In this document: positions 1 through 46,496 of the stretch, piece by piece | Position numbering within the stretch: the first letter of the stretch is position 1 | How the letters are laid out: every line of letters begins with the position of its first letter | From: a virus | DNA: 46,496 bases | Direction: 5' to 3' (one strand) | IMG/VR virus record: IMGVR_UViG_3300031952_000031 | Coordinates: 1 to 46,496 of that record | The notes under the pieces: generated by a model | What the model saw: only the letters and a program-made list of their open reading frames with translations | What the model was told of the DNA's origin: nothing | Databases searched by the model: none | Position numbers and translations under genes: made by a program

Positions 1-127
1 GCATTATATGATCAAGACCGTATGAAGGCGCTAGAGGAGGCCCTGAGACAATGAAAATATTGCTTCTGCCGGACAATATGAATAACTGGGCGATACATAA
101 CAAGGCCCTCGCTATCCAGAAGTTTCT
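1..127. repeat. Direct terminal repeat, left copy (circular contig overlap)
   Basis: This stretch is identical to 46370-46496. A perfect 127-bp end overlap is what a de Bruijn assembler with k=127 leaves when it walks round a circle, so it most likely marks a circular or circularly permuted genome rather than a biological terminal repeat. The repeat covers the end of the deacetylase-like gene and the start of the GT4 gene, which join without a gap across the seam. Confidence 0.93.
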
Positions 128-908
128 TCCGGAATATGAATATGATATCCAACCAGCATTTGGCAATAGAGATTGTCTTGTTAATGAGGAGAAATTCGAT
201 GTAGTTCACTTCCTCATCACAGCCGGTCTAACTCCAGATTTCTATGATTATATCATGTCTCATAAAAATAAAGTTGCGATAACCATAGTCAACGAGAGGT
301 CTTTGTTATATGGGCATCTCGGAAACCCAGAACAGTTAGACAAGATATTCAGAGAGTGCCCCTACGTTAACTCTTTGACTCCTATGATCGCTGAAAAATA
401 CAATATGCCTTACGTGAGGAACGGTATTGACAGGGATAAGTTCTTTAAGTTTAAGAAGCCGGTGATAGGATTCGCAGGGGCGGAATATATGGCATCAAAG
501 AATGTGGGACTTCTGGAAATGGTGTGCAAGGATTTAGGTCTGGAATTGAGATTGACCGGGTATATTTCTGCCCTGAATACCGGAGAGATAGAACATGAGA
601 AAATGCAGGACTTCTACCTGGGTTTGGACGTCTACGTGCATCCTTCGACCACAGAAGGCTTTAATAATACAATTATCGAAGCGTTATCTTGTAACATCCC
701 GGTATTGATGACGCGCGCGGGGGCGTGGAGAGAATTCGAAGGATGGGTTGAGTTTATCGAGCCTACGGTTGAGGATATAAAGTTTAAACTCCAGAAATAT
801 CTGGGACGTCGATTAATTGAACAGAGTTTCCTCTGGGAGCAGGTTATGCCAGAGTATAAAAAAATGTATGAGGCAATGAGAAATGCTCGTCCTTATAGAA
901 CAAACTAA
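51..908 (+). CDS. Glycosyltransferase, GT-B fold, GT4-like
   Basis: A 285-residue protein that probably transfers a sugar from a nucleotide-sugar donor to an acceptor in the cytoplasm. The C-terminal half has the GT4 donor-site pattern: a VHPSTTEGF segment, then the E-x7-E pair (about E202 and E210, EGFNNTIIE) and a PVLMT strand. The N-terminal half is a Rossmann-like domain starting KILLLPD. It is short for GT4, so the acceptor domain is reduced. The ATG overlaps the stop of the deacetylase-like gene across the circle seam (ATGA), and the 3' end overlaps the radical SAM gene by 26 nt, so the three are translationally coupled. Sugar and acceptor are unknown. The position among head genes suggests the virion or the host envelope as target, which is inference. 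Confidence 0.85.
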   Translation: MKILLLPDNMNNWAIHNKALAIQKFLPEYEYDIQPAFGNRDCLVNEEKFDVVHFLITAGLTPDFYDYIMSHKNKVAITIVNERSLLYGHLGNPEQLDKIFRECPYVNSLTPMIAEKYNMPYVRNGIDRDKFFKFKKPVIGFAGAEYMASKNVGLLEMVCKDLGLELRLTGYISALNTGEIEHEKMQDFYLGLDVYVHPSTTEGFNNTIIEALSCNIPVLMTRAGAWREFEGWVEFIEPTVEDIKFKLQKYLGRRLIEQSFLWEQVMPEYKKMYEAMRNARPYRTN

Positions 909-1695
909 TCATTGTGATTTGCAGTGCGTATCCTGCCCTAATAGGCTTAATCAGAGGCCCAGGGGAATCATGTCGGCCGCTAATTTCAGGCGCATAGTGG
1001 ATCAGATTAATCATCTTAAAGATGAACGTGTGGCATTGCATGGGTTCGGCGAACCATTACTCAGTTCTTATCTTTGGGAGAATTTAAAATATCTCGATTC
1101 TCGCGGATTCACGAAAGTTGACCTGACGTCTAACGGGATGTCCTGGATTGATAGTGATTTTAAGAAAATTACGGAATTCAAATGCATATCTTGGGTGAGG
1201 ATATCGTTAAATTCATCTTCAAAGGAAGTCATGGAAAAGATAAATGGAGGGGCTGACTTTGAGAAGGTGATTAATACCATAAGGAAACTTATTACTATAA
1301 AACCGAGATTCAAACTTCATGTTCAGTTGATGCAGTGCGATTTAACTTCTGGAGAAAGCCAAAAGGATTTCGAGAAATTAATCGGCAGTGAAGATTTTAT
1401 ATTTACTACAAAACCGATGCATGATTTCTATGGGCAGGTCAAAGATGGATTATCAGATAAGAGGAGCGTAGATTGTGAACAAGTTTTTGGTGCGCTCCCG
1501 ATGATGCATTGGGATGGCGATTTGGTAGGGTGTTGTGGAGATGATACTAAGAGCCAGGTTTACGGAAACGCATTAAGAGACGGGATATTCAGTGAAAAAA
1601 CCTTAATAAAAAGAAAGTTATTATCTGAGGCGCTTAAGATCAGAAATTATTCAGAATTGCCATTATGCCAAATCTGCGTCCAGAGGAGTAATTGA
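883..1695 (+). CDS. Radical SAM protein with SPASM/twitch-like C-terminus
   Basis: A 270-residue protein with the radical SAM [4Fe-4S] motif near its N-terminus: C11, C15 and C18 in HCDLQCVSC, the Cx3Cx2C spacing. It is followed by HGFGEPLL, matching the GEP-type SAM-binding strand. The C-terminal part has further cysteines (a CC pair near WDGDLVGCC and a final CQIC), as in SPASM or twitch domains that hold auxiliary Fe-S clusters. Such enzymes modify peptides, sugars or other small molecules by radical chemistry; the substrate cannot be told from sequence. It starts inside the GT4 gene and its TGA overlaps the next ATG (TGATG). Its place in an operon with glycosyltransferases and methyltransferases suggests a tailored sugar or peptide modification. 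Confidence 0.85.
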   Translation: MLVLIEQTNHCDLQCVSCPNRLNQRPRGIMSAANFRRIVDQINHLKDERVALHGFGEPLLSSYLWENLKYLDSRGFTKVDLTSNGMSWIDSDFKKITEFKCISWVRISLNSSSKEVMEKINGGADFEKVINTIRKLITIKPRFKLHVQLMQCDLTSGESQKDFEKLIGSEDFIFTTKPMHDFYGQVKDGLSDKRSVDCEQVFGALPMMHWDGDLVGCCGDDTKSQVYGNALRDGIFSEKTLIKRKLLSEALKIRNYSELPLCQICVQRSN

Positions 1696-2363
1696 TGGAA
1701 GATAAAATAACATATTGGGGAATCGGAGTTTGCCATCTATGCGGTCAAGAAAATAATTCCATCGCCAAGGAAGATTGGTATTTATGCTCTAGATGCGGAA
1801 CACAGTTTAGAAGCCTGGTTAATCCGTTATTTTATTCTAAAGTCGCTGAATCAAAAGATGAATTTAATAGCAGGATTTGCAGCCCCGTAAGAATCGCCGA
1901 AGTAAACGAGATTATAAAACGATTAGGAGATACCGAAGGAAAATCGATTATAGATATCGGTTGCGGCATGGGTTGGATCAGTGAATTATTATATAGACAG
2001 GGTGGATTCGGCAGAGTTTGCTGTACCGATTTGCCCAATAGAGATATACAAATCGAGAATAATAACATTGAAATATTCTATGATGATTCCGAAACTAACG
2101 GGATACCTGATAAATACAAAGGACAATTTGACTATTGTTTGGTTTATGATGTTATCGAGCATGTCAAATACCCCAGGAAGTGGTTCAATACATTGAGGCC
2201 GTTACTAAAAGAGAATGGCGTTATATTCGGTAGTTATATAGTACCGAGAGAATCTTTGCCGTTGTCGGAATGGAGATTTTCTACAAAGGAAGGAATTAGC
2301 AACATAGTAGATGGATTCCAGGTCATCTCAATTGACAATGGAAGGTTCCATTTAAAGGTATAA
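1695..2363 (+). CDS. Class I SAM methyltransferase with N-terminal zinc ribbon
   Basis: A 222-residue protein. The first 35 residues hold two CxxC knuckles (C13/C16 and C31/C34), a zinc ribbon. A Rossmann methyltransferase domain follows: motif I is DIGCGMGW (about residue 87) and a later acidic motif is YDVIEHVKYP. This layout recalls sugar or small-molecule methyltransferases of the UbiE/Methyltransf_11-12 type found in glycan clusters. A TTG at 1692 is also in frame, but the ATG at 1695 fits better with the GAGGAG upstream and overlaps the radical SAM stop (TGATG). The likely role is O- or C-methylation of the product made by the operon, which is inference. Confidence 0.8.
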   Translation: MEDKITYWGIGVCHLCGQENNSIAKEDWYLCSRCGTQFRSLVNPLFYSKVAESKDEFNSRICSPVRIAEVNEIIKRLGDTEGKSIIDIGCGMGWISELLYRQGGFGRVCCTDLPNRDIQIENNNIEIFYDDSETNGIPDKYKGQFDYCLVYDVIEHVKYPRKWFNTLRPLLKENGVIFGSYIVPRESLPLSEWRFSTKEGISNIVDGFQVISIDNGRFHLKV

Positions 2364-2365
2364 CT

Positions 2366-2866
2366 ATGCCTGATAGCTTAGAGAGACAGAAGTATCACGA
2401 GTGGTTGGAGAAGTTTAAGGCCTATTTGACTTCGGGGTGTCTTATTTACGACATAGGTAAATCGGCAAAATACGATTATGCCGATACGTTTAAGGAATAT
2501 AACTATAAGACTATAGATAAAGATATAAATAAAAATCCCGATATCGTTGCAGATATGGAGATATTAATTGAAACCTATAAAATAGATAACGCAGATGCAT
2601 TTATCTGTAATGGTGTGGTCGAGCAATGCGAAAATCCTTATCAGTTGTTTAAGGTTCTATTCGAATTACTTAAGCCGGGCGGATACGCTTTAATAGGCAC
2701 AGTCTTGACCGGCTTCCCTGTTTACGATAACGACAGGGTAAGATTCACAGTCGTGGGAATAAAGAAGGTTCTGAAGAAGCGCCAGTTAATCGATAGCGAA
2801 GTCATTTATAGAGCAGGCGTTACGGATCCGACTTATATGTATTTAATCGTAAAGAAGGAGAACTAA
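2366..2866 (+). CDS. SAM-dependent methyltransferase-like protein
   Basis: A 166-residue class I methyltransferase-like protein. Motif I is reduced (LIYDIGKS), a second strand ends in an acidic residue (KTIDKD), and post-motif I and III read CNGVVEQCENPYQLF and LLKPGGYALIG, as in Methyltransf_11/23 proteins. The glycine-rich motif lacks the usual GxGxG, so SAM binding may be weakened or altered. It begins 3 nt after the preceding methyltransferase and ends 2 nt before the head-tail connector gene, making it the last member of the modification cluster. It could act as a partner of the first methyltransferase or be inactive. Confidence 0.7.
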   Translation: MPDSLERQKYHEWLEKFKAYLTSGCLIYDIGKSAKYDYADTFKEYNYKTIDKDINKNPDIVADMEILIETYKIDNADAFICNGVVEQCENPYQLFKVLFELLKPGGYALIGTVLTGFPVYDNDRVRFTVVGIKKVLKKRQLIDSEVIYRAGVTDPTYMYLIVKKEN

Positions 2867-2867
2867 T

Positions 2868-3296
2868 ATGTCACTAACCTTAGGAACTAATACTTGGATT
2901 ACGCTGGCGAATGCAGAACTATACATGGCCACAAGGCTGGGGGCCTCGACATTTTGGCATACCGCCATAGCGAAAGAAGCGGCGCTGGTTACGGCTTATA
3001 ACATGCTGGTGAATTGCGGATTATTCGAGATACCTTCTGAAGTTTCAGCCAATATGGAGCAGGCGCAATGCGAGATGGCGTTATTCCTTTTGCAACACGG
3101 AGCCGATATGGATGCGCGCATGGGCCTGCAGGCGCAGGGTGTGAGCCAGGCTGGCATTGTACAGGAGACTTATGGCAAGGAAGTTGAAGGAATTCCTTTA
3201 CCGCCTATCGTGAAGCAATTACTTAAGGAATACTTAATAGATTCTGATATACAAATAATCGCAATTGAACGCGACGAAAACGAAGAGGTCTCATGA
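2868..3296 (+). CDS. Head-tail connector/adaptor protein (DnaT_2-like)
   Basis: A 142-residue protein starting SLTLGTNTWITLANAE, the beginning typical of phage neck adaptors often labelled putative DnaT-like proteins. The N-terminal half is helical (ALVTAYNML, MEQAQCEMALFLL) as in gp6/Neck1-type adaptors that sit under the portal. An AAGGAG lies ahead of the ATG. The gene opens the connector block and is followed by overlapping small genes (ATGA at 3293-3296). The DnaT label is historical; the position between head and tail genes supports a structural role. Confidence 0.7.
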   Translation: MSLTLGTNTWITLANAELYMATRLGASTFWHTAIAKEAALVTAYNMLVNCGLFEIPSEVSANMEQAQCEMALFLLQHGADMDARMGLQAQGVSQAGIVQETYGKEVEGIPLPPIVKQLLKEYLIDSDIQIIAIERDENEEVS

Positions 3297-3442
3297 ATCC
3301 TAAGGTAGCCAAAAAAGTGAGGCGTGAAGTAAAGAAGTTAGAGCAGAAGATTGCTTCGGAGTTCAAGGATTGGACAAGATCATTAGGGTGGATAGATAGA
3401 TTTAAACTGGGATGGAATATTTTCTTTAAAAGGAAGTGGTAA
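3293..3442 (+). CDS. Small basic protein of unknown function
   Basis: A 49-residue ORF starting by ATGA overlap with the adaptor gene and ending exactly where the next ORF begins. The N-terminal half is lysine-rich and helical (KVRREVKKLEQK), and the C-terminus is aromatic (WIDRFKLGWNIFF). I do not recognise it. The tight packing in the connector operon supports translation. Confidence 0.55.
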   Translation: MNPKVAKKVRREVKKLEQKIASEFKDWTRSLGWIDRFKLGWNIFFKRKW

Positions 3443-3598
3443 ATGCCTACGCCTACAAAGGAAGAACTTAAGAGTAATGACCGGGATGGCTATATCGGCC
3501 GGTGCATAGCGGTCAGGGAAAGCGAAGGGAATAAGGACAGGACGCAGAATGTGGCAATCTGCATGGATATGTGGCAGAGAGCAAAGGATAAAGAATAA
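3443..3598 (+). CDS. Small protein of unknown function
   Basis: A 51-residue ORF (starts MPTPTKEELKSNDRD) preceded by AGGAAG and abutting the previous stop. Its TAA overlaps the ATG of the minor head protein (TAATG). It holds two cysteines (GRCIAV and AICMDM) without a clear zinc motif. Phage minor-head operons often carry peptides of this size; function unknown. Confidence 0.55.
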   Translation: MPTPTKEELKSNDRDGYIGRCIAVRESEGNKDRTQNVAICMDMWQRAKDKE

Positions 3599-4539
3599 TG
3601 CCATTTCGTGAATTATCTCCTTTAGTCAAAGAAATGTATCTGCGCCAACAGATTGATGAGTTGCGTAAAATCTACAGCGCAGCGCAGAAGAGCCTTGTTG
3701 CGCAGTTGAAGAACATAGACCTTACTGACTTCCAAATGTCTAGGGCACAGCTTTTGCTTAAGCAAGTAGATGTCATAGTCGCCCAGTTGAATAATGGAGT
3801 CTATAAATGGGCGAAGGACGCGCTACCATACGCCTATGAGCAGGGCATAGATTTAGCGGCAGAGAGGCTCAGGGCCCTTAATATAACAAGGTTTGTGGCT
3901 TATGACGCTCAGATACACACTGCGGCTGTAAATACCCTTATCCAGAGCGTATCCACAGAGTTAATCATGGCCAATGAGGGGATGAAGAAGTTCTTTAACC
4001 GGGTGATCACCCAGACTCAGCAAACTCTGCTACAGGATAAAGAGATTAGCAGAATGATAGCCGAGGGGCTTATCCAGGGCGAGACGCGCAGGACGGTGTC
4101 GGATAAGATACTCCAAGGATTAAGGACTCAGTTAGGTGAGGAGAGATTTTTGGTGATAAATGGGAGAAACTATCAACCGGCCAAGTATGCTGAGCTACTC
4201 GCCCGGACACGCACGCGCGAGGCTACGTCGCATGGTACGATAAATACGGCGCTTAGGTATGGAGTTGATTTACTCCAGTGGGATTCACACGCTGAGATAT
4301 GCGAGTACTGCGCACAATTTGCCGGCAGGGTATATTCGATAAGCGGATCCAATGATAATTTTCCGCAGTTAACGGAAATGCCACCATTACATCCTAATTG
4401 CCGATGCGTGGTCGTGCCTATCACGACAGAGAATTTGCAGAGTCGTGGATATATGGACGAAATAGTAAAACTCAGTAATTCGCCGAGCACTGTAGTTGAT
4501 AGTTTTAGTCGGTTTGAGCAGATTATGGCGGAGATATAA
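3598..4539 (+). CDS. Minor head protein, phage Mu gpF / SPP1 gp7-like
   Basis: A 313-residue protein. The last third carries the Mu-F-like head morphogenesis domain: a TRTREATSHGTINTA helix, two cysteines in CEYCAQFAG, and the closing HPNCRC motif. Proteins of this family bind the portal and are packed in or on the procapsid in a few copies. The N-terminal two thirds are helical and variable, as usual. The TAATG overlap with the preceding small gene fixes the start. It normally sits right after the portal; here it is separated from the portal by the scaffold, capsid and modification genes. Confidence 0.85.
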   Translation: MPFRELSPLVKEMYLRQQIDELRKIYSAAQKSLVAQLKNIDLTDFQMSRAQLLLKQVDVIVAQLNNGVYKWAKDALPYAYEQGIDLAAERLRALNITRFVAYDAQIHTAAVNTLIQSVSTELIMANEGMKKFFNRVITQTQQTLLQDKEISRMIAEGLIQGETRRTVSDKILQGLRTQLGEERFLVINGRNYQPAKYAELLARTRTREATSHGTINTALRYGVDLLQWDSHAEICEYCAQFAGRVYSISGSNDNFPQLTEMPPLHPNCRCVVVPITTENLQSRGYMDEIVKLSNSPSTVVDSFSRFEQIMAEI

Positions 4540-4540
4540 A

Positions 4541-4831
4541 ATGCTAAATGCCTACATGACGGATGACATTACGATACAGAGAATAGCCTATGGCACATGG
4601 GGGACTTCTATACCTACTAATGTAACGACTAAAGGCAGGTTCGAGTTTAAGACTAAGCTCGTCCGCAATCAGTCCGGAGAAGAAGTTGTATCTAGCGCTA
4701 ATGTCATGTTGTCGGTGATGATATTGGGGCATCAGGATAAAGTGGTATATGATAGCAAGACGTATTCGATATTGACTATTGAGCTTAAGAAAGATTTTAG
4801 CAATAGATACCTGCTAATTTATTTGGCATGA
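4541..4831 (+). CDS. Head-tail stopper/closure-like protein
   Basis: A 96-residue beta-rich protein (DDITIQRI, GRFEFKTKLVRN, SYDSKTYSI-like strands), the size and composition of SPP1 gp16 / HK97-type head closure proteins. An in-frame upstream extension to 4496 exists, but the ATG at 4541 follows GCGGAG at good spacing and lies one base after the minor head stop. Its TGA overlaps the next ATG (ATGA at 4828). The family call rests on position, size and strand pattern rather than a signature motif. Confidence 0.6.
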   Translation: MLNAYMTDDITIQRIAYGTWGTSIPTNVTTKGRFEFKTKLVRNQSGEEVVSSANVMLSVMILGHQDKVVYDSKTYSILTIELKKDFSNRYLLIYLA

Positions 4832-4995
4832 TACATGTATACCCAGTTAATGATTGGATTGAGCACGACATAAATAGCACGATGTGTATTTGCGAGCCGA
4901 AAATTGATTGGAATTTGGGAGTGGTAGTTCATAATTCTGCCGACGGCAGGGAACTTAAAGAAAATGATAAACCTATACCGCATATTGGAAGTTGA
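4828..4995 (+). CDS. Small protein of unknown function
   Basis: A 55-residue ORF (starts MIHVYPVNDWIEHD) beginning by ATGA overlap with the closure gene and overlapping the start of the J-domain gene. Sequences of the type HVYPVNDWIEH...CxCxP are common beside phage connector genes, a recollection rather than a search. A CIC pair is present. Function unknown. Confidence 0.6.
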   Translation: MIHVYPVNDWIEHDINSTMCICEPKIDWNLGVVVHNSADGRELKENDKPIPHIGS

Positions 4996-5254
4996 AAATT
5001 TTGCACCGATGGATGTTGTTAAACGTTCATACCGTAGATTGGTCATGCTGCATCATCCGGACAGGGGAGGCAATGCCGAGATAATGAAGCAGATTAACAG
5101 TGCTTACGATGACCTGAAAAGGTATAAGGCCCTATATGACGCAAAATTGAAAGAATATTTAGAACCTGCGCCCATGTCAACATTTACGGTAGTTATGGCA
5201 GGAAATTGGTCAAGTAGGATAAATTCAGCGGAATATTATGGAAATAGTTTTTGA
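4964..5254 (+). CDS. Small J-domain (DnaJ-like) protein
   Basis: A 96-residue protein whose first 65 residues form a J domain: YRILEVENFA, a basic helix KRSYRRLVMLHH, the HPD tripeptide at residues 31-33, then GGNAEIMKQINSAYDDL. J domains stimulate the ATPase of Hsp70 (DnaK) and present clients. There is no Gly/Phe region or zinc-finger domain, so it is a bare J protein with a 30-residue tail. It overlaps both neighbours in the connector operon. A J protein made with virion parts could recruit the host DnaK to head-tail assembly, as lambda relies on host DnaJ for replication; that role here is inference. Confidence 0.85.
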   Translation: MINLYRILEVENFAPMDVVKRSYRRLVMLHHPDRGGNAEIMKQINSAYDDLKRYKALYDAKLKEYLEPAPMSTFTVVMAGNWSSRINSAEYYGNSF

Positions 5255-5693
5255 TTCATCAGATTTTGAGAAGAAATTCGGCAAGATAATTAAGACCGCT
5301 ATTCCGTCTTTGGTCGAGAAGGGACTGGGTAGAGCGATGCTCGACTTGATGAACGATTGCGTGATGGAGGTGCCAACTGTGCCTCTTAAAGAAGGCTGGT
5401 TGCGCGGATCCGCCAGTGTCTTCGTCCAGAATAAGTTTATGGCCGATAGCACAGGCCTTCCGATGGCTAAGGCCGGCAAGGCAATCAGATCCTACGTAGA
5501 GAATATCGTGGCCGGTAGATTCGTGGGGTTGATAGGATTCAACACGCCTTACGCGGCCAAGATGCACGAAGGGGTTGATTTCCACTTTTCAGAGCCATCT
5601 TCCGGACCGAAATACCTGGAGAGTAAGATGGTTTCCAAAAGAGGGACATACCTTTTAGTTATCGCAAACACGATTAAGGAGGGTGCAGAATGA
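5238..5693 (+). CDS. HK97 gp10-like head-tail joining / minor tail protein
   Basis: A 151-residue protein resembling the HK97 gp10 family that joins neck and tail tube. It has an N-terminal DFEKKFGKI helix, a central strand pair around LKEGWLRGSASVFV, and the late segment FNTPYAAKMHEG, which matches the conserved YA-x-x-xHEG signature of that family. The start lies inside the J-domain gene, and the end overlaps the next small ORF by ATGA. Confidence 0.8.
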   Translation: MEIVFDSSDFEKKFGKIIKTAIPSLVEKGLGRAMLDLMNDCVMEVPTVPLKEGWLRGSASVFVQNKFMADSTGLPMAKAGKAIRSYVENIVAGRFVGLIGFNTPYAAKMHEGVDFHFSEPSSGPKYLESKMVSKRGTYLLVIANTIKEGAE

Positions 5694-5854
5694 CCGAGAT
5701 AGAGATTATTATAGATGGTAAAAAAGAAAAAATGACTTTGGAAAAATTCTTTGAGAGTTACTGGGGACTATTCAGAAATCAAGTTTTAAAGGTTATTGAG
5801 GATGAATTGATGAAAGACGGAAAGATTAGAAATTTAATAAGGAATAAATGTTAA
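5690..5854 (+). CDS. Small charged protein of unknown function
   Basis: A 54-residue ORF (starts MTEIEIIIDGKK) beginning by ATGA overlap and preceded by AAGGAGGG. Its 3' end overlaps the tail terminator gene by 7 nt. It has a short beta strand followed by amphipathic helices. Not recognised. Confidence 0.55.
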   Translation: MTEIEIIIDGKKEKMTLEKFFESYWGLFRNQVLKVIEDELMKDGKIRNLIRNKC

Positions 5855-6243
5855 AGCAAATCACTCAATACATCAAAAATCAAACCACCGGCTTCACCAT
5901 AGGCATAAACCTATTCGCTGCTTTTGCACCTTCGACAGCGCAAGATGACGTGGTCATTATACGCGAGACCGGAGGGGCGCCTAATTTCTATCTAATGGAC
6001 CAGGTAGAAAAGAGCATCCAGGTTTTGTCCAGGGCAACTGACTATTGGGTTGCTAGGGCGAACGCAATGAAGGTTTTTGTTGTCCTGCATGGCATTGCAG
6101 GAATAACTCTGCCGGTAATTGACGCTGAGGCATACTACGTAAATACCGCCGAAGCAATAACGGCCCCTCAGAGTTTGGATAAGGATGAGAAGGGGCTTTT
6201 TAATATAAGTACAAATTACATAATACGTATTCAAAACGTATAA
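5848..6243 (+). CDS. Tail terminator-like / minor capsid protein
   Basis: A 131-residue protein in the genomic slot for the tail terminator, directly before the tail tube. The pattern of an N-terminal helix, then DDVVIIRETGG, a RATDYWVARANAMKVFVVLHG helix-strand, and a C-terminal FNISTNYIIRIQNV strand fits the family once called minor capsid protein from bacteriophage (tail terminator type). It caps the tail tube and mates it to the head. Confidence 0.7.
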   Translation: MLKQITQYIKNQTTGFTIGINLFAAFAPSTAQDDVVIIRETGGAPNFYLMDQVEKSIQVLSRATDYWVARANAMKVFVVLHGIAGITLPVIDAEAYYVNTAEAITAPQSLDKDEKGLFNISTNYIIRIQNV

Positions 6244-6258
6244 AAAAGGAGGAGTAAG

Positions 6259-6744
6259 ATGATTAAGGATTTAGGACCGTGTAAAGTGCTTTACAACAAT
6301 GTTGACTTAGGTTCGACTCTCGGGGGCGTGAAATTCAAATACACCGAAGAGAGCAAGCCGGTCAATGAGGATCAGAAAGGCGTAACAAACGTAGATGAGA
6401 TCAAAGTCGGAGTTTCCGCCTGCGAAGTTGAGATACCGATGACCCGTTCTACGCTGGCTCAGTTATCCAAGGTAATTGGCGGTTCTTCTTATTCAGGAGT
6501 TAAGTTGAATGCCAATAATCAGGTGGGCGTTTCTATGTATGATAACGCGCAGTTGCTCATACTGAAGCCGATGGTTAACAATGTAGCTTCTACTACTGCG
6601 GCAGACTGGCTGAATATTCCGAAGGCTTATCCGAAGGTTGACTTTGAGATTGCTTTTGATAACGCCGGTCAAAGGGTATATAAAGTTACGTTTAAAGGAT
6701 TCCCGGATGCTACATCGGGGTTGATCTGGTTCATGGGGGCGTAA
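6259..6744 (+). CDS. Major tail tube protein
   Basis: A 161-residue protein with AAGGAGG before the ATG. The opening DLGPCKVLYNNVDLGSTLGG and the KFKYTEE and EVEIPMT strands are typical of siphovirus tube proteins with a VgrG/Hcp-like beta barrel. It sits immediately before the tail chaperone pair. The tube polymerises around the tape measure to form the tail. Confidence 0.8.
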   Translation: MIKDLGPCKVLYNNVDLGSTLGGVKFKYTEESKPVNEDQKGVTNVDEIKVGVSACEVEIPMTRSTLAQLSKVIGGSSYSGVKLNANNQVGVSMYDNAQLLILKPMVNNVASTTAADWLNIPKAYPKVDFEIAFDNAGQRVYKVTFKGFPDATSGLIWFMGA

Positions 6745-6778
6745 GTTTCACTTACCTTTTAATTAACAAGGAGGAATG

Positions 6779-7105
6779 ATGTCAACACTAAAAAAAGAAG
6801 ACGTTAAGCAACTCTCTGAGCCGATTATCATCGAGGCCGGGATACTGGGAGACAAGGAATACAGGGTTGAAAAAGTAACCACTGACATCCTGGATGAAGT
6901 TAATAAACTCGCGCCTAAGGATCTACCTAAAGACCAGATTCCTATGGATACGCCTATCAAGCAACTTGCAACATTGCTTGGAGTTTCTGTAGACGAGATC
7001 AAAGGGAATGATCTGCGCATAATAGGCAAGGTCCTCAACTTCATCATGGAGGAAGTAACCAAGGGTCTTGACACAGTAAAAAACCCTTCGCAGGCAGAAG
7101 CATAA
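6779..7105 (+). CDS. Tail assembly chaperone, short form (gpG-like)
   Basis: The short product is 108 residues (MSTLKKEDV...NPSQAEA), acidic and helical, in the slot of lambda gpG between tube and tape measure. Two ATGs overlap at 6776 and 6779; AAGGAGG lies at about 6768-6774, so the second is better spaced. An A AAA AAC heptamer at 7078-7084 in the correct phase, 21 nt before the stop, would let some ribosomes shift to -1 and make the longer form. Chaperones of this pair bind the tape measure and recruit tube subunits. Confidence 0.8.
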   Translation: MSTLKKEDVKQLSEPIIIEAGILGDKEYRVEKVTTDILDEVNKLAPKDLPKDQIPMDTPIKQLATLLGVSVDEIKGNDLRIIGKVLNFIMEEVTKGLDTVKNPSQAEA

Positions 7106-7383
7106 CATTAGTCGTAATTGCTTCTGCCTTTCCAGGATTTAGTTACAGTAAACTCCTGAATCTCGACGTAAGAGACCTGGCTTTCTGGTATAGGCAGGCC
7201 CAAAAGAAGTTGATACAGGATCAAATTAAGGCTATCCAGGCCGCACGGTATGCAATGGCGAATGATAGTGCATATCAAGAAGTGATGACGGGGTTGCAGA
7301 GTCAGATCAATGCGCTGGAGTTCGGAGAGGAAAAAGTAGTGAAAGAAAACTGGAAAGAACTCAAGAAGATAGGAAAGGGGTAA
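6779..7383 (+). CDS. Tail assembly chaperone, -1 frameshift long form (gpG-T-like)
   Basis: The long product is the short chaperone read to 7084 and then continued in the -1 frame to the TAA at 7381-7383. After the shift the frame is open for about 100 codons: it begins PFAGRSITLV, includes SYSKLLNLDVRDLAFWYRQA, and ends WKELKKIGKG. The -1 extension has no good start of its own and fills the otherwise empty interval 7106-7383. The DLAFWYRQAQ segment is what T-type extensions usually look like. The next gene (tape measure) starts 16 nt later. Confidence 0.8.
7078..7084 (+). other. Programmed -1 ribosomal frameshift slippery site (A AAA AAC)
   Basis: Zero-frame codons are GTA (7076-7078), AAA and AAC (7082-7084), so the heptamer has the X XXY YYZ phasing. 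The run of six A followed by C lies seven codons before the zero-frame stop. The -1 frame stays open to 7383. This is the expected place for the G/GT frameshift of lambda-like tails. Confidence 0.82.
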
Positions 7384-7398
7384 TGATGGAGGAGATAA

Positions 7399-8928
7399 AT
7401 GTTTGATGCCGGATCCATAATTGGCCGTCTTGTATTGGATACATCTGGTTTTACTGCTTCAGCGACTCAAGCTACTAACAAAGTAGAGCAGATCGGTCAG
7501 AGTATAATCTCCACGACCCGTCAGTTGACGCGCGCTGCTTCCGCTTTAACATTTCTGGGTGCCAGTATAACAGCTCCTATAATTCTTGCCTTCAAGAGCG
7601 CGGAAAAATATTCCAATCCGGCTCGGATAGAAATACAAAAAATGAATAACGCTTTTATAGGTCTCAGAGTATCAATTGCTGAAAGTCTGCTTCCTGTAAT
7701 GCACACATTCGGAAACGCGATTGCTGATTTAACCCAACGCTGGCAATCCTTATCTCCGCAGTTAAGAGAGAATATGTTAAGGACCGCGTTATTGACCGGG
7801 GTATTCCTTACCCTGGGGGGCGCAATAAGTATGGTTGCGCTGAAAATAGTAATGCTGACAGGGTATGTTATAAGGTTGACAGGAACATTTATGATTTTCG
7901 CAGTAGTCCATCCTTGGTTGTTACTCATATACGCCGCAATCGCAGGGATAGTTATAGCTATGTTTAAATGGAAAGCGGTCGGGGATATCGTTATGAATAC
8001 AATCCAGATTCTCTGCGATGTGGCCTGGGCTGGATTAAATTCAGTTTTATTCGTTACAAATTCCATAGCGGCTGCCACTTTAGCAATTATCCCTGGATGT
8101 AAGAAATTATCAGAACAATATACTCAATTAGCAAATGATGCATTGAAACGAGTAGGTGATGCCGGAAAAAGCGTTTGGGATACTTTGGCGACTGGCCAGA
8201 GTAACGCTTCCAGAGGTTTTGACGATATGAAAACCCAAGCGCAGGTCTGGATAGATCTGTTTAAGAATTTAGGTAGCCAGGAAATAGGCGTGAAGAATTG
8301 GCAGTTAGCTTCCAAAACATTCGCCGAAGGATGGAGAGATGCAATAGATAAAACTATAACCGATTTAAGCAACTGGGGCGCTATGGCTGAAAGTATAGTC
8401 CAACAAGCATCCTCTTTTATGCAGTCCTCGATAAGTGGATTTTTGCTGAATATAAGGGATTATCTTGACGGGACTAAGAATATCTTTGTTGAGTTCGGTA
8501 ATTTTATATTGAAGATAATCGCCGATGTTATTGCGCAATTAATTACACTATGGGTTATACAGAATATAGTAGGAATAGCCTCTAAAATTGGAGGATGGAC
8601 TTCTTACGGCGGTGGTGCTTATGCTAGAACTACGGCAATCCCAGGTGGTGGAGGGGTAGGAACGACGCTTCCTGCTGGCAGTTATCAAGAGGGTATTGAT
8701 TCTGTACCTTATACCGGAATATATCGCTTGCACGAAGGCGAGAAAGTCACGCCTAAATATGATGCAGGGAAATCAGATACGATTGAGTTAACGATACATA
8801 ATCTCATCACTCCAGAAGCAATTGCTATGGCTATGTCTAGTAATGAAGGAGAAGGGGTAATAGTAAATGTTATAGATAGTAATTCGCTAAGGAGTGGCGG
8901 TAGCAGAAGAGCGATTAGGAGAAGATAA
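7399..8928 (+). CDS. Tail tape measure protein
   Basis: A 509-residue protein starting MFDAGSIIGRLVLDTSGF, the usual tape-measure opening. It has long helical stretches and a hydrophobic block at about residues 120-190 (LLTGVFLTLGGAISMV, YVIRLTGTFMIFAVV, LLLIYAAIAGIVIAMF), typical of tape measures that help DNA pass the inner membrane. At about 1.5 angstrom per residue it predicts a short tail, near 75 nm. The C-terminus has GIYRLHEGEKVTPKYD, then an ITPEA motif (8785-8865) that recurs in a small early gene at 35936. GGAGGAGAT precedes the ATG. Confidence 0.85.
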   Translation: MFDAGSIIGRLVLDTSGFTASATQATNKVEQIGQSIISTTRQLTRAASALTFLGASITAPIILAFKSAEKYSNPARIEIQKMNNAFIGLRVSIAESLLPVMHTFGNAIADLTQRWQSLSPQLRENMLRTALLTGVFLTLGGAISMVALKIVMLTGYVIRLTGTFMIFAVVHPWLLLIYAAIAGIVIAMFKWKAVGDIVMNTIQILCDVAWAGLNSVLFVTNSIAAATLAIIPGCKKLSEQYTQLANDALKRVGDAGKSVWDTLATGQSNASRGFDDMKTQAQVWIDLFKNLGSQEIGVKNWQLASKTFAEGWRDAIDKTITDLSNWGAMAESIVQQASSFMQSSISGFLLNIRDYLDGTKNIFVEFGNFILKIIADVIAQLITLWVIQNIVGIASKIGGWTSYGGGAYARTTAIPGGGGVGTTLPAGSYQEGIDSVPYTGIYRLHEGEKVTPKYDAGKSDTIELTIHNLITPEAIAMAMSSNEGEGVIVNVIDSNSLRSGGSRRAIRRR

Positions 8929-8930
8929 TT

Positions 8931-9263
8931 ATGGCAGACTTTACCCTTGCGCTTGAAAGTTCACAGGAAGTAAGAGACTACAACACAGAGGAGGAGATAT
9001 TTGAAAATCAAGCAAGCGAGACACGCCTCATATCTGGAGGGAAGTTGATTGGGTTTCAGTGCAAGTCTCCCGTTTTGACCTATGCGAAGTTGCAAACATA
9101 TATTACCTTTTATGATAGTAAGTATGGTTCTCTTATTATGTTCACATTTAATTCAAGAGTTGATAAGACAGACTACAACGTAAGGTTTGAGAAGGGAAGT
9201 TTCAAGGTTACGAATGAGGGCGGTTGTTTCCAGTGCGAGTTTTCGCTGAAGAGGGTGTTTTAA
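8931..9263 (+). CDS. Minor tail protein, gpM-like
   Basis: A 110-residue protein, close to the 109 residues of lambda gpM, sitting between the tape measure and an L-like gene as in lambda. It is beta-rich (SETRLISGGKLIGFQC, YGSLIMFTFNSRVD) and ends with a strand typical of tail-tip adaptors (CEFSLKRVF). The next ATG begins immediately after its stop. The call depends on length and gene order. Confidence 0.65.
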   Translation: MADFTLALESSQEVRDYNTEEEIFENQASETRLISGGKLIGFQCKSPVLTYAKLQTYITFYDSKYGSLIMFTFNSRVDKTDYNVRFEKGSFKVTNEGGCFQCEFSLKRVF

Positions 9264-9914
9264 ATGCCGATAGAGACCAATGATGCTTTTAGGAATGAGA
9301 CACGGAAAAGGGCGACCCAACCGATTTTCCTCTATACTATCTACGACTACGATGGAGCAGGAAACAATAAGTATTTTGCCGCATACCATACGAATATAAA
9401 GTTTGGCGACGACGACCCGCAGATAGAGTATATCAAATTCCCGATTACCCACGACCAGATAACCGAAAATACCAAAGGAGAGATTGACACCGTAAAGGTT
9501 CAACTGTCTAATATAGCGCGTTATGTGGAATATTATTTGCAGAATTATGATTTAAGAGGGAAGAAGGTTTCAATCAAGATGGTGTTCTTTAATCTTCTGG
9601 ACGACCCAGACGCATTCGTGGAATTCTCCAATTACATAGACAGTTACAGGTCAAATGTTAAGGACGTAGTTTTTAGTCTAGTGAGTAAGTTTGACATACT
9701 GGGAGTTACGATTCCGCTTAGAATGTTCATCAAGTCTCACTGCCAGTGGCTTTTTGCGTCTCCTGCTATTAGGGCTTTGGGAAAGGGTAGCGAATGTGGT
9801 TATACAGGCTCGGAAGAGACCTGCAATTTAACGAGGTCGAGATGCAGGGAATTGCTTAACCAGAGACGCTTTGGGGCGTATCCGTCTGCGCTCGGAGGGA
9901 CTTCCTATGTTTGA
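9264..9914 (+). CDS. Minor tail protein, gpL-like, with four-cysteine cluster
   Basis: A 216-residue protein ending in a cysteine module: C160 (SHCQW), C178 (ECGYTG), C187 (ETCNL) and C194 (SRCRE), followed by RRFGAYPSALGG. The C-W/CGY/C/C...RFGG pattern is the signature of lambda gpL, whose C-terminal domain holds a [4Fe-4S] cluster. The N-terminal part is beta-rich and matches the tail-hub baseplate type (DDDPQIEYIKFPITHDQI). It overlaps the K-like gene by 8 nt. It forms part of the tail tip between gpM and gpJ. Confidence 0.82.
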   Translation: MPIETNDAFRNETRKRATQPIFLYTIYDYDGAGNNKYFAAYHTNIKFGDDDPQIEYIKFPITHDQITENTKGEIDTVKVQLSNIARYVEYYLQNYDLRGKKVSIKMVFFNLLDDPDAFVEFSNYIDSYRSNVKDVVFSLVSKFDILGVTIPLRMFIKSHCQWLFASPAIRALGKGSECGYTGSEETCNLTRSRCRELLNQRRFGAYPSALGGTSYV

Positions 9915-10308
9915 GGTGCGTGATTTCCTTGAGATACCGTATAAGCACAAGGGGAGGAGTTATGGGGGTTGCGACTGTTACGGCTTTATCATACTTTTTT
10001 ACAGGGATGTCTTAAAGAAGGTGCTGTTGGACGTGGACGAGGATTATAGTCCAAACTGGATGTTCAAAAATAAAAATTATTACCTTGATAATTACCATAA
10101 ACAGTTTGAGAAGGTAAAAGTCCCCAACAAGTATGACATAGTTCTTTTCCAGAAACGAGACGGAATAGCAAATCACGGGGGGATTATTCTTGGATATGGG
10201 AAGTTCATCCATTGTTGCAAGAACGGCGTTCTCGTGGATAGTTATAACAACGAAGGTTGGAAGAAAAGGATAAACGGTTTTTATAAATTTATAGGAACGA
10301 AAATATGA
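9907..10308 (+). CDS. Tail tip NlpC/P60 cysteine peptidase, gpK-like
   Basis: A 133-residue protein. An in-frame extension to 9871 exists, but the ATG at 9907 follows GGAGGG with 6-nt spacing. The catalytic cysteine is C24 in GGCDCYGFI, and the histidine is H90 in NHGGIIL; a second histidine is at 102. The NlpC/P60 fold cleaves cell-wall peptide bonds and is found in lambda gpK. The JAB metallopeptidase domain that forms the N-terminal half of lambda gpK is absent. The gene overlaps the J-like gene by ATGA. Confidence 0.82.
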   Translation: MFEVRDFLEIPYKHKGRSYGGCDCYGFIILFYRDVLKKVLLDVDEDYSPNWMFKNKNYYLDNYHKQFEKVKVPNKYDIVLFQKRDGIANHGGIILGYGKFIHCCKNGVLVDSYNNEGWKKRINGFYKFIGTKI

Positions 10309-13300
10309 CAGGGCGGATAAAGAGAGACATTACGGTAAGATTTATTCCCAATCTTCTTGCGGATGAAGGAAGGACGTTGCAGTCTTTTCCCTACGACAGA
10401 AGATGGACTATAAGGAAGTATCTGAAAAAGTCTAACATCCATTTTGAAGATATGTATGTGAGTGTCAACGGTAACGAAGTAAAAAGTTTAAGACAACACC
10501 TTCAGAGTGGGGACGAAATAGTTGTTTTTTCCTCAATTGAACTGCCTCCCTTCTGGTGGGGCGTTGCTAAAATAATTTACTGGGTGGCGATGGTATCAAT
10601 GGCGGTTTATTCCGTAGTTGAGGCATTGACCTACCAGAAACCCAAGATGCCTTCGTTTGACACTATCGGTGAGGGTATGGATGAGAGTTCTCCTTCGCAC
10701 ACGTGGACTGGGGTCAGGACAGTCCGCAATGTAGGAGGTTCTGTTCCTGCAATCATAGGAAGGTATTTTACGGGCGGGACGGTAATAAATGAGTATATCA
10801 CTACGGACGGAAATAAGAACTATCTGAACTCCTTGGTGGCTATCGGCGAAGGGAAGTTCAGAAGCATCGTATTGAAGCGCATAAATAGGAACGATGCCGT
10901 AAATTACAAGATAGGAGTATTCCAGAGTGATGGATACATAAAGACCGATATTGATATGGTCAAGTTGTCAAGTATAGTTCATACCTATACTGGTGTCAAT
11001 TTGGGTGCTGGAGAATTGTCCATTGATAACGATAATGAGACATTCCAGGGGGCAGGAGTTATTGAAGCGGAAGGTAAACCTGTTTCTGTATCGTCAACTA
11101 CAATATCGCAGCATGTGTCTACCGTGCCCCACAATGTGAACAAATTAAAATATAGGATGTATGGCCGAGCCCGCAATAGTTTTCAAGGCAGTAGAAGCGT
11201 TGCCTGTAAAATAGAATATACGACCGATGGAACCAATTGGTCTACTGTACCGGGTACAGAAGATTCTGGGATAGACGGGGGATATCAAAATCAGGACAGG
11301 ATATCCGATTTAGGGGTTATTACAAAGGATGTGACCATAAATAATTGTCTGGGTATCAGGGCATCCATAATTTGTAGTGCTTCTGATAGCGATGGCCATG
11401 TCGGTGCTTACGGTTATGTGTATGAAATTAGTGCCTATGGAACATTCGTTACTGGGGACGTTCTTTCTGGGAGTGCTGGAATTTCAATTGAGACCCGTTT
11501 GGGCACGAATAACCAGACTGTCATACCTCATTTTGAAGATTTGCATAACCTTCACTCATTGAATATCCAGTTGTTTAAGAATGCGCCTTATAAATACACT
11601 ACGCAACAGTCAGACGTGGAGGCGTTTGAGATAAGGTTTAAATTTCCGTCAGGGATATGGCAACAGGATGGTAGCGGAAATATCCTATCTTGGGACGTTA
11701 CTTATAAAATTGAATACAGAGTTTACAATGTAGGTAACGGAGACGAGGATAATTGGATAAGTTTGGGCAATACCACGGTAAGCGACAAGTCCCGTTCTGA
11801 ATTGGCACGGATGTTCAGGAAGGAAGGTCTTATAGCGGGAAAGTATGACATCAGGACAACCAAGATTTCCGATAATAGCGATTTTTCCCATAATGCGGAT
11901 ACGTATATTGGAAGTATAGACGAAATTAATACCGATGATTTGGAGTATCCGAATACTGGATTAGCGGGAATTCGCAGTTTATCCATAGAGCAACTTTCTG
12001 GGGATAGTCCAGAATACGAATTTGAGGTAGAGAAAATAATAATGTGTCCTAAAGTAATGAACGGTGCGGTTGAGGTTGACTGGGAGGACTATTATTGGGA
12101 TAACACAGAAGGAAGTGAATGTTATAAATTATTTGTGGGCGATACTCCGCTTACTTGCGATGGAGTAACATATGTTGAAAGATTTTGCGCTAACCCTATC
12201 TGGGGTCTTTACGAAATCTCAATAAATACGAGATACGGAATTGGAGACTACATCACCACGGACGACAACGACCTTGACTACTTGTTGGAGATGTCCCGTT
12301 ACTGCGAAGAGAAAGTTCCCGACGGAGAGGGTGGTTGGGAAAAGCGTTTCCGAATGGACGTGTGCATAGACAGTCCGCAGAAGGCACTTGACCTGGTAAT
12401 GCAACTCTCAACTATATTCAGGGGGTTGCCGTTCTATTCGGATGCAGGGAAGATTATATTTGCGATTGATAAACCAGACACGCCAGTCCAGTTGTTCGGG
12501 ATGGGGAATATCGCAAGCGGTAGTTTTTCTCAAACGTGGAATTCAAGAAGGGACGTTCCTAATATAGTTCAAGTCCAGTTTGACAACAAGGATAATTATT
12601 ATCAGCAGGATATGATTTCTGTTGCGGACGATGCCGCATTGCAAGCGGGAAAACCCAAGAATATAAAGCAGGCACGCTATTACGGGACTAAACTGTCATA
12701 TGCTATAAGACACGGTAGGAACATAATCAACACGGCTAAATACGTTAAGGAGACGTTCAACTTCAAGGCGGGGTTCGGTGCCATCATCCGCAGATGCGGC
12801 GAGGTTATAGACATAGCCCACGATGTCCCGCAGTTCGGTTTGGCTTCTGGGAGGGTTTTGACGGGTTCAACTCCCACTCTGGTTAAGTTAGATACGACTG
12901 TTACCATTGAGGCAGAAAAATCCTACGCCATACGAGTTGATAAGGTTGACGGAAAGTATGAGGAATGTCCAGTAATCAATACCGAACCAGGCGACTACAC
13001 AGAGGTAACGGTATACCCAGCGTTTACTTTTACCCCGTCAGAATTCGACAATTACTCTTTCGGAGAACTGTATAAGGTGGTCAAGCCAGCACGCATTATG
13101 TCCCTGAAGAGACCACGCAGGGGTTCGGTAGAGATTGAGGCAACGGAGCACAACGTAAACGCCTATGACGATAGTGCCGTGGTTCTCCCCGAATTGATTT
13201 ACTCTGCATTGACATTGGAAATTCCGGATGTAACCAACCTCAAACTTACGGAATGTCTGGTGAAGATGCCTGATGGCACGATAGCGGATGCCATTGATGT

Positions 13301-14564
13301 CTGGTTCAGTAGGCCAGATATCTCCACTTCTTATAAACTGAAAAGATACGATAGGGGGAAGATTTATCTTAGCAGTGATAATGGCGTAAGTTATTCTTAT
13401 GTGGGCGTAACCTCTGGGGAACATTTTCAGATAGTCGGGGGGCTTTCCGATTTGCAGTCTTACAAGGTTGCGGTGGTAAGTGTTTCTGTAAATGGGGAAG
13501 AAAAGGTTATTGTGGGTAGTCCCACGGCAACGATAACCATTGTCGGCAAATCCGCCAAACCTTCTGATGTGTATTATTTTAATGTCAAACAATTCGAGGA
13601 CGAACTGGAATTTTCCTGGTTGCCAGTTTTTGATGTTGACATTAAAGGTTATGAATTGCGTCTTGGTGCGACTTGGGATTTAGGAATGGTTGTCGATACA
13701 ATTTTCGTTGGAACTACTTATAGAACAAAAATTCTTCCTTTAGGACTTTGTATCTTTTGGCTCAAGGTGGTTGATACTTCTGGTAATTATTCGCAGACTG
13801 CCATTTCCGCAACGATTATTGTTACAAGGCGACCTGGATTGAATATTATTGCCGCTGAATATGAATGGGGAAGATTTGGTAGTCCAACCGAGATGTTCTA
13901 TGATGAAAATATCCAATTATATTGGGATAATTTTTTTAATAGTGCCTACAATAAACAGGTTTTGACAGGTAAGACTGTCCATAGATACGACGATGGAGAA
14001 TTTATGTATGATGCAGATTATGAATGGGATGTTCCTAAGACAGTTGGTGCTCATTATGTTCGTCAAGGAGGTTGGACTTTGGATTTTGGTGCTATTTTAA
14101 CGGTTATGCATTCAGTATTAGTAAGTAGTCTTAGCGATGAAGGAGTTATTTTTATTTATGAGGAAAGTAATAGCAATGATGGAATAAATTGGACTGATTG
14201 GAAAATTTATACGCCAGGTTTTGTAACGATGAGACATTTTCGTTGGAAATTAACTGTTATATTATTAGGTGCTCGTAAATTGTCAGAGTTTTATTTTTCC
14301 ATAAGTATATGGGATATGCCCGATGTCAAATATTCAATGAAAGACATTCCCATTGCCGCAGAGGGGACGAATATTGTCTTTGACAGACCATTCGTGGTAA
14401 TCCCTACCGTCTTTCCGAGCGCAGTTAAGGCAGGAAGTGCATTGATACCAGTTATTGACCCTGCATATATATATCAACTCGGAATATTCGGAGTGAAATT
14501 GAGAGACCAGATTACTAACGAGTATGTGGCGGGAAATCTTAATCTGTATCTGGAGGGTTTCTGA
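10305..14564 (+). CDS. Central tail tip protein, gpJ-like, with gpI-like N-terminal domain
   Basis: A 1419-residue protein. Residues 1-80 look like a beta-grasp (ubiquitin-like) domain, and about residues 85-105 are hydrophobic (WWGVAKIIYWVAMVSMAVYSVV); together these resemble lambda gpI, here fused to the J body. From about residue 120 the J hub begins (GVRTVRNVGGSVPAIIGRYF, NSLVAIGEGK, NPIWGLYE). An inserted beta domain lies at about 265-380 (KIEYTTDGTNWSTV). Fibronectin III-like repeats follow at about 985-1160, then another ligand-binding-like domain (DGINWTDWKIYTPG) and a C-terminal tip. gpJ forms the hub and contacts the receptor. Bases of about 13560-14330 look more AT-rich than the flanks, hinting at an exchanged receptor-binding module. 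Confidence 0.85.
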   Translation: MTGRIKRDITVRFIPNLLADEGRTLQSFPYDRRWTIRKYLKKSNIHFEDMYVSVNGNEVKSLRQHLQSGDEIVVFSSIELPPFWWGVAKIIYWVAMVSMAVYSVVEALTYQKPKMPSFDTIGEGMDESSPSHTWTGVRTVRNVGGSVPAIIGRYFTGGTVINEYITTDGNKNYLNSLVAIGEGKFRSIVLKRINRNDAVNYKIGVFQSDGYIKTDIDMVKLSSIVHTYTGVNLGAGELSIDNDNETFQGAGVIEAEGKPVSVSSTTISQHVSTVPHNVNKLKYRMYGRARNSFQGSRSVACKIEYTTDGTNWSTVPGTEDSGIDGGYQNQDRISDLGVITKDVTINNCLGIRASIICSASDSDGHVGAYGYVYEISAYGTFVTGDVLSGSAGISIETRLGTNNQTVIPHFEDLHNLHSLNIQLFKNAPYKYTTQQSDVEAFEIRFKFPSGIWQQDGSGNILSWDVTYKIEYRVYNVGNGDEDNWISLGNTTVSDKSRSELARMFRKEGLIAGKYDIRTTKISDNSDFSHNADTYIGSIDEINTDDLEYPNTGLAGIRSLSIEQLSGDSPEYEFEVEKIIMCPKVMNGAVEVDWEDYYWDNTEGSECYKLFVGDTPLTCDGVTYVERFCANPIWGLYEISINTRYGIGDYITTDDNDLDYLLEMSRYCEEKVPDGEGGWEKRFRMDVCIDSPQKALDLVMQLSTIFRGLPFYSDAGKIIFAIDKPDTPVQLFGMGNIASGSFSQTWNSRRDVPNIVQVQFDNKDNYYQQDMISVADDAALQAGKPKNIKQARYYGTKLSYAIRHGRNIINTAKYVKETFNFKAGFGAIIRRCGEVIDIAHDVPQFGLASGRVLTGSTPTLVKLDTTVTIEAEKSYAIRVDKVDGKYEECPVINTEPGDYTEVTVYPAFTFTPSEFDNYSFGELYKVVKPARIMSLKRPRRGSVEIEATEHNVNAYDDSAVVLPELIYSALTLEIPDVTNLKLTECLVKMPDGTIADAIDVWFSRPDISTSYKLKRYDRGKIYLSSDNGVSYSYVGVTSGEHFQIVGGLSDLQSYKVAVVSVSVNGEEKVIVGSPTATITIVGKSAKPSDVYYFNVKQFEDELEFSWLPVFDVDIKGYELRLGATWDLGMVVDTIFVGTTYRTKILPLGLCIFWLKVVDTSGNYSQTAISATIIVTRRPGLNIIAAEYEWGRFGSPTEMFYDENIQLYWDNFFNSAYNKQVLTGKTVHRYDDGEFMYDADYEWDVPKTVGAHYVRQGGWTLDFGAILTVMHSVLVSSLSDEGVIFIYEESNSNDGINWTDWKIYTPGFVTMRHFRWKLTVILLGARKLSEFYFSISIWDMPDVKYSMKDIPIAAEGTNIVFDRPFVVIPTVFPSAVKAGSALIPVIDPAYIYQLGIFGVKLRDQITNEYVAGNLNLYLEGF
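13543..13555. promoter_or_regulatory. Operator-like site inside the J-like gene
   Basis: TCGGCAAATCCGC keeps the TCGGNAAATCCG core of O1-O3 but lies in a coding sequence, again over codons for VGKS. It is weaker support than the site at 37232 and may be chance. Confidence 0.25.
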
Positions 14565-14728
14565 TGGAGAATAAAATTCCAAGTTTAAAATTGGATTTGC
14601 ATAAATATAGGATTGACCCCGTAACATTGAAACTAATAAAAGGAGAAAAGATTGAGATACCGACTGAAGAAAAAAATAATGTGGGAGATAGTAAAGGTAA
14701 TAGCAAAGTGGAGAAACCTGCTCTATAA
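14564..14728 (+). CDS. Small protein of unknown function
   Basis: A 54-residue hydrophilic ORF (starts MENKIPSLKLDLHKYR) beginning by overlap with the J stop (TGATG), with GGAGGG upstream. The coupling to gpJ and position before the fibre suggest a tail-tip accessory peptide. Not recognised. Confidence 0.5.
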   Translation: MENKIPSLKLDLHKYRIDPVTLKLIKGEKIEIPTEEKNNVGDSKGNSKVEKPAL

Positions 14729-14746
14729 ATTAAAAAGGAGTGAGTT

Positions 14747-16222
14747 ATGCTAATCAGTAATATGCCAAAAGCGTATTTTGACAGGTTCTTGCCCAGACAA
14801 AAAGATGGCGCAAGTTCTGCCGTTTTGAGAAATAATTTCTTGGCTCTGGCATCCTGCGATTTTGAACCATTAAGAGCAGTTTGCAATCTGGTTTTGGAAA
14901 CGCATAATTTTGGTTCTGATATTTCAGCATCGGAAACTTATTCTGGAACTGGAGTAACTATCACAAGAGATGCGGTCAACCAAAGGGATGGGGTGGCTTG
15001 TCTTAAGGCAGTGATTGATGCCACTGGCAATAGGCAGATATTGAGGACTACCCTAACATCTGCATTGGATTTGTCAAGTTTTGTAAGAAAAGGTATCTGG
15101 CATAGATGCACCAAAATATCTTCTGCAATTAAGTTCATTCTGCGGGATGGCAGTGGTAATGAGAGTTACTGGAATTTCACCACCTATGGCACGGCAGATA
15201 CCTGGGCGCAATCAAATATTGTTTTGGCATCGCCAGATAGCAATAATGGAACTCCTGCGGTATTGACTGATATTGTTTCCTATGGTTTCAAGGCATTGGA
15301 GGCAAACGAGACTTATTTATTCAATATCCTGTATTGCCATATCTGGGCGATGAAGGTTTATATCCAGCAGTCCTACGTAGCAAATTATTTCTATCCAGTC
15401 GTAAATGGAATTATCAAGGTGAAGTTTGACGGCGGTTTTTCGCCGACCATTTCCGCACCCTCTGCAAGTCCGAGGATAGATTTAATCAGCATTTCGGGTT
15501 CTAATGTAATAACAGTAACTCCAGGCGCAGAGGTAGCAAGTCCCGATTATGATGACATTCCAGCGACGCCAATCGGTCATCTGCCTTTGTATGCGATATA
15601 TATTCCTCTGGGTGCAACCTATATCGTGGAATATCATCTGAAGGACGACCATCCAGGTCAGGCATATATCTACGCAGATTTAAGGCCGACAATAGGTCAG
15701 AACAGTAATTTAGGCATCCCGATTGTCACTGCGGGCGGCTCTGCCGACGCAATCACAGCGGATTATGCCCCCGATGTAACGCTTGCCAATTTGACGCTCG
15801 TTGCCTTTGTTGCCGCTTATGCGAATGCCACGGCTACGCCCACTTTTTCTCCAGATGGTTTGACTGCCCATACAATAGTCAAAAAGGGTGGTCAGGCATT
15901 GGTCGCAGGGGACATTCCAGCCGCAGGAGCGGTTTGTATCGTTGAATATAATCTGGCGAATACAAGGTGGGAATTATTAAATCCAGCAGTAGCGGGTTCA
16001 TCAGGTACAAGCGGAACATTCGTCAATGGTGATTTAAGCACAGGAAAATTGACGGTAACGCATTCACTCGGTCTTTCTGCGCCTTACACGAGGATAGTTG
16101 TTGTCGTGGATAATAATAATAAAGTGATTGACTGTCCCATAACCTTTGCCACTAACTCATTTGAGATTGACCTATCTTTAGCAGGGGCAATATCAGGCAC
16201 TTGGGGTTATAGATACATATAA
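14747..16222 (+). CDS. Putative tail fibre / receptor-binding protein
   Basis: A 491-residue protein with AAAGGAG before the ATG, placed directly after the tail tip. The N-terminal 30 residues are helical, then a carbohydrate-binding-like beta domain (TGVTITRDAVNQRDGVACLK) and later beta repeats rich in Gly, Ala and Ser (FDGGFSPTISAPSASPRIDLI). The C-terminus (SLGLSAPYTRIVVVVD...GTWGYRYI) resembles the tip domains of side-tail fibres. No enzymatic motif is visible. It most likely binds a host surface glycan or protein; the receptor is unknown. Confidence 0.6.
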   Translation: MLISNMPKAYFDRFLPRQKDGASSAVLRNNFLALASCDFEPLRAVCNLVLETHNFGSDISASETYSGTGVTITRDAVNQRDGVACLKAVIDATGNRQILRTTLTSALDLSSFVRKGIWHRCTKISSAIKFILRDGSGNESYWNFTTYGTADTWAQSNIVLASPDSNNGTPAVLTDIVSYGFKALEANETYLFNILYCHIWAMKVYIQQSYVANYFYPVVNGIIKVKFDGGFSPTISAPSASPRIDLISISGSNVITVTPGAEVASPDYDDIPATPIGHLPLYAIYIPLGATYIVEYHLKDDHPGQAYIYADLRPTIGQNSNLGIPIVTAGGSADAITADYAPDVTLANLTLVAFVAAYANATATPTFSPDGLTAHTIVKKGGQALVAGDIPAAGAVCIVEYNLANTRWELLNPAVAGSSGTSGTFVNGDLSTGKLTVTHSLGLSAPYTRIVVVVDNNNKVIDCPITFATNSFEIDLSLAGAISGTWGYRYI

Positions 16223-16230
16223 GGAGCAAT

Positions 16231-16860
16231 ATGAAAAAACTTCTTTCTTTATTTTTAGCAGGGATATTGATATTCGGTTGTGTCAGCAATCTTTTCGCTA
16301 CTGATTATAAAAAATTCTACGATGTCTACCCGCAGGGGAAATTCTATTATGACGGATTTGTGAAGGGATACGAGAATACGCTTGCGGGGGCGGCGACATC
16401 GGTAACAATCAATAATCTGGCTGGGGATACGGATGTGGAGTATAGGTTAGAATATAGGTTTATAAATGGTGGTTCTGGTGTATGTAATTATGGAGTAATG
16501 CCTAACAATACCTCTTTAGCGGCTCATCAAGTGATAAATGCGTCTAATACAACCGTGTCTGCTAAAAGAGAAGGTGCTGGCAATGAGGCAATATATTTCT
16601 CAGTAGTTCATTACACAGGAGTAGGTGCTATAAGTATGGGCAGATGTTTAATATATGCTAAATCTGGTTATTTAAGAACTGCTCTTATACAAACTGCGTA
16701 TAATATTTCAGGAACAACAGTAAATGATTTAGAGGTTGTTGGTGCAGTATGGAATGATACTTCAAGTAATATAACTTCCTTGGTAGTCTTTGCTGATGTA
16801 GCCAACGGTCTCGGCATAGGCACCTACATAAGTCTATGGAAAAAGGAGTATAGACAATGA
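16231..16860 (+). CDS. Secreted protein with one copy of a virion-type beta domain
   Basis: A 209-residue protein with a signal peptide (KKLLSLFLAGILIFGCVSNLFA); an IFGC segment could also serve as a weak lipobox, with C17. The mature part is one beta-rich domain with landmarks TLAGAATSVTINNLAGDTDVEY, KSGYLRTALI, WNDTSSNITSLVV and a closing NGLGIGTYISL. The same landmarks appear twice in the next protein. Domains ending GIGT-x-I-x-L are familiar from phage fibre tips, but a Sec signal on such a protein is unusual. It follows the fibre gene by 8 nt and overlaps the next gene by ATGA. The function is unknown. Masking of host receptors after infection or display on the cell surface are possible. 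Confidence 0.65.
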   Translation: MKKLLSLFLAGILIFGCVSNLFATDYKKFYDVYPQGKFYYDGFVKGYENTLAGAATSVTINNLAGDTDVEYRLEYRFINGGSGVCNYGVMPNNTSLAAHQVINASNTTVSAKREGAGNEAIYFSVVHYTGVGAISMGRCLIYAKSGYLRTALIQTAYNISGTTVNDLEVVGAVWNDTSSNITSLVVFADVANGLGIGTYISLWKKEYRQ

Positions 16861-18044
16861 AAATAAAAAGATTATTCATATCGTTTTTATTAGTATTATC
16901 CCTTGCTATTCCGCAGGTCAGTTTTGCCTATAAAAATTTCTACGACAATATAGATGGCAAGATAAACGACTTGCAACAGGTCGTTAGCGATAGTGGGGAA
17001 TTGGCGGCGGCAACGACCTCTATTACTATCAGTAATCTTGATGGAGATACTGATATGGAATATGAGTTGATAGTGAGGGGCGTTAGAAATGAGGCAGTAT
17101 CTGCTAATTTATTGCTTTATATTCAGCCCAACGGTGATACCACAGCAGGAAATTATGGGATACAAAGCATAAATGGAACTAATGCAACAGCGTCAGCATA
17201 TAGAGATACCACCAATTATCAAGGTTTTGCTACAGGATTAGGTTTTCTTTATAATGTAACTGGACAAGTAGGATTTTCTCATTGGATTATAAACGCTAAA
17301 TCTGGATATGTAAGAACAGCTATCGGTAAGGAAATGACGAGGACTAATGGAACTACTGTTAATGCAATAGTTTTGAGTGGATGTTCTTGGAATAATACTG
17401 CCAATAATATAACATCTCTTGTGGTTGCGTCAGATACGGCTAATGGTCTCGGCATTGGCTCTCGTATAATCCTTCTTCGTAAAGTCAACGCCACCACGGG
17501 CAAGAAATATTACGAGGATATGAACATCAAGGGGCTGGTTAAGAATGCCTGGCAAGAGGTGACGAGGGGAACGTTGACAGGGGCGGCGACATCGGCGACC
17601 ATATCAAATCTCACAGGCAATACTGATGTGCTGTATAGGTTGAGGACAAGAACAGTGAATGCTTACAATGGAAGTTCATCTATTTTATTAAGACCCAATA
17701 ATGACTCAACTGCTGATATATACGGATATCAACAATTGTATGGAGGCAATACTACTGTGGGTGCGGCAAGAGGAACTTTGACTTGGATATATGCAGGATA
17801 CTGCACAGGATTAAATGCGGTTAGCCAAGCAGATATTTTGTTATATGTAAAATCTGGATATGTCAGAACAGGGTTAGTAGAAGTTAGTGACCAATCTGGA
17901 ACAACCGTCAGTTATGTAATGATGTTTGGTCAATCGTGGAACAATACCGCAGATGAAATTACGAGTTTGGTAATAGTTCATCCACAAACTAACGGTCTCG
18001 GCGTCGGAACTTTTTACGTTCTTGAGAGGCTTAACTTAAACTAA
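16857..18044 (+). CDS. Secreted protein with two copies of the same beta domain
   Basis: A 395-residue protein with a clear signal peptide (cleavage likely after VSFA, residue 24). Two tandem domains follow, about 30-215 and 225-395. Each carries the landmarks of the preceding protein: AATTSITISNLDGDTD and AATSATISNLTGNTD, KSGYVRTA and KSGYVRTG, WNNTANNITSLVV and WNNTADEITSLVI, NGLGIGS and NGLGVGT. The three domain copies in two adjacent genes indicate duplication. The domain reads like a jelly-roll or fibre-tip beta sandwich. Export suggests action in the periplasm or on the cell surface. Function unknown. Confidence 0.68.
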   Translation: MKIKRLFISFLLVLSLAIPQVSFAYKNFYDNIDGKINDLQQVVSDSGELAAATTSITISNLDGDTDMEYELIVRGVRNEAVSANLLLYIQPNGDTTAGNYGIQSINGTNATASAYRDTTNYQGFATGLGFLYNVTGQVGFSHWIINAKSGYVRTAIGKEMTRTNGTTVNAIVLSGCSWNNTANNITSLVVASDTANGLGIGSRIILLRKVNATTGKKYYEDMNIKGLVKNAWQEVTRGTLTGAATSATISNLTGNTDVLYRLRTRTVNAYNGSSSILLRPNNDSTADIYGYQQLYGGNTTVGAARGTLTWIYAGYCTGLNAVSQADILLYVKSGYVRTGLVEVSDQSGTTVSYVMMFGQSWNNTADEITSLVIVHPQTNGLGVGTFYVLERLNLN

Positions 18045-18056
18045 AAAGGAGAAGAT

Positions 18057-18467
18057 ATGAAAAGATTTATACCTGTAATTATCGGAGTGGGAATAATATT
18101 AATATCTTTAATTGCTTTTTGCTTTGCCGAAACAGTGATGATAAATAAAAAGCCAGTGGAGATAATCAAGGATGCAAAGGGATGGTATTATCTCAATGAT
18201 AATGGCTCAAAGATGCGCTTCAGCGATGCCGACCTTACCAATGTCAGGAACGGGCAACCCTTTATGTCAACCTTATCAGCAGAGGATATGAGCCAAAAGG
18301 ATATTGAGAAACTTGAGACCGATAGGGCAAAGTCAGAGCAGGACAGGATAACGAGAGAAAAAGAGCAGGCAAAACAGGCACTCATAAACGAAAAGATGAA
18401 AGCATTGGCGATTGAGCAACTGACCAAAGAGGGGAAGTTGGATGCCAATGGTGAAATACCAAAATAG
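18057..18467 (+). CDS. Secreted coiled-coil protein of unknown function
   Basis: A 136-residue protein with AAGGAG ahead of the ATG and an N-terminal signal peptide (hydrophobic core VIIGVGIILISLIAF, cleavage after CFA). It has a short beta segment (KGWYYLNDNGSKMRF), then a charged helix of about 60 residues (LETDRAKSEQDRITREKEQA). It is the third gene in a row with an export signal. It may act in the periplasm with the two preceding products or in lysis. Not recognised. Confidence 0.55.
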   Translation: MKRFIPVIIGVGIILISLIAFCFAETVMINKKPVEIIKDAKGWYYLNDNGSKMRFSDADLTNVRNGQPFMSTLSAEDMSQKDIEKLETDRAKSEQDRITREKEQAKQALINEKMKALAIEQLTKEGKLDANGEIPK

Positions 18468-18476
18468 GAGATAATA

Positions 18477-18800
18477 ATGAATGATGTTTTGCAGATAGTT
18501 AACTTAGCGGGAGTTCTTGGATTGATGGGTTTTGTCTGGAATATTGCTAATGGGAATAAAAAGAAAGTGAGTTACGACAGTTTTGATAGATATAAAAAGG
18601 ACACAGAGGAAAAAATGACCGTTGATAAGAAAGAGGTAAAAGAGGAATTCAGGACGAAGGAATTGTGTGATACTTTACATAAACAGGTAAATGAAAAGTT
18701 ATCCTGCATTCCTGAAATCAAGGAAGTGGTTGGCGACATCAAAGAGGGTTTGATAGAAATCAAGACAAAAGTAGATATATTGATAAATGGTAAATCGTAG
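18477..18800 (+). CDS. Membrane-anchored coiled-coil protein
   Basis: A 107-residue protein with one N-terminal transmembrane helix (ILQ-like start, VNLAGVLGLMGFVWNIA) and a charged helical region of about 80 residues including KEVVGDIKEGLIEIKTKVDIL. This topology fits phage membrane proteins near lysis genes (holin-associated or inner spanin-like). The short ORF at 18801-18836, about 11 codons, bridges it to the next gene and may only couple translation. Confidence 0.5.
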   Translation: MNDVLQIVNLAGVLGLMGFVWNIANGNKKKVSYDSFDRYKKDTEEKMTVDKKEVKEEFRTKELCDTLHKQVNEKLSCIPEIKEVVGDIKEGLIEIKTKVDILINGKS

Positions 18801-18832
18801 ATGCTTCTTGAAATCATCTTTATAGGAATTAT

Positions 18833-19129
18833 ATGATAGATAAGTATATCAGGGAAAAGATAGAAGCAAGGGCCTATGAAATCTACGAATGGCGCAAGGA
18901 AAACAATGTTCCTGGCTCTGCATTAAGCGATTGGGAGCAGGCGGAAATTGAAATTATCACCGATAGGCGGACAAATGCCGGATGTCCCAAATGTGATTTT
19001 AATCTAGTGGCCCGCAATGATGGAGAGATATTTTGTCTCAGGAATGGTTGCGATTGGAAGATAGAGGCAAAAAGAAAATTTGATAAGAACATACCGGATA
19101 TTAACGAGATAAAAAGGGATTGGAAATAA
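18833..19129 (+). CDS. DUF2934-like N-terminus with zinc ribbon
   Basis: A 98-residue protein. Residues 1-42 (IREKIEARAYEIYEWRKE...SDWEQAEIEI) match the DUF2934 pattern of a helix followed by DW-x-x-AE. The C-terminal half has two cysteine pairs (CPKC and CLRNGC), a zinc ribbon. DUF2934 proteins are small and of unknown function. It is followed by the holin-like gene. A DNA- or RNA-binding role is possible because of the zinc ribbon. Confidence 0.6.
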   Translation: MIDKYIREKIEARAYEIYEWRKENNVPGSALSDWEQAEIEIITDRRTNAGCPKCDFNLVARNDGEIFCLRNGCDWKIEAKRKFDKNIPDINEIKRDWK

Positions 19130-19151
19130 ACAAACAATAAAAGGAGGATGT

Positions 19152-19358
19152 ATGAACATAATGGCAATAGTGCAATGGTTTCAGGTTAATTGGACGAATA
19201 TCGCAACTGTGATAGCATATCTTATTGCGATAGCAAGCATCATAGTAAAGTTAACGCCGACATTGAAAGACGACAACATATTATTGGGTATTATCAAATT
19301 TCTCGGCAAATATATCGCACTCAACAAGACCGTATCTGACGAAGACAGGCCAAAATAA
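19152..19358 (+). CDS. Holin-like membrane protein
   Basis: A 68-residue protein with one strong transmembrane segment (IATVIAYLIAIASIIVKL) and a short charged tail. AAGGAGG precedes the ATG. It abuts the next membrane gene and is followed by a lipoprotein, so it fits a lysis cassette. Single-spanning holins of this size exist; the call depends on size, topology and place. Confidence 0.55.
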   Translation: MNIMAIVQWFQVNWTNIATVIAYLIAIASIIVKLTPTLKDDNILLGIIKFLGKYIALNKTVSDEDRPK

Positions 19359-19550
19359 ATGCTTGCTACAATACTAACAATTATCGGTTCAGTGCTTACC
19401 ATATTTATTATATTATGGAAGCACTTTACCGATAAGGCTATCGCTAAAAAAAAGCAAAGGGAGGATGCTGCCAATGAAATTAAACAGGGGATTGATGAGA
19501 AAGACCCTTCCAAAATTACTTCTGGTTTGGATAATCTTAATCGGCATTAG
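19359..19550 (+). CDS. Inner-membrane peptide, possible i-spanin
   Basis: A 63-residue protein starting one base after the holin-like stop. It has an N-terminal transmembrane helix (LATILTIIGSVLTIFIILW), then a charged helix (KAIAKKKQREDAANEIKQ). The lipoprotein gene at 19474 overlaps its 3' half in another frame, the Rz/Rz1 arrangement. It is shorter than most inner spanins, so a holin or antiholin role is the main alternative. Confidence 0.5.
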   Translation: MLATILTIIGSVLTIFIILWKHFTDKAIAKKKQREDAANEIKQGIDEKDPSKITSGLDNLNRH

Positions 19551-19701
19551 TGGATGCGCCACGGTAATACGATTGCACCCGATTGAGAAGGTGGACATAG
19601 TTTCTATGACCAAAGGAACGCCTTATACTCCAGAAAAGGATGGATGGTTTCTTTCTACCTATTATCTTGAGCAAGTAGTAAAGGCTAAAGTGGAAAGGTA
19701 A
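19474..19701 (+). CDS. Small lipoprotein, possible o-spanin
   Basis: A 75-residue protein with a lipoprotein signal peptide ending in a lipobox (LIGISGC), giving a mature lipoprotein of about 48 residues. The ATG at 19474 lies 9 nt after AAAGGGAGG; an earlier in-frame ATG at 19465 abuts that site and is less likely. The first 77 nt overlap the preceding membrane-peptide gene in a different frame. Outer-membrane lipoproteins paired with an inner-membrane peptide complete lysis of diderm hosts. The mature part is not proline-rich as in Rz1, so the spanin call is tentative. Confidence 0.55.
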   Translation: MKLNRGLMRKTLPKLLLVWIILIGISGCATVIRLHPIEKVDIVSMTKGTPYTPEKDGWFLSTYYLEQVVKAKVER

Positions 19702-19908
19702 TAGCCAAGTCCGGCGTAAGGATGACCTGTCACCCGTTGACCGCCGGTCCCTCTTCCACAAATAATCCTTGCCTTAAATCTGAGTAGTGATATAATCCCC
19801 TTTACCTATAAGATCGTGGCGCCACGAGGCGGAAACAGGGCAAAAACAAGGCATTAAATGGGCATATCCAAAGAGGGTCTAAATTGTCATAAAAATGTCA
19901 TAATCATC

Positions 19909-19957
19909 TAACAAAATATGCTAAAAGACAACAAAATAAGCTTCAAGGTAACAAAAG
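19909..19957 (+). repeat. Three phased AACAAAA repeats, candidate integrase arm-type sites
   Basis: AACAAAA occurs at 19910, 19930 and 19950, exactly 20 bp apart (about two helical turns), about 65-110 bp from the tRNA-like core. Regularly phased short direct repeats beside a core are how arm-type binding sites of tyrosine integrases usually look. Confidence 0.55.
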
Positions 19958-20021
19958 GAAAAATCCGACGGTTTACGTCGATAAATACATAAGTTTTTGG
20001 AATTCATTCAGTTAAGATTTA

Positions 20022-20044
20022 GCCGAGGTAGCTCAGTGGTAGAG
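20022..20044 (+). other. attP: Candidate attP core: 5' part of a tRNA gene
   Basis: The 23 bases read as a tRNA 5' half: acceptor strand GCCGAGG, TA, D-stem GCTC, loop AGTGGTA and GAG. The similarity stops after this, no matching 3' half is present, so it is not a functional tRNA. It lies about 90 bp from the integrase stop. Integrases commonly recombine within tRNA genes. Here the phage would carry the 5' portion rather than the usual 3' portion, so integration would re-form the tRNA downstream of phage DNA. Confidence 0.6.
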
Positions 20045-20131
20045 AAATTCTATCCTTCATTATCATATTGATTTCACACCAGTTATAAATTCTCCTGTAA
20101 TAAATAGTGTCATAAAAAACAAGGCTTGGAG

Positions 20132-21133
20132 TTAATACGGAAGCTTTTCTACTGAGGCTTTTTTGAAATCTTTAGTGAGATAGGCATAATGTTTTTCTGT
20201 AACCTTTACGCTGGAATGGCCGAGCAACTGGGAAACAGTATAAAGGTCAACACCGCTCATTATTAAATGAGATGCGTAGGTATGTCGGAAATGTTGGAAG
20301 GTTATATTTTTGAGCCCCGCTGCCTTTATCATTTTAGGAAAATCATGTTTTTGGTTGGTCGAATCAAAACAACGACCCAATTCTTTCCTGATTGGTAAAA
20401 GATGGGCCTTAAGTTTATCCGGCAAAGGGATTGTGCGTTCTTTTTTTGATTTTGTTATAATTTCTCCACCATGTTTTACGGTTATAGAATTATTTTTAAA
20501 ATCAAAATCCGGCCATTCTAAACCATAGACTTCTTCTTTTCTCATTCCTGTATATAACCCAGAAAGATTAGAATAATATAGGCGGGTTCCTTTAGAAGCT
20601 TTGAAAATTTTGTATATGTCTTCAATCGGTAGAAATTTTGGATGTCGTTCACCTGGGTTATATCCTTTAAAATATCTAACTGGATTTTCAAAAATAATCT
20701 TGCGCCGGACCGCAAAGTTAAGCCAGGCCTTAATAGTAGCTATATATCGATTCGCTGATGAAAGTGCAAGCTTATTATCATTGATACGATGATTAAGATA
20801 TTCATCTAATTTCTTTTCCGTTATCTGCCGGACCTTTATAATCCTACCCCACTTCAAAAATTCCCTAATTCTGGCTTCATCATTTTTATTAGTTTTTTGT
20901 GTCTTTCGATGCTGCGAAGCCTCCATGTATTCCTTAAGCACATCTTCACATTCAGGATCCTGATTGAGGGTTATATATTTTCCCTCAGCTATTTCTTTAT
21001 CATATTTAGCCTGCAGGTATTTAGCGGTGGCTAGATTCTTTGTCTTAAGGCTTCTGAAATGCGGCTTACCACTTATGCAATTTTCAAGCCAGTAGATACC
21101 TGTCTTTTTTGGTCGGCGGTAAAGGTGGGACAT
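20132..21133 (-). CDS. int: Tyrosine recombinase integrase
   Basis: A 333-residue integrase with an N-terminal arm-binding region, a SAM-like core-binding domain (about 62-145) and a catalytic domain. Catalytic residues are R198 (TGMRKEE), a lysine near 228-230, R283 (HFRHTYASH), H306 (LLGHSS) and the nucleophile Y316 (EKHYAYL). The box II histidine position, three before R283, is Q280, a substitution that can be tolerated in this family. It integrates and, with an excisionase, excises the prophage. It is transcribed leftward after the repressor and two small genes, and lies beside the att core. The next gene upstream ends exactly where this ATG begins. Confidence 0.93.
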   Translation of the reverse strand: MSHLYRRPKKTGIYWLENCISGKPHFRSLKTKNLATAKYLQAKYDKEIAEGKYITLNQDPECEDVLKEYMEASQHRKTQKTNKNDEARIREFLKWGRIIKVRQITEKKLDEYLNHRINDNKLALSSANRYIATIKAWLNFAVRRKIIFENPVRYFKGYNPGERHPKFLPIEDIYKIFKASKGTRLYYSNLSGLYTGMRKEEVYGLEWPDFDFKNNSITVKHGGEIITKSKKERTIPLPDKLKAHLLPIRKELGRCFDSTNQKHDFPKMIKAAGLKNITFQHFRHTYASHLIMSGVDLYTVSQLLGHSSVKVTEKHYAYLTKDFKKASVEKLPY

Positions 21134-21594
21134 TACTTAAGAAGTTTATTTAATACGGATCTCGGTTTGATATTAATGCCTAGATGAATAAGTTCTGATT
21201 TGATATCGCGCTTTAAGGTTTGAATCTGCTCTTTCATGCGTAATCTCATCCCTTCGCGAGAATGGTATTCTTTTAATCGCAGTTCTTTCTCGAAATCGCT
21301 AAGATAAGCATTGAGGGTAGATAGTTTATCTCGTATCTGGCTATATTTGTTGGTCAAAAGGCCCGGGGTTATCTTATGGCAAGTAATATAGAGGTGGTTA
21401 TTAATAGGGATGACTTCGATGAAGTAGTCTTTATATTGATAACTATAGAGGCGCGGGATAGTTAACGATACCGTTCCTAAATCTGCATTGGCATGAAAAG
21501 TAAGTTCGCCATAATTCGGCTGGGATTCCAGGAAAGAAATTATATCCTCTTCATGTTCTCCAGGAGGAAGATTCTTAATAAGGCGGTTAATCAT
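21133..21594 (-). CDS. Protein of unknown function, coiled-coil C-terminus
   Basis: A 153-residue leftward protein. The frame extends to 21645, but the ATG at 21592-21594 overlaps the zinc-ribbon stop (TAATG), which is the better start. The N-terminal half is mixed alpha/beta (YGELTFHANADLGTVSLTIPRL), and the C-terminal half is a charged helix (DFEKELRLKEYHSREGMRLR) likely to form a coiled coil. It lies between repressor and integrase, a position used for lysogeny-conversion or immunity genes. Not recognised. Confidence 0.6.
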   Translation of the reverse strand: MINRLIKNLPPGEHEEDIISFLESQPNYGELTFHANADLGTVSLTIPRLYSYQYKDYFIEVIPINNHLYITCHKITPGLLTNKYSQIRDKLSTLNAYLSDFEKELRLKEYHSREGMRLRMKEQIQTLKRDIKSELIHLGINIKPRSVLNKLLK

Positions 21595-21824
21595 TAATGC
21601 ATAATCTGTTCCTTTGCAATGGCGGATGAGTTGCATTTCGGGCATTTATTGACTATGTCTTTTTTACCACTCTCTGGGATTAACCAGGCAATACCACCAT
21701 GACCAATTCTAATTAAAGTATCGCCGAATTTATTAAGACCTGTTAATTTTGCTTCAACCGCTTCTTTTTTTCCGTAATACCAGATATTTCCGCAGGCCTG
21801 ACAGGTGCATTTAGTTTCTTTCAT
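21594..21824 (-). CDS. Small zinc-ribbon protein
   Basis: A 76-residue leftward protein with two zinc knuckles, CTCQACG near the N-terminus and CPKC near the C-terminus, separated by a glycine-rich hydrophobic stretch (IRIGHGGIAWLIPESG). AAAGGAGG precedes the ATG. It is co-transcribed with the repressor and integrase. Such membrane-tinged zinc ribbons occur in prophage lysogeny modules; function unknown. Confidence 0.65.
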   Translation of the reverse strand: MKETKCTCQACGNIWYYGKKEAVEAKLTGLNKFGDTLIRIGHGGIAWLIPESGKKDIVNKCPKCNSSAIAKEQIMH

Positions 21825-21838
21825 AAAGAATCCTCCTT

Positions 21839-22459
21839 TTATATTTTCCTCTTGATCTCTGCGATCTTAAAGCAATGACATTTATCCTGGCTATTTAAAA
21901 TTATTATATCATATTTATCATTTAAAGGAATAAGGTGGATTTTATCTTTAGATCGTTTAAATTTCTTAACTGTAACGCCTTTATTTTCATTCCTAAAAAA
22001 AACCAGATCACCATTATTGATTGCTTTGGAAGGTTCTACCAGGAGTAAATCACCGTCAAATATGGTCCTGCGGTCATCGGCGCGGCCGGTCATGCTGTCT
22101 CCATGGACCCGGACATAGAAAGCGTTGAGATCCCGGCTGTTCGATGGTTCATTTTCCGGATAATGACCCGGAGGATAACTTCCATCAGACCAATCAATAA
22201 ATTTTCCGCAGGAGGCATCAAATATCGGAATTAATCTTTGATCAGGTTTTATAAAAGGGGAAGGGGTAATCCCGTAAAGTTCATTAGGAGTAATGCCGAA
22301 AAGTTCGCAGATTTTCTTGCGATTAGTAGGCCCTATTTCATTTTTCCCGGATTCCCAAGTTGCTACGGTTGATTGGGGAACACCGAGCTTTGCTGCGAAT
22401 TCTTTCTGATTCCAACCCTTCGATTCATATAATTGTTTAATACGTTCTCTTAATGTCAT
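21839..22459 (-). CDS. CI-like repressor with S24 autopeptidase domain
   Basis: A 206-residue repressor. Residues 1-65 form an XRE-type helix-turn-helix (KEFAAKLGVPQSTVATWESG). The C-terminal LexA-like S24 domain has the catalytic serine S122 (GDSM) and lysine K165 (VTVKKF). A probable self-cleavage site is C84-G85 (DASCGKF), so the repressor should be inactivated by RecA during DNA damage. It is divergent from the Cro-like gene; the interval holds three TCGGNAAATCCG operators. AAAGGA sits 3 nt before the ATG. Its role is maintenance of lysogeny. Confidence 0.9.
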   Translation of the reverse strand: MTLRERIKQLYESKGWNQKEFAAKLGVPQSTVATWESGKNEIGPTNRKKICELFGITPNELYGITPSPFIKPDQRLIPIFDASCGKFIDWSDGSYPPGHYPENEPSNSRDLNAFYVRVHGDSMTGRADDRRTIFDGDLLLVEPSKAINNGDLVFFRNENKGVTVKKFKRSKDKIHLIPLNDKYDIIILNSQDKCHCFKIAEIKRKI

Positions 22460-22505
22460 AATTCCTTTGTATCATAAAATCCGATATCCGAAAAGGGATA
22501 TTTTA

Positions 22506-22518
22506 TCGGTAAATCCGA
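22506..22518. promoter_or_regulatory. Operator O1
   Basis: TCGGTAAATCCGA, one base from the perfect palindrome at O3. It lies upstream of the repressor promoter and 52 bp ahead of the PR-like -35. It is a probable binding site for CI and Cro. Confidence 0.75.
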
Positions 22519-22570
22519 ATACAACAGCGTCGATATAATTATTCTTATAAAGAAATATGAAAGAAAATAC

Positions 22571-22598
22571 TTGACAAAATCGGGAAATCCGTTATAAT
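22571..22598 (+). promoter_or_regulatory. Early rightward promoter (PR-like), sigma70 consensus
   Basis: The -35 is TTGACA (22571-22576) and the -10 is TATAAT (22593-22598), both perfect consensus, with 16 bp between. Operator O2 fills the spacer, starting 3 nt after the -35 and ending directly before the -10, so repressor binding would block polymerase. The transcript would enter the Cro-like gene about 70 nt downstream. Confidence 0.85.
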
Positions 22599-22640
22599 TT
22601 AGGCACGGTTCAGGAAAGACATTTTTTTTAACTTGATAGT

Positions 22641-22653
22641 TCGGAAAATCCGA
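22641..22653. promoter_or_regulatory. Operator O3 (perfect palindrome)
   Basis: TCGGAAAATCCGA, a perfect 5-bp inverted repeat with a 3-bp centre, lying 20 bp ahead of the Cro-like ATG and downstream of the PR-like -10. It gives the best definition of the phage operator consensus TCGGNAAATCCGA. Confidence 0.75.
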
Positions 22654-22672
22654 TAAATAAGGAGATATAATT

Positions 22673-22942
22673 ATGGGAATGATATGTTTAAGAAAAGATA
22701 AGGAATCCGGAAAATTTATTCTTGAGCAATGGATGGATAATAAGGCTTCACCTCCTAAAACCTGGGCAGAACTTGCCCGCGCCGCAGATATTAGTGAAAG
22801 CCTTCTGGAAAAAATCAAGATGGGAATCCTCCAAGTTACTACAAATGTCCAGCGTAAACTTTGTGAACTCACCGGTTACGATGTCGGTGATATTTGCACT
22901 TATGATCGCAACAAAGAATCAAAAGAAGATAACGAGAAATAA
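22673..22942 (+). CDS. Cro-like helix-turn-helix regulator
   Basis: An 89-residue protein at the head of the early rightward operon. The HTH reads WAELARAADISESLLEKIKMG, followed by a C-terminal helix (LCELTGYDVGDI) as in XRE-family regulators. AAGGAG lies 8 nt before the ATG; a second in-frame ATG follows two codons later. It is divergent from the repressor and shares its operators, the position of Cro. It should favour lytic growth by repressing the repressor promoter. Confidence 0.75.
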   Translation: MGMICLRKDKESGKFILEQWMDNKASPPKTWAELARAADISESLLEKIKMGILQVTTNVQRKLCELTGYDVGDICTYDRNKESKEDNEK

Positions 22943-22957
22943 TTCTCCATCAAAATA

Positions 22958-23128
22958 ATGGCCTACTCCAAAAAAGATAAACCTCTTTCGATAAGGCTTC
23001 CCGAAAAGACCAAAAGGCTCATCGATGAAGAAGCGGATAAAAATACCCGCGACTTCCAAGATGAACTTTTAGTTTTAATCACCGAAGCCTTACACGCAAG
23101 AAAGTATAGCATAAAAAACTATACCTGA
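22958..23128 (+). CDS. Ribbon-helix-helix (Arc-like) protein
   Basis: A 56-residue ORF 15 nt after the Cro-like gene. It has the RHH pattern: a strand PLSIRLPEKTKRLIDEEAD, then a second helix RDFQDELLVLITEAL. Arc/MetJ-type proteins bind DNA as dimers through the strand. The start lacks a strong Shine-Dalgarno, so reinitiation is likely. It is probably an early transcriptional regulator; GTAG repeats just downstream (23132-23175) could be its operator. Confidence 0.7.
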   Translation: MAYSKKDKPLSIRLPEKTKRLIDEEADKNTRDFQDELLVLITEALHARKYSIKNYT

Positions 23129-23211
23129 TCGTAGTATTTCGTCAGGATTGTAGTTTTTTGTAGTGCAGTGTAGCAAAAAGTATATTATCGACGATAACTG
23201 GAGACATAAAG
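23129..23211 (+). promoter_or_regulatory. Intergenic region with repeated GTAG motifs
   Basis: The 83-bp gap contains GTAG at five places (for example GTAGTATTT, TTGTAGTTTTTTGTAGTGCAGTGTAG at intervals of about 9-11 bp) and an AT-rich segment near 23181-23190 (TATATTATCG). This could be an operator and promoter for the following excisionase-like and endolysin genes. No protein gene is seen. Confidence 0.4.
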
Positions 23212-23406
23212 ATGCCCGTTCTACAAAGAAGTAAACTTATAACCCTCGCGGAAGCCTGTGAAATAATTGGTATTTCAGTTTGGCATGGATATCGGACTTA
23301 TCATTTATGGCCTAAATATGATGTACGGATCCTTAAACATAGCCCTAACGCGCGGCCACGGTTTTACGAAGAAGATATATACAGGATGATGGAGATAAGA
23401 AAATGA
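23212..23406 (+). CDS. Excisionase-like small DNA-binding protein
   Basis: A 64-residue protein with a winged-HTH, MerR/Xis-like pattern: KLITLAEACEIIGISVWHGYR, then a strand, and a C-terminal EEDIYRMMEIRK. Excisionases of this HTH_17 type bend DNA at att and steer the integrase to excision. It is early and separate from int, as xis is in many phages. It overlaps the endolysin gene by 4 nt (ATGA). A plain transcription regulator is the alternative. Confidence 0.6.
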   Translation: MPVLQRSKLITLAEACEIIGISVWHGYRTYHLWPKYDVRILKHSPNARPRFYEEDIYRMMEIRK

Positions 23407-23870
23407 AGAAAATTATCTTGAGCTTAATTCTTTTCTTCTCAATTATTCAACCAGCCAGCGCAGATATAGTTTCAATTGCCCAATCTCAAATCGGTATGGG
23501 CGAAATTGGGGGCAATAATAAAGGTATCTATGTCCGGCAATATCTCAATGGACAAGAAGGGTTGCCCTGGTGCGCCGGGTTCGTTTCTTATTGTATCAAA
23601 AAGGCAGGATATGATTTGCCTTATCTATTGCGGGCTAAAAGTTATCTCAAATACGGACAGAAGGTTGAAAGATGGAATTTGAGACCCGGGGATTTGGTGG
23701 TGTTTAGCAGGGAAGGCGGCGGACACATTGGAATAGTTGATTCCGTAGTCAATAATGGCTTTGTAAGCATAGAAGGCAATGTCGGTAAATATCCGGCAAG
23801 GGTCAAGAGAATAAAGCATATATTCGAGGATAAAGGAATTTTGGGATTTGTAAGATTGATAAGGAGGTGA
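23403..23870 (+). CDS. Secreted CHAP-domain peptidoglycan hydrolase (endolysin)
   Basis: A 155-residue protein with a classical signal peptide (cleavage after PASA, residue 20). The CHAP domain has catalytic C57 (LPWCAGFVSYC), H108 (GGGHIGIV) and a polar third residue near E124-N126 (IEGNVG). It cuts amide bonds in peptidoglycan. Sec export makes it holin-independent. It is in the early operon, next to the regulators, not with the late membrane lysis genes at 19152-19701. It is the only obvious endolysin apart from the tail NlpC protein. A role other than lysis, such as envelope remodelling in lysogens, is possible. Confidence 0.82.
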   Translation: MKKIILSLILFFSIIQPASADIVSIAQSQIGMGEIGGNNKGIYVRQYLNGQEGLPWCAGFVSYCIKKAGYDLPYLLRAKSYLKYGQKVERWNLRPGDLVVFSREGGGHIGIVDSVVNNGFVSIEGNVGKYPARVKRIKHIFEDKGILGFVRLIRR

Positions 23871-23877
23871 TATTAAA

Positions 23878-24045
23878 ATGTACGCAATTCTCTGGTGGGA
23901 AGGTGATTATCTAACTTTCATTCATAACGAGAATGGGAGTATAAAATTATTTAGTAAGTTGGAAGAGGCCGAGGTTTATGCGAATGAGCTTGACCCCAAA
24001 GGCGAAAGGTCGAGGGTGATATCTATTATGGCTGAGGATAATTAA
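23878..24045 (+). CDS. Small protein of unknown function
   Basis: A 55-residue ORF with AAGGAGGTGAT ahead of the ATG, an excellent ribosome binding site. It starts MYAILWWEGDYLTFIH and has the strand-strand-helix pattern (KLEEAEVYANEL) seen in small phage proteins that fold like half a ferredoxin. Not recognised. Confidence 0.6.
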   Translation: MYAILWWEGDYLTFIHNENGSIKLFSKLEEAEVYANELDPKGERSRVISIMAEDN

Positions 24046-24055
24046 AAGGAGCAGA

Positions 24056-24157
24056 ATGAAAATTTCCTATCGTTTATTACTACTTCCGTTCGTTCCTTTG
24101 ATTTTGCTATTTGCTTATCTATGGTGCGCACCGGAAGAAGAGGTTATTCATGCTTAA
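24056..24157 (+). CDS. Small single-pass membrane peptide
   Basis: A 33-residue peptide, mostly one hydrophobic helix (LLLLPFVPLILLFAYLWC) followed by an acidic tail. AAGGAG precedes the ATG, and the end overlaps the next gene by 8 nt. It could be a membrane signal or lysis-timing peptide; function unknown. Confidence 0.5.
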   Translation: MKISYRLLLLPFVPLILLFAYLWCAPEEEVIHA

Positions 24158-24323
24158 AGATGAATTATCACAGCAGTATTTCAACAAGGATTATGCCCAA
24201 TTGCTTAAGTCAGAGAAGAGAGTAATCGATACACAGATGGTAGCATTTCCGGAAGAGACATTTCCGGAAGACGAAAATAGACCACTATGCGATATTCATC
24301 CGGTGCATCCGGATAATCGATAA
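24150..24323 (+). CDS. Small acidic protein of unknown function
   Basis: A 57-residue protein starting MLKDELSQQYFNKDY. The ATG at 24150 lies inside the membrane-peptide gene. It has a repeated FPEETFPEDE acidic segment and a CDIHPVHPD tail. Its TAA overlaps the next ATG (TAATG). Not recognised. Confidence 0.55.
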   Translation: MLKDELSQQYFNKDYAQLLKSEKRVIDTQMVAFPEETFPEDENRPLCDIHPVHPDNR

Positions 24324-24508
24324 TGCCAGACATAATGACGCAGGTTGATAGATTACAGGAACTTTCTTCATTGCTACTCCAAATGATCCAAGAATATGAT
24401 ATGAAAAAGTTTTGGAAGCTTGATAGGAAATTCCAAGATTTAAAGATGTTACATAAACTTGAGGATGAGTTGAATGAAGCCAATGAGCAACACCATACCA
24501 CTTTTTAA
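24323..24508 (+). CDS. Small helical protein of unknown function
   Basis: A 61-residue, almost wholly helical protein (VDRLQELSSLLLQMIQEYD, LKMLHKLEDELNEANEQ) that should form a coiled coil. It is coupled by TAATG to the gene before and overlaps the helicase gene by 35 nt. It may be a helicase partner, from position only. Confidence 0.55.
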   Translation: MPDIMTQVDRLQELSSLLLQMIQEYDMKKFWKLDRKFQDLKMLHKLEDELNEANEQHHTTF

Positions 24509-25910
24509 CCACCAAAAAGAAGCAATCGATTTTATTGCGAGTATCGATGGAAGTGGCGCGCTCTTCCATGAGATAGGCTGTGGAAAGACACGTACGGCTT
24601 TGGAAATATTCAGCCATTATAAAACACCAGCTTTGAAACTTTTAGTCATCTGTCCTTTATCTCTTATCGAATCCGCATGGGGTGAAGACATTGAAAAATT
24701 CACCTGTTTTACATACATAAACTTACATGAAAATGCGATTGAATACTATAAAGATGTTGATATTTATATCCTTAATTATGAATCGCTATTGAGTGGACAA
24801 AGATTATTACAGCTGCGCTACTCGCTTAATGTTGGTAATTTTATGTGCGTCTTGGATGAATCATCCCGAATTAAAAACCATAAAGCAAAAACTACTAAAG
24901 TGCTTCTTGCCTTACGGCATCTTTTTCAATACCGCATTGTTATGACTGGCACGCCGGCACCTAACTGCGAAACCGAATATTGGGCGCAGATGAATTTTAT
25001 TAATCCGGGCATCGTACATGAAAGTTTTTATCCATTCAGGAATTATTATTTCCATTTGGAGCGGGAGAGAAACGGACAGAAGGAATTCACTTCCGGGCAG
25101 ATGTATAGCAAATTTGCTGCGCAGCAGATGTTTCAGCGCGGATGGCATTACGCCATGACCACACAAAGACGCAAAGACCTAATGGAGAGGATATCTTCTT
25201 ACGCCCATTATGCGCGGAAAGCTGACTGCCTTGACCTCCCTGACCAGGTGGATGAAGTACGCAGCATAGAAATGAGCCAGAAACAAGCCTCTATATATAA
25301 ATCAATGAAGAATGACCTTATCGCCGAGATTAAAGAGTCCTGCATTGTAGCCCAGGTAGCCTTGACAAAAATCATGAAGTTACGCCAGATAACAAGTGGC
25401 TTTGCGATAAACGACACAAGCGATGTCGTCGATATAGATTATGGAGGAGTAAAACTTAAGGAGTTGGAAAATGTTCTGGAGGAAGCAGGAAAACAGCAGG
25501 TCATTATTTGGTGTCAATTTCAACATGAGATTAAGCAAATTAAAGCTTTACTGGGAGATTCAGCAGTTACTCTTTACGGTGAGACTAAAGATAAAAATGG
25601 AGCAATTACGGCGTTTAAAGAAGGTACTACGCAGTATCTTATCGCGCATCCGCGCAGTGCTGGCCACGGACTGACATTCGTAAATTGCAGCCTGCAGATA
25701 TTTTATTCATTAGATTATTCATGGGAATCCTATGAACAGGCGCGCGGCCGGATACACAGGGCGGGGCAAATAAATAAATGTACCTATATACATCTGCTCT
25801 GCAAAGGAACGATTGACGAAGAGATTCTACAGGTCCTGCGCGAGAAGAAGGATGCGACGGAGATATTATACAGGATGGTAAGGCCAGAAATGGCGGAGGT
25901 GGAGGGATGA
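24474..25910 (+). CDS. SNF2/SF2-family DNA helicase-like ATPase
   Basis: A 478-residue protein. Walker A is GCGKT (35-39), motif II is LDESS (near 129, a DExx variant), and motif III reads MTGTPAPN. The C-terminal RecA lobe has YSLDYSWESYEQARGRIHRAGQ, the typical SNF2 motif V-VI. Such proteins translocate on double-stranded DNA. Phage copies help replication, recombination or clearing of bound proteins. ATGs at 24474 and 24483 are both possible. It overlaps the next gene by ATGA. Confidence 0.88.
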   Translation: MKPMSNTIPLFNHQKEAIDFIASIDGSGALFHEIGCGKTRTALEIFSHYKTPALKLLVICPLSLIESAWGEDIEKFTCFTYINLHENAIEYYKDVDIYILNYESLLSGQRLLQLRYSLNVGNFMCVLDESSRIKNHKAKTTKVLLALRHLFQYRIVMTGTPAPNCETEYWAQMNFINPGIVHESFYPFRNYYFHLERERNGQKEFTSGQMYSKFAAQQMFQRGWHYAMTTQRRKDLMERISSYAHYARKADCLDLPDQVDEVRSIEMSQKQASIYKSMKNDLIAEIKESCIVAQVALTKIMKLRQITSGFAINDTSDVVDIDYGGVKLKELENVLEEAGKQQVIIWCQFQHEIKQIKALLGDSAVTLYGETKDKNGAITAFKEGTTQYLIAHPRSAGHGLTFVNCSLQIFYSLDYSWESYEQARGRIHRAGQINKCTYIHLLCKGTIDEEILQVLREKKDATEILYRMVRPEMAEVEG

Positions 25911-26212
25911 CAAAACATACACCAGCACCGTGGAGATATGAACAATATAAAGATTTTACAGATAGAGAAGGAGGGCAAATAGGCATTTCTGCTAATACTT
26001 GGGGCAACTTATGTATTGTATATCAACATTGTTGTAAAGACCCTCAAGAAGGTATGGCCAACGCCCGCCTTATCGCTGCTGCGCCTGATTTATTGGAGGC
26101 GTGTAAAAGAGTAAAATCTATTTTTGATGCTATGTTTGGTGATTGTGTTGATGATAAAGAAGGTAATCTTGAATTTATAAAACAAGCCATCGCTAAAGCG
26201 GAAGGCAATTAA
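25907..26212 (+). CDS. Conserved phage protein of unknown function
   Basis: A 101-residue protein starting TKHTPAPWRYE and containing ANARLIAAAPDLLEACK and a closing AIAKAEG. This pattern is shared by a widespread family of small phage proteins (recollection, not a search). Function unknown. The gene overlaps the helicase by ATGA and lies in the early replication operon. Confidence 0.65.
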   Translation: MTKHTPAPWRYEQYKDFTDREGGQIGISANTWGNLCIVYQHCCKDPQEGMANARLIAAAPDLLEACKRVKSIFDAMFGDCVDDKEGNLEFIKQAIAKAEGN

Positions 26213-26213
26213 C

Positions 26214-26351
26214 ATGCGATACATCGTTGAGTTTATTGGCCATGACGGCAAGACATACTGGACAAAGCCGTTTTCTTCAAGGTTAGCGGCAAAATTTGCG
26301 CAGGTTCTTATTCCGTTTAAATCAAAGATTATTGAGGTGTGTGTTAATTAA
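26214..26351 (+). CDS. Small protein of unknown function
   Basis: A 45-residue ORF beginning 1 nt after the preceding stop (MRYIVEFIGHDGKTY). Predicted strand-strand-helix-strand. Its final codons and stop (AATTAA) sit just before the AAGGAGGAG of the next gene. Not recognised. Confidence 0.5.
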   Translation: MRYIVEFIGHDGKTYWTKPFSSRLAAKFAQVLIPFKSKIIEVCVN

Positions 26352-26362
26352 AAGGAGGAGAT

Positions 26363-27070
26363 ATGGAAACGTTGAAATTAACAAAACAGGATTTTGACGT
26401 AAAGAATAAATACATCGGCAAGATTGATGTATCGGATTACCAAGGACATATCGAAATCGAAGCTGGTCTTGGGTGGGTATTCTTCGCAAAAATAAAAATC
26501 ACTGGATACCTCTGGGCAAAAGCCGGTACGGGCATTGAAGCCGGTGAGGGCATTGAAGCCGGTTGGGGCATTAAAGCCGGTACGGGCATTGAAGCCGGTG
26601 AGGGCATTAAAGCCGGTGAGGGCATTGAAGCCGGTGAGGGCATTGAAGCCGGTTGGGGCATTAAAGCCGGTGAGGGCATTGAAGCCGGTGAGGGCATTGA
26701 AGCCGGTACGGGCATTGAAGCCGGTTGGGGCATTGAAGCCGGTTGGGGCATTGAAGCCGGTACGGGCATTGAAGCCGGTTGGGGCATTGAAGCCGGTTGG
26801 GGCATTGAAGCCGGTTGGGGCATTGAAGCCGGTTGGGGCATTAAAGCCGGTTGGGGCATTGAAGCCGGTTGGGGCATTATTAGTGGTTTATTTATTTCTT
26901 GTAATAAAGTTCTTAAATTTTCTCTGCGTGTTTTCGCTGGTGTTTGTTGGTGGAGAAAATTACAAAGTGATGAAGAAAAAACTATTACCTGTGGACGATT
27001 AGAAGGTGGTGAAGTGTGCTACGGGATAGTTAAGGAAATAGGGATTAAAGAGGCCACAGCAAAGTCATGA
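26363..27070 (+). CDS. Hexapeptide-repeat protein (AG-x-GI-E/K repeats)
   Basis: A 235-residue protein with AAGGAGGAG upstream. An N-terminal beta segment (YIGKIDVSDYQGHIEIEAG) leads to 20 tandem hexapeptides at residues 54-173, AG-[W/E/T]-GI-[E/K]. A C-terminal region of about 60 residues has FSLRVFAGVCWWRK and a TITCGRLEGGEVCYG strand pair. A six-residue period with an aliphatic residue each turn is the geometry of a left-handed beta-helix, so the middle is probably a stacked solenoid with one variable face. I recall proteins of this look in other phages but no assigned function. It overlaps the VRR-NUC gene by ATGA. Confidence 0.75.
   Translation: METLKLTKQDFDVKNKYIGKIDVSDYQGHIEIEAGLGWVFFAKIKITGYLWAKAGTGIEAGEGIEAGWGIKAGTGIEAGEGIKAGEGIEAGEGIEAGWGIKAGEGIEAGEGIEAGTGIEAGWGIEAGWGIEAGTGIEAGWGIEAGWGIEAGWGIEAGWGIKAGWGIEAGWGIISGLFISCNKVLKFSLRVFAGVCWWRKLQSDEEKTITCGRLEGGEVCYGIVKEIGIKEATAKS
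26522..26881 (+). repeat. 20 tandem 18-bp units
   Basis: The unit is GCCGGT-NNN-GGCATT-RAA. NNN is TGG (11 units), GAG (5) or ACG (4), and the last codon is GAA or AAA (ATT in the last unit). All other positions are identical in every unit. Order of the variable codons by one-letter amino acid: T E W T E E E W E E T W W T W W W W W W. The last ten units are mostly W, the first ten mostly E and T. This also keeps two other reading frames open, one on each strand, which are not genes. Confidence 0.97.
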
Positions 27071-27378
27071 CTGAAACATCCCTTAAAAACTCCGTCCGCG
27101 CAACCGTCCGTAAAGCCTATCCTTTAGCTTTTATCTGGAAGATACACGACGGCTTTACTGCGGGGATACCGGATTTCTTAATTATTATCCGGGGGGTGCA
27201 TATCTTCATTGAGTTGAAAACTCCCTGCGGTAAGGTTGAGCCGATACAGACTTATACAATTGATAAGATTAAATCAAGCGGTGGACGGGCACATATATGT
27301 CGATCAGTTGAAGAAGTGTTGGAAGTGATAAAGTTGGCTTTGTTAGCAGAAAACAAAGATTTAGTATTGGTTAATTAA
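27067..27378 (+). CDS. VRR-NUC family nuclease
   Basis: A 103-residue protein of the VRR-NUC type in the PD-(D/E)xK superfamily: GIPDFLIII supplies the aspartate, IELKTPCGK supplies E-x-K, and a final helix carries VEEVLEVI. Phage stand-alone VRR-NUC proteins act as structure-specific nucleases or Holliday-junction resolvases during replication and recombination. It starts by ATGA overlap and its TAA is the first base triplet of the structured RNA element that follows. Confidence 0.85.
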   Translation: MTETSLKNSVRATVRKAYPLAFIWKIHDGFTAGIPDFLIIIRGVHIFIELKTPCGKVEPIQTYTIDKIKSSGGRAHICRSVEEVLEVIKLALLAENKDLVLVN

Positions 27379-27493
27379 TCCCAGTGCTTGCCGATACAGG
27401 TCGTGGCCTTAACCACGATACGAATTCGGACGACCCGGGCCGTGACGTGATAAGTGCCAATGAATAAGAGTAGGCACAAGTCGGCAGCCTGGC
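27376..27493 (+). ncRNA. Structured RNA element, copy A (multi-branched)
   Basis: This 118-nt interval begins at the stop codon of the nuclease gene with TAATCCCAGTGCTTGCCG and ends with CGGCAGCCTGGC, 4 nt before an AAGGAGGTGAT ribosome binding site. The ends pair: CCAG (27381-84) with CTGG (27489-92), GC (27386-87) with GC (27487-88), TGCCGA (27389-94) with TCGGCA (27481-86), leaving a bulged T after CCAG and another T after GC. Inside are more hairpins: GGTCGT with ACGACC, CGTGG with CCACG, and GTGCC with GGCAC. The same outer helix recurs at 35018-35079. Probably a cis-acting mRNA element. Confidence 0.6.
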
Positions 27494-27512
27494 TAAAAGG
27501 AGGTGATGATAA

Positions 27513-27932
27513 ATGATAGTCGCAGTAATGACCGAAAAAGACCTGCTTATAAAACTCAGAGGGGCAAAATTCAATAAGGAGTTTTTGGAATCCGAATTGA
27601 AGAAAGCCACGGCAGAGTTCGATAGGCTTGAGGCTATTCTCGTCGAGATGCTTACTGAAAAAGACGCCAAAACAACGGCGAAATATGACGGGATAGGCTC
27701 GGTGACCTTGCTGGCACCATTAGTACGGGCGCAGACAAATAACGAATTCGAAGAAGAGCTCTTCGGATTCGTTAAGCAAAAAGGCGAGGAGGCCATAATC
27801 AAGCTTGCTATACATCCGCAAAGCCTTAATGGTTTTGTGGGCAGGTGTTTAGATCGAGGGGATAAGCTGCCGGAATTTTTAACTTACTACCTACAGCCGA
27901 ACACCAGGTGTAATTTTATAAAGAATCATTAA
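27513..27932 (+). CDS. Early phage protein of unknown function with coiled-coil N-terminus
   Basis: A 139-residue protein with a near-perfect AAGGAGGTGAT ahead of the ATG; a second in-frame ATG lies five codons later. Residues 10-55 are a charged helix (FLESELKKATAEFDRLEAILVE). The C-terminal half reads AIIKLAIHPQSLNGFVGRCLDRG and LPEFLTYYLQPN. It lies just before the SSB-like gene. Small proteins with this layout are common ahead of recombination genes in phages, function unknown. Its translation may be controlled by the upstream RNA element. Confidence 0.65.
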   Translation: MIVAVMTEKDLLIKLRGAKFNKEFLESELKKATAEFDRLEAILVEMLTEKDAKTTAKYDGIGSVTLLAPLVRAQTNNEFEEELFGFVKQKGEEAIIKLAIHPQSLNGFVGRCLDRGDKLPEFLTYYLQPNTRCNFIKNH

Positions 27933-27935
27933 CCC

Positions 27936-27950
27936 AGCCACTATGTGGCT
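27936..27950 (+). other. Small hairpin before the SSB-like gene
   Basis: AGCCA (27936-40) pairs with TGGCT (27946-50) around CTATG, directly after a TAACC stop context and before AAAAAGGGAGG. The downstream GGCTAAAAAGGGAGG resembles the GGCTAAAAGGAGG that ends RNA copy A, so this may be a minimal version of the same junction. Confidence 0.4.
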
Positions 27951-27967
27951 AAAAAGGGAGGAGTAGC

Positions 27968-28708
27968 ATGAACGAAATGCAGAAAACAGGAGCAGGTGCA
28001 CCAGCAATAAGAACAGGGGGCCGCGGTTTTGAAGAACCAATCGAGCGGGAAGATTTGATTATCCCACGTGCAAGCCTCTTACAGTCAAAGTCTCCGGAAG
28101 TTGAGGAGAGCCTGGAAAAAGGCGACGGCAAGTATAAACCCGGGATGGTTGCTAATTCTTTAACAAAAGAGGTATTGCAGGCAGAATTCGTTCCGGTATT
28201 CAAATTCACGAACTGGATACGCTTTAATTCGCGCAAGAAAGAGGATTCTAATTTCGACCCCGCTTTTGATGCCGGAGAAATCATCTGGCGTAGTACGGAT
28301 CCTCTTGATCCGCGGGTAATCGAAGAGGCTCAGTTCGGACCCAATGGCGAAAAGCCTAAGGCCACGAAGTTTATGAACTTCTTTTGCCTCTTCTCGGGAC
28401 AGCAAGGCCCTGTGATTTTGTCTTTCTCGAAAACTTCTTTTAAAGCCGGAAAGAAGTTAATCTCGCTTGCCTTACGTGCTGGCGGAGATATGTTCAGCCA
28501 GAAATATCGCCTTGGCACTAAAAAAGAAGAGAAAGATAGCAACACATATTATGTGCTTACTGTCGAACCTGCAGGTCCTGCTGATGAGCAGATATATAAA
28601 GAAGCTGAAAAGTTATATGAGCAGTTTGCTTCAAAGGCTAAGGACCTTAAAGTCCACGAAGAAGGCCAAGGGGCCGAAGTTGCAGCAGCACCGGAAACAC
28701 AGGAATAA
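27968..28708 (+). CDS. SSB-like / gp2.5-type DNA-binding protein
   Basis: A 246-residue protein with beta-rich middle (KFMNFFCLFSGQQGPVILSFS, FSQKYRLGTKKEEKDSNTYYVL) and an acidic, flexible C-terminal tail (HEEGQGAEVAAAPETQE). An OB-fold core with an acidic tail that touches replication partners is characteristic of phage single-stranded DNA-binding proteins. It lies between the nuclease and the primase-helicase. No sequence signature proves it. GGAGGAG precedes the ATG. Confidence 0.6.
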   Translation: MNEMQKTGAGAPAIRTGGRGFEEPIEREDLIIPRASLLQSKSPEVEESLEKGDGKYKPGMVANSLTKEVLQAEFVPVFKFTNWIRFNSRKKEDSNFDPAFDAGEIIWRSTDPLDPRVIEEAQFGPNGEKPKATKFMNFFCLFSGQQGPVILSFSKTSFKAGKKLISLALRAGGDMFSQKYRLGTKKEEKDSNTYYVLTVEPAGPADEQIYKEAEKLYEQFASKAKDLKVHEEGQGAEVAAAPETQE

Positions 28709-28713
28709 CCAAT

Positions 28714-28750
28714 GGCCCCAGGAAACTGGGGCCTTGTCTTTATATATTTT
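28714..28750 (+). terminator. Hairpin with GAAA loop and T-rich tail
   Basis: GGCCCCAG (28714-28721) pairs perfectly with CTGGGGCC (28726-28733) around GAAA, followed by TTGTCTTTATATATTTT. It has the shape of an intrinsic terminator or attenuator between the SSB-like gene and the primase-helicase gene, and it shows that the primase frame upstream of 28763 is unlikely to be translated. Confidence 0.7.
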
Positions 28751-28762
28751 AAGGAGTCAACT

Positions 28763-31261
28763 TTGAATACTATCTATGAATTTATCACCAATCACGGGAA
28801 ACTTTCCGATAAACATATAGAAGAGTTAAGAGGTAAGCGCGGGTTTTCTGATGACACAATCACAAAACTGCGCTTTTTTTCTGGCGGTAAATACCTCTTG
28901 GAATTAGAGCAAGAAATCATTAAGGAATTTGATAAAGAATCGCTTATTGCAAATGGAATCTGCGTTGCATCTGGCAAGGACGCTACACTCTCGCCTACAC
29001 TCCTTGATAATCGAATTATTATTCCTTATCTTAATGCTGCAGGCAAATGCTATCTCCTGAGGCCTCATAAGCTTGGTCTTTCTTCTGTTCCGGTTGAGAT
29101 CTACTGTCCAGACTGGAATATCGTATCCGATCTCATAATGACAGAAGGTGAATTTAAAGCTGTTGCATCCGCTCAGTTAGGTATCCCGGCGATCGCTGTT
29201 CCTGGAATCAGTTCATTCTCTAAAGATAACTTTCAACGTCTGGTTAAATTCCTGAACGATGTTAAGGCGCATAATATCTGTATCCTCTTTGATAATGAAG
29301 AAAAATCAGATCCGAAATACAAGAACTATAAAGATAATCCTGCAGATCGCCACGATACTGAATTCTATGCTTACTTTATGGCACGACAACTTGATGCTGA
29401 AGGTTTCCGGGCGCAGGTGGGTACGTTGCCGGATTCCTGGCGTGTACAAGGTAAAGCCGATATCGATGGTGCCCTGGCCCAGGGCAAAACTAAGAATGAC
29501 CTATCTATAGTTATTGCCTCATCTAAAACAGCTAAGCAATATGTTGAAGAATTGAACAGGGAGGCGCAGATAGTTATCAGACGTAAGATGAGCCTGAAAT
29601 ATTTCCGCTCGCATATCCGCAGGGAATTTGGCAAGTATGTTGCTACAAGGCGCCGGGGCAAGACTGAGTGGGATGAAGAAATCGCTAATTTCACCATGAA
29701 GATTATCGCCACGCACCAAACTTCTGAAGGGATAATCCGCGAAATACAATTCACCAATGAATTCGGCGATCATTCATCATGTTTTGCGATTAACCCGGAA
29801 GATATGGGCGGAGCTGAAGGGTTCACTACATTTTGTTTTCGGCATGGTAATTTTATCTGGCGGGGACACAAAGAAGATCTCTCTAATATCTGGGAAGGCC
29901 TCTTCCTGGAGGATGACGGCCGGCATATTATCGAACCGGATCATATCGGCTGGATAGAATCGGAAGGTCTTTGGTTATTCGGAAATGTTGCGGTTGATAA
30001 AGAAGGAAAGGAGATGCGGCCGGATAAGAACCATATTTTCTGGCTTGAGAAAAAGGGCATCAAACCAATTGCCCTGGGAGTCACTAGCGGTAAGACGCAA
30101 ATTTCTGAAGGGATACCTTATGTATCACTTACGCCTTGCGATATCCTGGAAATTAAGAAGAGATTAACTGATACTATCGGCGAAATAGAGGCTGTGAAGT
30201 GCCTCGGGTGGGCTTCGGCCATACCTTACCTGGAGGATATTTTCGATGTCTACGGATGTTTTCCATTTCTCTTTATTACGGGACGGACTGGATCGGGTAA
30301 GTCGACAATTGCAGAGTGGATCACCTGTCTTTTTGGAATCGAAGACGCTGGCAAATCATTGTCGCAAACGACAGTTGTGGCCATTCAAAGGGCGCTTGGT
30401 TATTATTCAAGTTTACCCGTGTTCCTCGATGAATTCAGAAACACTTCAGATATTTCCTTCAAAACAGGATTCCTTCGCAACGTTTATAACCGACAGAGTT
30501 CGGGTAAAGGGATCAAGGCGAATTTTGGTATCCGCGAAGCTAAGGTCCGCGGTACGCTCATCATCGCCGGTGAAGAAACACCGAATGACAATGCGATCCT
30601 GAACCGCAGCATCCTGATTGAAATTATTAAAAAGAGCCGCATTATTAATCATTATGATTGGTTTACGCGCAACAAGTCAAAATTTTCCCATCATATTCTG
30701 GAGATAATTAAGAATAAAAAGCGTGACTTAGATCTATTCATGCGCGTCTTGGCCGAAGCAAAAGACTATCTAACTAAGCATGCCGGCGTGGATGACCGGA
30801 CAGCCGTTAATCATGCGGTCCTGTGCGCAGGCCACGCGATAACCTTTGGGGAAGAGGATCTGGCATTTACAGATATGATCATCCAGGAAGCGAAGAAGAC
30901 GAATACGGATTATCAGAAAGATAATATGATGCATGAGTTTATTTCCGATCTACAGGTTATGGCGCACAAAGGAGATCTTAAAGACCATTATTGGCTAGTT
31001 GAGGAAGGACAGATATTTCTCTATTTTGAGGCACTCTATAATCTCTGGTCCGCGGATGCTCGGAAGCGCGGCAAGGATCCGATGAAATCCTCAAGCCTGC
31101 GAGGTTACTTCAAAGAAGAAGAAGGATTTATAGGGTTAAGTGTACGAAAGCAAGTTAATGGTTTCTGGCGCAGGTGCATAACCCTGGATTATGAGAAATG
31201 CAACGAAGAGATTAAAAACTTGGTTGAAGTTAAATTACTGACAGCTACTGACAGTCACTGA
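28763..31261 (+). CDS. Primase-helicase: TOPRIM plus AAA+ (DUF927-like) replication protein
   Basis: An 832-residue protein. The frame runs from 28712, but that start lies in a terminator hairpin; a TTG at 28763 has AAGGAG 6 nt upstream and is preferred. The N-terminal third has a TOPRIM-like fold (MTEGEFKAVAS near 127, LFDNEEKSD near 176), as in DUF3854-type primases. The C-terminal half is an AAA+ helicase with Walker A GRTGSGKS (near 507), Walker B LPVFLDEF (near 556) and an arginine-rich sensor (RGTLIIAGEE). It most likely opens and primes the phage origin. The last codons run into the CTGNCAG array. Confidence 0.8.
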   Translation: MNTIYEFITNHGKLSDKHIEELRGKRGFSDDTITKLRFFSGGKYLLELEQEIIKEFDKESLIANGICVASGKDATLSPTLLDNRIIIPYLNAAGKCYLLRPHKLGLSSVPVEIYCPDWNIVSDLIMTEGEFKAVASAQLGIPAIAVPGISSFSKDNFQRLVKFLNDVKAHNICILFDNEEKSDPKYKNYKDNPADRHDTEFYAYFMARQLDAEGFRAQVGTLPDSWRVQGKADIDGALAQGKTKNDLSIVIASSKTAKQYVEELNREAQIVIRRKMSLKYFRSHIRREFGKYVATRRRGKTEWDEEIANFTMKIIATHQTSEGIIREIQFTNEFGDHSSCFAINPEDMGGAEGFTTFCFRHGNFIWRGHKEDLSNIWEGLFLEDDGRHIIEPDHIGWIESEGLWLFGNVAVDKEGKEMRPDKNHIFWLEKKGIKPIALGVTSGKTQISEGIPYVSLTPCDILEIKKRLTDTIGEIEAVKCLGWASAIPYLEDIFDVYGCFPFLFITGRTGSGKSTIAEWITCLFGIEDAGKSLSQTTVVAIQRALGYYSSLPVFLDEFRNTSDISFKTGFLRNVYNRQSSGKGIKANFGIREAKVRGTLIIAGEETPNDNAILNRSILIEIIKKSRIINHYDWFTRNKSKFSHHILEIIKNKKRDLDLFMRVLAEAKDYLTKHAGVDDRTAVNHAVLCAGHAITFGEEDLAFTDMIIQEAKKTNTDYQKDNMMHEFISDLQVMAHKGDLKDHYWLVEEGQIFLYFEALYNLWSADARKRGKDPMKSSSLRGYFKEEEGFIGLSVRKQVNGFWRRCITLDYEKCNEEIKNLVEVKLLTATDSH

Positions 31262-31545
31262 CAGTAGCAAAAAATGAGCACTGGCAGGCGTAAATGATTG
31301 AAAACGTTATGTTTAAATGTAGCACTGACAGACTGACAGCATTTCTGGAATATTTCACGTACAGGTTTAATTTCCACTCTGGACGGTTTCAGTGAAGTCA
31401 AAATGGCATTATGCAGACGTAATATACATTTTGGGCAAAAACACTGTCAGTGCTGGCAGGGGTTTCGCAATATTCTCAAAACATTAAAGTTGCGCCTGCC
31501 AGTAGTCAAAAAATGGAACTGTCAGTAGCTGGCAGGGACTGGCAG
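31238..31545. repeat. CTGNCAG iteron array, candidate replication origin
   Basis: The palindromic heptamer CTGNCAG occurs 12 times in 308 bp, at 31238, 31248, 31258, 31281, 31325, 31333, 31444, 31453, 31496, 31519, 31529 and 31539. Both ends of the array have three copies exactly 10 bp apart, so bound proteins would sit on one face of the helix. AT-rich stretches (for example 31292-31320 and 31421-31440) lie between. The array follows the primase-helicase gene, overlapping its last 8 codons, and fills the only 300-bp gene-free gap in the early region. This is the layout of an iteron-type origin. A partition site for the ParB-like protein is an alternative. Confidence 0.75.
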
Positions 31546-31561
31546 GAAATCGGAGGTAGGT

Positions 31562-31837
31562 ATGTTTGAACACCGATTAGCTCAAGAAGCAACAAAACAG
31601 GATGATTGCGCGGCATTCCTAGACCTGTACGCCCGTTTTAGGCAAGACATCCTGGATCCGGCCGCGGACAGGATGCGCATCGCTAAATTTGAAGTCAAAA
31701 TAGACAATGCTTGGCACGCGCTATCTCAAGACAAGCGGGATATCATAACAGTTGCGCTTTTGACTAAGAAGATGCTCCCGGATGAGATAGCGCTAGCCAT
31801 AAAGCACCTTAAGGCAAAGGTGGTGAGGGTGGTATGA
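31562..31837 (+). CDS. Small helical protein, candidate iteron partner
   Basis: A 91-residue helical protein (QDDCAAFLDLYARFRQDIL, KFEVKIDNAWHALSQDKRDIITVALL) starting right after the iteron array, with GGAGGTAGGT at the ATG. I do not recognise it. Its position makes it a candidate for iteron binding or origin regulation, which is only inference. It overlaps the next ORF by ATGA. Confidence 0.55.
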   Translation: MFEHRLAQEATKQDDCAAFLDLYARFRQDILDPAADRMRIAKFEVKIDNAWHALSQDKRDIITVALLTKKMLPDEIALAIKHLKAKVVRVV

Positions 31838-32037
31838 ATAACCACTCAACCAGATTAGGCATTTTGATGGCTCTGATGTATTCGATGGGAATGCATAAAG
31901 ATTTTGGAATCAGTCCTGGGCAAAAGATAGATTATAGCAAAATGAATCCTCCACAGTCCGAAGAATCAAAACAATATTACAAGAAAAGGGCAGCAGAAAA
32001 GCGAAAGCGGAAATGTATAACCACATCAAATCCTTAA
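31834..32037 (+). CDS. Small basic protein of unknown function
   Basis: A 67-residue protein, coupled by ATGA to the previous gene and overlapping the helicase gene by 25 nt. It has a methionine-rich start (LGILMALMYSMGMHKDFG) and a lysine/arginine-rich tail (QYYKKRAAEKRKRK), typical of small nucleic-acid-associated phage proteins. Not recognised. Confidence 0.5.
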   Translation: MNNHSTRLGILMALMYSMGMHKDFGISPGQKIDYSKMNPPQSEESKQYYKKRAAEKRKRKCITTSNP

Positions 32038-33206
32038 TCGATTCCGGCCGTAACATCTTCATCACTGGCTCAGCCGGCACGGGAAAATCCTATATCCTAA
32101 ACCAGTTGCGCGAAGATTTTGATATGGATGTGACAGCTTCTACCGGCATGGCGGCCATCAATGTATCCGGAACTACAATACACAGTTTTTCCGGAATAGG
32201 TATCGGTGAACGGTCTGCAGATGAAGTTTATTGGCGCATACGTTCCGAAACACGCGATAGGATACGCAATTGCAAACTACTTGCCATTGATGAGATCTCA
32301 ATGCTCAGCGCGGAGATTCTTGATTTAATAGATGCAGTGTTTAAGCTTATTCGGGGCAATAAAAATCCTTTCGGCGGAATTCAACTTATCGTTATTGGAG
32401 ACTTCTTACAACTTCCGCCGGTAGCAAAAGATGAGCAGCTGCCAGCTAACTTCGCCTTTGAGAGTAACGTTTGGACAGAAGCCAATTTTGAGACTGTACT
32501 CTTAGAAAAGGTATACCGACAGACCGATAAAGAATTCTTGGCAGCCTTAGGTAATATCCGGATAGGCAAGGCAATGGATATCCAAGGCTATAAAACTGAT
32601 GAGCATGCGATCCGGTTATTTGCGCTTAATCGTTTGGCTGATGCGTATAACTTCGATAAGCTTCGTGCGATAAATAAACCCACTCGGTATTTTGAAGCGA
32701 TTGACTCCGGAGAAGGCAAGGCGATATCGCTGATTTATAAAAATTGCCTGGCGCCGAAGGACCTTTATTTGAAAATTGGCGCGAGGGTAATGCTTCTTAT
32801 TAATAAAGAAATAGATTTAGGATTAATCAACGGTTCCACGGGGGAGGTGATAAATATAACGGAAGGAGGTGTAGAAGTAAAGTTTGACAACGGTGTAACT
32901 TTGTCTTTCGGCCCGGAGATCTGTGCGCGTATTATCGTGGATAAGATAGAAGTCGCGCGAAGGATACAGATACCTCTGCGTTTGGCCTGGGCGATCAGTA
33001 TCCACAAATCGCAAGGAATGACACTCGACAAAATGCACGTCGACTGTGAAGGGATATTTGAATGCGGACAGGCGTATGTCGCGTTATCCAGGGTAAGAAG
33101 CAAAGAGGGGTTATCAGTAGTGAATCTTCGGCCGGAATTAATCATGGCGAATGAAAAGGCGGTAAAATTTTATCAACAACTTACTCAAGAGGCCTTGAAG
33201 GCCTAA
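32013..33206 (+). CDS. PIF1/RecD-like SF1B helicase
   Basis: A 397-residue protein. Walker A is GSAGTGKS (19-26), followed by TASTGMAAINVSGTTIHSF (motif Ia), LLAIDEISML (motif II) and GDFLQLPPV (motif III). The C-terminal part has AISIHKSQGMTLDK and AYVALSRVRS, the UvrD_C_2/PIF1 endings. It is a 5' to 3' single-strand helicase acting in replication or recombination. It is shorter than cellular PIF1, as phage Dda-like helicases are. Confidence 0.9.
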   Translation: MYNHIKSLIDSGRNIFITGSAGTGKSYILNQLREDFDMDVTASTGMAAINVSGTTIHSFSGIGIGERSADEVYWRIRSETRDRIRNCKLLAIDEISMLSAEILDLIDAVFKLIRGNKNPFGGIQLIVIGDFLQLPPVAKDEQLPANFAFESNVWTEANFETVLLEKVYRQTDKEFLAALGNIRIGKAMDIQGYKTDEHAIRLFALNRLADAYNFDKLRAINKPTRYFEAIDSGEGKAISLIYKNCLAPKDLYLKIGARVMLLINKEIDLGLINGSTGEVINITEGGVEVKFDNGVTLSFGPEICARIIVDKIEVARRIQIPLRLAWAISIHKSQGMTLDKMHVDCEGIFECGQAYVALSRVRSKEGLSVVNLRPELIMANEKAVKFYQQLTQEALKA

Positions 33207-33218
33207 GGAGAGGAAAAC

Positions 33219-34835
33219 ATGGATATGAAATTAATTAAATTAGTAAATATTAAGTCTTCGCCGTTTAACTCGAGGAAAACATTCGATGCGGCGAAGATGA
33301 AGGAGTTAACTGCATCGGTGGAAGAGAAAGGAATCCTTAACCCGGTCCTGGCGAGACCATTGAACAGTAAGCCGGGATATTTTGAACTCGTCTGCGGTGA
33401 GCGGCGCATGCGCGCAGCTGTCGCAGCTGGCCTAGAAGAGATTCCCGCGGTGATCCGGACGTTAACGGATCAGCAGGTCCTCGAGTGCATGGTCATCGAA
33501 AACCTGCAGCGCGAAGATATCCATCCATTGGAGGAAGCTGAAGGATATGAGCAGCTCTTAAAGAAGCATGGATACAAAGACGCCAAGGATATCGCCGCTA
33601 AGGTTGGCAAGAGCTCAACATATATTTACGGCCGGTTGAAGTTGTGCGAGCTGATACCGGAGAACCGTAAGTTTTTTTATGACGGGAAATTCTCTCCGTC
33701 AGTAGCGCTCCTGGTAGCCAGGGTGCCGGCGCACCTGCAGAAGGAAGCGGGCAGCAAGGTGGCGCGCGGAGAATACGGCCGGGGTAATCCTATGCAACTG
33801 AGGGAGGCGCAGGAATATATCCACAAACACTTTATGCTGCAGCTTAAGGAGGCGCAGTTCGACACCAAAGAGAAAGGCCTCGCCGGCAAGGTGTCGTGCG
33901 CGGAATGCCTCAAGCGTACTGGTAATCAGAAGGAACTCTTTGCGGACGTAAGCGGTGCCGATACGTGCACGGACCCGGCATGCTTCGAGGCGAAGAGGAA
34001 CGCATTCACGCAGCGCACGATCGCGGACCTGACGAAGAAGGGCAGGCAGGTCATTTCGCAGGAAGAGGCCAAGAAGTTATTTAAGTACGAGAATGATGAG
34101 TCGCCGGAAAATAAATACACCAACGTGGAGGAGAAGAATTACTACGGGCGCAAGTACGTTTCGTTCAAGGATATCCTTAAGGCATCGAAGGACGTCAGGA
34201 CGGTCTTTGCGATCCAGCCGTACACCGGGAAGGTCATCGAGATGATCAACAACATCGACATCCCTAATGCCCTGAAGAAGGCCGGGATCAAAGTGAGCGC
34301 CGACAGTTCGAGCGGCCGCAGTTCTAAGGACCTGGCGAAGGCCAAGACTATGAATCGAGTGCGCGAGGCTAAGCGTGGGTTCTGGGTCAACAAAGTCTCT
34401 ACCGCCAAGGATCGCCGTTGCATGAACGTGGTGATCCTGGACATCCTGCTGGAAGATCTGGGGGTGGGGGAAGCCAATGATATCTTGAAGCTAAAGAAGA
34501 GCGACCGCTGGACCAGGACCTGGGATATCCCCAAGCTCTATGAATTAGGCGATGAGGCTGTTCAGAAGTTTATCGTCAAGGTTATTTCCAAGAAATCCGA
34601 ATATCTTATGGATGATGACCTTGAATTTTTATCAACCAAGCTTGGGTTTAATGTAGCCAAGGATTATGTGATCACGGAAAGCTATCTGCAGGCCTGCACT
34701 AAGGACCAGCTGGTGAAATTGGCCGGGGAGATAAAGATTAATATCGATACGGTTGAAGATAAAAAGGGTGCCTTGGTAGCATTTATTCTGAAGTCTGCGC
34801 CCAAGGGTAAGGTGCCGAAGGAGTTGGTGAAATGA
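33219..34835 (+). CDS. Large ParB-like protein with zinc-finger insert
   Basis: A 538-residue protein. Residues 5-105 are a ParB/Srx N-terminal domain with the CTP-binding CERRxR-type motif as GERRMRA (about 60) and ENLQREDIHPLEEA. A KorB-like HTH follows (IAAKVGKSSTYIYGRLKLCEL). Cysteines in CAECLKRTG and CTDPACF suggest a zinc finger at about 228-255. The rest, about 280 residues, is unassigned. No ParA is present. ParB-like phage proteins regulate transcription, load on DNA as CTP clamps or act against host functions. The gene is GC-richer by eye (about 33300-34500) than its neighbours, suggesting separate ancestry. Confidence 0.85.
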   Translation: MDMKLIKLVNIKSSPFNSRKTFDAAKMKELTASVEEKGILNPVLARPLNSKPGYFELVCGERRMRAAVAAGLEEIPAVIRTLTDQQVLECMVIENLQREDIHPLEEAEGYEQLLKKHGYKDAKDIAAKVGKSSTYIYGRLKLCELIPENRKFFYDGKFSPSVALLVARVPAHLQKEAGSKVARGEYGRGNPMQLREAQEYIHKHFMLQLKEAQFDTKEKGLAGKVSCAECLKRTGNQKELFADVSGADTCTDPACFEAKRNAFTQRTIADLTKKGRQVISQEEAKKLFKYENDESPENKYTNVEEKNYYGRKYVSFKDILKASKDVRTVFAIQPYTGKVIEMINNIDIPNALKKAGIKVSADSSSGRSSKDLAKAKTMNRVREAKRGFWVNKVSTAKDRRCMNVVILDILLEDLGVGEANDILKLKKSDRWTRTWDIPKLYELGDEAVQKFIVKVISKKSEYLMDDDLEFLSTKLGFNVAKDYVITESYLQACTKDQLVKLAGEIKINIDTVEDKKGALVAFILKSAPKGKVPKELVK

Positions 34836-35020
34836 AAAAACTCACCATTATCTACAAAAACAAGAAAGGCGCCCTTTATCTTCTTCGCGAAAATACGCCG
34901 ATCAGCCTTAATGAATGGACCCGGGTAATTGATTTTGCGGAGTGGTTATTTGATTTATCGCGCAAAGAGAATGTCGGATTTGCCGAGCTTATGCTTTGTG
35001 TTAATGAACAGTTAATATAA
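34832..35020 (+). CDS. Small protein of unknown function
   Basis: A 62-residue protein coupled to the ParB-like gene by ATGA. It is mixed alpha/beta (KKLTIIYKNKKGALYLLREN, VIDFAEWLFDLSRKENVGF). Its stop codon begins the second structured RNA element. Not recognised. Confidence 0.55.
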   Translation: MKKLTIIYKNKKGALYLLRENTPISLNEWTRVIDFAEWLFDLSRKENVGFAELMLCVNEQLI

Positions 35021-35079
35021 TCCCAGCGCTTGCCGGCTGGAACAGATACTAATAATCCAAGGCCAGCCGGCAGCCTGGC
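35018..35079 (+). ncRNA. Structured RNA element, copy B (single long hairpin)
   Basis: It begins at the stop codon of the preceding gene with TAATCCCAGCGCTTGCCG and ends CGGCAGCCTGGC, 11 nt before GGAGGTGA. Relative to copy A (27376-27493) the 5' block differs only at a bulged base and the 3' 12-mer is identical. Pairing is CCAG (35023-26) with CTGG (35075-78), GC (35028-29) with GC (35073-74), and TGCCGGCTGG (35031-40) with CCAGCCGGCA (35063-72). The sixth pair of the long helix is G-C here and A-T in copy A, a compensatory change. The interior is a simple 22-nt loop. Confidence 0.62.
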
Positions 35080-35101
35080 AAATTTAGAGAGGAGGTGAAT
35101 C

Positions 35102-35524
35102 ATGGCAAGATTAAAACTTACGGAGGCGCAGGAAGAGCAGATTCGGGCAATGGCTAAGGAGGGCAAGAGGAATAAGGAGATAATTGATTTCTTCAAGGCG
35201 ACATATCACATTGCATTGAATAGCTCGCGGGTATGTTATGTTTGTTATGGCAGAGAAGGCAAGGGTAAAAAACAGGGGGGGGTAGCAAGCCGCGCGATAG
35301 CCCGGACAGAACAAAAGAGGCTCACGAAAAAAACATCACAGGATAGTGAAGATGTTAACATCCAGGAACTCGTTACGCTTCTTACGCAGATTGATGCTGG
35401 TTACAAGAAACTCTTGGAACATTTCCGCGGCACTCTTAAGCAGTTGCGCAGCGAACTTATTAAATCCAGGGGCCAAGTGCAGGAGATGTTAAAAGGAGCT
35501 GGTATTGAAGTAGAGGAAAATTAA
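35102..35524 (+). CDS. HTH-like protein with coiled-coil C-terminus
   Basis: A 140-residue protein with GAGGAGGTGA ahead of the ATG. The N-terminus (LTEAQEEQIRAMAKEGKRNKEIIDFFK) reads as a homeodomain-like or resolvase-type HTH, and a basic linker follows (GREGKGKKQGG). The C-terminal 60 residues form a coiled coil (LLEHFRGTLKQLRSELIKSRGQVQEML). It is probably a small DNA-binding regulator. RNA copy B lies in its leader, so its translation may be controlled there. Confidence 0.6.
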   Translation: MARLKLTEAQEEQIRAMAKEGKRNKEIIDFFKATYHIALNSSRVCYVCYGREGKGKKQGGVASRAIARTEQKRLTKKTSQDSEDVNIQELVTLLTQIDAGYKKLLEHFRGTLKQLRSELIKSRGQVQEMLKGAGIEVEEN

Positions 35525-35630
35525 AATAGCCGAATGTACCTGACAAACGCGAAGTGTGGGAAAAGACCTTCAAAGGTGACGAAGCCTGAAACTCAAACTG
35601 CAGCTCGGTGATAAAACCAGGAGTAAAGCA
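35525..35630 (+). other. Short intergenic region without a clear gene
   Basis: The 106-bp gap contains a possible 25-codon ORF (35534-35611) without a good ribosome binding site and no stable hairpin I can defend. AGGAG at about 35620 serves the next gene. Confidence 0.4.
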
Positions 35631-35795
35631 ATGCGCAAAAATAAACATAGGCTAAAAGACCAGGGAGTATTCCCACCTGGGACATGTAAGATATGCGGAT
35701 GCACGGAGGAGACTCCATGTATTACTGATGGGATTCCGTGTGCCTGGACGGATAAAAAGCGCAATCTGTGCACCGCATGCAGAGGGGATAAATGA
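35631..35795 (+). CDS. Small cysteine-rich zinc-finger-like protein
   Basis: A 54-residue basic protein with seven cysteines: GTCKICGC, ETPC, GIPCAW and LCTAC. The CxxCxC...C...C...CxxC pattern is a compact zinc-binding fold found in many small phage proteins. It begins after AGGAG and its TGA overlaps the next ATG. It probably binds nucleic acid or protein; function unknown. Confidence 0.65.
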   Translation: MRKNKHRLKDQGVFPPGTCKICGCTEETPCITDGIPCAWTDKKRNLCTACRGDK

Positions 35796-35899
35796 AAATC
35801 TATTGGTCAAAATTATTCGTCTGGTTAAGTATGTTTGCTTTCGGGATATTATTCTGGTGGTGGGTGATAAGCGGCATAGTGCGATGGTGGAGCAAGTAA
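35792..35899 (+). CDS. Small tryptophan-rich membrane peptide
   Basis: A 35-residue peptide, mostly one transmembrane helix (LFVWLSMFAFGILFWWWVIS), coupled to the zinc-finger gene by ATGA. Function unknown; membrane insertion is likely. Confidence 0.5.
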   Translation: MKIYWSKLFVWLSMFAFGILFWWWVISGIVRWWSK

Positions 35900-35935
35900 A
35901 ACCGCAACTAAAGTAACATTATAAAAAGGATAAAC

Positions 35936-36199
35936 ATGCCACCCTTAAAACCGCGTTACTGTATCATCCGAGCACTAGGCTGTGAGATTAAATTTCAGCC
36001 TATCCGCTTCTGGCATCGCGTGTGCAATAATCCGGCATGCAAGAAAGAAAATATGCGGCGCTGCTCGAGAAGATGGAGGAAGAAAGAGTTAACCATTACC
36101 ATTCGCAATAATATCACTCCGGAGGCGGTAAAGTTGGCGATGGCGGGGAAAAAAAGTAATGGTGTTATTGTACTAAGAGAGGAGATGGAGGAGAGATGA
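35936..36199 (+). CDS. Small cysteine-containing protein sharing a tape-measure tail motif
   Basis: An 87-residue protein with AAAAGGA ahead of the ATG. The N-terminal half is basic with five cysteines (RYCIIRALGCE, RVCNNPACKKE, RRCSRRW), possibly zinc-binding. The C-terminal segment (36086-36172) begins ELTITIRNNITPEAV and ends GVIV; it matches the tape-measure segment at 8785-8865, which begins ELTIHNLITPEAI and ends GVIV, at 16 of 27 aligned positions. Either one gene seeded the other or both use the same protein-binding module. Function unknown. Confidence 0.6.
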   Translation: MPPLKPRYCIIRALGCEIKFQPIRFWHRVCNNPACKKENMRRCSRRWRKKELTITIRNNITPEAVKLAMAGKKSNGVIVLREEMEER

Positions 36200-36327
36200 T
36201 GAAAAAGTTATTCTGTCAAATGATAGATTCAAAATTTTATTTTCTTTGGCTGGATGACTTAACTAAAGAGGAAGGGATAAATCTGTTAGAGTTAGAAATG
36301 TGCGTTTGGGAACAGGAGGAGGGGTAA
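36196..36327 (+). CDS. Small acidic protein of unknown function
   Basis: A 43-residue ORF coupled by ATGATG to the previous gene, with GGAGGAGAG upstream. It starts MMKKLFCQMIDSKFYF and ends acidic (CVWEQEEG). Not recognised. Confidence 0.45.
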   Translation: MMKKLFCQMIDSKFYFLWLDDLTKEEGINLLELEMCVWEQEEG

Positions 36328-36338
36328 AGGGGGTATAT

Positions 36339-36557
36339 ATGGACATGACAAATGTTGAATTGTTCACTATTCAGCGCAAGCGCTTGAATTTAACCATTGA
36401 AGAGCTGGCACAACGAGCAAAGGTGGCTTTGTGGAAGTTAAATTATTTCAGCTGCGGTATGCTTAAAGAAAGTTATTTTTCACCCACGCAAAAATCACAA
36501 ATCGCGGCAATTCTAAAAATACCGGTTGAGTTATTATTTGAGGAGGTGAAAAAATGA
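36339..36557 (+). CDS. XRE-family helix-turn-helix protein
   Basis: A 72-residue protein; the ATG at 36339 follows AAAGGGGG, a better start than the frame opening at 36300. The XRE fold reads LFTIQRKRLNLTIEELAQRAKV, then a turn and a recognition-like helix, and ends IAAILKIPVELLFEE, the usual fifth helix. It is a second repressor-type regulator near the end of the early operon, perhaps controlling the switch to late genes. It overlaps the next gene by ATGA. Confidence 0.65.
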   Translation: MDMTNVELFTIQRKRLNLTIEELAQRAKVALWKLNYFSCGMLKESYFSPTQKSQIAAILKIPVELLFEEVKK

Positions 36558-36940
36558 GCAAAAAAGAGATGCAACTTATCATCCCAGATAGCTTTGGACA
36601 GTTTGTTGATGAGCTTGCACAAATCAAAGAAGCGTTTACCAGAATTTCATGTGCTTTTAATTTGGCACATTGGAGAGGATTAAAAATCATAGCAGAGCGC
36701 GGAAAGAATGATAAATGGCTTTGGTATATAACAAACGGAAAAAGTACGAGTGCTATTTCGGTAAAAGATTATCGTACGAGAGCCGCTTGCCTTAAATCTT
36801 TATATCGCGTTACTTCTCTTTTTAGACTTCCGGTTGAATTAGGAGAAACACAAAGAGAAGAATCGCGTTCCGTGCGCAGGTATGAAGATTACAAATCTAT
36901 ATTAAGAAAGGTCAGAAAAAAGAAGGCAAGCGTCAAATAA
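36554..36940 (+). CDS. Protein of unknown function, possible late regulator
   Basis: A 128-residue protein with GGAGGTGAAAA before the ATG. It has an N-terminal helical part (FVDELAQIKEAFTRISCAF), a strand pair (DKWLWYITNGKSTSAISV), and a basic C-terminus (RVRKKKASVK is close to its end as KVRKKKASVK). It is the last sizeable gene before the late operon. An anti-terminator or late activator would be expected here, but no motif proves it. Confidence 0.5.
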   Translation: MSKKEMQLIIPDSFGQFVDELAQIKEAFTRISCAFNLAHWRGLKIIAERGKNDKWLWYITNGKSTSAISVKDYRTRAACLKSLYRVTSLFRLPVELGETQREESRSVRRYEDYKSILRKVRKKKASVK

Positions 36941-37048
36941 CCCCTCACGCCTGCGAATTTTCCCAGGGGATTTTGCAATTTAGGGAGTTATCTATTGGCG
37001 AGAGTATATATTAAGATTAAGGGTTTTATCAAAATGTGAGGTGGTGAT
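36941..37048 (+). other. Intergenic region with weak hairpin
   Basis: The 108-bp gap starts with CCCCT ... AGGGGATTTT (36942-36975), a weak terminator-like hairpin with a long loop. The remainder is AT-rich (AGAGTATATATTAAGATTAAGG is near 36998-37020) and could hold a promoter. No gene is seen besides the small ORF that follows. Confidence 0.4.
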
Positions 37049-37216
37049 ATGCCAGAGCAATGCCCTTATTGCGGGGTTAGACCAAAGATAAGAAAGACCT
37101 GCGGGCATCCAGAGTGCCAGTATAAGTATAAGATTGAGCAAGGCAGAAAATATTGGGATAAATTTTATAGGAAGACAGACCAGATAAGGAATTCAAGAGT
37201 TACTATCTTTCGTTAA
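37049..37216 (+). CDS. Small zinc-ribbon protein
   Basis: A 55-residue basic protein starting MPEQCPYCGVRPK, with a second pair in TCGHPECQYKYK: two zinc knuckles in 25 residues, then a basic helix. GAGGTGGTGAT precedes the ATG. It resembles the CxxC...CxxxxC modules of small phage nucleic-acid-binding proteins. It is the last gene before the late terminator and terminase. Confidence 0.65.
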   Translation: MPEQCPYCGVRPKIRKTCGHPECQYKYKIEQGRKYWDKFYRKTDQIRNSRVTIFR

Positions 37217-37222
37217 TTTTAT

Positions 37223-37251
37223 TTGATTTTATCGGATTTTCCAATTAAGCT
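37223..37251 (+). promoter_or_regulatory. Candidate repressor-controlled late promoter with operator
   Basis: TCGGATTTTCCAA (37232-37244) matches the O3 operator at 12 of 13 positions (reading its reverse complement). A TTGATT (37223-37228) stands 3 nt before it, exactly the -35 to operator distance seen at O2. The place for the -10 (TTAAGC or TAAGCT) is poor, so the promoter may be weak or need an activator. The terminator at 37291 lies between this site and the terminase genes. Confidence 0.55.
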
Positions 37252-37290
37252 TTAAGCAAATAGGGTCGCTCCCTGTTTAATAGATTTATA

Positions 37291-37327
37291 GCCCGTTCTG
37301 TGCTAGCACACAGGGCGGGTTTTTTTA
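37291..37327 (+). terminator. Rho-independent terminator before the late genes
   Basis: CCCGTTCTGTG (37292-37302) pairs with CACAGGGCGGG (37309-37319), 11 pairs with two G-T wobbles, around CTAGCA, followed by seven T. It is the clearest intrinsic terminator in the window and would stop early transcription 17 nt before the terminase small subunit. Late expression would then need antitermination, as with lambda Q. Confidence 0.88.
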
Positions 37328-37343
37328 TTTTGTCAGAACGCCT

Positions 37344-37823
37344 ATGTATAAAAAGCGGTTAAAGATAAAACCAGTCATCGCGTTCCTTCGCGCAGGTGAA
37401 AGTATCTTTGACGCTTGCGTTAAAGCAAAAATATCTTATCGAACATTCAAAAGGTGGCAAGATAATAATTCTCGTTTATACCACTTAGTAGAAATCGCCA
37501 AAGATGATTCCGAAAATAAACGCGTTAAAAAAGTAGAAGCCTCACTTTATAAACGTGCCCTCGGTTATAAATATCGCGAAGTCCACATTGAACGCGATAT
37601 TAAAAATCCCAAAATTAAAATTCAAAAGATAGTTATTAAAGAACTTACACCTGACCCTACTGCCTGCATGTTTTATCTTATGAACCGCGCCCCGGAACGT
37701 TGGGCCGATAAGCGCGCATTAGTCAACAACACCAATATCATCAGAAACATTGTTAACCCATTAAGCATCCTTAAGGACGAGGAGTTGGATGGTATCATTA
37801 CTGGAGTTACCCAGAAAAGATAA
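37344..37823 (+). CDS. Terminase small subunit
   Basis: A 159-residue protein. The N-terminal HTH (AFLRAGESIFDACVKAKISYRTFKRWQ) is the DNA-recognition domain, and the middle and end (ASLYKRALGYKYRE, DPTACMFYLMNRAPERWADKR) match phage small terminases that end with a NR-x-P-E-x-W motif. It recognises the packaging site and hands DNA to the large subunit. It overlaps the large terminase by 35 nt. No strong Shine-Dalgarno is seen at its ATG. Confidence 0.85.
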   Translation: MYKKRLKIKPVIAFLRAGESIFDACVKAKISYRTFKRWQDNNSRLYHLVEIAKDDSENKRVKKVEASLYKRALGYKYREVHIERDIKNPKIKIQKIVIKELTPDPTACMFYLMNRAPERWADKRALVNNTNIIRNIVNPLSILKDEELDGIITGVTQKR

Positions 37824-39231
37824 AGAAATATTAGTAAGCGCCTATGCCGAGAAAGCGCGCCGGCACTTCGTTGATTTCTGCCGGTATAACGATAAGAATT
37901 ATCAGAATCCTCCGCACATCCAGCATCTTATAGATAAACTTGAGGCGGTTGAGCGCGGAGATATTAAGCGTTTAATGATTTATGAGCCGCCAAGACATGG
38001 TAAGTCTGAAACCATTTCGAAGAAATTTCCCGCCTGGTATATTGGTAAACATCCGGACAATAACATCATTATGGCTTCATACGCTTTCACCTTAGTCAGG
38101 TCCTTCTCTAAGGATGTAAGAGACCTGATTGAGAGCCGTAGGTATAAGACAATTTTTAATATTTCAACGGCTGAAGATTCCCGGCAGATCAAAGACTGGG
38201 ATATTGCTGGCCATCTTGGTGGCCTGCTTGCCCAGGGCGTAGGCGGTTCTACTACAGGATATGGCGCGCATTTATTTATCATAGATGATCCTTTTAAGAA
38301 TAAAGAAGAAGCCGAATCGCAGCTAATAAGAGATAAAGTCTGGGATTGGTACAGAAGTGTTGTCTTGACCAGGTTGGAGCCTAATGCCGCGATTATCCTG
38401 GTTATGACCAGGTGGCATCAGGATGATTTAGCCGGACGCATCTTAAAAGAAGATTCTGATTGGGAAGTTATAAATTTTCCGGCCCTGGCAGAAACCGACG
38501 ATATCCTTGGGAGAAAAAGGGGCGAGGCTTTGTGGCCGGAAAGATATCCGGAAGATGTGCTTCTAAAGACAAAACAAAAAGTCGGGTCCCGGGTATGGTT
38601 TGCGCTTTACCAGGGAATGCCGCAGGATCCGGAAAGTCAGAAATTTAAAAGAGAATGGTTTAAGTTTTACGATAATCTTCCCATAGAGATCTCCAGGCGC
38701 GGAGGTGGCATGGATACGGCAACCAGCACCAAAACGGCCAATGATAATACTTCTTTGGTTGATGTGTGTTTGGATGAATCGGGGTTCCTATATGTCGATG
38801 ATTGCTTTTTGGAAAAATTAACCGTTAGTGGATTTGCTAAACATACCGTTAATCAGCAGATCATCAAGAAATATAGCAAAATTAAACTTGAACAGAATAA
38901 TGCCGGGGAGGCGTTTCGGCAGCGCATTGTTGAGGTCGCCCAGGAAGAGTCTATTAAAAGAGGCCAAATCATTGCTGTGCCGGTTGAATGCGAGCAGACA
39001 TCTACAGATAAAATGGTTCGTGCTATGGAATTCCAGGCATTGGTTGAAAACGGCACTTTAAGATTTAAGCGCGGCCATAAGAAGATTGCGGAACTTATAG
39101 AACATCTTATTAATTTTGACGGTAATGGCGGAGATATCGATGATGACGTGGATGCCCTGGGATTTGCGATTAAGGCGGTTCTTAAGCATGATGAAGCCGA
39201 GGTTTATGTTTCGACCCACAGCGTTTATTAA
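37789..39231 (+). CDS. terL: Terminase large subunit
   Basis: A 480-residue packaging motor. The ATPase has a Walker A variant EPPRHGKSE (66-73) and Walker B HLFIIDDP (161-168). The nuclease domain has GMDTATS (D309) and a C-terminal DIDDDVDALGFA metal-binding cluster (about 450-460). The order and the PPRHGKS box fit the Terminase_6 group. It cuts and translocates DNA into the prohead. GGAG lies 4 nt before the ATG. Confidence 0.93.
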   Translation: MVSLLELPRKDKEILVSAYAEKARRHFVDFCRYNDKNYQNPPHIQHLIDKLEAVERGDIKRLMIYEPPRHGKSETISKKFPAWYIGKHPDNNIIMASYAFTLVRSFSKDVRDLIESRRYKTIFNISTAEDSRQIKDWDIAGHLGGLLAQGVGGSTTGYGAHLFIIDDPFKNKEEAESQLIRDKVWDWYRSVVLTRLEPNAAIILVMTRWHQDDLAGRILKEDSDWEVINFPALAETDDILGRKRGEALWPERYPEDVLLKTKQKVGSRVWFALYQGMPQDPESQKFKREWFKFYDNLPIEISRRGGGMDTATSTKTANDNTSLVDVCLDESGFLYVDDCFLEKLTVSGFAKHTVNQQIIKKYSKIKLEQNNAGEAFRQRIVEVAQEESIKRGQIIAVPVECEQTSTDKMVRAMEFQALVENGTLRFKRGHKKIAELIEHLINFDGNGGDIDDDVDALGFAIKAVLKHDEAEVYVSTHSVY

Positions 39232-39244
39232 ATAAGGAGTAGGC

Positions 39245-40576
39245 ATGGATCTATTTAAAAATCTATTTCCTGCAAGAATGGAAGTCAAGGAATTAAGAAA
39301 GATAGTTACTGAACAACAGCATTCTATTGATATCCTCCTGGGCGACGTTATTGAGCGCAAGGCATATTCCGGTAACCTTTATTCAGAGTATAAAACAGCT
39401 ATCCAGGAGCTCGCCAAGAAGTATGAGGGCACCGCGGATTGGGGCGTGTTGCAGGTCGGCAATATCATAGATCTGCGCAGTGCTTTCATTATTGGCCAGG
39501 GGATTAAGCTTGTGCCGAAAGATAAGAAGTCCCGAGAGTTCGAATTCATCAAGGGGTTCATTGAGCATAATAATCTCGATGAGGAGATGCCGCAGGACCT
39601 GGCTAAAGAAGCAGAGATTGAGGGCCGGTGTTTGGTGAAGTTGATACTTAATATTGATAAGAAGCAAATAGACATTCGGTTTATATCGTATTCGGTTAAT
39701 GGATACAAAGTCAATACTGCTACTGGTGACTATCAGAAGTATGAAAGCGTGACTTATCAGGATAGCGAAGCCAAGAAAGAAGTTACGTTAAAGGCTGAAG
39801 AGTTTGTCTATAAGAAATTCGCTGGCCGGCTCAGTAAAGTTAATGACCTTATGCCTAAGACCGCCAAGGTCCTTACGCAGTGCGAGAACTTAGATAAGGC
39901 GTTATATGACTGGCGCAAGATAAATCATTTATTTGCTTCGCCTACACCTGTGGTTGAATGCAATGCGGATGCGGATGCTAAGACTATCTCAGAAACGTTG
40001 GAAAAGGTCAAGTGGAATGTAGGGAAACTCCTGGTTATCAAGAATGCCATATATAAGCTCGTGGGTGCGGATGCCGTAGGCACGAATGCATTAAGAGAAG
40101 AAATCATTGCGTTGGCTAAGGTCATATCGGGCGCCACGGGAGTACCGGTACATTTCTTAGGGTATCCGGATTTGATGAGCAATCGCGCAGTGAGTACGGA
40201 TTTATTTGAGTTCATCAACGCCTCTTGCAGTAAAGAGCGCAGCATTTGGACAGGATTCTACGAGGAGTTGTTTAACAAGGCTTTAATCATGGCGAATCAA
40301 TTTCAGACCGGCTACAAAGAGAATACAGTTAAGGCATCAATACTTCAGGTCACCGAGGCGAAACTTCAGGAGTTGGCGAATGTGTGGTTGCCTTTATATA
40401 ACGCCAATGTTATTGATTTGGATTATATGCTTTCTAAGATTCCGGATGCTGACCCGGAGAAGATAAAGAAGGCAAATGAGGATAGTGCCATCAAGATGAT
40501 GGAGGCGATCAAGAATCAAGAGAAAACGGTGCAGCCGGTAGATGGACAACCGGCAGGAACGGGGGCAGCACAATGA
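39245..40576 (+). CDS. Portal protein
   Basis: A 443-residue protein directly after the large terminase. It has the portal fold outline: N-terminal wing (NLYSEYKTAIQELAKKY), AEIEGRCLVKLIL, LYDWRKINHLFASPTPVVECN, the GATGVPVHFLGYPDLMSNRAV crown-side loop and a C-terminal acidic helix. Portals form a 12-mer at one capsid vertex. AAGGAG precedes the ATG. The stop overlaps the next ORF (ATGA). Confidence 0.85.
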   Translation: MDLFKNLFPARMEVKELRKIVTEQQHSIDILLGDVIERKAYSGNLYSEYKTAIQELAKKYEGTADWGVLQVGNIIDLRSAFIIGQGIKLVPKDKKSREFEFIKGFIEHNNLDEEMPQDLAKEAEIEGRCLVKLILNIDKKQIDIRFISYSVNGYKVNTATGDYQKYESVTYQDSEAKKEVTLKAEEFVYKKFAGRLSKVNDLMPKTAKVLTQCENLDKALYDWRKINHLFASPTPVVECNADADAKTISETLEKVKWNVGKLLVIKNAIYKLVGADAVGTNALREEIIALAKVISGATGVPVHFLGYPDLMSNRAVSTDLFEFINASCSKERSIWTGFYEELFNKALIMANQFQTGYKENTVKASILQVTEAKLQELANVWLPLYNANVIDLDYMLSKIPDADPEKIKKANEDSAIKMMEAIKNQEKTVQPVDGQPAGTGAAQ

Positions 40577-40689
40577 TGTGTGTATTATTAGCCGTCACTG
40601 GAATTCTTTTGAGCCAAGGGTATTTTAAACGAATTAGGGACTGGTCTTACGTTGCGAAATGGAATTTAGGACAGCATATATATCATTAA
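40573..40689 (+). CDS. Small hydrophobic peptide
   Basis: A 38-residue ORF coupled to the portal by ATGA, starting MMCVLLAVTGILLSQGYF. It could be membrane-associated. No close ribosome binding site apart from coupling. Function unknown. Confidence 0.4.
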   Translation: MMCVLLAVTGILLSQGYFKRIRDWSYVAKWNLGQHIYH

Positions 40690-40699
40690 AGGAGTCTAT

Positions 40700-41848
40700 A
40701 TGAAAAAGATAATCATCAGAGCCGAACTTCAGAACTTAGCCAGGCGTGAGATCCTTGAGATGGTTCCGGCCGATACTATTACGCGGATAAAAGAGACTGA
40801 CTCTAAGCCTGAGTTTAAGGTTTTCTGCATTGGGCATGAGGGCGTGGCTAATGCTCAGGAGCTGTCCTTCGGCAGTAAGATAGTGAAGGCCTATCACTAC
40901 GTCAAAAATATGATATTTAAGTTGGGTGAGAAGCTGCAATACGGCACCCCGATATTCAATAATCACGGAGATACAAACGATCATACCGGACGCGAGAAGA
41001 TAGGCGAATTAGTCGGAAAATCCGTGAGGATGATGGGAGATAAGTTAAGTGCGCTTGCTGTTACTTATATATATCCGCAATTCAGCAAACTTTTTTTGGA
41101 TGTAGCCTCAATAGAAGGAGAGGTTGAATATGTTCCGAAGGGAGTGGCAAGCGGTGATGTGATAGATATCAATAAAATAACGGGAATAGCGTTGGGGTCG
41201 TCAAAGATGAACACCCCTGCATTCCCGGGGGCTACTTTATTGGGGACATTGCAGGCGTTCTCAAAGGAGTCGCAGTTTAACCGTAAAACGGAGGGTGTCA
41301 TGGAAAAGCAGGAAGTGTTGGACGCGATAAAAGAATTAGGATTAAAAGTTACGGATATTTTTACACCGGAAGAAATCGTTGCGAGCGAACCGGCGAAGAA
41401 GGCGAAGCAGACGGAATATGAGCACGCTAAAAGGATAGAGGAATCACTTGGCAAAGAACGCGAGAAAGTTATCACACTTACAAAAGAATTAGGGGAGAAG
41501 GATACCAAGATTAAGACGCTCGGCGAACAGGTAAGCAGGACTCAGGTCGGCACATTATTTACGAAGTCTAATGAGGCGCGGAAATTCAACGACAAACAAA
41601 AGGCATTCATAGAGAGGCGACTTGGGTCATTCAAGTCGGATAAATCCGGCGATGAATTGCAGTTGGAGTTCGATAAATATCTAGATACAGAAGTAAAGGA
41701 GTTCGGCGAGTATGCCAAGGTGATGGGTATTAAGCCTGAAGAGGCCGCGGCTGCTCTGGCTACAGGTACGCCGAATACAGATGGACAGGGTGGAGAAAAG
41801 AAAGATTTAGACGTTCCAGCGAATAATGATTTTATACCGAAGGAATAA
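40700..41848 (+). CDS. Prohead protease-scaffold fusion
   Basis: A 382-residue protein with AAAGGAG upstream. Residues 1-190 look like a head maturation protease: YGTPIFNNHGDTNDH, EKIGELVGKSVRM and FLDVASIEGEVEY, though the catalytic triad cannot be fixed by eye. Residues 200-380 are scaffold-like: charged helix (KEREKVITLTKELGEKDTK), low-complexity end, and a flexible tail. An ATG at 41300 (codon 201) has GGAGGG 4 nt upstream, so the scaffold is probably also made alone, as with lambda C and Nu3. It sits between portal and capsid genes. Confidence 0.72.
   Translation: MKKIIIRAELQNLARREILEMVPADTITRIKETDSKPEFKVFCIGHEGVANAQELSFGSKIVKAYHYVKNMIFKLGEKLQYGTPIFNNHGDTNDHTGREKIGELVGKSVRMMGDKLSALAVTYIYPQFSKLFLDVASIEGEVEYVPKGVASGDVIDINKITGIALGSSKMNTPAFPGATLLGTLQAFSKESQFNRKTEGVMEKQEVLDAIKELGLKVTDIFTPEEIVASEPAKKAKQTEYEHAKRIEESLGKEREKVITLTKELGEKDTKIKTLGEQVSRTQVGTLFTKSNEARKFNDKQKAFIERRLGSFKSDKSGDELQLEFDKYLDTEVKEFGEYAKVMGIKPEEAAAALATGTPNTDGQGGEKKDLDVPANNDFIPKE
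41013..41025. promoter_or_regulatory. Operator-like site inside the protease gene
   Basis: TCGGAAAATCCGT matches O3 at 12 of 13 positions. It lies inside the coding sequence (codons for VGKSV), so coding constraint may explain part of the match. If bound by repressor it would be an extra internal site. Confidence 0.35.
41300..41848 (+). CDS. Scaffolding protein from internal start (Nu3-like)
   Basis: In-frame internal start: ATG at 41300 with GGAGGG at 41290-41295, giving a 182-residue protein (starts MEKQEVLDAIKELG) equal to the helical C-terminal half of the protease-scaffold gene. The same nested layout makes Nu3 from lambda gene C. Scaffold would be needed in many more copies than protease, which the strong internal site would supply. 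Confidence 0.65.
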   Translation: MEKQEVLDAIKELGLKVTDIFTPEEIVASEPAKKAKQTEYEHAKRIEESLGKEREKVITLTKELGEKDTKIKTLGEQVSRTQVGTLFTKSNEARKFNDKQKAFIERRLGSFKSDKSGDELQLEFDKYLDTEVKEFGEYAKVMGIKPEEAAAALATGTPNTDGQGGEKKDLDVPANNDFIPKE

Positions 41849-41852
41849 CTGA

Positions 41853-41913
41853 CGAACGCAAGTTCGCGATACCTGCTTCGATGGGTCCTTAAGAAGCGGA
41901 GAGAAATAAGGAC
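41853..41913 (+). ncRNA. Hairpin plus H-type pseudoknot upstream of the decoration and capsid genes
   Basis: Four bases after the scaffold stop, CGAAC (41853-57) and GTTCG (41862-66) form a hairpin with a GCAA loop. Next, stem 1 is CTGCTTC (41873-79) with GAAGCGG (41893-99). Stem 2 is GTCCTTA (41885-91), inside the stem 1 loop, with TAAGGAC (41907-13). The crossing makes an H-type pseudoknot with loops GATGG, A and AGAGAAA. The third loop is A-rich, as in stable pseudoknots. It ends 31 nt before the decoration ATG. Possible roles are a regulatory leader, a riboswitch-like fold or an mRNA stabiliser. Confidence 0.6.
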
Positions 41914-41943
41914 AAAAGTTTAATTAATAAAAGGAGGATTCAA

Positions 41944-42312
41944 ATGGCAGAAACAGGATTGAAATTAAGATGTTCAGAATTCGAAACCATCAAAATCACT
42001 GCGGCTAGCCCCAGTACCTATGTGGCGGGGTTTTTGACCAAGGTCGAGGATACCGTCTGCGTGGTTATTGATGCTATTGCGGCTTTGGCAACAGGCATGG
42101 CAGTGTACAGAGCAAAGAAGATTCTCTTACCCAAGAGAGTCGGTACTACCTGCGTATTCGCGGCAGGCGATAAAGTGTATTACAACGGTAGCGTGAATAA
42201 GTTGGACATCGCTACGACTTCCACATACACGCTTTGCGGAAGGGCATTAGAGGCAGCCGGTGCTACGGCAACGGAAGTGCTTGTTGATTTTAACGGAGCC
42301 TGCGCGGCTTAA
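41944..42312 (+). CDS. Capsid decoration protein (DUF2190-like)
   Basis: A 122-residue beta-rich protein with AAAAGGAGG ahead of the ATG. It reads as the DUF2190 decoration type: an N-terminal strand set, then AGFLTKVEDTVCVVI, ALATGMAVYRAKKILLP, FAAGDKVYYNG and a closing TEVLVDFNG. It precedes the major capsid gene, as decoration genes do (lambda D precedes E). It binds the expanded capsid surface. In this phage it is a plausible acceptor for glycosylation, which is inference. Confidence 0.75.
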   Translation: MAETGLKLRCSEFETIKITAASPSTYVAGFLTKVEDTVCVVIDAIAALATGMAVYRAKKILLPKRVGTTCVFAAGDKVYYNGSVNKLDIATTSTYTLCGRALEAAGATATEVLVDFNGACAA

Positions 42313-42376
42313 CTTACTCGGCTGAGATAGCCACAGGGATTAAGAGTTCTTAATAGTTTTAACAAGGAGGATTCAG

Positions 42377-43384
42377 ATGAAAGGCAGAATTATAGCCGAC
42401 TGGACGAAGGTAGATTTTGCAAACCCTTCTCTAAGGGCCAAGGTAGTGGGTGCTTTACAGCACTTTATGAGACAGCCCGCTGCGGTCGATAGTCCGATCC
42501 GCAAGGCGTTCCAGGCTTTCGCAACAAAAGGTGATTTTCCCGCAGAGATCCTGCAGATACTCGAGAGGTTCCACGCCGTGCCGGATTATGATTTAGGGTA
42601 CGAGCAGATTTTCGACATCAGGGATTTCACCGGCACCAATGAAGCAGGTTTTAAGATTCTCGATGTAGAAAGCGGTTTAACCTTCGCTAAGGTTCTTACC
42701 GGAGAAAAAGCGAAGATATTCAAAATGTCCGGTGCAATCACCGAAGTTACCTTCGATATGTACGGTGGCGGTCTGAATTGGGATCGCAAACTGATTGACG
42801 ACCGTCAGTATTGGACGCTCGAAGATAACGCCATAGCATTCCGCAATAAAGCATATTCATCGAAGGCAGCTGCATTTTACGCTCTGTTAGAGGCCGCAGG
42901 CGCTGCTTCTGGCAACATTCAGAGTACCTGGGCAGCTGTAACACCGGCATCCGTAGCTTCATCGAATGAAAATTACGATTCGATTCGCGATGTCAATACC
43001 ATCAACGCTGCTATTTTAGCCATCCTTACTGATCTTAAGGATAAAGGCGTGGGTGCTAATGCGAATAGTCAATTCGTGATCGTCGCGCCGATTGCTATCA
43101 AATCAAGAATCGAAAGAGCCTTAAAGATGATTCAGCAGCCGGTGGTTGGATCCGGAGAACGTTTGAATTTTAACGTCCGGGCGCAGTACACCCTTATGCT
43201 TGCCAGCAATTCTTACTACTATGTTTGTTTCCCGAAGGCAAAGTGTAAAGGTGGCAACAGAATGGATCTCACCCTCTTCGACAAGTTCGATATCGAATCC
43301 TACGCGGATACAATGGTCGGCTGGATGAGGTATGGCGGAGCGGTTGGTGATACTGACCAGACTGCGCGCTGCGTACTTGCTTAA
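42377..43384 (+). CDS. Major capsid protein, HK97 fold
   Basis: A 335-residue protein with AAGGAGG upstream, between decoration and the modification genes. It shows an N-terminal arm (DWTKVDFANPSLRAKVVGAL), the EAGFKILDVESGLTFAKVLTGEKAKIF E-loop region, the P-domain helix (DNAIAFRNKAYSSKAAAFYALLEA) and A-domain strands (QFVIVAPIAIKSRIERALK, YYYVCFPKAK). Size and order match HK97-fold capsids. A short hairpin (ATTAAGA/TCTTAAT near 42343-42358) stands before the start. A hairpin follows the stop. Confidence 0.85.
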   Translation: MKGRIIADWTKVDFANPSLRAKVVGALQHFMRQPAAVDSPIRKAFQAFATKGDFPAEILQILERFHAVPDYDLGYEQIFDIRDFTGTNEAGFKILDVESGLTFAKVLTGEKAKIFKMSGAITEVTFDMYGGGLNWDRKLIDDRQYWTLEDNAIAFRNKAYSSKAAAFYALLEAAGAASGNIQSTWAAVTPASVASSNENYDSIRDVNTINAAILAILTDLKDKGVGANANSQFVIVAPIAIKSRIERALKMIQQPVVGSGERLNFNVRAQYTLMLASNSYYYVCFPKAKCKGGNRMDLTLFDKFDIESYADTMVGWMRYGGAVGDTDQTARCVLA

Positions 43385-43399
43385 CCTGTAAGTAATCTG

Positions 43400-43429
43400 T
43401 AGGTCGGGAGTGTAAAAGCTCCCGGCCTA
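43400..43429 (+). terminator. Strong hairpin after the capsid gene, no U-tract
   Basis: TAGGTCGGGAG (43400-43410) pairs with CTCCCGGCCTA (43419-43429), 11 pairs with one G-T, around TGTAAAAG. No run of T follows, so it is more likely a partial terminator, RNA-stability element or processing block that lowers expression of the modification operon relative to capsid than a full stop. Confidence 0.6.
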
Positions 43430-43448
43430 CTCTTAAGAGGAGTTACTT

Positions 43449-44783
43449 ATGGTTAGCAAGGTAGTGCGTATGTGCGATGTCAAGAGTCCAGAGCAGAGAA
43501 CCGTCGAGGCATTCGCCGAGATCACAGATAGCCAAGGTAACCTGAGAAGCAATAAACGCATTCAAGACATCTTTCCGAAAGATATATGGAATGGTAAACG
43601 ATGCTTTATTATTGGCGGGGGACCTTCGCTTAAGAGTTTTGATTTCAACCAACTCAAGGGCGAATTAGTCATTACAGTTAATCGCGGCCTTGAGGTATGT
43701 TCATTCTCTGCAATCAATGTCTGCACGGACGCGCGCGTATGGGGATGGTATGAGAGCAGTAAAGATTTAGGTATCGAAGCGACAGAGAAGTTCCGGTCCT
43801 ATAAAGGTTACAAAGTTTGGCTTAACGTCCAGGCATTTCCCTTCCCGGAAGATATCTATACAATCAATCCGCTGGCCCCGACTGATTTCACTTTTAACGA
43901 TTATTACCGGGGTATTCCTATATATGGCAACTCAGGATTGAATGCTATCATGCTGGCTGCCTGTCTAGGCGCCAATCCTATTTATCTTCTGGGTTTTGAT
44001 TTGTATGGAATAGATGGCAAACTCGCTAATTATCATTCAGGGTATCCAGAAAATATGGGGCAGAGTGATGAATTATATAAAGTCTTCCAGGATGACTTTC
44101 ACGCGGCATCTCTTCAATTAAATAATCATACCAAGGTTATTAATCTTAATCCTAAAAGTAATTTAAAATATTTTGAGTTTGGTAAATTTGAAGACATTCC
44201 AAAAATAAAACGGCCTATTATAATTTCATTCTATACCGATGAATACGAAGCAGCTGCCAAGGCGATGGAGCGTTCCGCTATTAAGTTTGGGTTAGAAACG
44301 GACATCGTTCCTGTATTAACAGATGGAGAATCTTGGCTTAAGATTATTTATAGTCGAGCGAACTTTGTTAAGGAGATGTTACTAAAGTACAAGAGACCCA
44401 TCGTGTGGCTTGATAGTGACGCTTTTATTATTCACTATCCAGAATTATTCGATAACCTCGACGCTGATTTCGCCGTGCATTTTCTTAAGACAGCAGAAAT
44501 ATACGGCGGCGGATATCCATACGAAAAGGAACTCTTGGGCGGAACGATGTTTTTTAACTATACCCCCAAGGCTTTAGAATTGATTGATAAATGGCTAGAG
44601 GATAACGCCAAGCATCCCAACATGCATTTATCTCAATGGGTGCTCCAGGAGACCGTAAAAAATTGGGACGGCAAGATGCTTGAATTGCCTCCTAACTATA
44701 CTCAGATATTCGACACGATGGCAAGATATGGCGAGCCGGTTATTGAGCATTACGTGTTCAGCAGAAAGACAAGACATGACTAA
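43449..44783 (+). CDS. Two-domain glycosyltransferase: MAF/DUF115-like plus GT-A-like
   Basis: A 444-residue protein, first of the modification operon, with AAGAGGAG ahead of the ATG. Residues 45-235 carry the DUF115/MptE-like signature FIIGGGPSLKSF (GGGPSL near 56), VITVNRGLEV, GNSGLNAIMLA and YLLGFDLYG, the domain of motility-associated glycosyltransferases that attach nonulosonic acids to flagellin. Residues 250-440 look like a GT-A fold with a DxD in VWLDSDAF (about 319-326), LGGTMFFN and HLSQWVLQE. A single protein joining the two enzyme types could add two sugars in sequence. Acceptor unknown. It overlaps the next gene by 8 nt. Confidence 0.8.
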   Translation: MVSKVVRMCDVKSPEQRTVEAFAEITDSQGNLRSNKRIQDIFPKDIWNGKRCFIIGGGPSLKSFDFNQLKGELVITVNRGLEVCSFSAINVCTDARVWGWYESSKDLGIEATEKFRSYKGYKVWLNVQAFPFPEDIYTINPLAPTDFTFNDYYRGIPIYGNSGLNAIMLAACLGANPIYLLGFDLYGIDGKLANYHSGYPENMGQSDELYKVFQDDFHAASLQLNNHTKVINLNPKSNLKYFEFGKFEDIPKIKRPIIISFYTDEYEAAAKAMERSAIKFGLETDIVPVLTDGESWLKIIYSRANFVKEMLLKYKRPIVWLDSDAFIIHYPELFDNLDADFAVHFLKTAEIYGGGYPYEKELLGGTMFFNYTPKALELIDKWLEDNAKHPNMHLSQWVLQETVKNWDGKMLELPPNYTQIFDTMARYGEPVIEHYVFSRKTRHD

Positions 44784-45045
44784 AGAAACGCAGGGTAAAC
44801 GAATAGCAGATGGTGAATGGCCTGAACATGCAGGCGAGTATTCTAAGTTTGTTGAGAAAAGCGACAAGATTTCCTGGATAATGATTCCGCCGGGCATGAA
44901 TAGACCGGGAAGATTATCTGTGCATACGGTTGTTGAGCATGAGGACGGCACTATTACGGTGTCTCCGTCTATTCTTTTTACGGAAGATTCCCAAGGCCCC
45001 GGTTGGCACGGCTACCTTGAGAAAGGCATTTGGAGAGAATGTTAA
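44776..45045 (+). CDS. DUF6527-like small protein
   Basis: An 89-residue protein whose frame is open to 44680, but the ATG at 44776 lies at the preceding stop. It contains GEYSKFVEKSDKISWIMIPPG, TVVEHEDGTITVSPSIL and PGWHGYLEKGIWREC, resembling DUF6527-type phage proteins (SPS and WHGYL landmarks). DUF6527 proteins occur in phages and alongside ubiquitin-like conjugation systems, without an agreed role. Its place between two glycosyltransferases is unusual. It overlaps the next gene by 7 nt. Confidence 0.6.
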   Translation: MTKETQGKRIADGEWPEHAGEYSKFVEKSDKISWIMIPPGMNRPGRLSVHTVVEHEDGTITVSPSILFTEDSQGPGWHGYLEKGIWREC

Positions 45046-45947
45046 AACCTTACACGTTGCTACTCTTAGGCCGGCACACTGATCAGAAAGACCTGGATAT
45101 CGCACATTCTACGGAATGCTGGCATCAGATCACTATCGCGCTGTATGAAAATTTCAAGGTGTTAGGCATTAATATTTTATTTCATCATGTCCACTATCCG
45201 AATGAAATAGCCTGGACGGAATTGCCTAAGGCTGATGCGGTATTGTTTTTAGGATTGACTGAGAGTTGGGAAGAACTAAATAAGCAATCGGTGAGGTTCG
45301 TTACCGGATGCAAAAAGTTATTTACTATCTGTGAGTTTCCTTTGACCGATGGCGCAGACTGGAGTTTTAGTTTCGGGGTTAAATCCTCTGGTGAAAGAAT
45401 AACACTTATACCACTTCCAATATATAAACAATTATATCAGAACGTCCCTAAAATTCCCAAGTCCATAATGGTTGATCATTGGCAAGTAGATAATAATTGG
45501 GATTGGACTTATAAAATTGAGAAATGGCTAAAAGAAGTTAAGGATGAGTTTAATATATATAGGCAGGTTCAGGATGAGCCGAGTGTTGAGGTAGGAGACC
45601 GGCAAGCCAGGATAAGTCCATATTTGAAACAACTTAAGCAACTTCCTTTTCCAGAATATCTGAAGGCGACCGATACCTTGGAGACCTTTATCGTTACGCA
45701 CTACGAAAGCTATGGGTATGGAATACTGGATATGATTGCCAGGGGAATCCGAGTTGTCGCTCCTGATACTTTTATTCATTCCCAATACGCGGAACTTTAT
45801 ATGCCTAAGTTTAGCGATAAGCAATCGCTACTTAATATTTTACGCACTCCTCCGGATGAAGAAGGGCTTAAAAGTAACATTAGGAAATTAACTGACTATA
45901 GCGAAGTGGTCAGGATCATCGATGAGCAGATTAGGAGGATGTTATGA
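45039..45947 (+). CDS. Glycosyltransferase-like protein, GT-B type
   Basis: A 302-residue protein; the ATG at 45039 is used, with GGAGAG just upstream (a TTG at 45030 is also in frame). The N-terminal half has KPYTLLLLGRH and DAVLFLGLTESW, a Rossmann-like layout. The C-terminal part has PYLKQLKQLPFPEYLKATDTLETFIVTHYESYGYGILDMIARGIRVVAP, where Y-E-S-Y-G-Y-G-I-L-D-M-I-A-R-G-I-R-V-V-A-P is the donor-site helix and strand seen in GT4-like enzymes. The family is less certain than for the GT4 gene at 51. It ends by ATGA overlap with the deacetylase gene. Confidence 0.7.
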   Translation: MLKPYTLLLLGRHTDQKDLDIAHSTECWHQITIALYENFKVLGINILFHHVHYPNEIAWTELPKADAVLFLGLTESWEELNKQSVRFVTGCKKLFTICEFPLTDGADWSFSFGVKSSGERITLIPLPIYKQLYQNVPKIPKSIMVDHWQVDNNWDWTYKIEKWLKEVKDEFNIYRQVQDEPSVEVGDRQARISPYLKQLKQLPFPEYLKATDTLETFIVTHYESYGYGILDMIARGIRVVAPDTFIHSQYAELYMPKFSDKQSLLNILRTPPDEEGLKSNIRKLTDYSEVVRIIDEQIRRML

Positions 45948-46423
45948 TTAACATGTACCGCGACGATGACATTGCTGTAACCTCTAACTGCGATTTGTTG
46001 AGGCGTGTGCATGACCTTTTCATTAAGTATAACAAAACGCACACTATTGCGGTCCTGATGAAAGATATCTGGGAGAATAAGGAAATCTGGTATTGGTTGA
46101 TGACCGCCCCTAACCTGGAGATATGCCTGCATGGATGGGATCATAAGGATTATTCGGTGATAAGCGAGGAAGAAATCAGGCATGATCTTACCTTGTGTTT
46201 TGATTATTGGAAGAAGAGATTAGCAGATCATAAGAATTTTTATATACCGATTAGTAAATTCCTCCCGCCTTGGAATAGAATAAGCGCGACTTTAATTAAG
46301 GTATGCGATGAATTCGGACTAGAAGTTGACCCTAGAGCTGGAGGATTAGTTTATAATTTTCATTATTGGGCATTATATGATCAAGACCGTATGAAGGCGC
46401 TAGAGGAGGCCCTGAGACAATGA
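45944..46423 (+). CDS. NodB-like polysaccharide deacetylase
   Basis: A 159-residue protein with the outline of the NodB homology fold: motif 1 is YRDDDIA (aspartates 7-9), motif 2 is HGWDH (H63 and H67, the H-x3-H zinc ligands), and motif 3 is KFLPPWNR (106-112). It removes N-acetyl or similar groups from a sugar. At 159 residues it is short. The ORF runs through the terminal repeat and its stop overlaps the GT4 ATG at position 51 on the circle. It supplies a free amine that later enzymes could modify, which is inference. Confidence 0.75.
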   Translation: MINMYRDDDIAVTSNCDLLRRVHDLFIKYNKTHTIAVLMKDIWENKEIWYWLMTAPNLEICLHGWDHKDYSVISEEEIRHDLTLCFDYWKKRLADHKNFYIPISKFLPPWNRISATLIKVCDEFGLEVDPRAGGLVYNFHYWALYDQDRMKALEEALRQ

Positions 46424-46496
46424 AAATATTGCTTCTGCCGGACAATATGAATAACTGGGCGATACATAACAAGGCCCTCGCTATCCAGAAGTTTCT
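46370..46496. repeat. Direct terminal repeat, right copy
   Basis: Exact copy of bases 1-127. It holds the last residues of the NodB-like deacetylase gene (stop at 46421-46423) and the first 77 bases of a second copy of the GT4 glycosyltransferase gene (ATG at 46420, equal to position 51). Unique genome length is therefore about 46,369 bp. Confidence 0.93.

Follow-up and report, generated by a model that had tools for sequence, protein, structure and literature searches.

Phage shells are usually regarded as bare protein, and Maf modifies flagellin in the cytoplasm before assembly. Capsid glycosylation by phages is already known from mycobacteriophages, and the gene cassette analysed here would be a variant of it. 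According to the accessible portions of PMC11256854 and PMC12363180, which cite Freeman et al. 2023, mycobacteriophages Che8, Corndog, Myrna, and Rita glycosylate their virions; phage-encoded glycosyltransferases there decorate the capsid and/or the tail tube, whereas for the present locus, with phage-encoded glycosyltransferases as well, a virion modification is predicted from the genes. In the available text on this system, the glycosyltransferase genes of the Che8-like phage Maravista lie close to the genome's 3' end rather than beside the major capsid protein (MCP) gene as here, and, unlike here, no exchangeable cassette of radical SAM, deacetylase, and multiple methyltransferase genes is described. 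The flagellar glycosylation islands with Maf flagellin glycosyltransferases (accessible portions of PMC11339370 and PMC3426422) resemble our locus in that a transferase of the DUF115 superfamily is tied to the gene of a polymer-forming protein made in very large amounts and is surrounded by variable sugar genes. Unlike those islands, the locus belongs to a phage and not to a flagellum; this phage has no flagellin, and no nonulosonic-acid pathway was seen in the window (the whole stretch of 46,496 nucleotides analysed here, IMG/VR record IMGVR_UViG_3300031952_000031). The chlorovirus PBCV-1 likewise encodes a GT-A enzyme for capsid glycosylation, A64R, in which the GT-A domain is fused to a methyltransferase and is thought to act on methylated capsid glycan (available text of PMC4691112). 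However, PBCV-1 is a giant virus of eukaryotes whose capsid is folded differently, A64R lacks a MAF/GT42-like domain, and that text describes no capsid-linked cassette. The sequence-only reading of this DNA had known no system with the same gene set, and a literature search, mostly lacking subscription papers, also found no prior description.

An exact direct repeat of 127 bp forms the two ends of the window (1-127 = 46370-46496); thus position 46420 equals position 51, and the circle without the second repeat copy is 46,369 bp. Eight co-oriented ORFs (g1 to g8), read on across the contig ends, fill the space between the MCP gene (42377..43384; 335 aa; Pfam Phage_capsid_4, E 4e-4; phrog_24071, 1.4e-21) and the head-tail adaptor gene Ad1 (2868..3296; phrog_477, 1.2e-5), all on the plus strand. 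The eight-gene operon proposed from the sequence was thus found intact, contiguous over the contig ends. Upstream of the MCP gene lie the terminase genes and a phrog_122 head-decoration gene, and a MuF-like gene (3598-4539) lies in the right flank; Ad1 is also the right border in most of the related cassettes that extend that far. The expected ATGA and TGATG couplings were present at g3/g4 and g4/g5 (ATGA, the latter on the circle) and at g6/g7 (TGATG), the other junctions being overlaps (8 nt at g1/g2, 7 nt at g2/g3, 26 nt at g5/g6) or short gaps (2 nt at g7/g8, 1 nt at g8/Ad1). The region 43449-46423 had no DNA similarity to any named phage.

The first gene, g1 (43449..44783, plus strand), encodes a two-domain glycosyltransferase, as assigned with PF01973, phrog_4603, and fold matches. 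Residues ~45-246 form a conserved DUF115/MptE-like, GT42-like domain (GGGPSL at 56, HxGYP at 196), and residues ~257-440 form a GT-A domain with DSD at 322-324; the AF2 model had a pLDDT of 87.5. The N-terminal domain matched PF01973 with E 1.4e-5 and a score of 25.4, below the gathering score of 34.6, and 25 of 27 g1 orthologues matched the same profile (E down to 4e-6); phrog_4603, 'alpha-2,3-sialyltransferase', was matched with 1.3e-20. The nearest relatives of this domain by sequence were the GT42 sialyltransferases, with the Campylobacter Cst-II profile, whose enzyme makes lipooligosaccharide sialosides, at E 6e-4 only (residues 5-148, the motifs GxGPSL and IYLxGxD lying inside the alignment). 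Genes for CMP-sialic acid were not seen in the window; the host might supply this donor. By fold (Foldseek), the nearest were MptE/HPPK and mammalian sialyltransferases, all weak, and flagellar Maf was absent among the listed profile and Foldseek matches. Accordingly, of the 'MAF/DUF115 plus GT-A fusion' named from the sequence, the two domains and the GT-A half stood, and the MAF label holds at the superfamily level only. Since the superfamily also contains MptE/HPPK and thiamin pyrophosphokinases, the g1 N-terminal domain need not be a transferase acting on protein. The best PDB fold match of the GT-A half was PBCV-1 A64R (2p6w, E 9.5e-9), deposited as the enzyme glycosylating the PBCV-1 major capsid. 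Note that A64R is one of many GT-A enzymes, and the match may mark merely the retaining GT-A class.

As for the remaining genes, Pfam profile searches matched the GT4 enzyme, the NodB-like deacetylase, the radical SAM enzyme, and both methyltransferases that had been called from the sequence. The deacetylase g4 (45944..46423), NodB/DUF2334-like, matched PF01522 (Polysacc_deac_1; E 1.5e-5, above gathering) and PF10096 (3e-4), and carries the CE4 motifs RDDD (6-9), HGWDH (63-67), and PPWNR (108-112), likewise present in locus L003; a PDB sequence search gave nothing useful for it. The GT4-family glycosyltransferase g5 (51..908) matched PF13692 (3.1e-10), PF00534 (9e-9), and phrog_2170 (2e-13). 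The radical SAM enzyme g6 (883..1695; PF04055, 5e-13) has CxxxCxxC at 11/15/18 and further cysteines at 198, 217, 218, 262, and 265 that suggest a SPASM/twitch-like auxiliary cluster and are conserved in L003; the Pfam SPASM profile itself did not match the window g6, and its nearest PDB sequence was BtrN, an aminocyclitol dehydrogenase (E 1.4e-4, residues 3-64 only). The class I SAM methyltransferase g7 (1695..2363; PF13489, Methyltransf_23, 4e-16; SAM motif DIGCGMG), with an N-terminal CxxC...CxxC zinc-ribbon-like segment and a possible longer TTG start at 1692, is absent from L003, and it is followed by a second, short class I methyltransferase, g8 (2366..2866; PF08241, Methyltransf_11, 6.3e-5). 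Two of the calls turned out weaker than claimed. The small protein g2 (44776..45045; 89 aa), whose ATG overlaps the g1 stop, matched DUF6527 (PF20137) with E 3e-4 and 21.0 bits, below the gathering score of 23.6; L003 has a TylF-like methyltransferase in its place, and our literature search found no paper linking DUF6527 with phage. The probable GT-B-type enzyme g3 (45039..45947) had no match in Pfam, NCBIfam, or PDB sequence searches and a weak one to phrog_2518, and its GT-B-like ESYGYG motif (ESYGYGILD near residue 223) was spotted by eye, so that the function of g3 is the weakest supported among the four GT-like domains. These six genes, too, are on the plus strand, as is g6. In comparison with L003, g3 showed 89% amino acid identity (dN/dS 0.034) and g8 71% (dN/dS 0.08), and dN/dS was ~0.04 for g1, g3, and g5, with dS near saturation; as judged from these sequence comparisons, these ORFs are under purifying selection and are not chance ORFs.

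Relatives were found with the MCP as the anchor (35 in viral contigs). Among 32 viral loci that were selected by the MCP and extend downstream of it, 31 had g1 immediately 3' of the MCP gene, as had all six loci from MAGs, mostly of Candidatus Aminicenantes; counting every locus, g1 was present in 92 of the 96 that had the MCP profile, and the MCP-g1 gap was nearly always <0.8 kb. All seven strong full-length g1 matches among 142 host-class genomes and the MAG loci were MCP-adjacent. Relatives of g1 (80 of 246 g1-like stretches were kept) also occurred in other head modules, next to phrog_617/10, 247, 1328, and 1623 head proteins. A random host insertion, the outcome that would have spoken against a functional cluster, is thus excluded, since the position and g1 are kept in dozens of related phages. 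No g1 follows the MCP gene in L025, one of the MCP relatives, or in the Microcystis phage MACPNOA1, the one distant named relative of the MCP, which lacks the cassette; thus, this capsid fold can do without g1. Distances indicated co-inheritance of g1 with the MCP, but the co-variation was weaker for g1 (Spearman 0.31) than for the portal (0.60), so g1 itself was probably sometimes exchanged.

The genes between g1 and Ad1 were found to be hypervariable. In pairs with 60-70% MCP identity, about 5% of the cassette genes were common, whereas the portal, protease-like, decoration, g1 N-domain, Ad1, and MuF genes were shared in 100%; listed same-contig duplicates were dropped before these statistics, and the near-identical contigs L068/L069, L052/L053, and L100/L101 remain. 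The same cluster order in relatives, which the earlier reading had suggested looking for, therefore holds for the position and g1; the other genes are interchangeable cargo that this phage has in common chiefly with one close relative. The exact eight-gene set as a conserved unit was ruled out, g1 alone persisting. Judging from their families, the replacement genes are again glycan enzymes, almost all soluble: the 162 cargo proteins included 24 GT2, 20 Methyltransf_24, 8 radical SAM, and 4 LicD proteins, and, more rarely, PIG-L (3), cytidylyltransferase-like (3), epimerase (3), and sulfotransferase (1) proteins.

The MCP-g1 gap is predicted to form a strong RNA hairpin (43392..43432, plus strand; -30.1 kcal/mol, z = -6.7) with no clear U-tract. 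A comparable hairpin was predicted in the same gap of nearly all relatives tested, and the sequences are unrelated; it might perhaps be a leaky terminator or a stabiliser of the mRNA end. A simple terminator scan did not detect this hairpin, hits of the consensus promoter/terminator scan over 41900-46496 were no more numerous than in shuffles, and an Rfam search gave no match.

We consider, with a probability of about 0.7, that the block is a virion (probably capsid) glycosylation island in which a MAF/GT42-like transferase is conserved and the tailoring genes are interchangeable. Phage-encoded glycosyltransferases were confirmed for g1 and g5 by Pfam, PHROG, and fold matches. The g1 product would be a sugar transferase dedicated to the virion, the invariant MAF/GT42-like domain of which would add, in the cytoplasm, the first or key sugar to newly made capsid (or decoration) protein, much as Maf decorates flagellin ahead of its export. 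Lengthening of the glycan would fall to the fused GT-A domain, g3, and g5, the deacetylase g4, the radical SAM enzyme g6, and the methyltransferases g7 and g8 would tailor its sugars, and the sugar-nucleotide donors would be mostly host-supplied; a deacetylated, methylated, and radical-modified sugar, as proposed earlier, is one plausible product. The acceptor candidates are the MCP, a decoration protein, or another virion protein, with the MCP gene presumed to be, or to be near, the target; conserved S/T columns in the MCP, only four, were uninformative for acceptor sites. Surface variation is the likely purpose, given that turnover in the cassette greatly outpaces that in the virion genes: the glycan may affect recognition or binding of the particle by host surface glycans, decoy vesicles, competing phages, or grazers, or else the stability of the particle.

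The sequence-only reading had placed the sugar on the capsid or on host surface glycans during late expression; the glycan operon in the virion cluster stands, with the virion, during late expression, as the most likely target. Seroconversion or receptor masking, in which LPS or another host glycan would be altered in lysogeny or late infection against superinfection or adsorption to debris, appears unlikely. It would suit a phage that is probably temperate, given its integrase (20132-21133) and S24/HTH repressor (21839-22459), LPS precursors are also substrates of soluble glycosyltransferases and methyltransferases, and Cst-II, the GT42 relative of the g1 N-terminal domain, sialylates lipooligosaccharide; however, the cassette is in the late virion operon, away from the lysogeny genes, and g1 goes with the MCP gene in almost all relatives. 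A host-surface target is less likely also because membrane proteins are few (of 172 cassette proteins in the relatives, 10 seem to be inserted in a membrane or secreted, several of these being signal-peptide-like), and because no flippase or polyprenyl-linked family, namely nothing like GtrA/GtrB, Wzx, or polyprenyl-transferases, is in the listed cassette family counts. Unlike O-antigen conversion (gtr-type) modules, the eight cassette proteins of the window include no membrane flippase or integral membrane glycosyltransferase, and no TM segment was called in them.

The MCP linkage could also reflect operon order only, with the tail tube, a tail fibre, or a collagen-like virion protein as the acceptor. 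Mycobacteriophages glycosylate tail tubes besides capsids (accessible portion of PMC12363180), two cassettes (L029 and L033) contain collagen-like proteins, and Caulobacter phage C1 has a g1-like gene with an FkbM methyltransferase gene 3' of its tail fibre genes. But the whole family has g1 directly 3' of the MCP gene, far from the tail genes, and g1 relatives adjoin head genes in unrelated head modules, which leaves such tail or adhesin glycosylation quite improbable. The phage DNA is a very improbable target. Hypermodification of DNA with diverse glycans by phage glycosyltransferases has been described (Pyle 2024, as cited in the available text of PMC12619734), and glycosylated hydroxymethyl bases would protect against restriction; yet no thymidylate-synthase/hydroxymethylase family (PF00303) was present in the genome, with working controls, no base-modification family appeared among the window proteins scanned with Pfam, the tailoring enzymes belong to types that act on sugars or small molecules, and a DNA target gives no reason for the capsid linkage.

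Beyond virion glycosylation in this phage, we tentatively propose, at a little short of even odds, that the Aminicenantes-phage lineage has an MCP-linked hypervariable glycan locus, in which the GT42/MAF-like transferase would provide capsid acceptor specificity, the swapped cassette would define the particle 'serotype', and the transferase would have been recruited beside several unrelated capsid types. Such a locus would correspond, in phages, to the O-antigen or flagellar glycosylation islands of bacteria; the lineage, of phages of uncultivated bacteria that are mainly Candidatus Aminicenantes, would have 'serotypes' that include radical-SAM-made sugars not known from virions. Capsid-linked glycan genes are near-universal in one lineage, and their diversification is much more rapid than that of the virion, a sign of strong selection on particle-surface chemistry. 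If true, the locus would provide a testable case for serotype-like glycan variation in phages of environmental bacteria, with an acceptor predictable from gene order, and soluble modular glycan-tailoring enzymes acting on a protein scaffold in the cytoplasm.

An exact direct repeat of 127 bp was located at both termini of the window, which therefore maps as a circle of 46,369 bp; the repeat makes the two terminal stretches (43449-46423 and 51-2866), which the sequence-only reading had joined, a single block. Its eight co-oriented ORFs (g1-g8) occupy the interval that separates the major capsid protein (MCP) gene (42377-43384) from the gene for a head-tail adaptor (Ad1; 2868-3296), and every cassette junction, including that with the adaptor gene, was overlapping or of 1-2 nt. 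The neighbours encode both terminase subunits (small and large), a protein for head decoration, a MuF-like protein and connectors, which places the block within the head operon. Judging from its integrase and S24/HTH repressor genes, the phage is probably temperate. The early region (24474-34835) encodes an SNF2-type helicase, Pam3-phage-like gp33/gp34 proteins, a VRR-NUC nuclease, a DUF3854 primase-like protein, a PIF1-like helicase and a ParB-domain protein.

From the sequence, the best account of the block is a putative glycosylation of the virion by a conserved transferase, g1 (43449-44783, plus strand), together with exchangeable tailoring genes. The g1 N-domain belongs to the PF01973/DUF115 superfamily (match in 25 of 27 orthologues; the window protein was below the gathering score). 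This domain matched phrog_4603, 'alpha-2,3-sialyltransferase' (1.3e-20), and, when used as a profile, Campylobacter Cst-II of GT42 (6e-4). With Foldseek, the isolated N-domain (pLDDT 92) matched MptE/HPPK, thiamin pyrophosphokinase and ST8SiaIII/ST6GALNAC2 (E ~1e-3 to 1e-2), and these matches of the predicted fold place it in the superfamily without fixing its activity. The C-half forms a GT-A domain, in which a DxD motif is present, and the top PDB match of the full g1 model was PBCV-1 A64R (E 9.5e-9), with the deposition text 'involved in the glycosylation of the major capsid of PBCV-1'. Lower-ranked matches were further GT-A enzymes, e.g., blood-group and alpha-1,3-galactosyltransferases and glycogenin. 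The C-half was variable among relatives, in which single-domain forms (240-310 aa) and fusions of 840-1020 aa with methyltransferase, capsule-synthesis or GT29-like domains were found. Among the other genes, g4 encodes a CE4-like deacetylase, g5 a GT4, g6 a radical SAM enzyme that also has the cysteines of an auxiliary cluster, and g7 and g8 methyltransferases. A clear family match was not found for g3, previously called GT-B, and the DUF6527 likeness of g2 was weak. The nearest PDB sequence to g6 was BtrN, an aminocyclitol dehydrogenase, over the first 64 residues of g6.

The MCP search of viral contigs gave 35 relatives (38-96% identity), three of which end at the MCP; among the remaining 32 loci, some of them near-duplicates, g1 was directly 3' of the MCP gene in 31, the sole exception being L025. 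In genome contigs, the MCP profile detected six loci from MAGs, all with g1 after the MCP gene: four in Candidatus Aminicenantes (three MAGs), one in Omnitrophota and one in an 'Acidobacteria' MAG, which is listed in the same class as the Aminicenantes genome G001. G001 has two prophage-type copies, in contigs of 189 kb and 415 kb, and these lengths support integration in its host class. In 142 genomes of this class, the MCP adjoined every strong full-length g1 match, one further partial copy was in the contig of a strong match, and none of five weak matches was adjacent to an MCP. In one Aminicenantes prophage (L130:133-1845; G005:C113), a second g1-like open frame directly follows the first, as tandem paralogues. 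The g1 N-domain search of viral contigs gave 246 related stretches, of which 80 were kept; in all pooled loci, the MCP profile occurred together with g1 in 92, the two lying <0.8 kb apart in nearly every case. Because these searches select for g1, the proportion free of this bias is that from the MCP-selected loci.

In related loci, the stretch from g1 to the adaptor gene contained other genes over a length of 0-7.6 kb. When 43 cassettes were compared in pairs, gene sharing was 5% at 60-70% MCP identity, 25% at 70-80% and ~45% at 90-100%, whereas the portal, protease-like, decoration, g1 N-domain, Ad1 and MuF genes were 100% shared at MCP identity of at least 60%. Compared with its closest relative, L003 (MCP 96%), the window carries g2 where L003 has a TylF-like methyltransferase, and it has g7 in addition. 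The dN/dS values against L003 (g1, 0.039; g3, 0.034; g5, 0.039; g6, 0.13; g8, 0.08) were in the range of those of MCP and MuF (0.05 each), all being rough because dS was near saturation. Distances of the g1 N-domain correlated with those of the MCP (Spearman 0.31; 0 of 500 permutations), below the portal (0.60) and about as the protease-like gene (0.37), and those of the C-half hardly did (0.15). The 162 cassette proteins scanned in relatives included 24 GT2, 20 Methyltransf_24, 8 radical SAM, 4 LicD and 3 cytidylyltransferase-like proteins, with PIG-L, epimerase, sulfotransferase and cupin families; by these family matches, the content is functionally coherent, and the LicD and cytidylyltransferase-like proteins suggest that some relatives have decorations of the phosphocholine or phospho-polyol type. 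A hydropathy search detected a membrane or signal segment in 10 of 172 cassette proteins, mostly from two odd loci. The L017 and L020 cassettes, unlike others, contain several signal-peptide-like, possibly secreted proteins.

The MCP-g1 gap (43385-43448) contains a strong hairpin (-30 kcal/mol, z -6.7), which recurred in almost every relative whose gap is about as long, its position kept and its sequences different. Many of these hairpins have no clear U-tract, and for this reason the element may be a leaky terminator holding cassette expression under the MCP level.

The cassette might instead modify the host surface, which is less likely because of its position in the operon and because membrane-type proteins are few and no flippase family is among those counted; glycosylation of the DNA is unlikely, since no gene for base modification turned up among the window proteins scanned. 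Under virion glycosylation, the most likely predicted acceptor is the MCP or the decoration protein, and a tail or collagen-like protein is possible. Collagen-like proteins with 39 and 52 uninterrupted Gly-X-Y repeats are encoded within or at the end of the cassettes of two relatives (L029:14515-16098 and L033:16886-18226, respectively) and are possibly glycosylated head fibres. Mycobacteriophages are already known to glycosylate both capsid and tail (PMC11256854, PMC12363180), and in chloroviruses the capsid is glycosylated by enzymes of the virus itself (PMC4691112); the present cassette is a candidate for such a system. Our literature search found no MCP-linked, MAF/GT42-like, hypervariable glycan cassette.

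In loci without the family MCP, g1 was still by head genes (major head proteins phrog_617/10, 247 and 1328, and virion protein phrog_1623). The g1-like genes adjoining head modules of other MCP types (L062, L065, L071, L097, L081, L082, L103, L108 and L115) suggest repeated recruitment. Caulobacter phage C1 (L132; gp162-gp167) is a jumbo phage whose host has been cultivated; directly after its tail fibre genes, a g1-N-domain-like gene leads a small cluster that includes a gene for an FkbM methyltransferase. This phage offers a tractable system in which to test for virion glycosylation.
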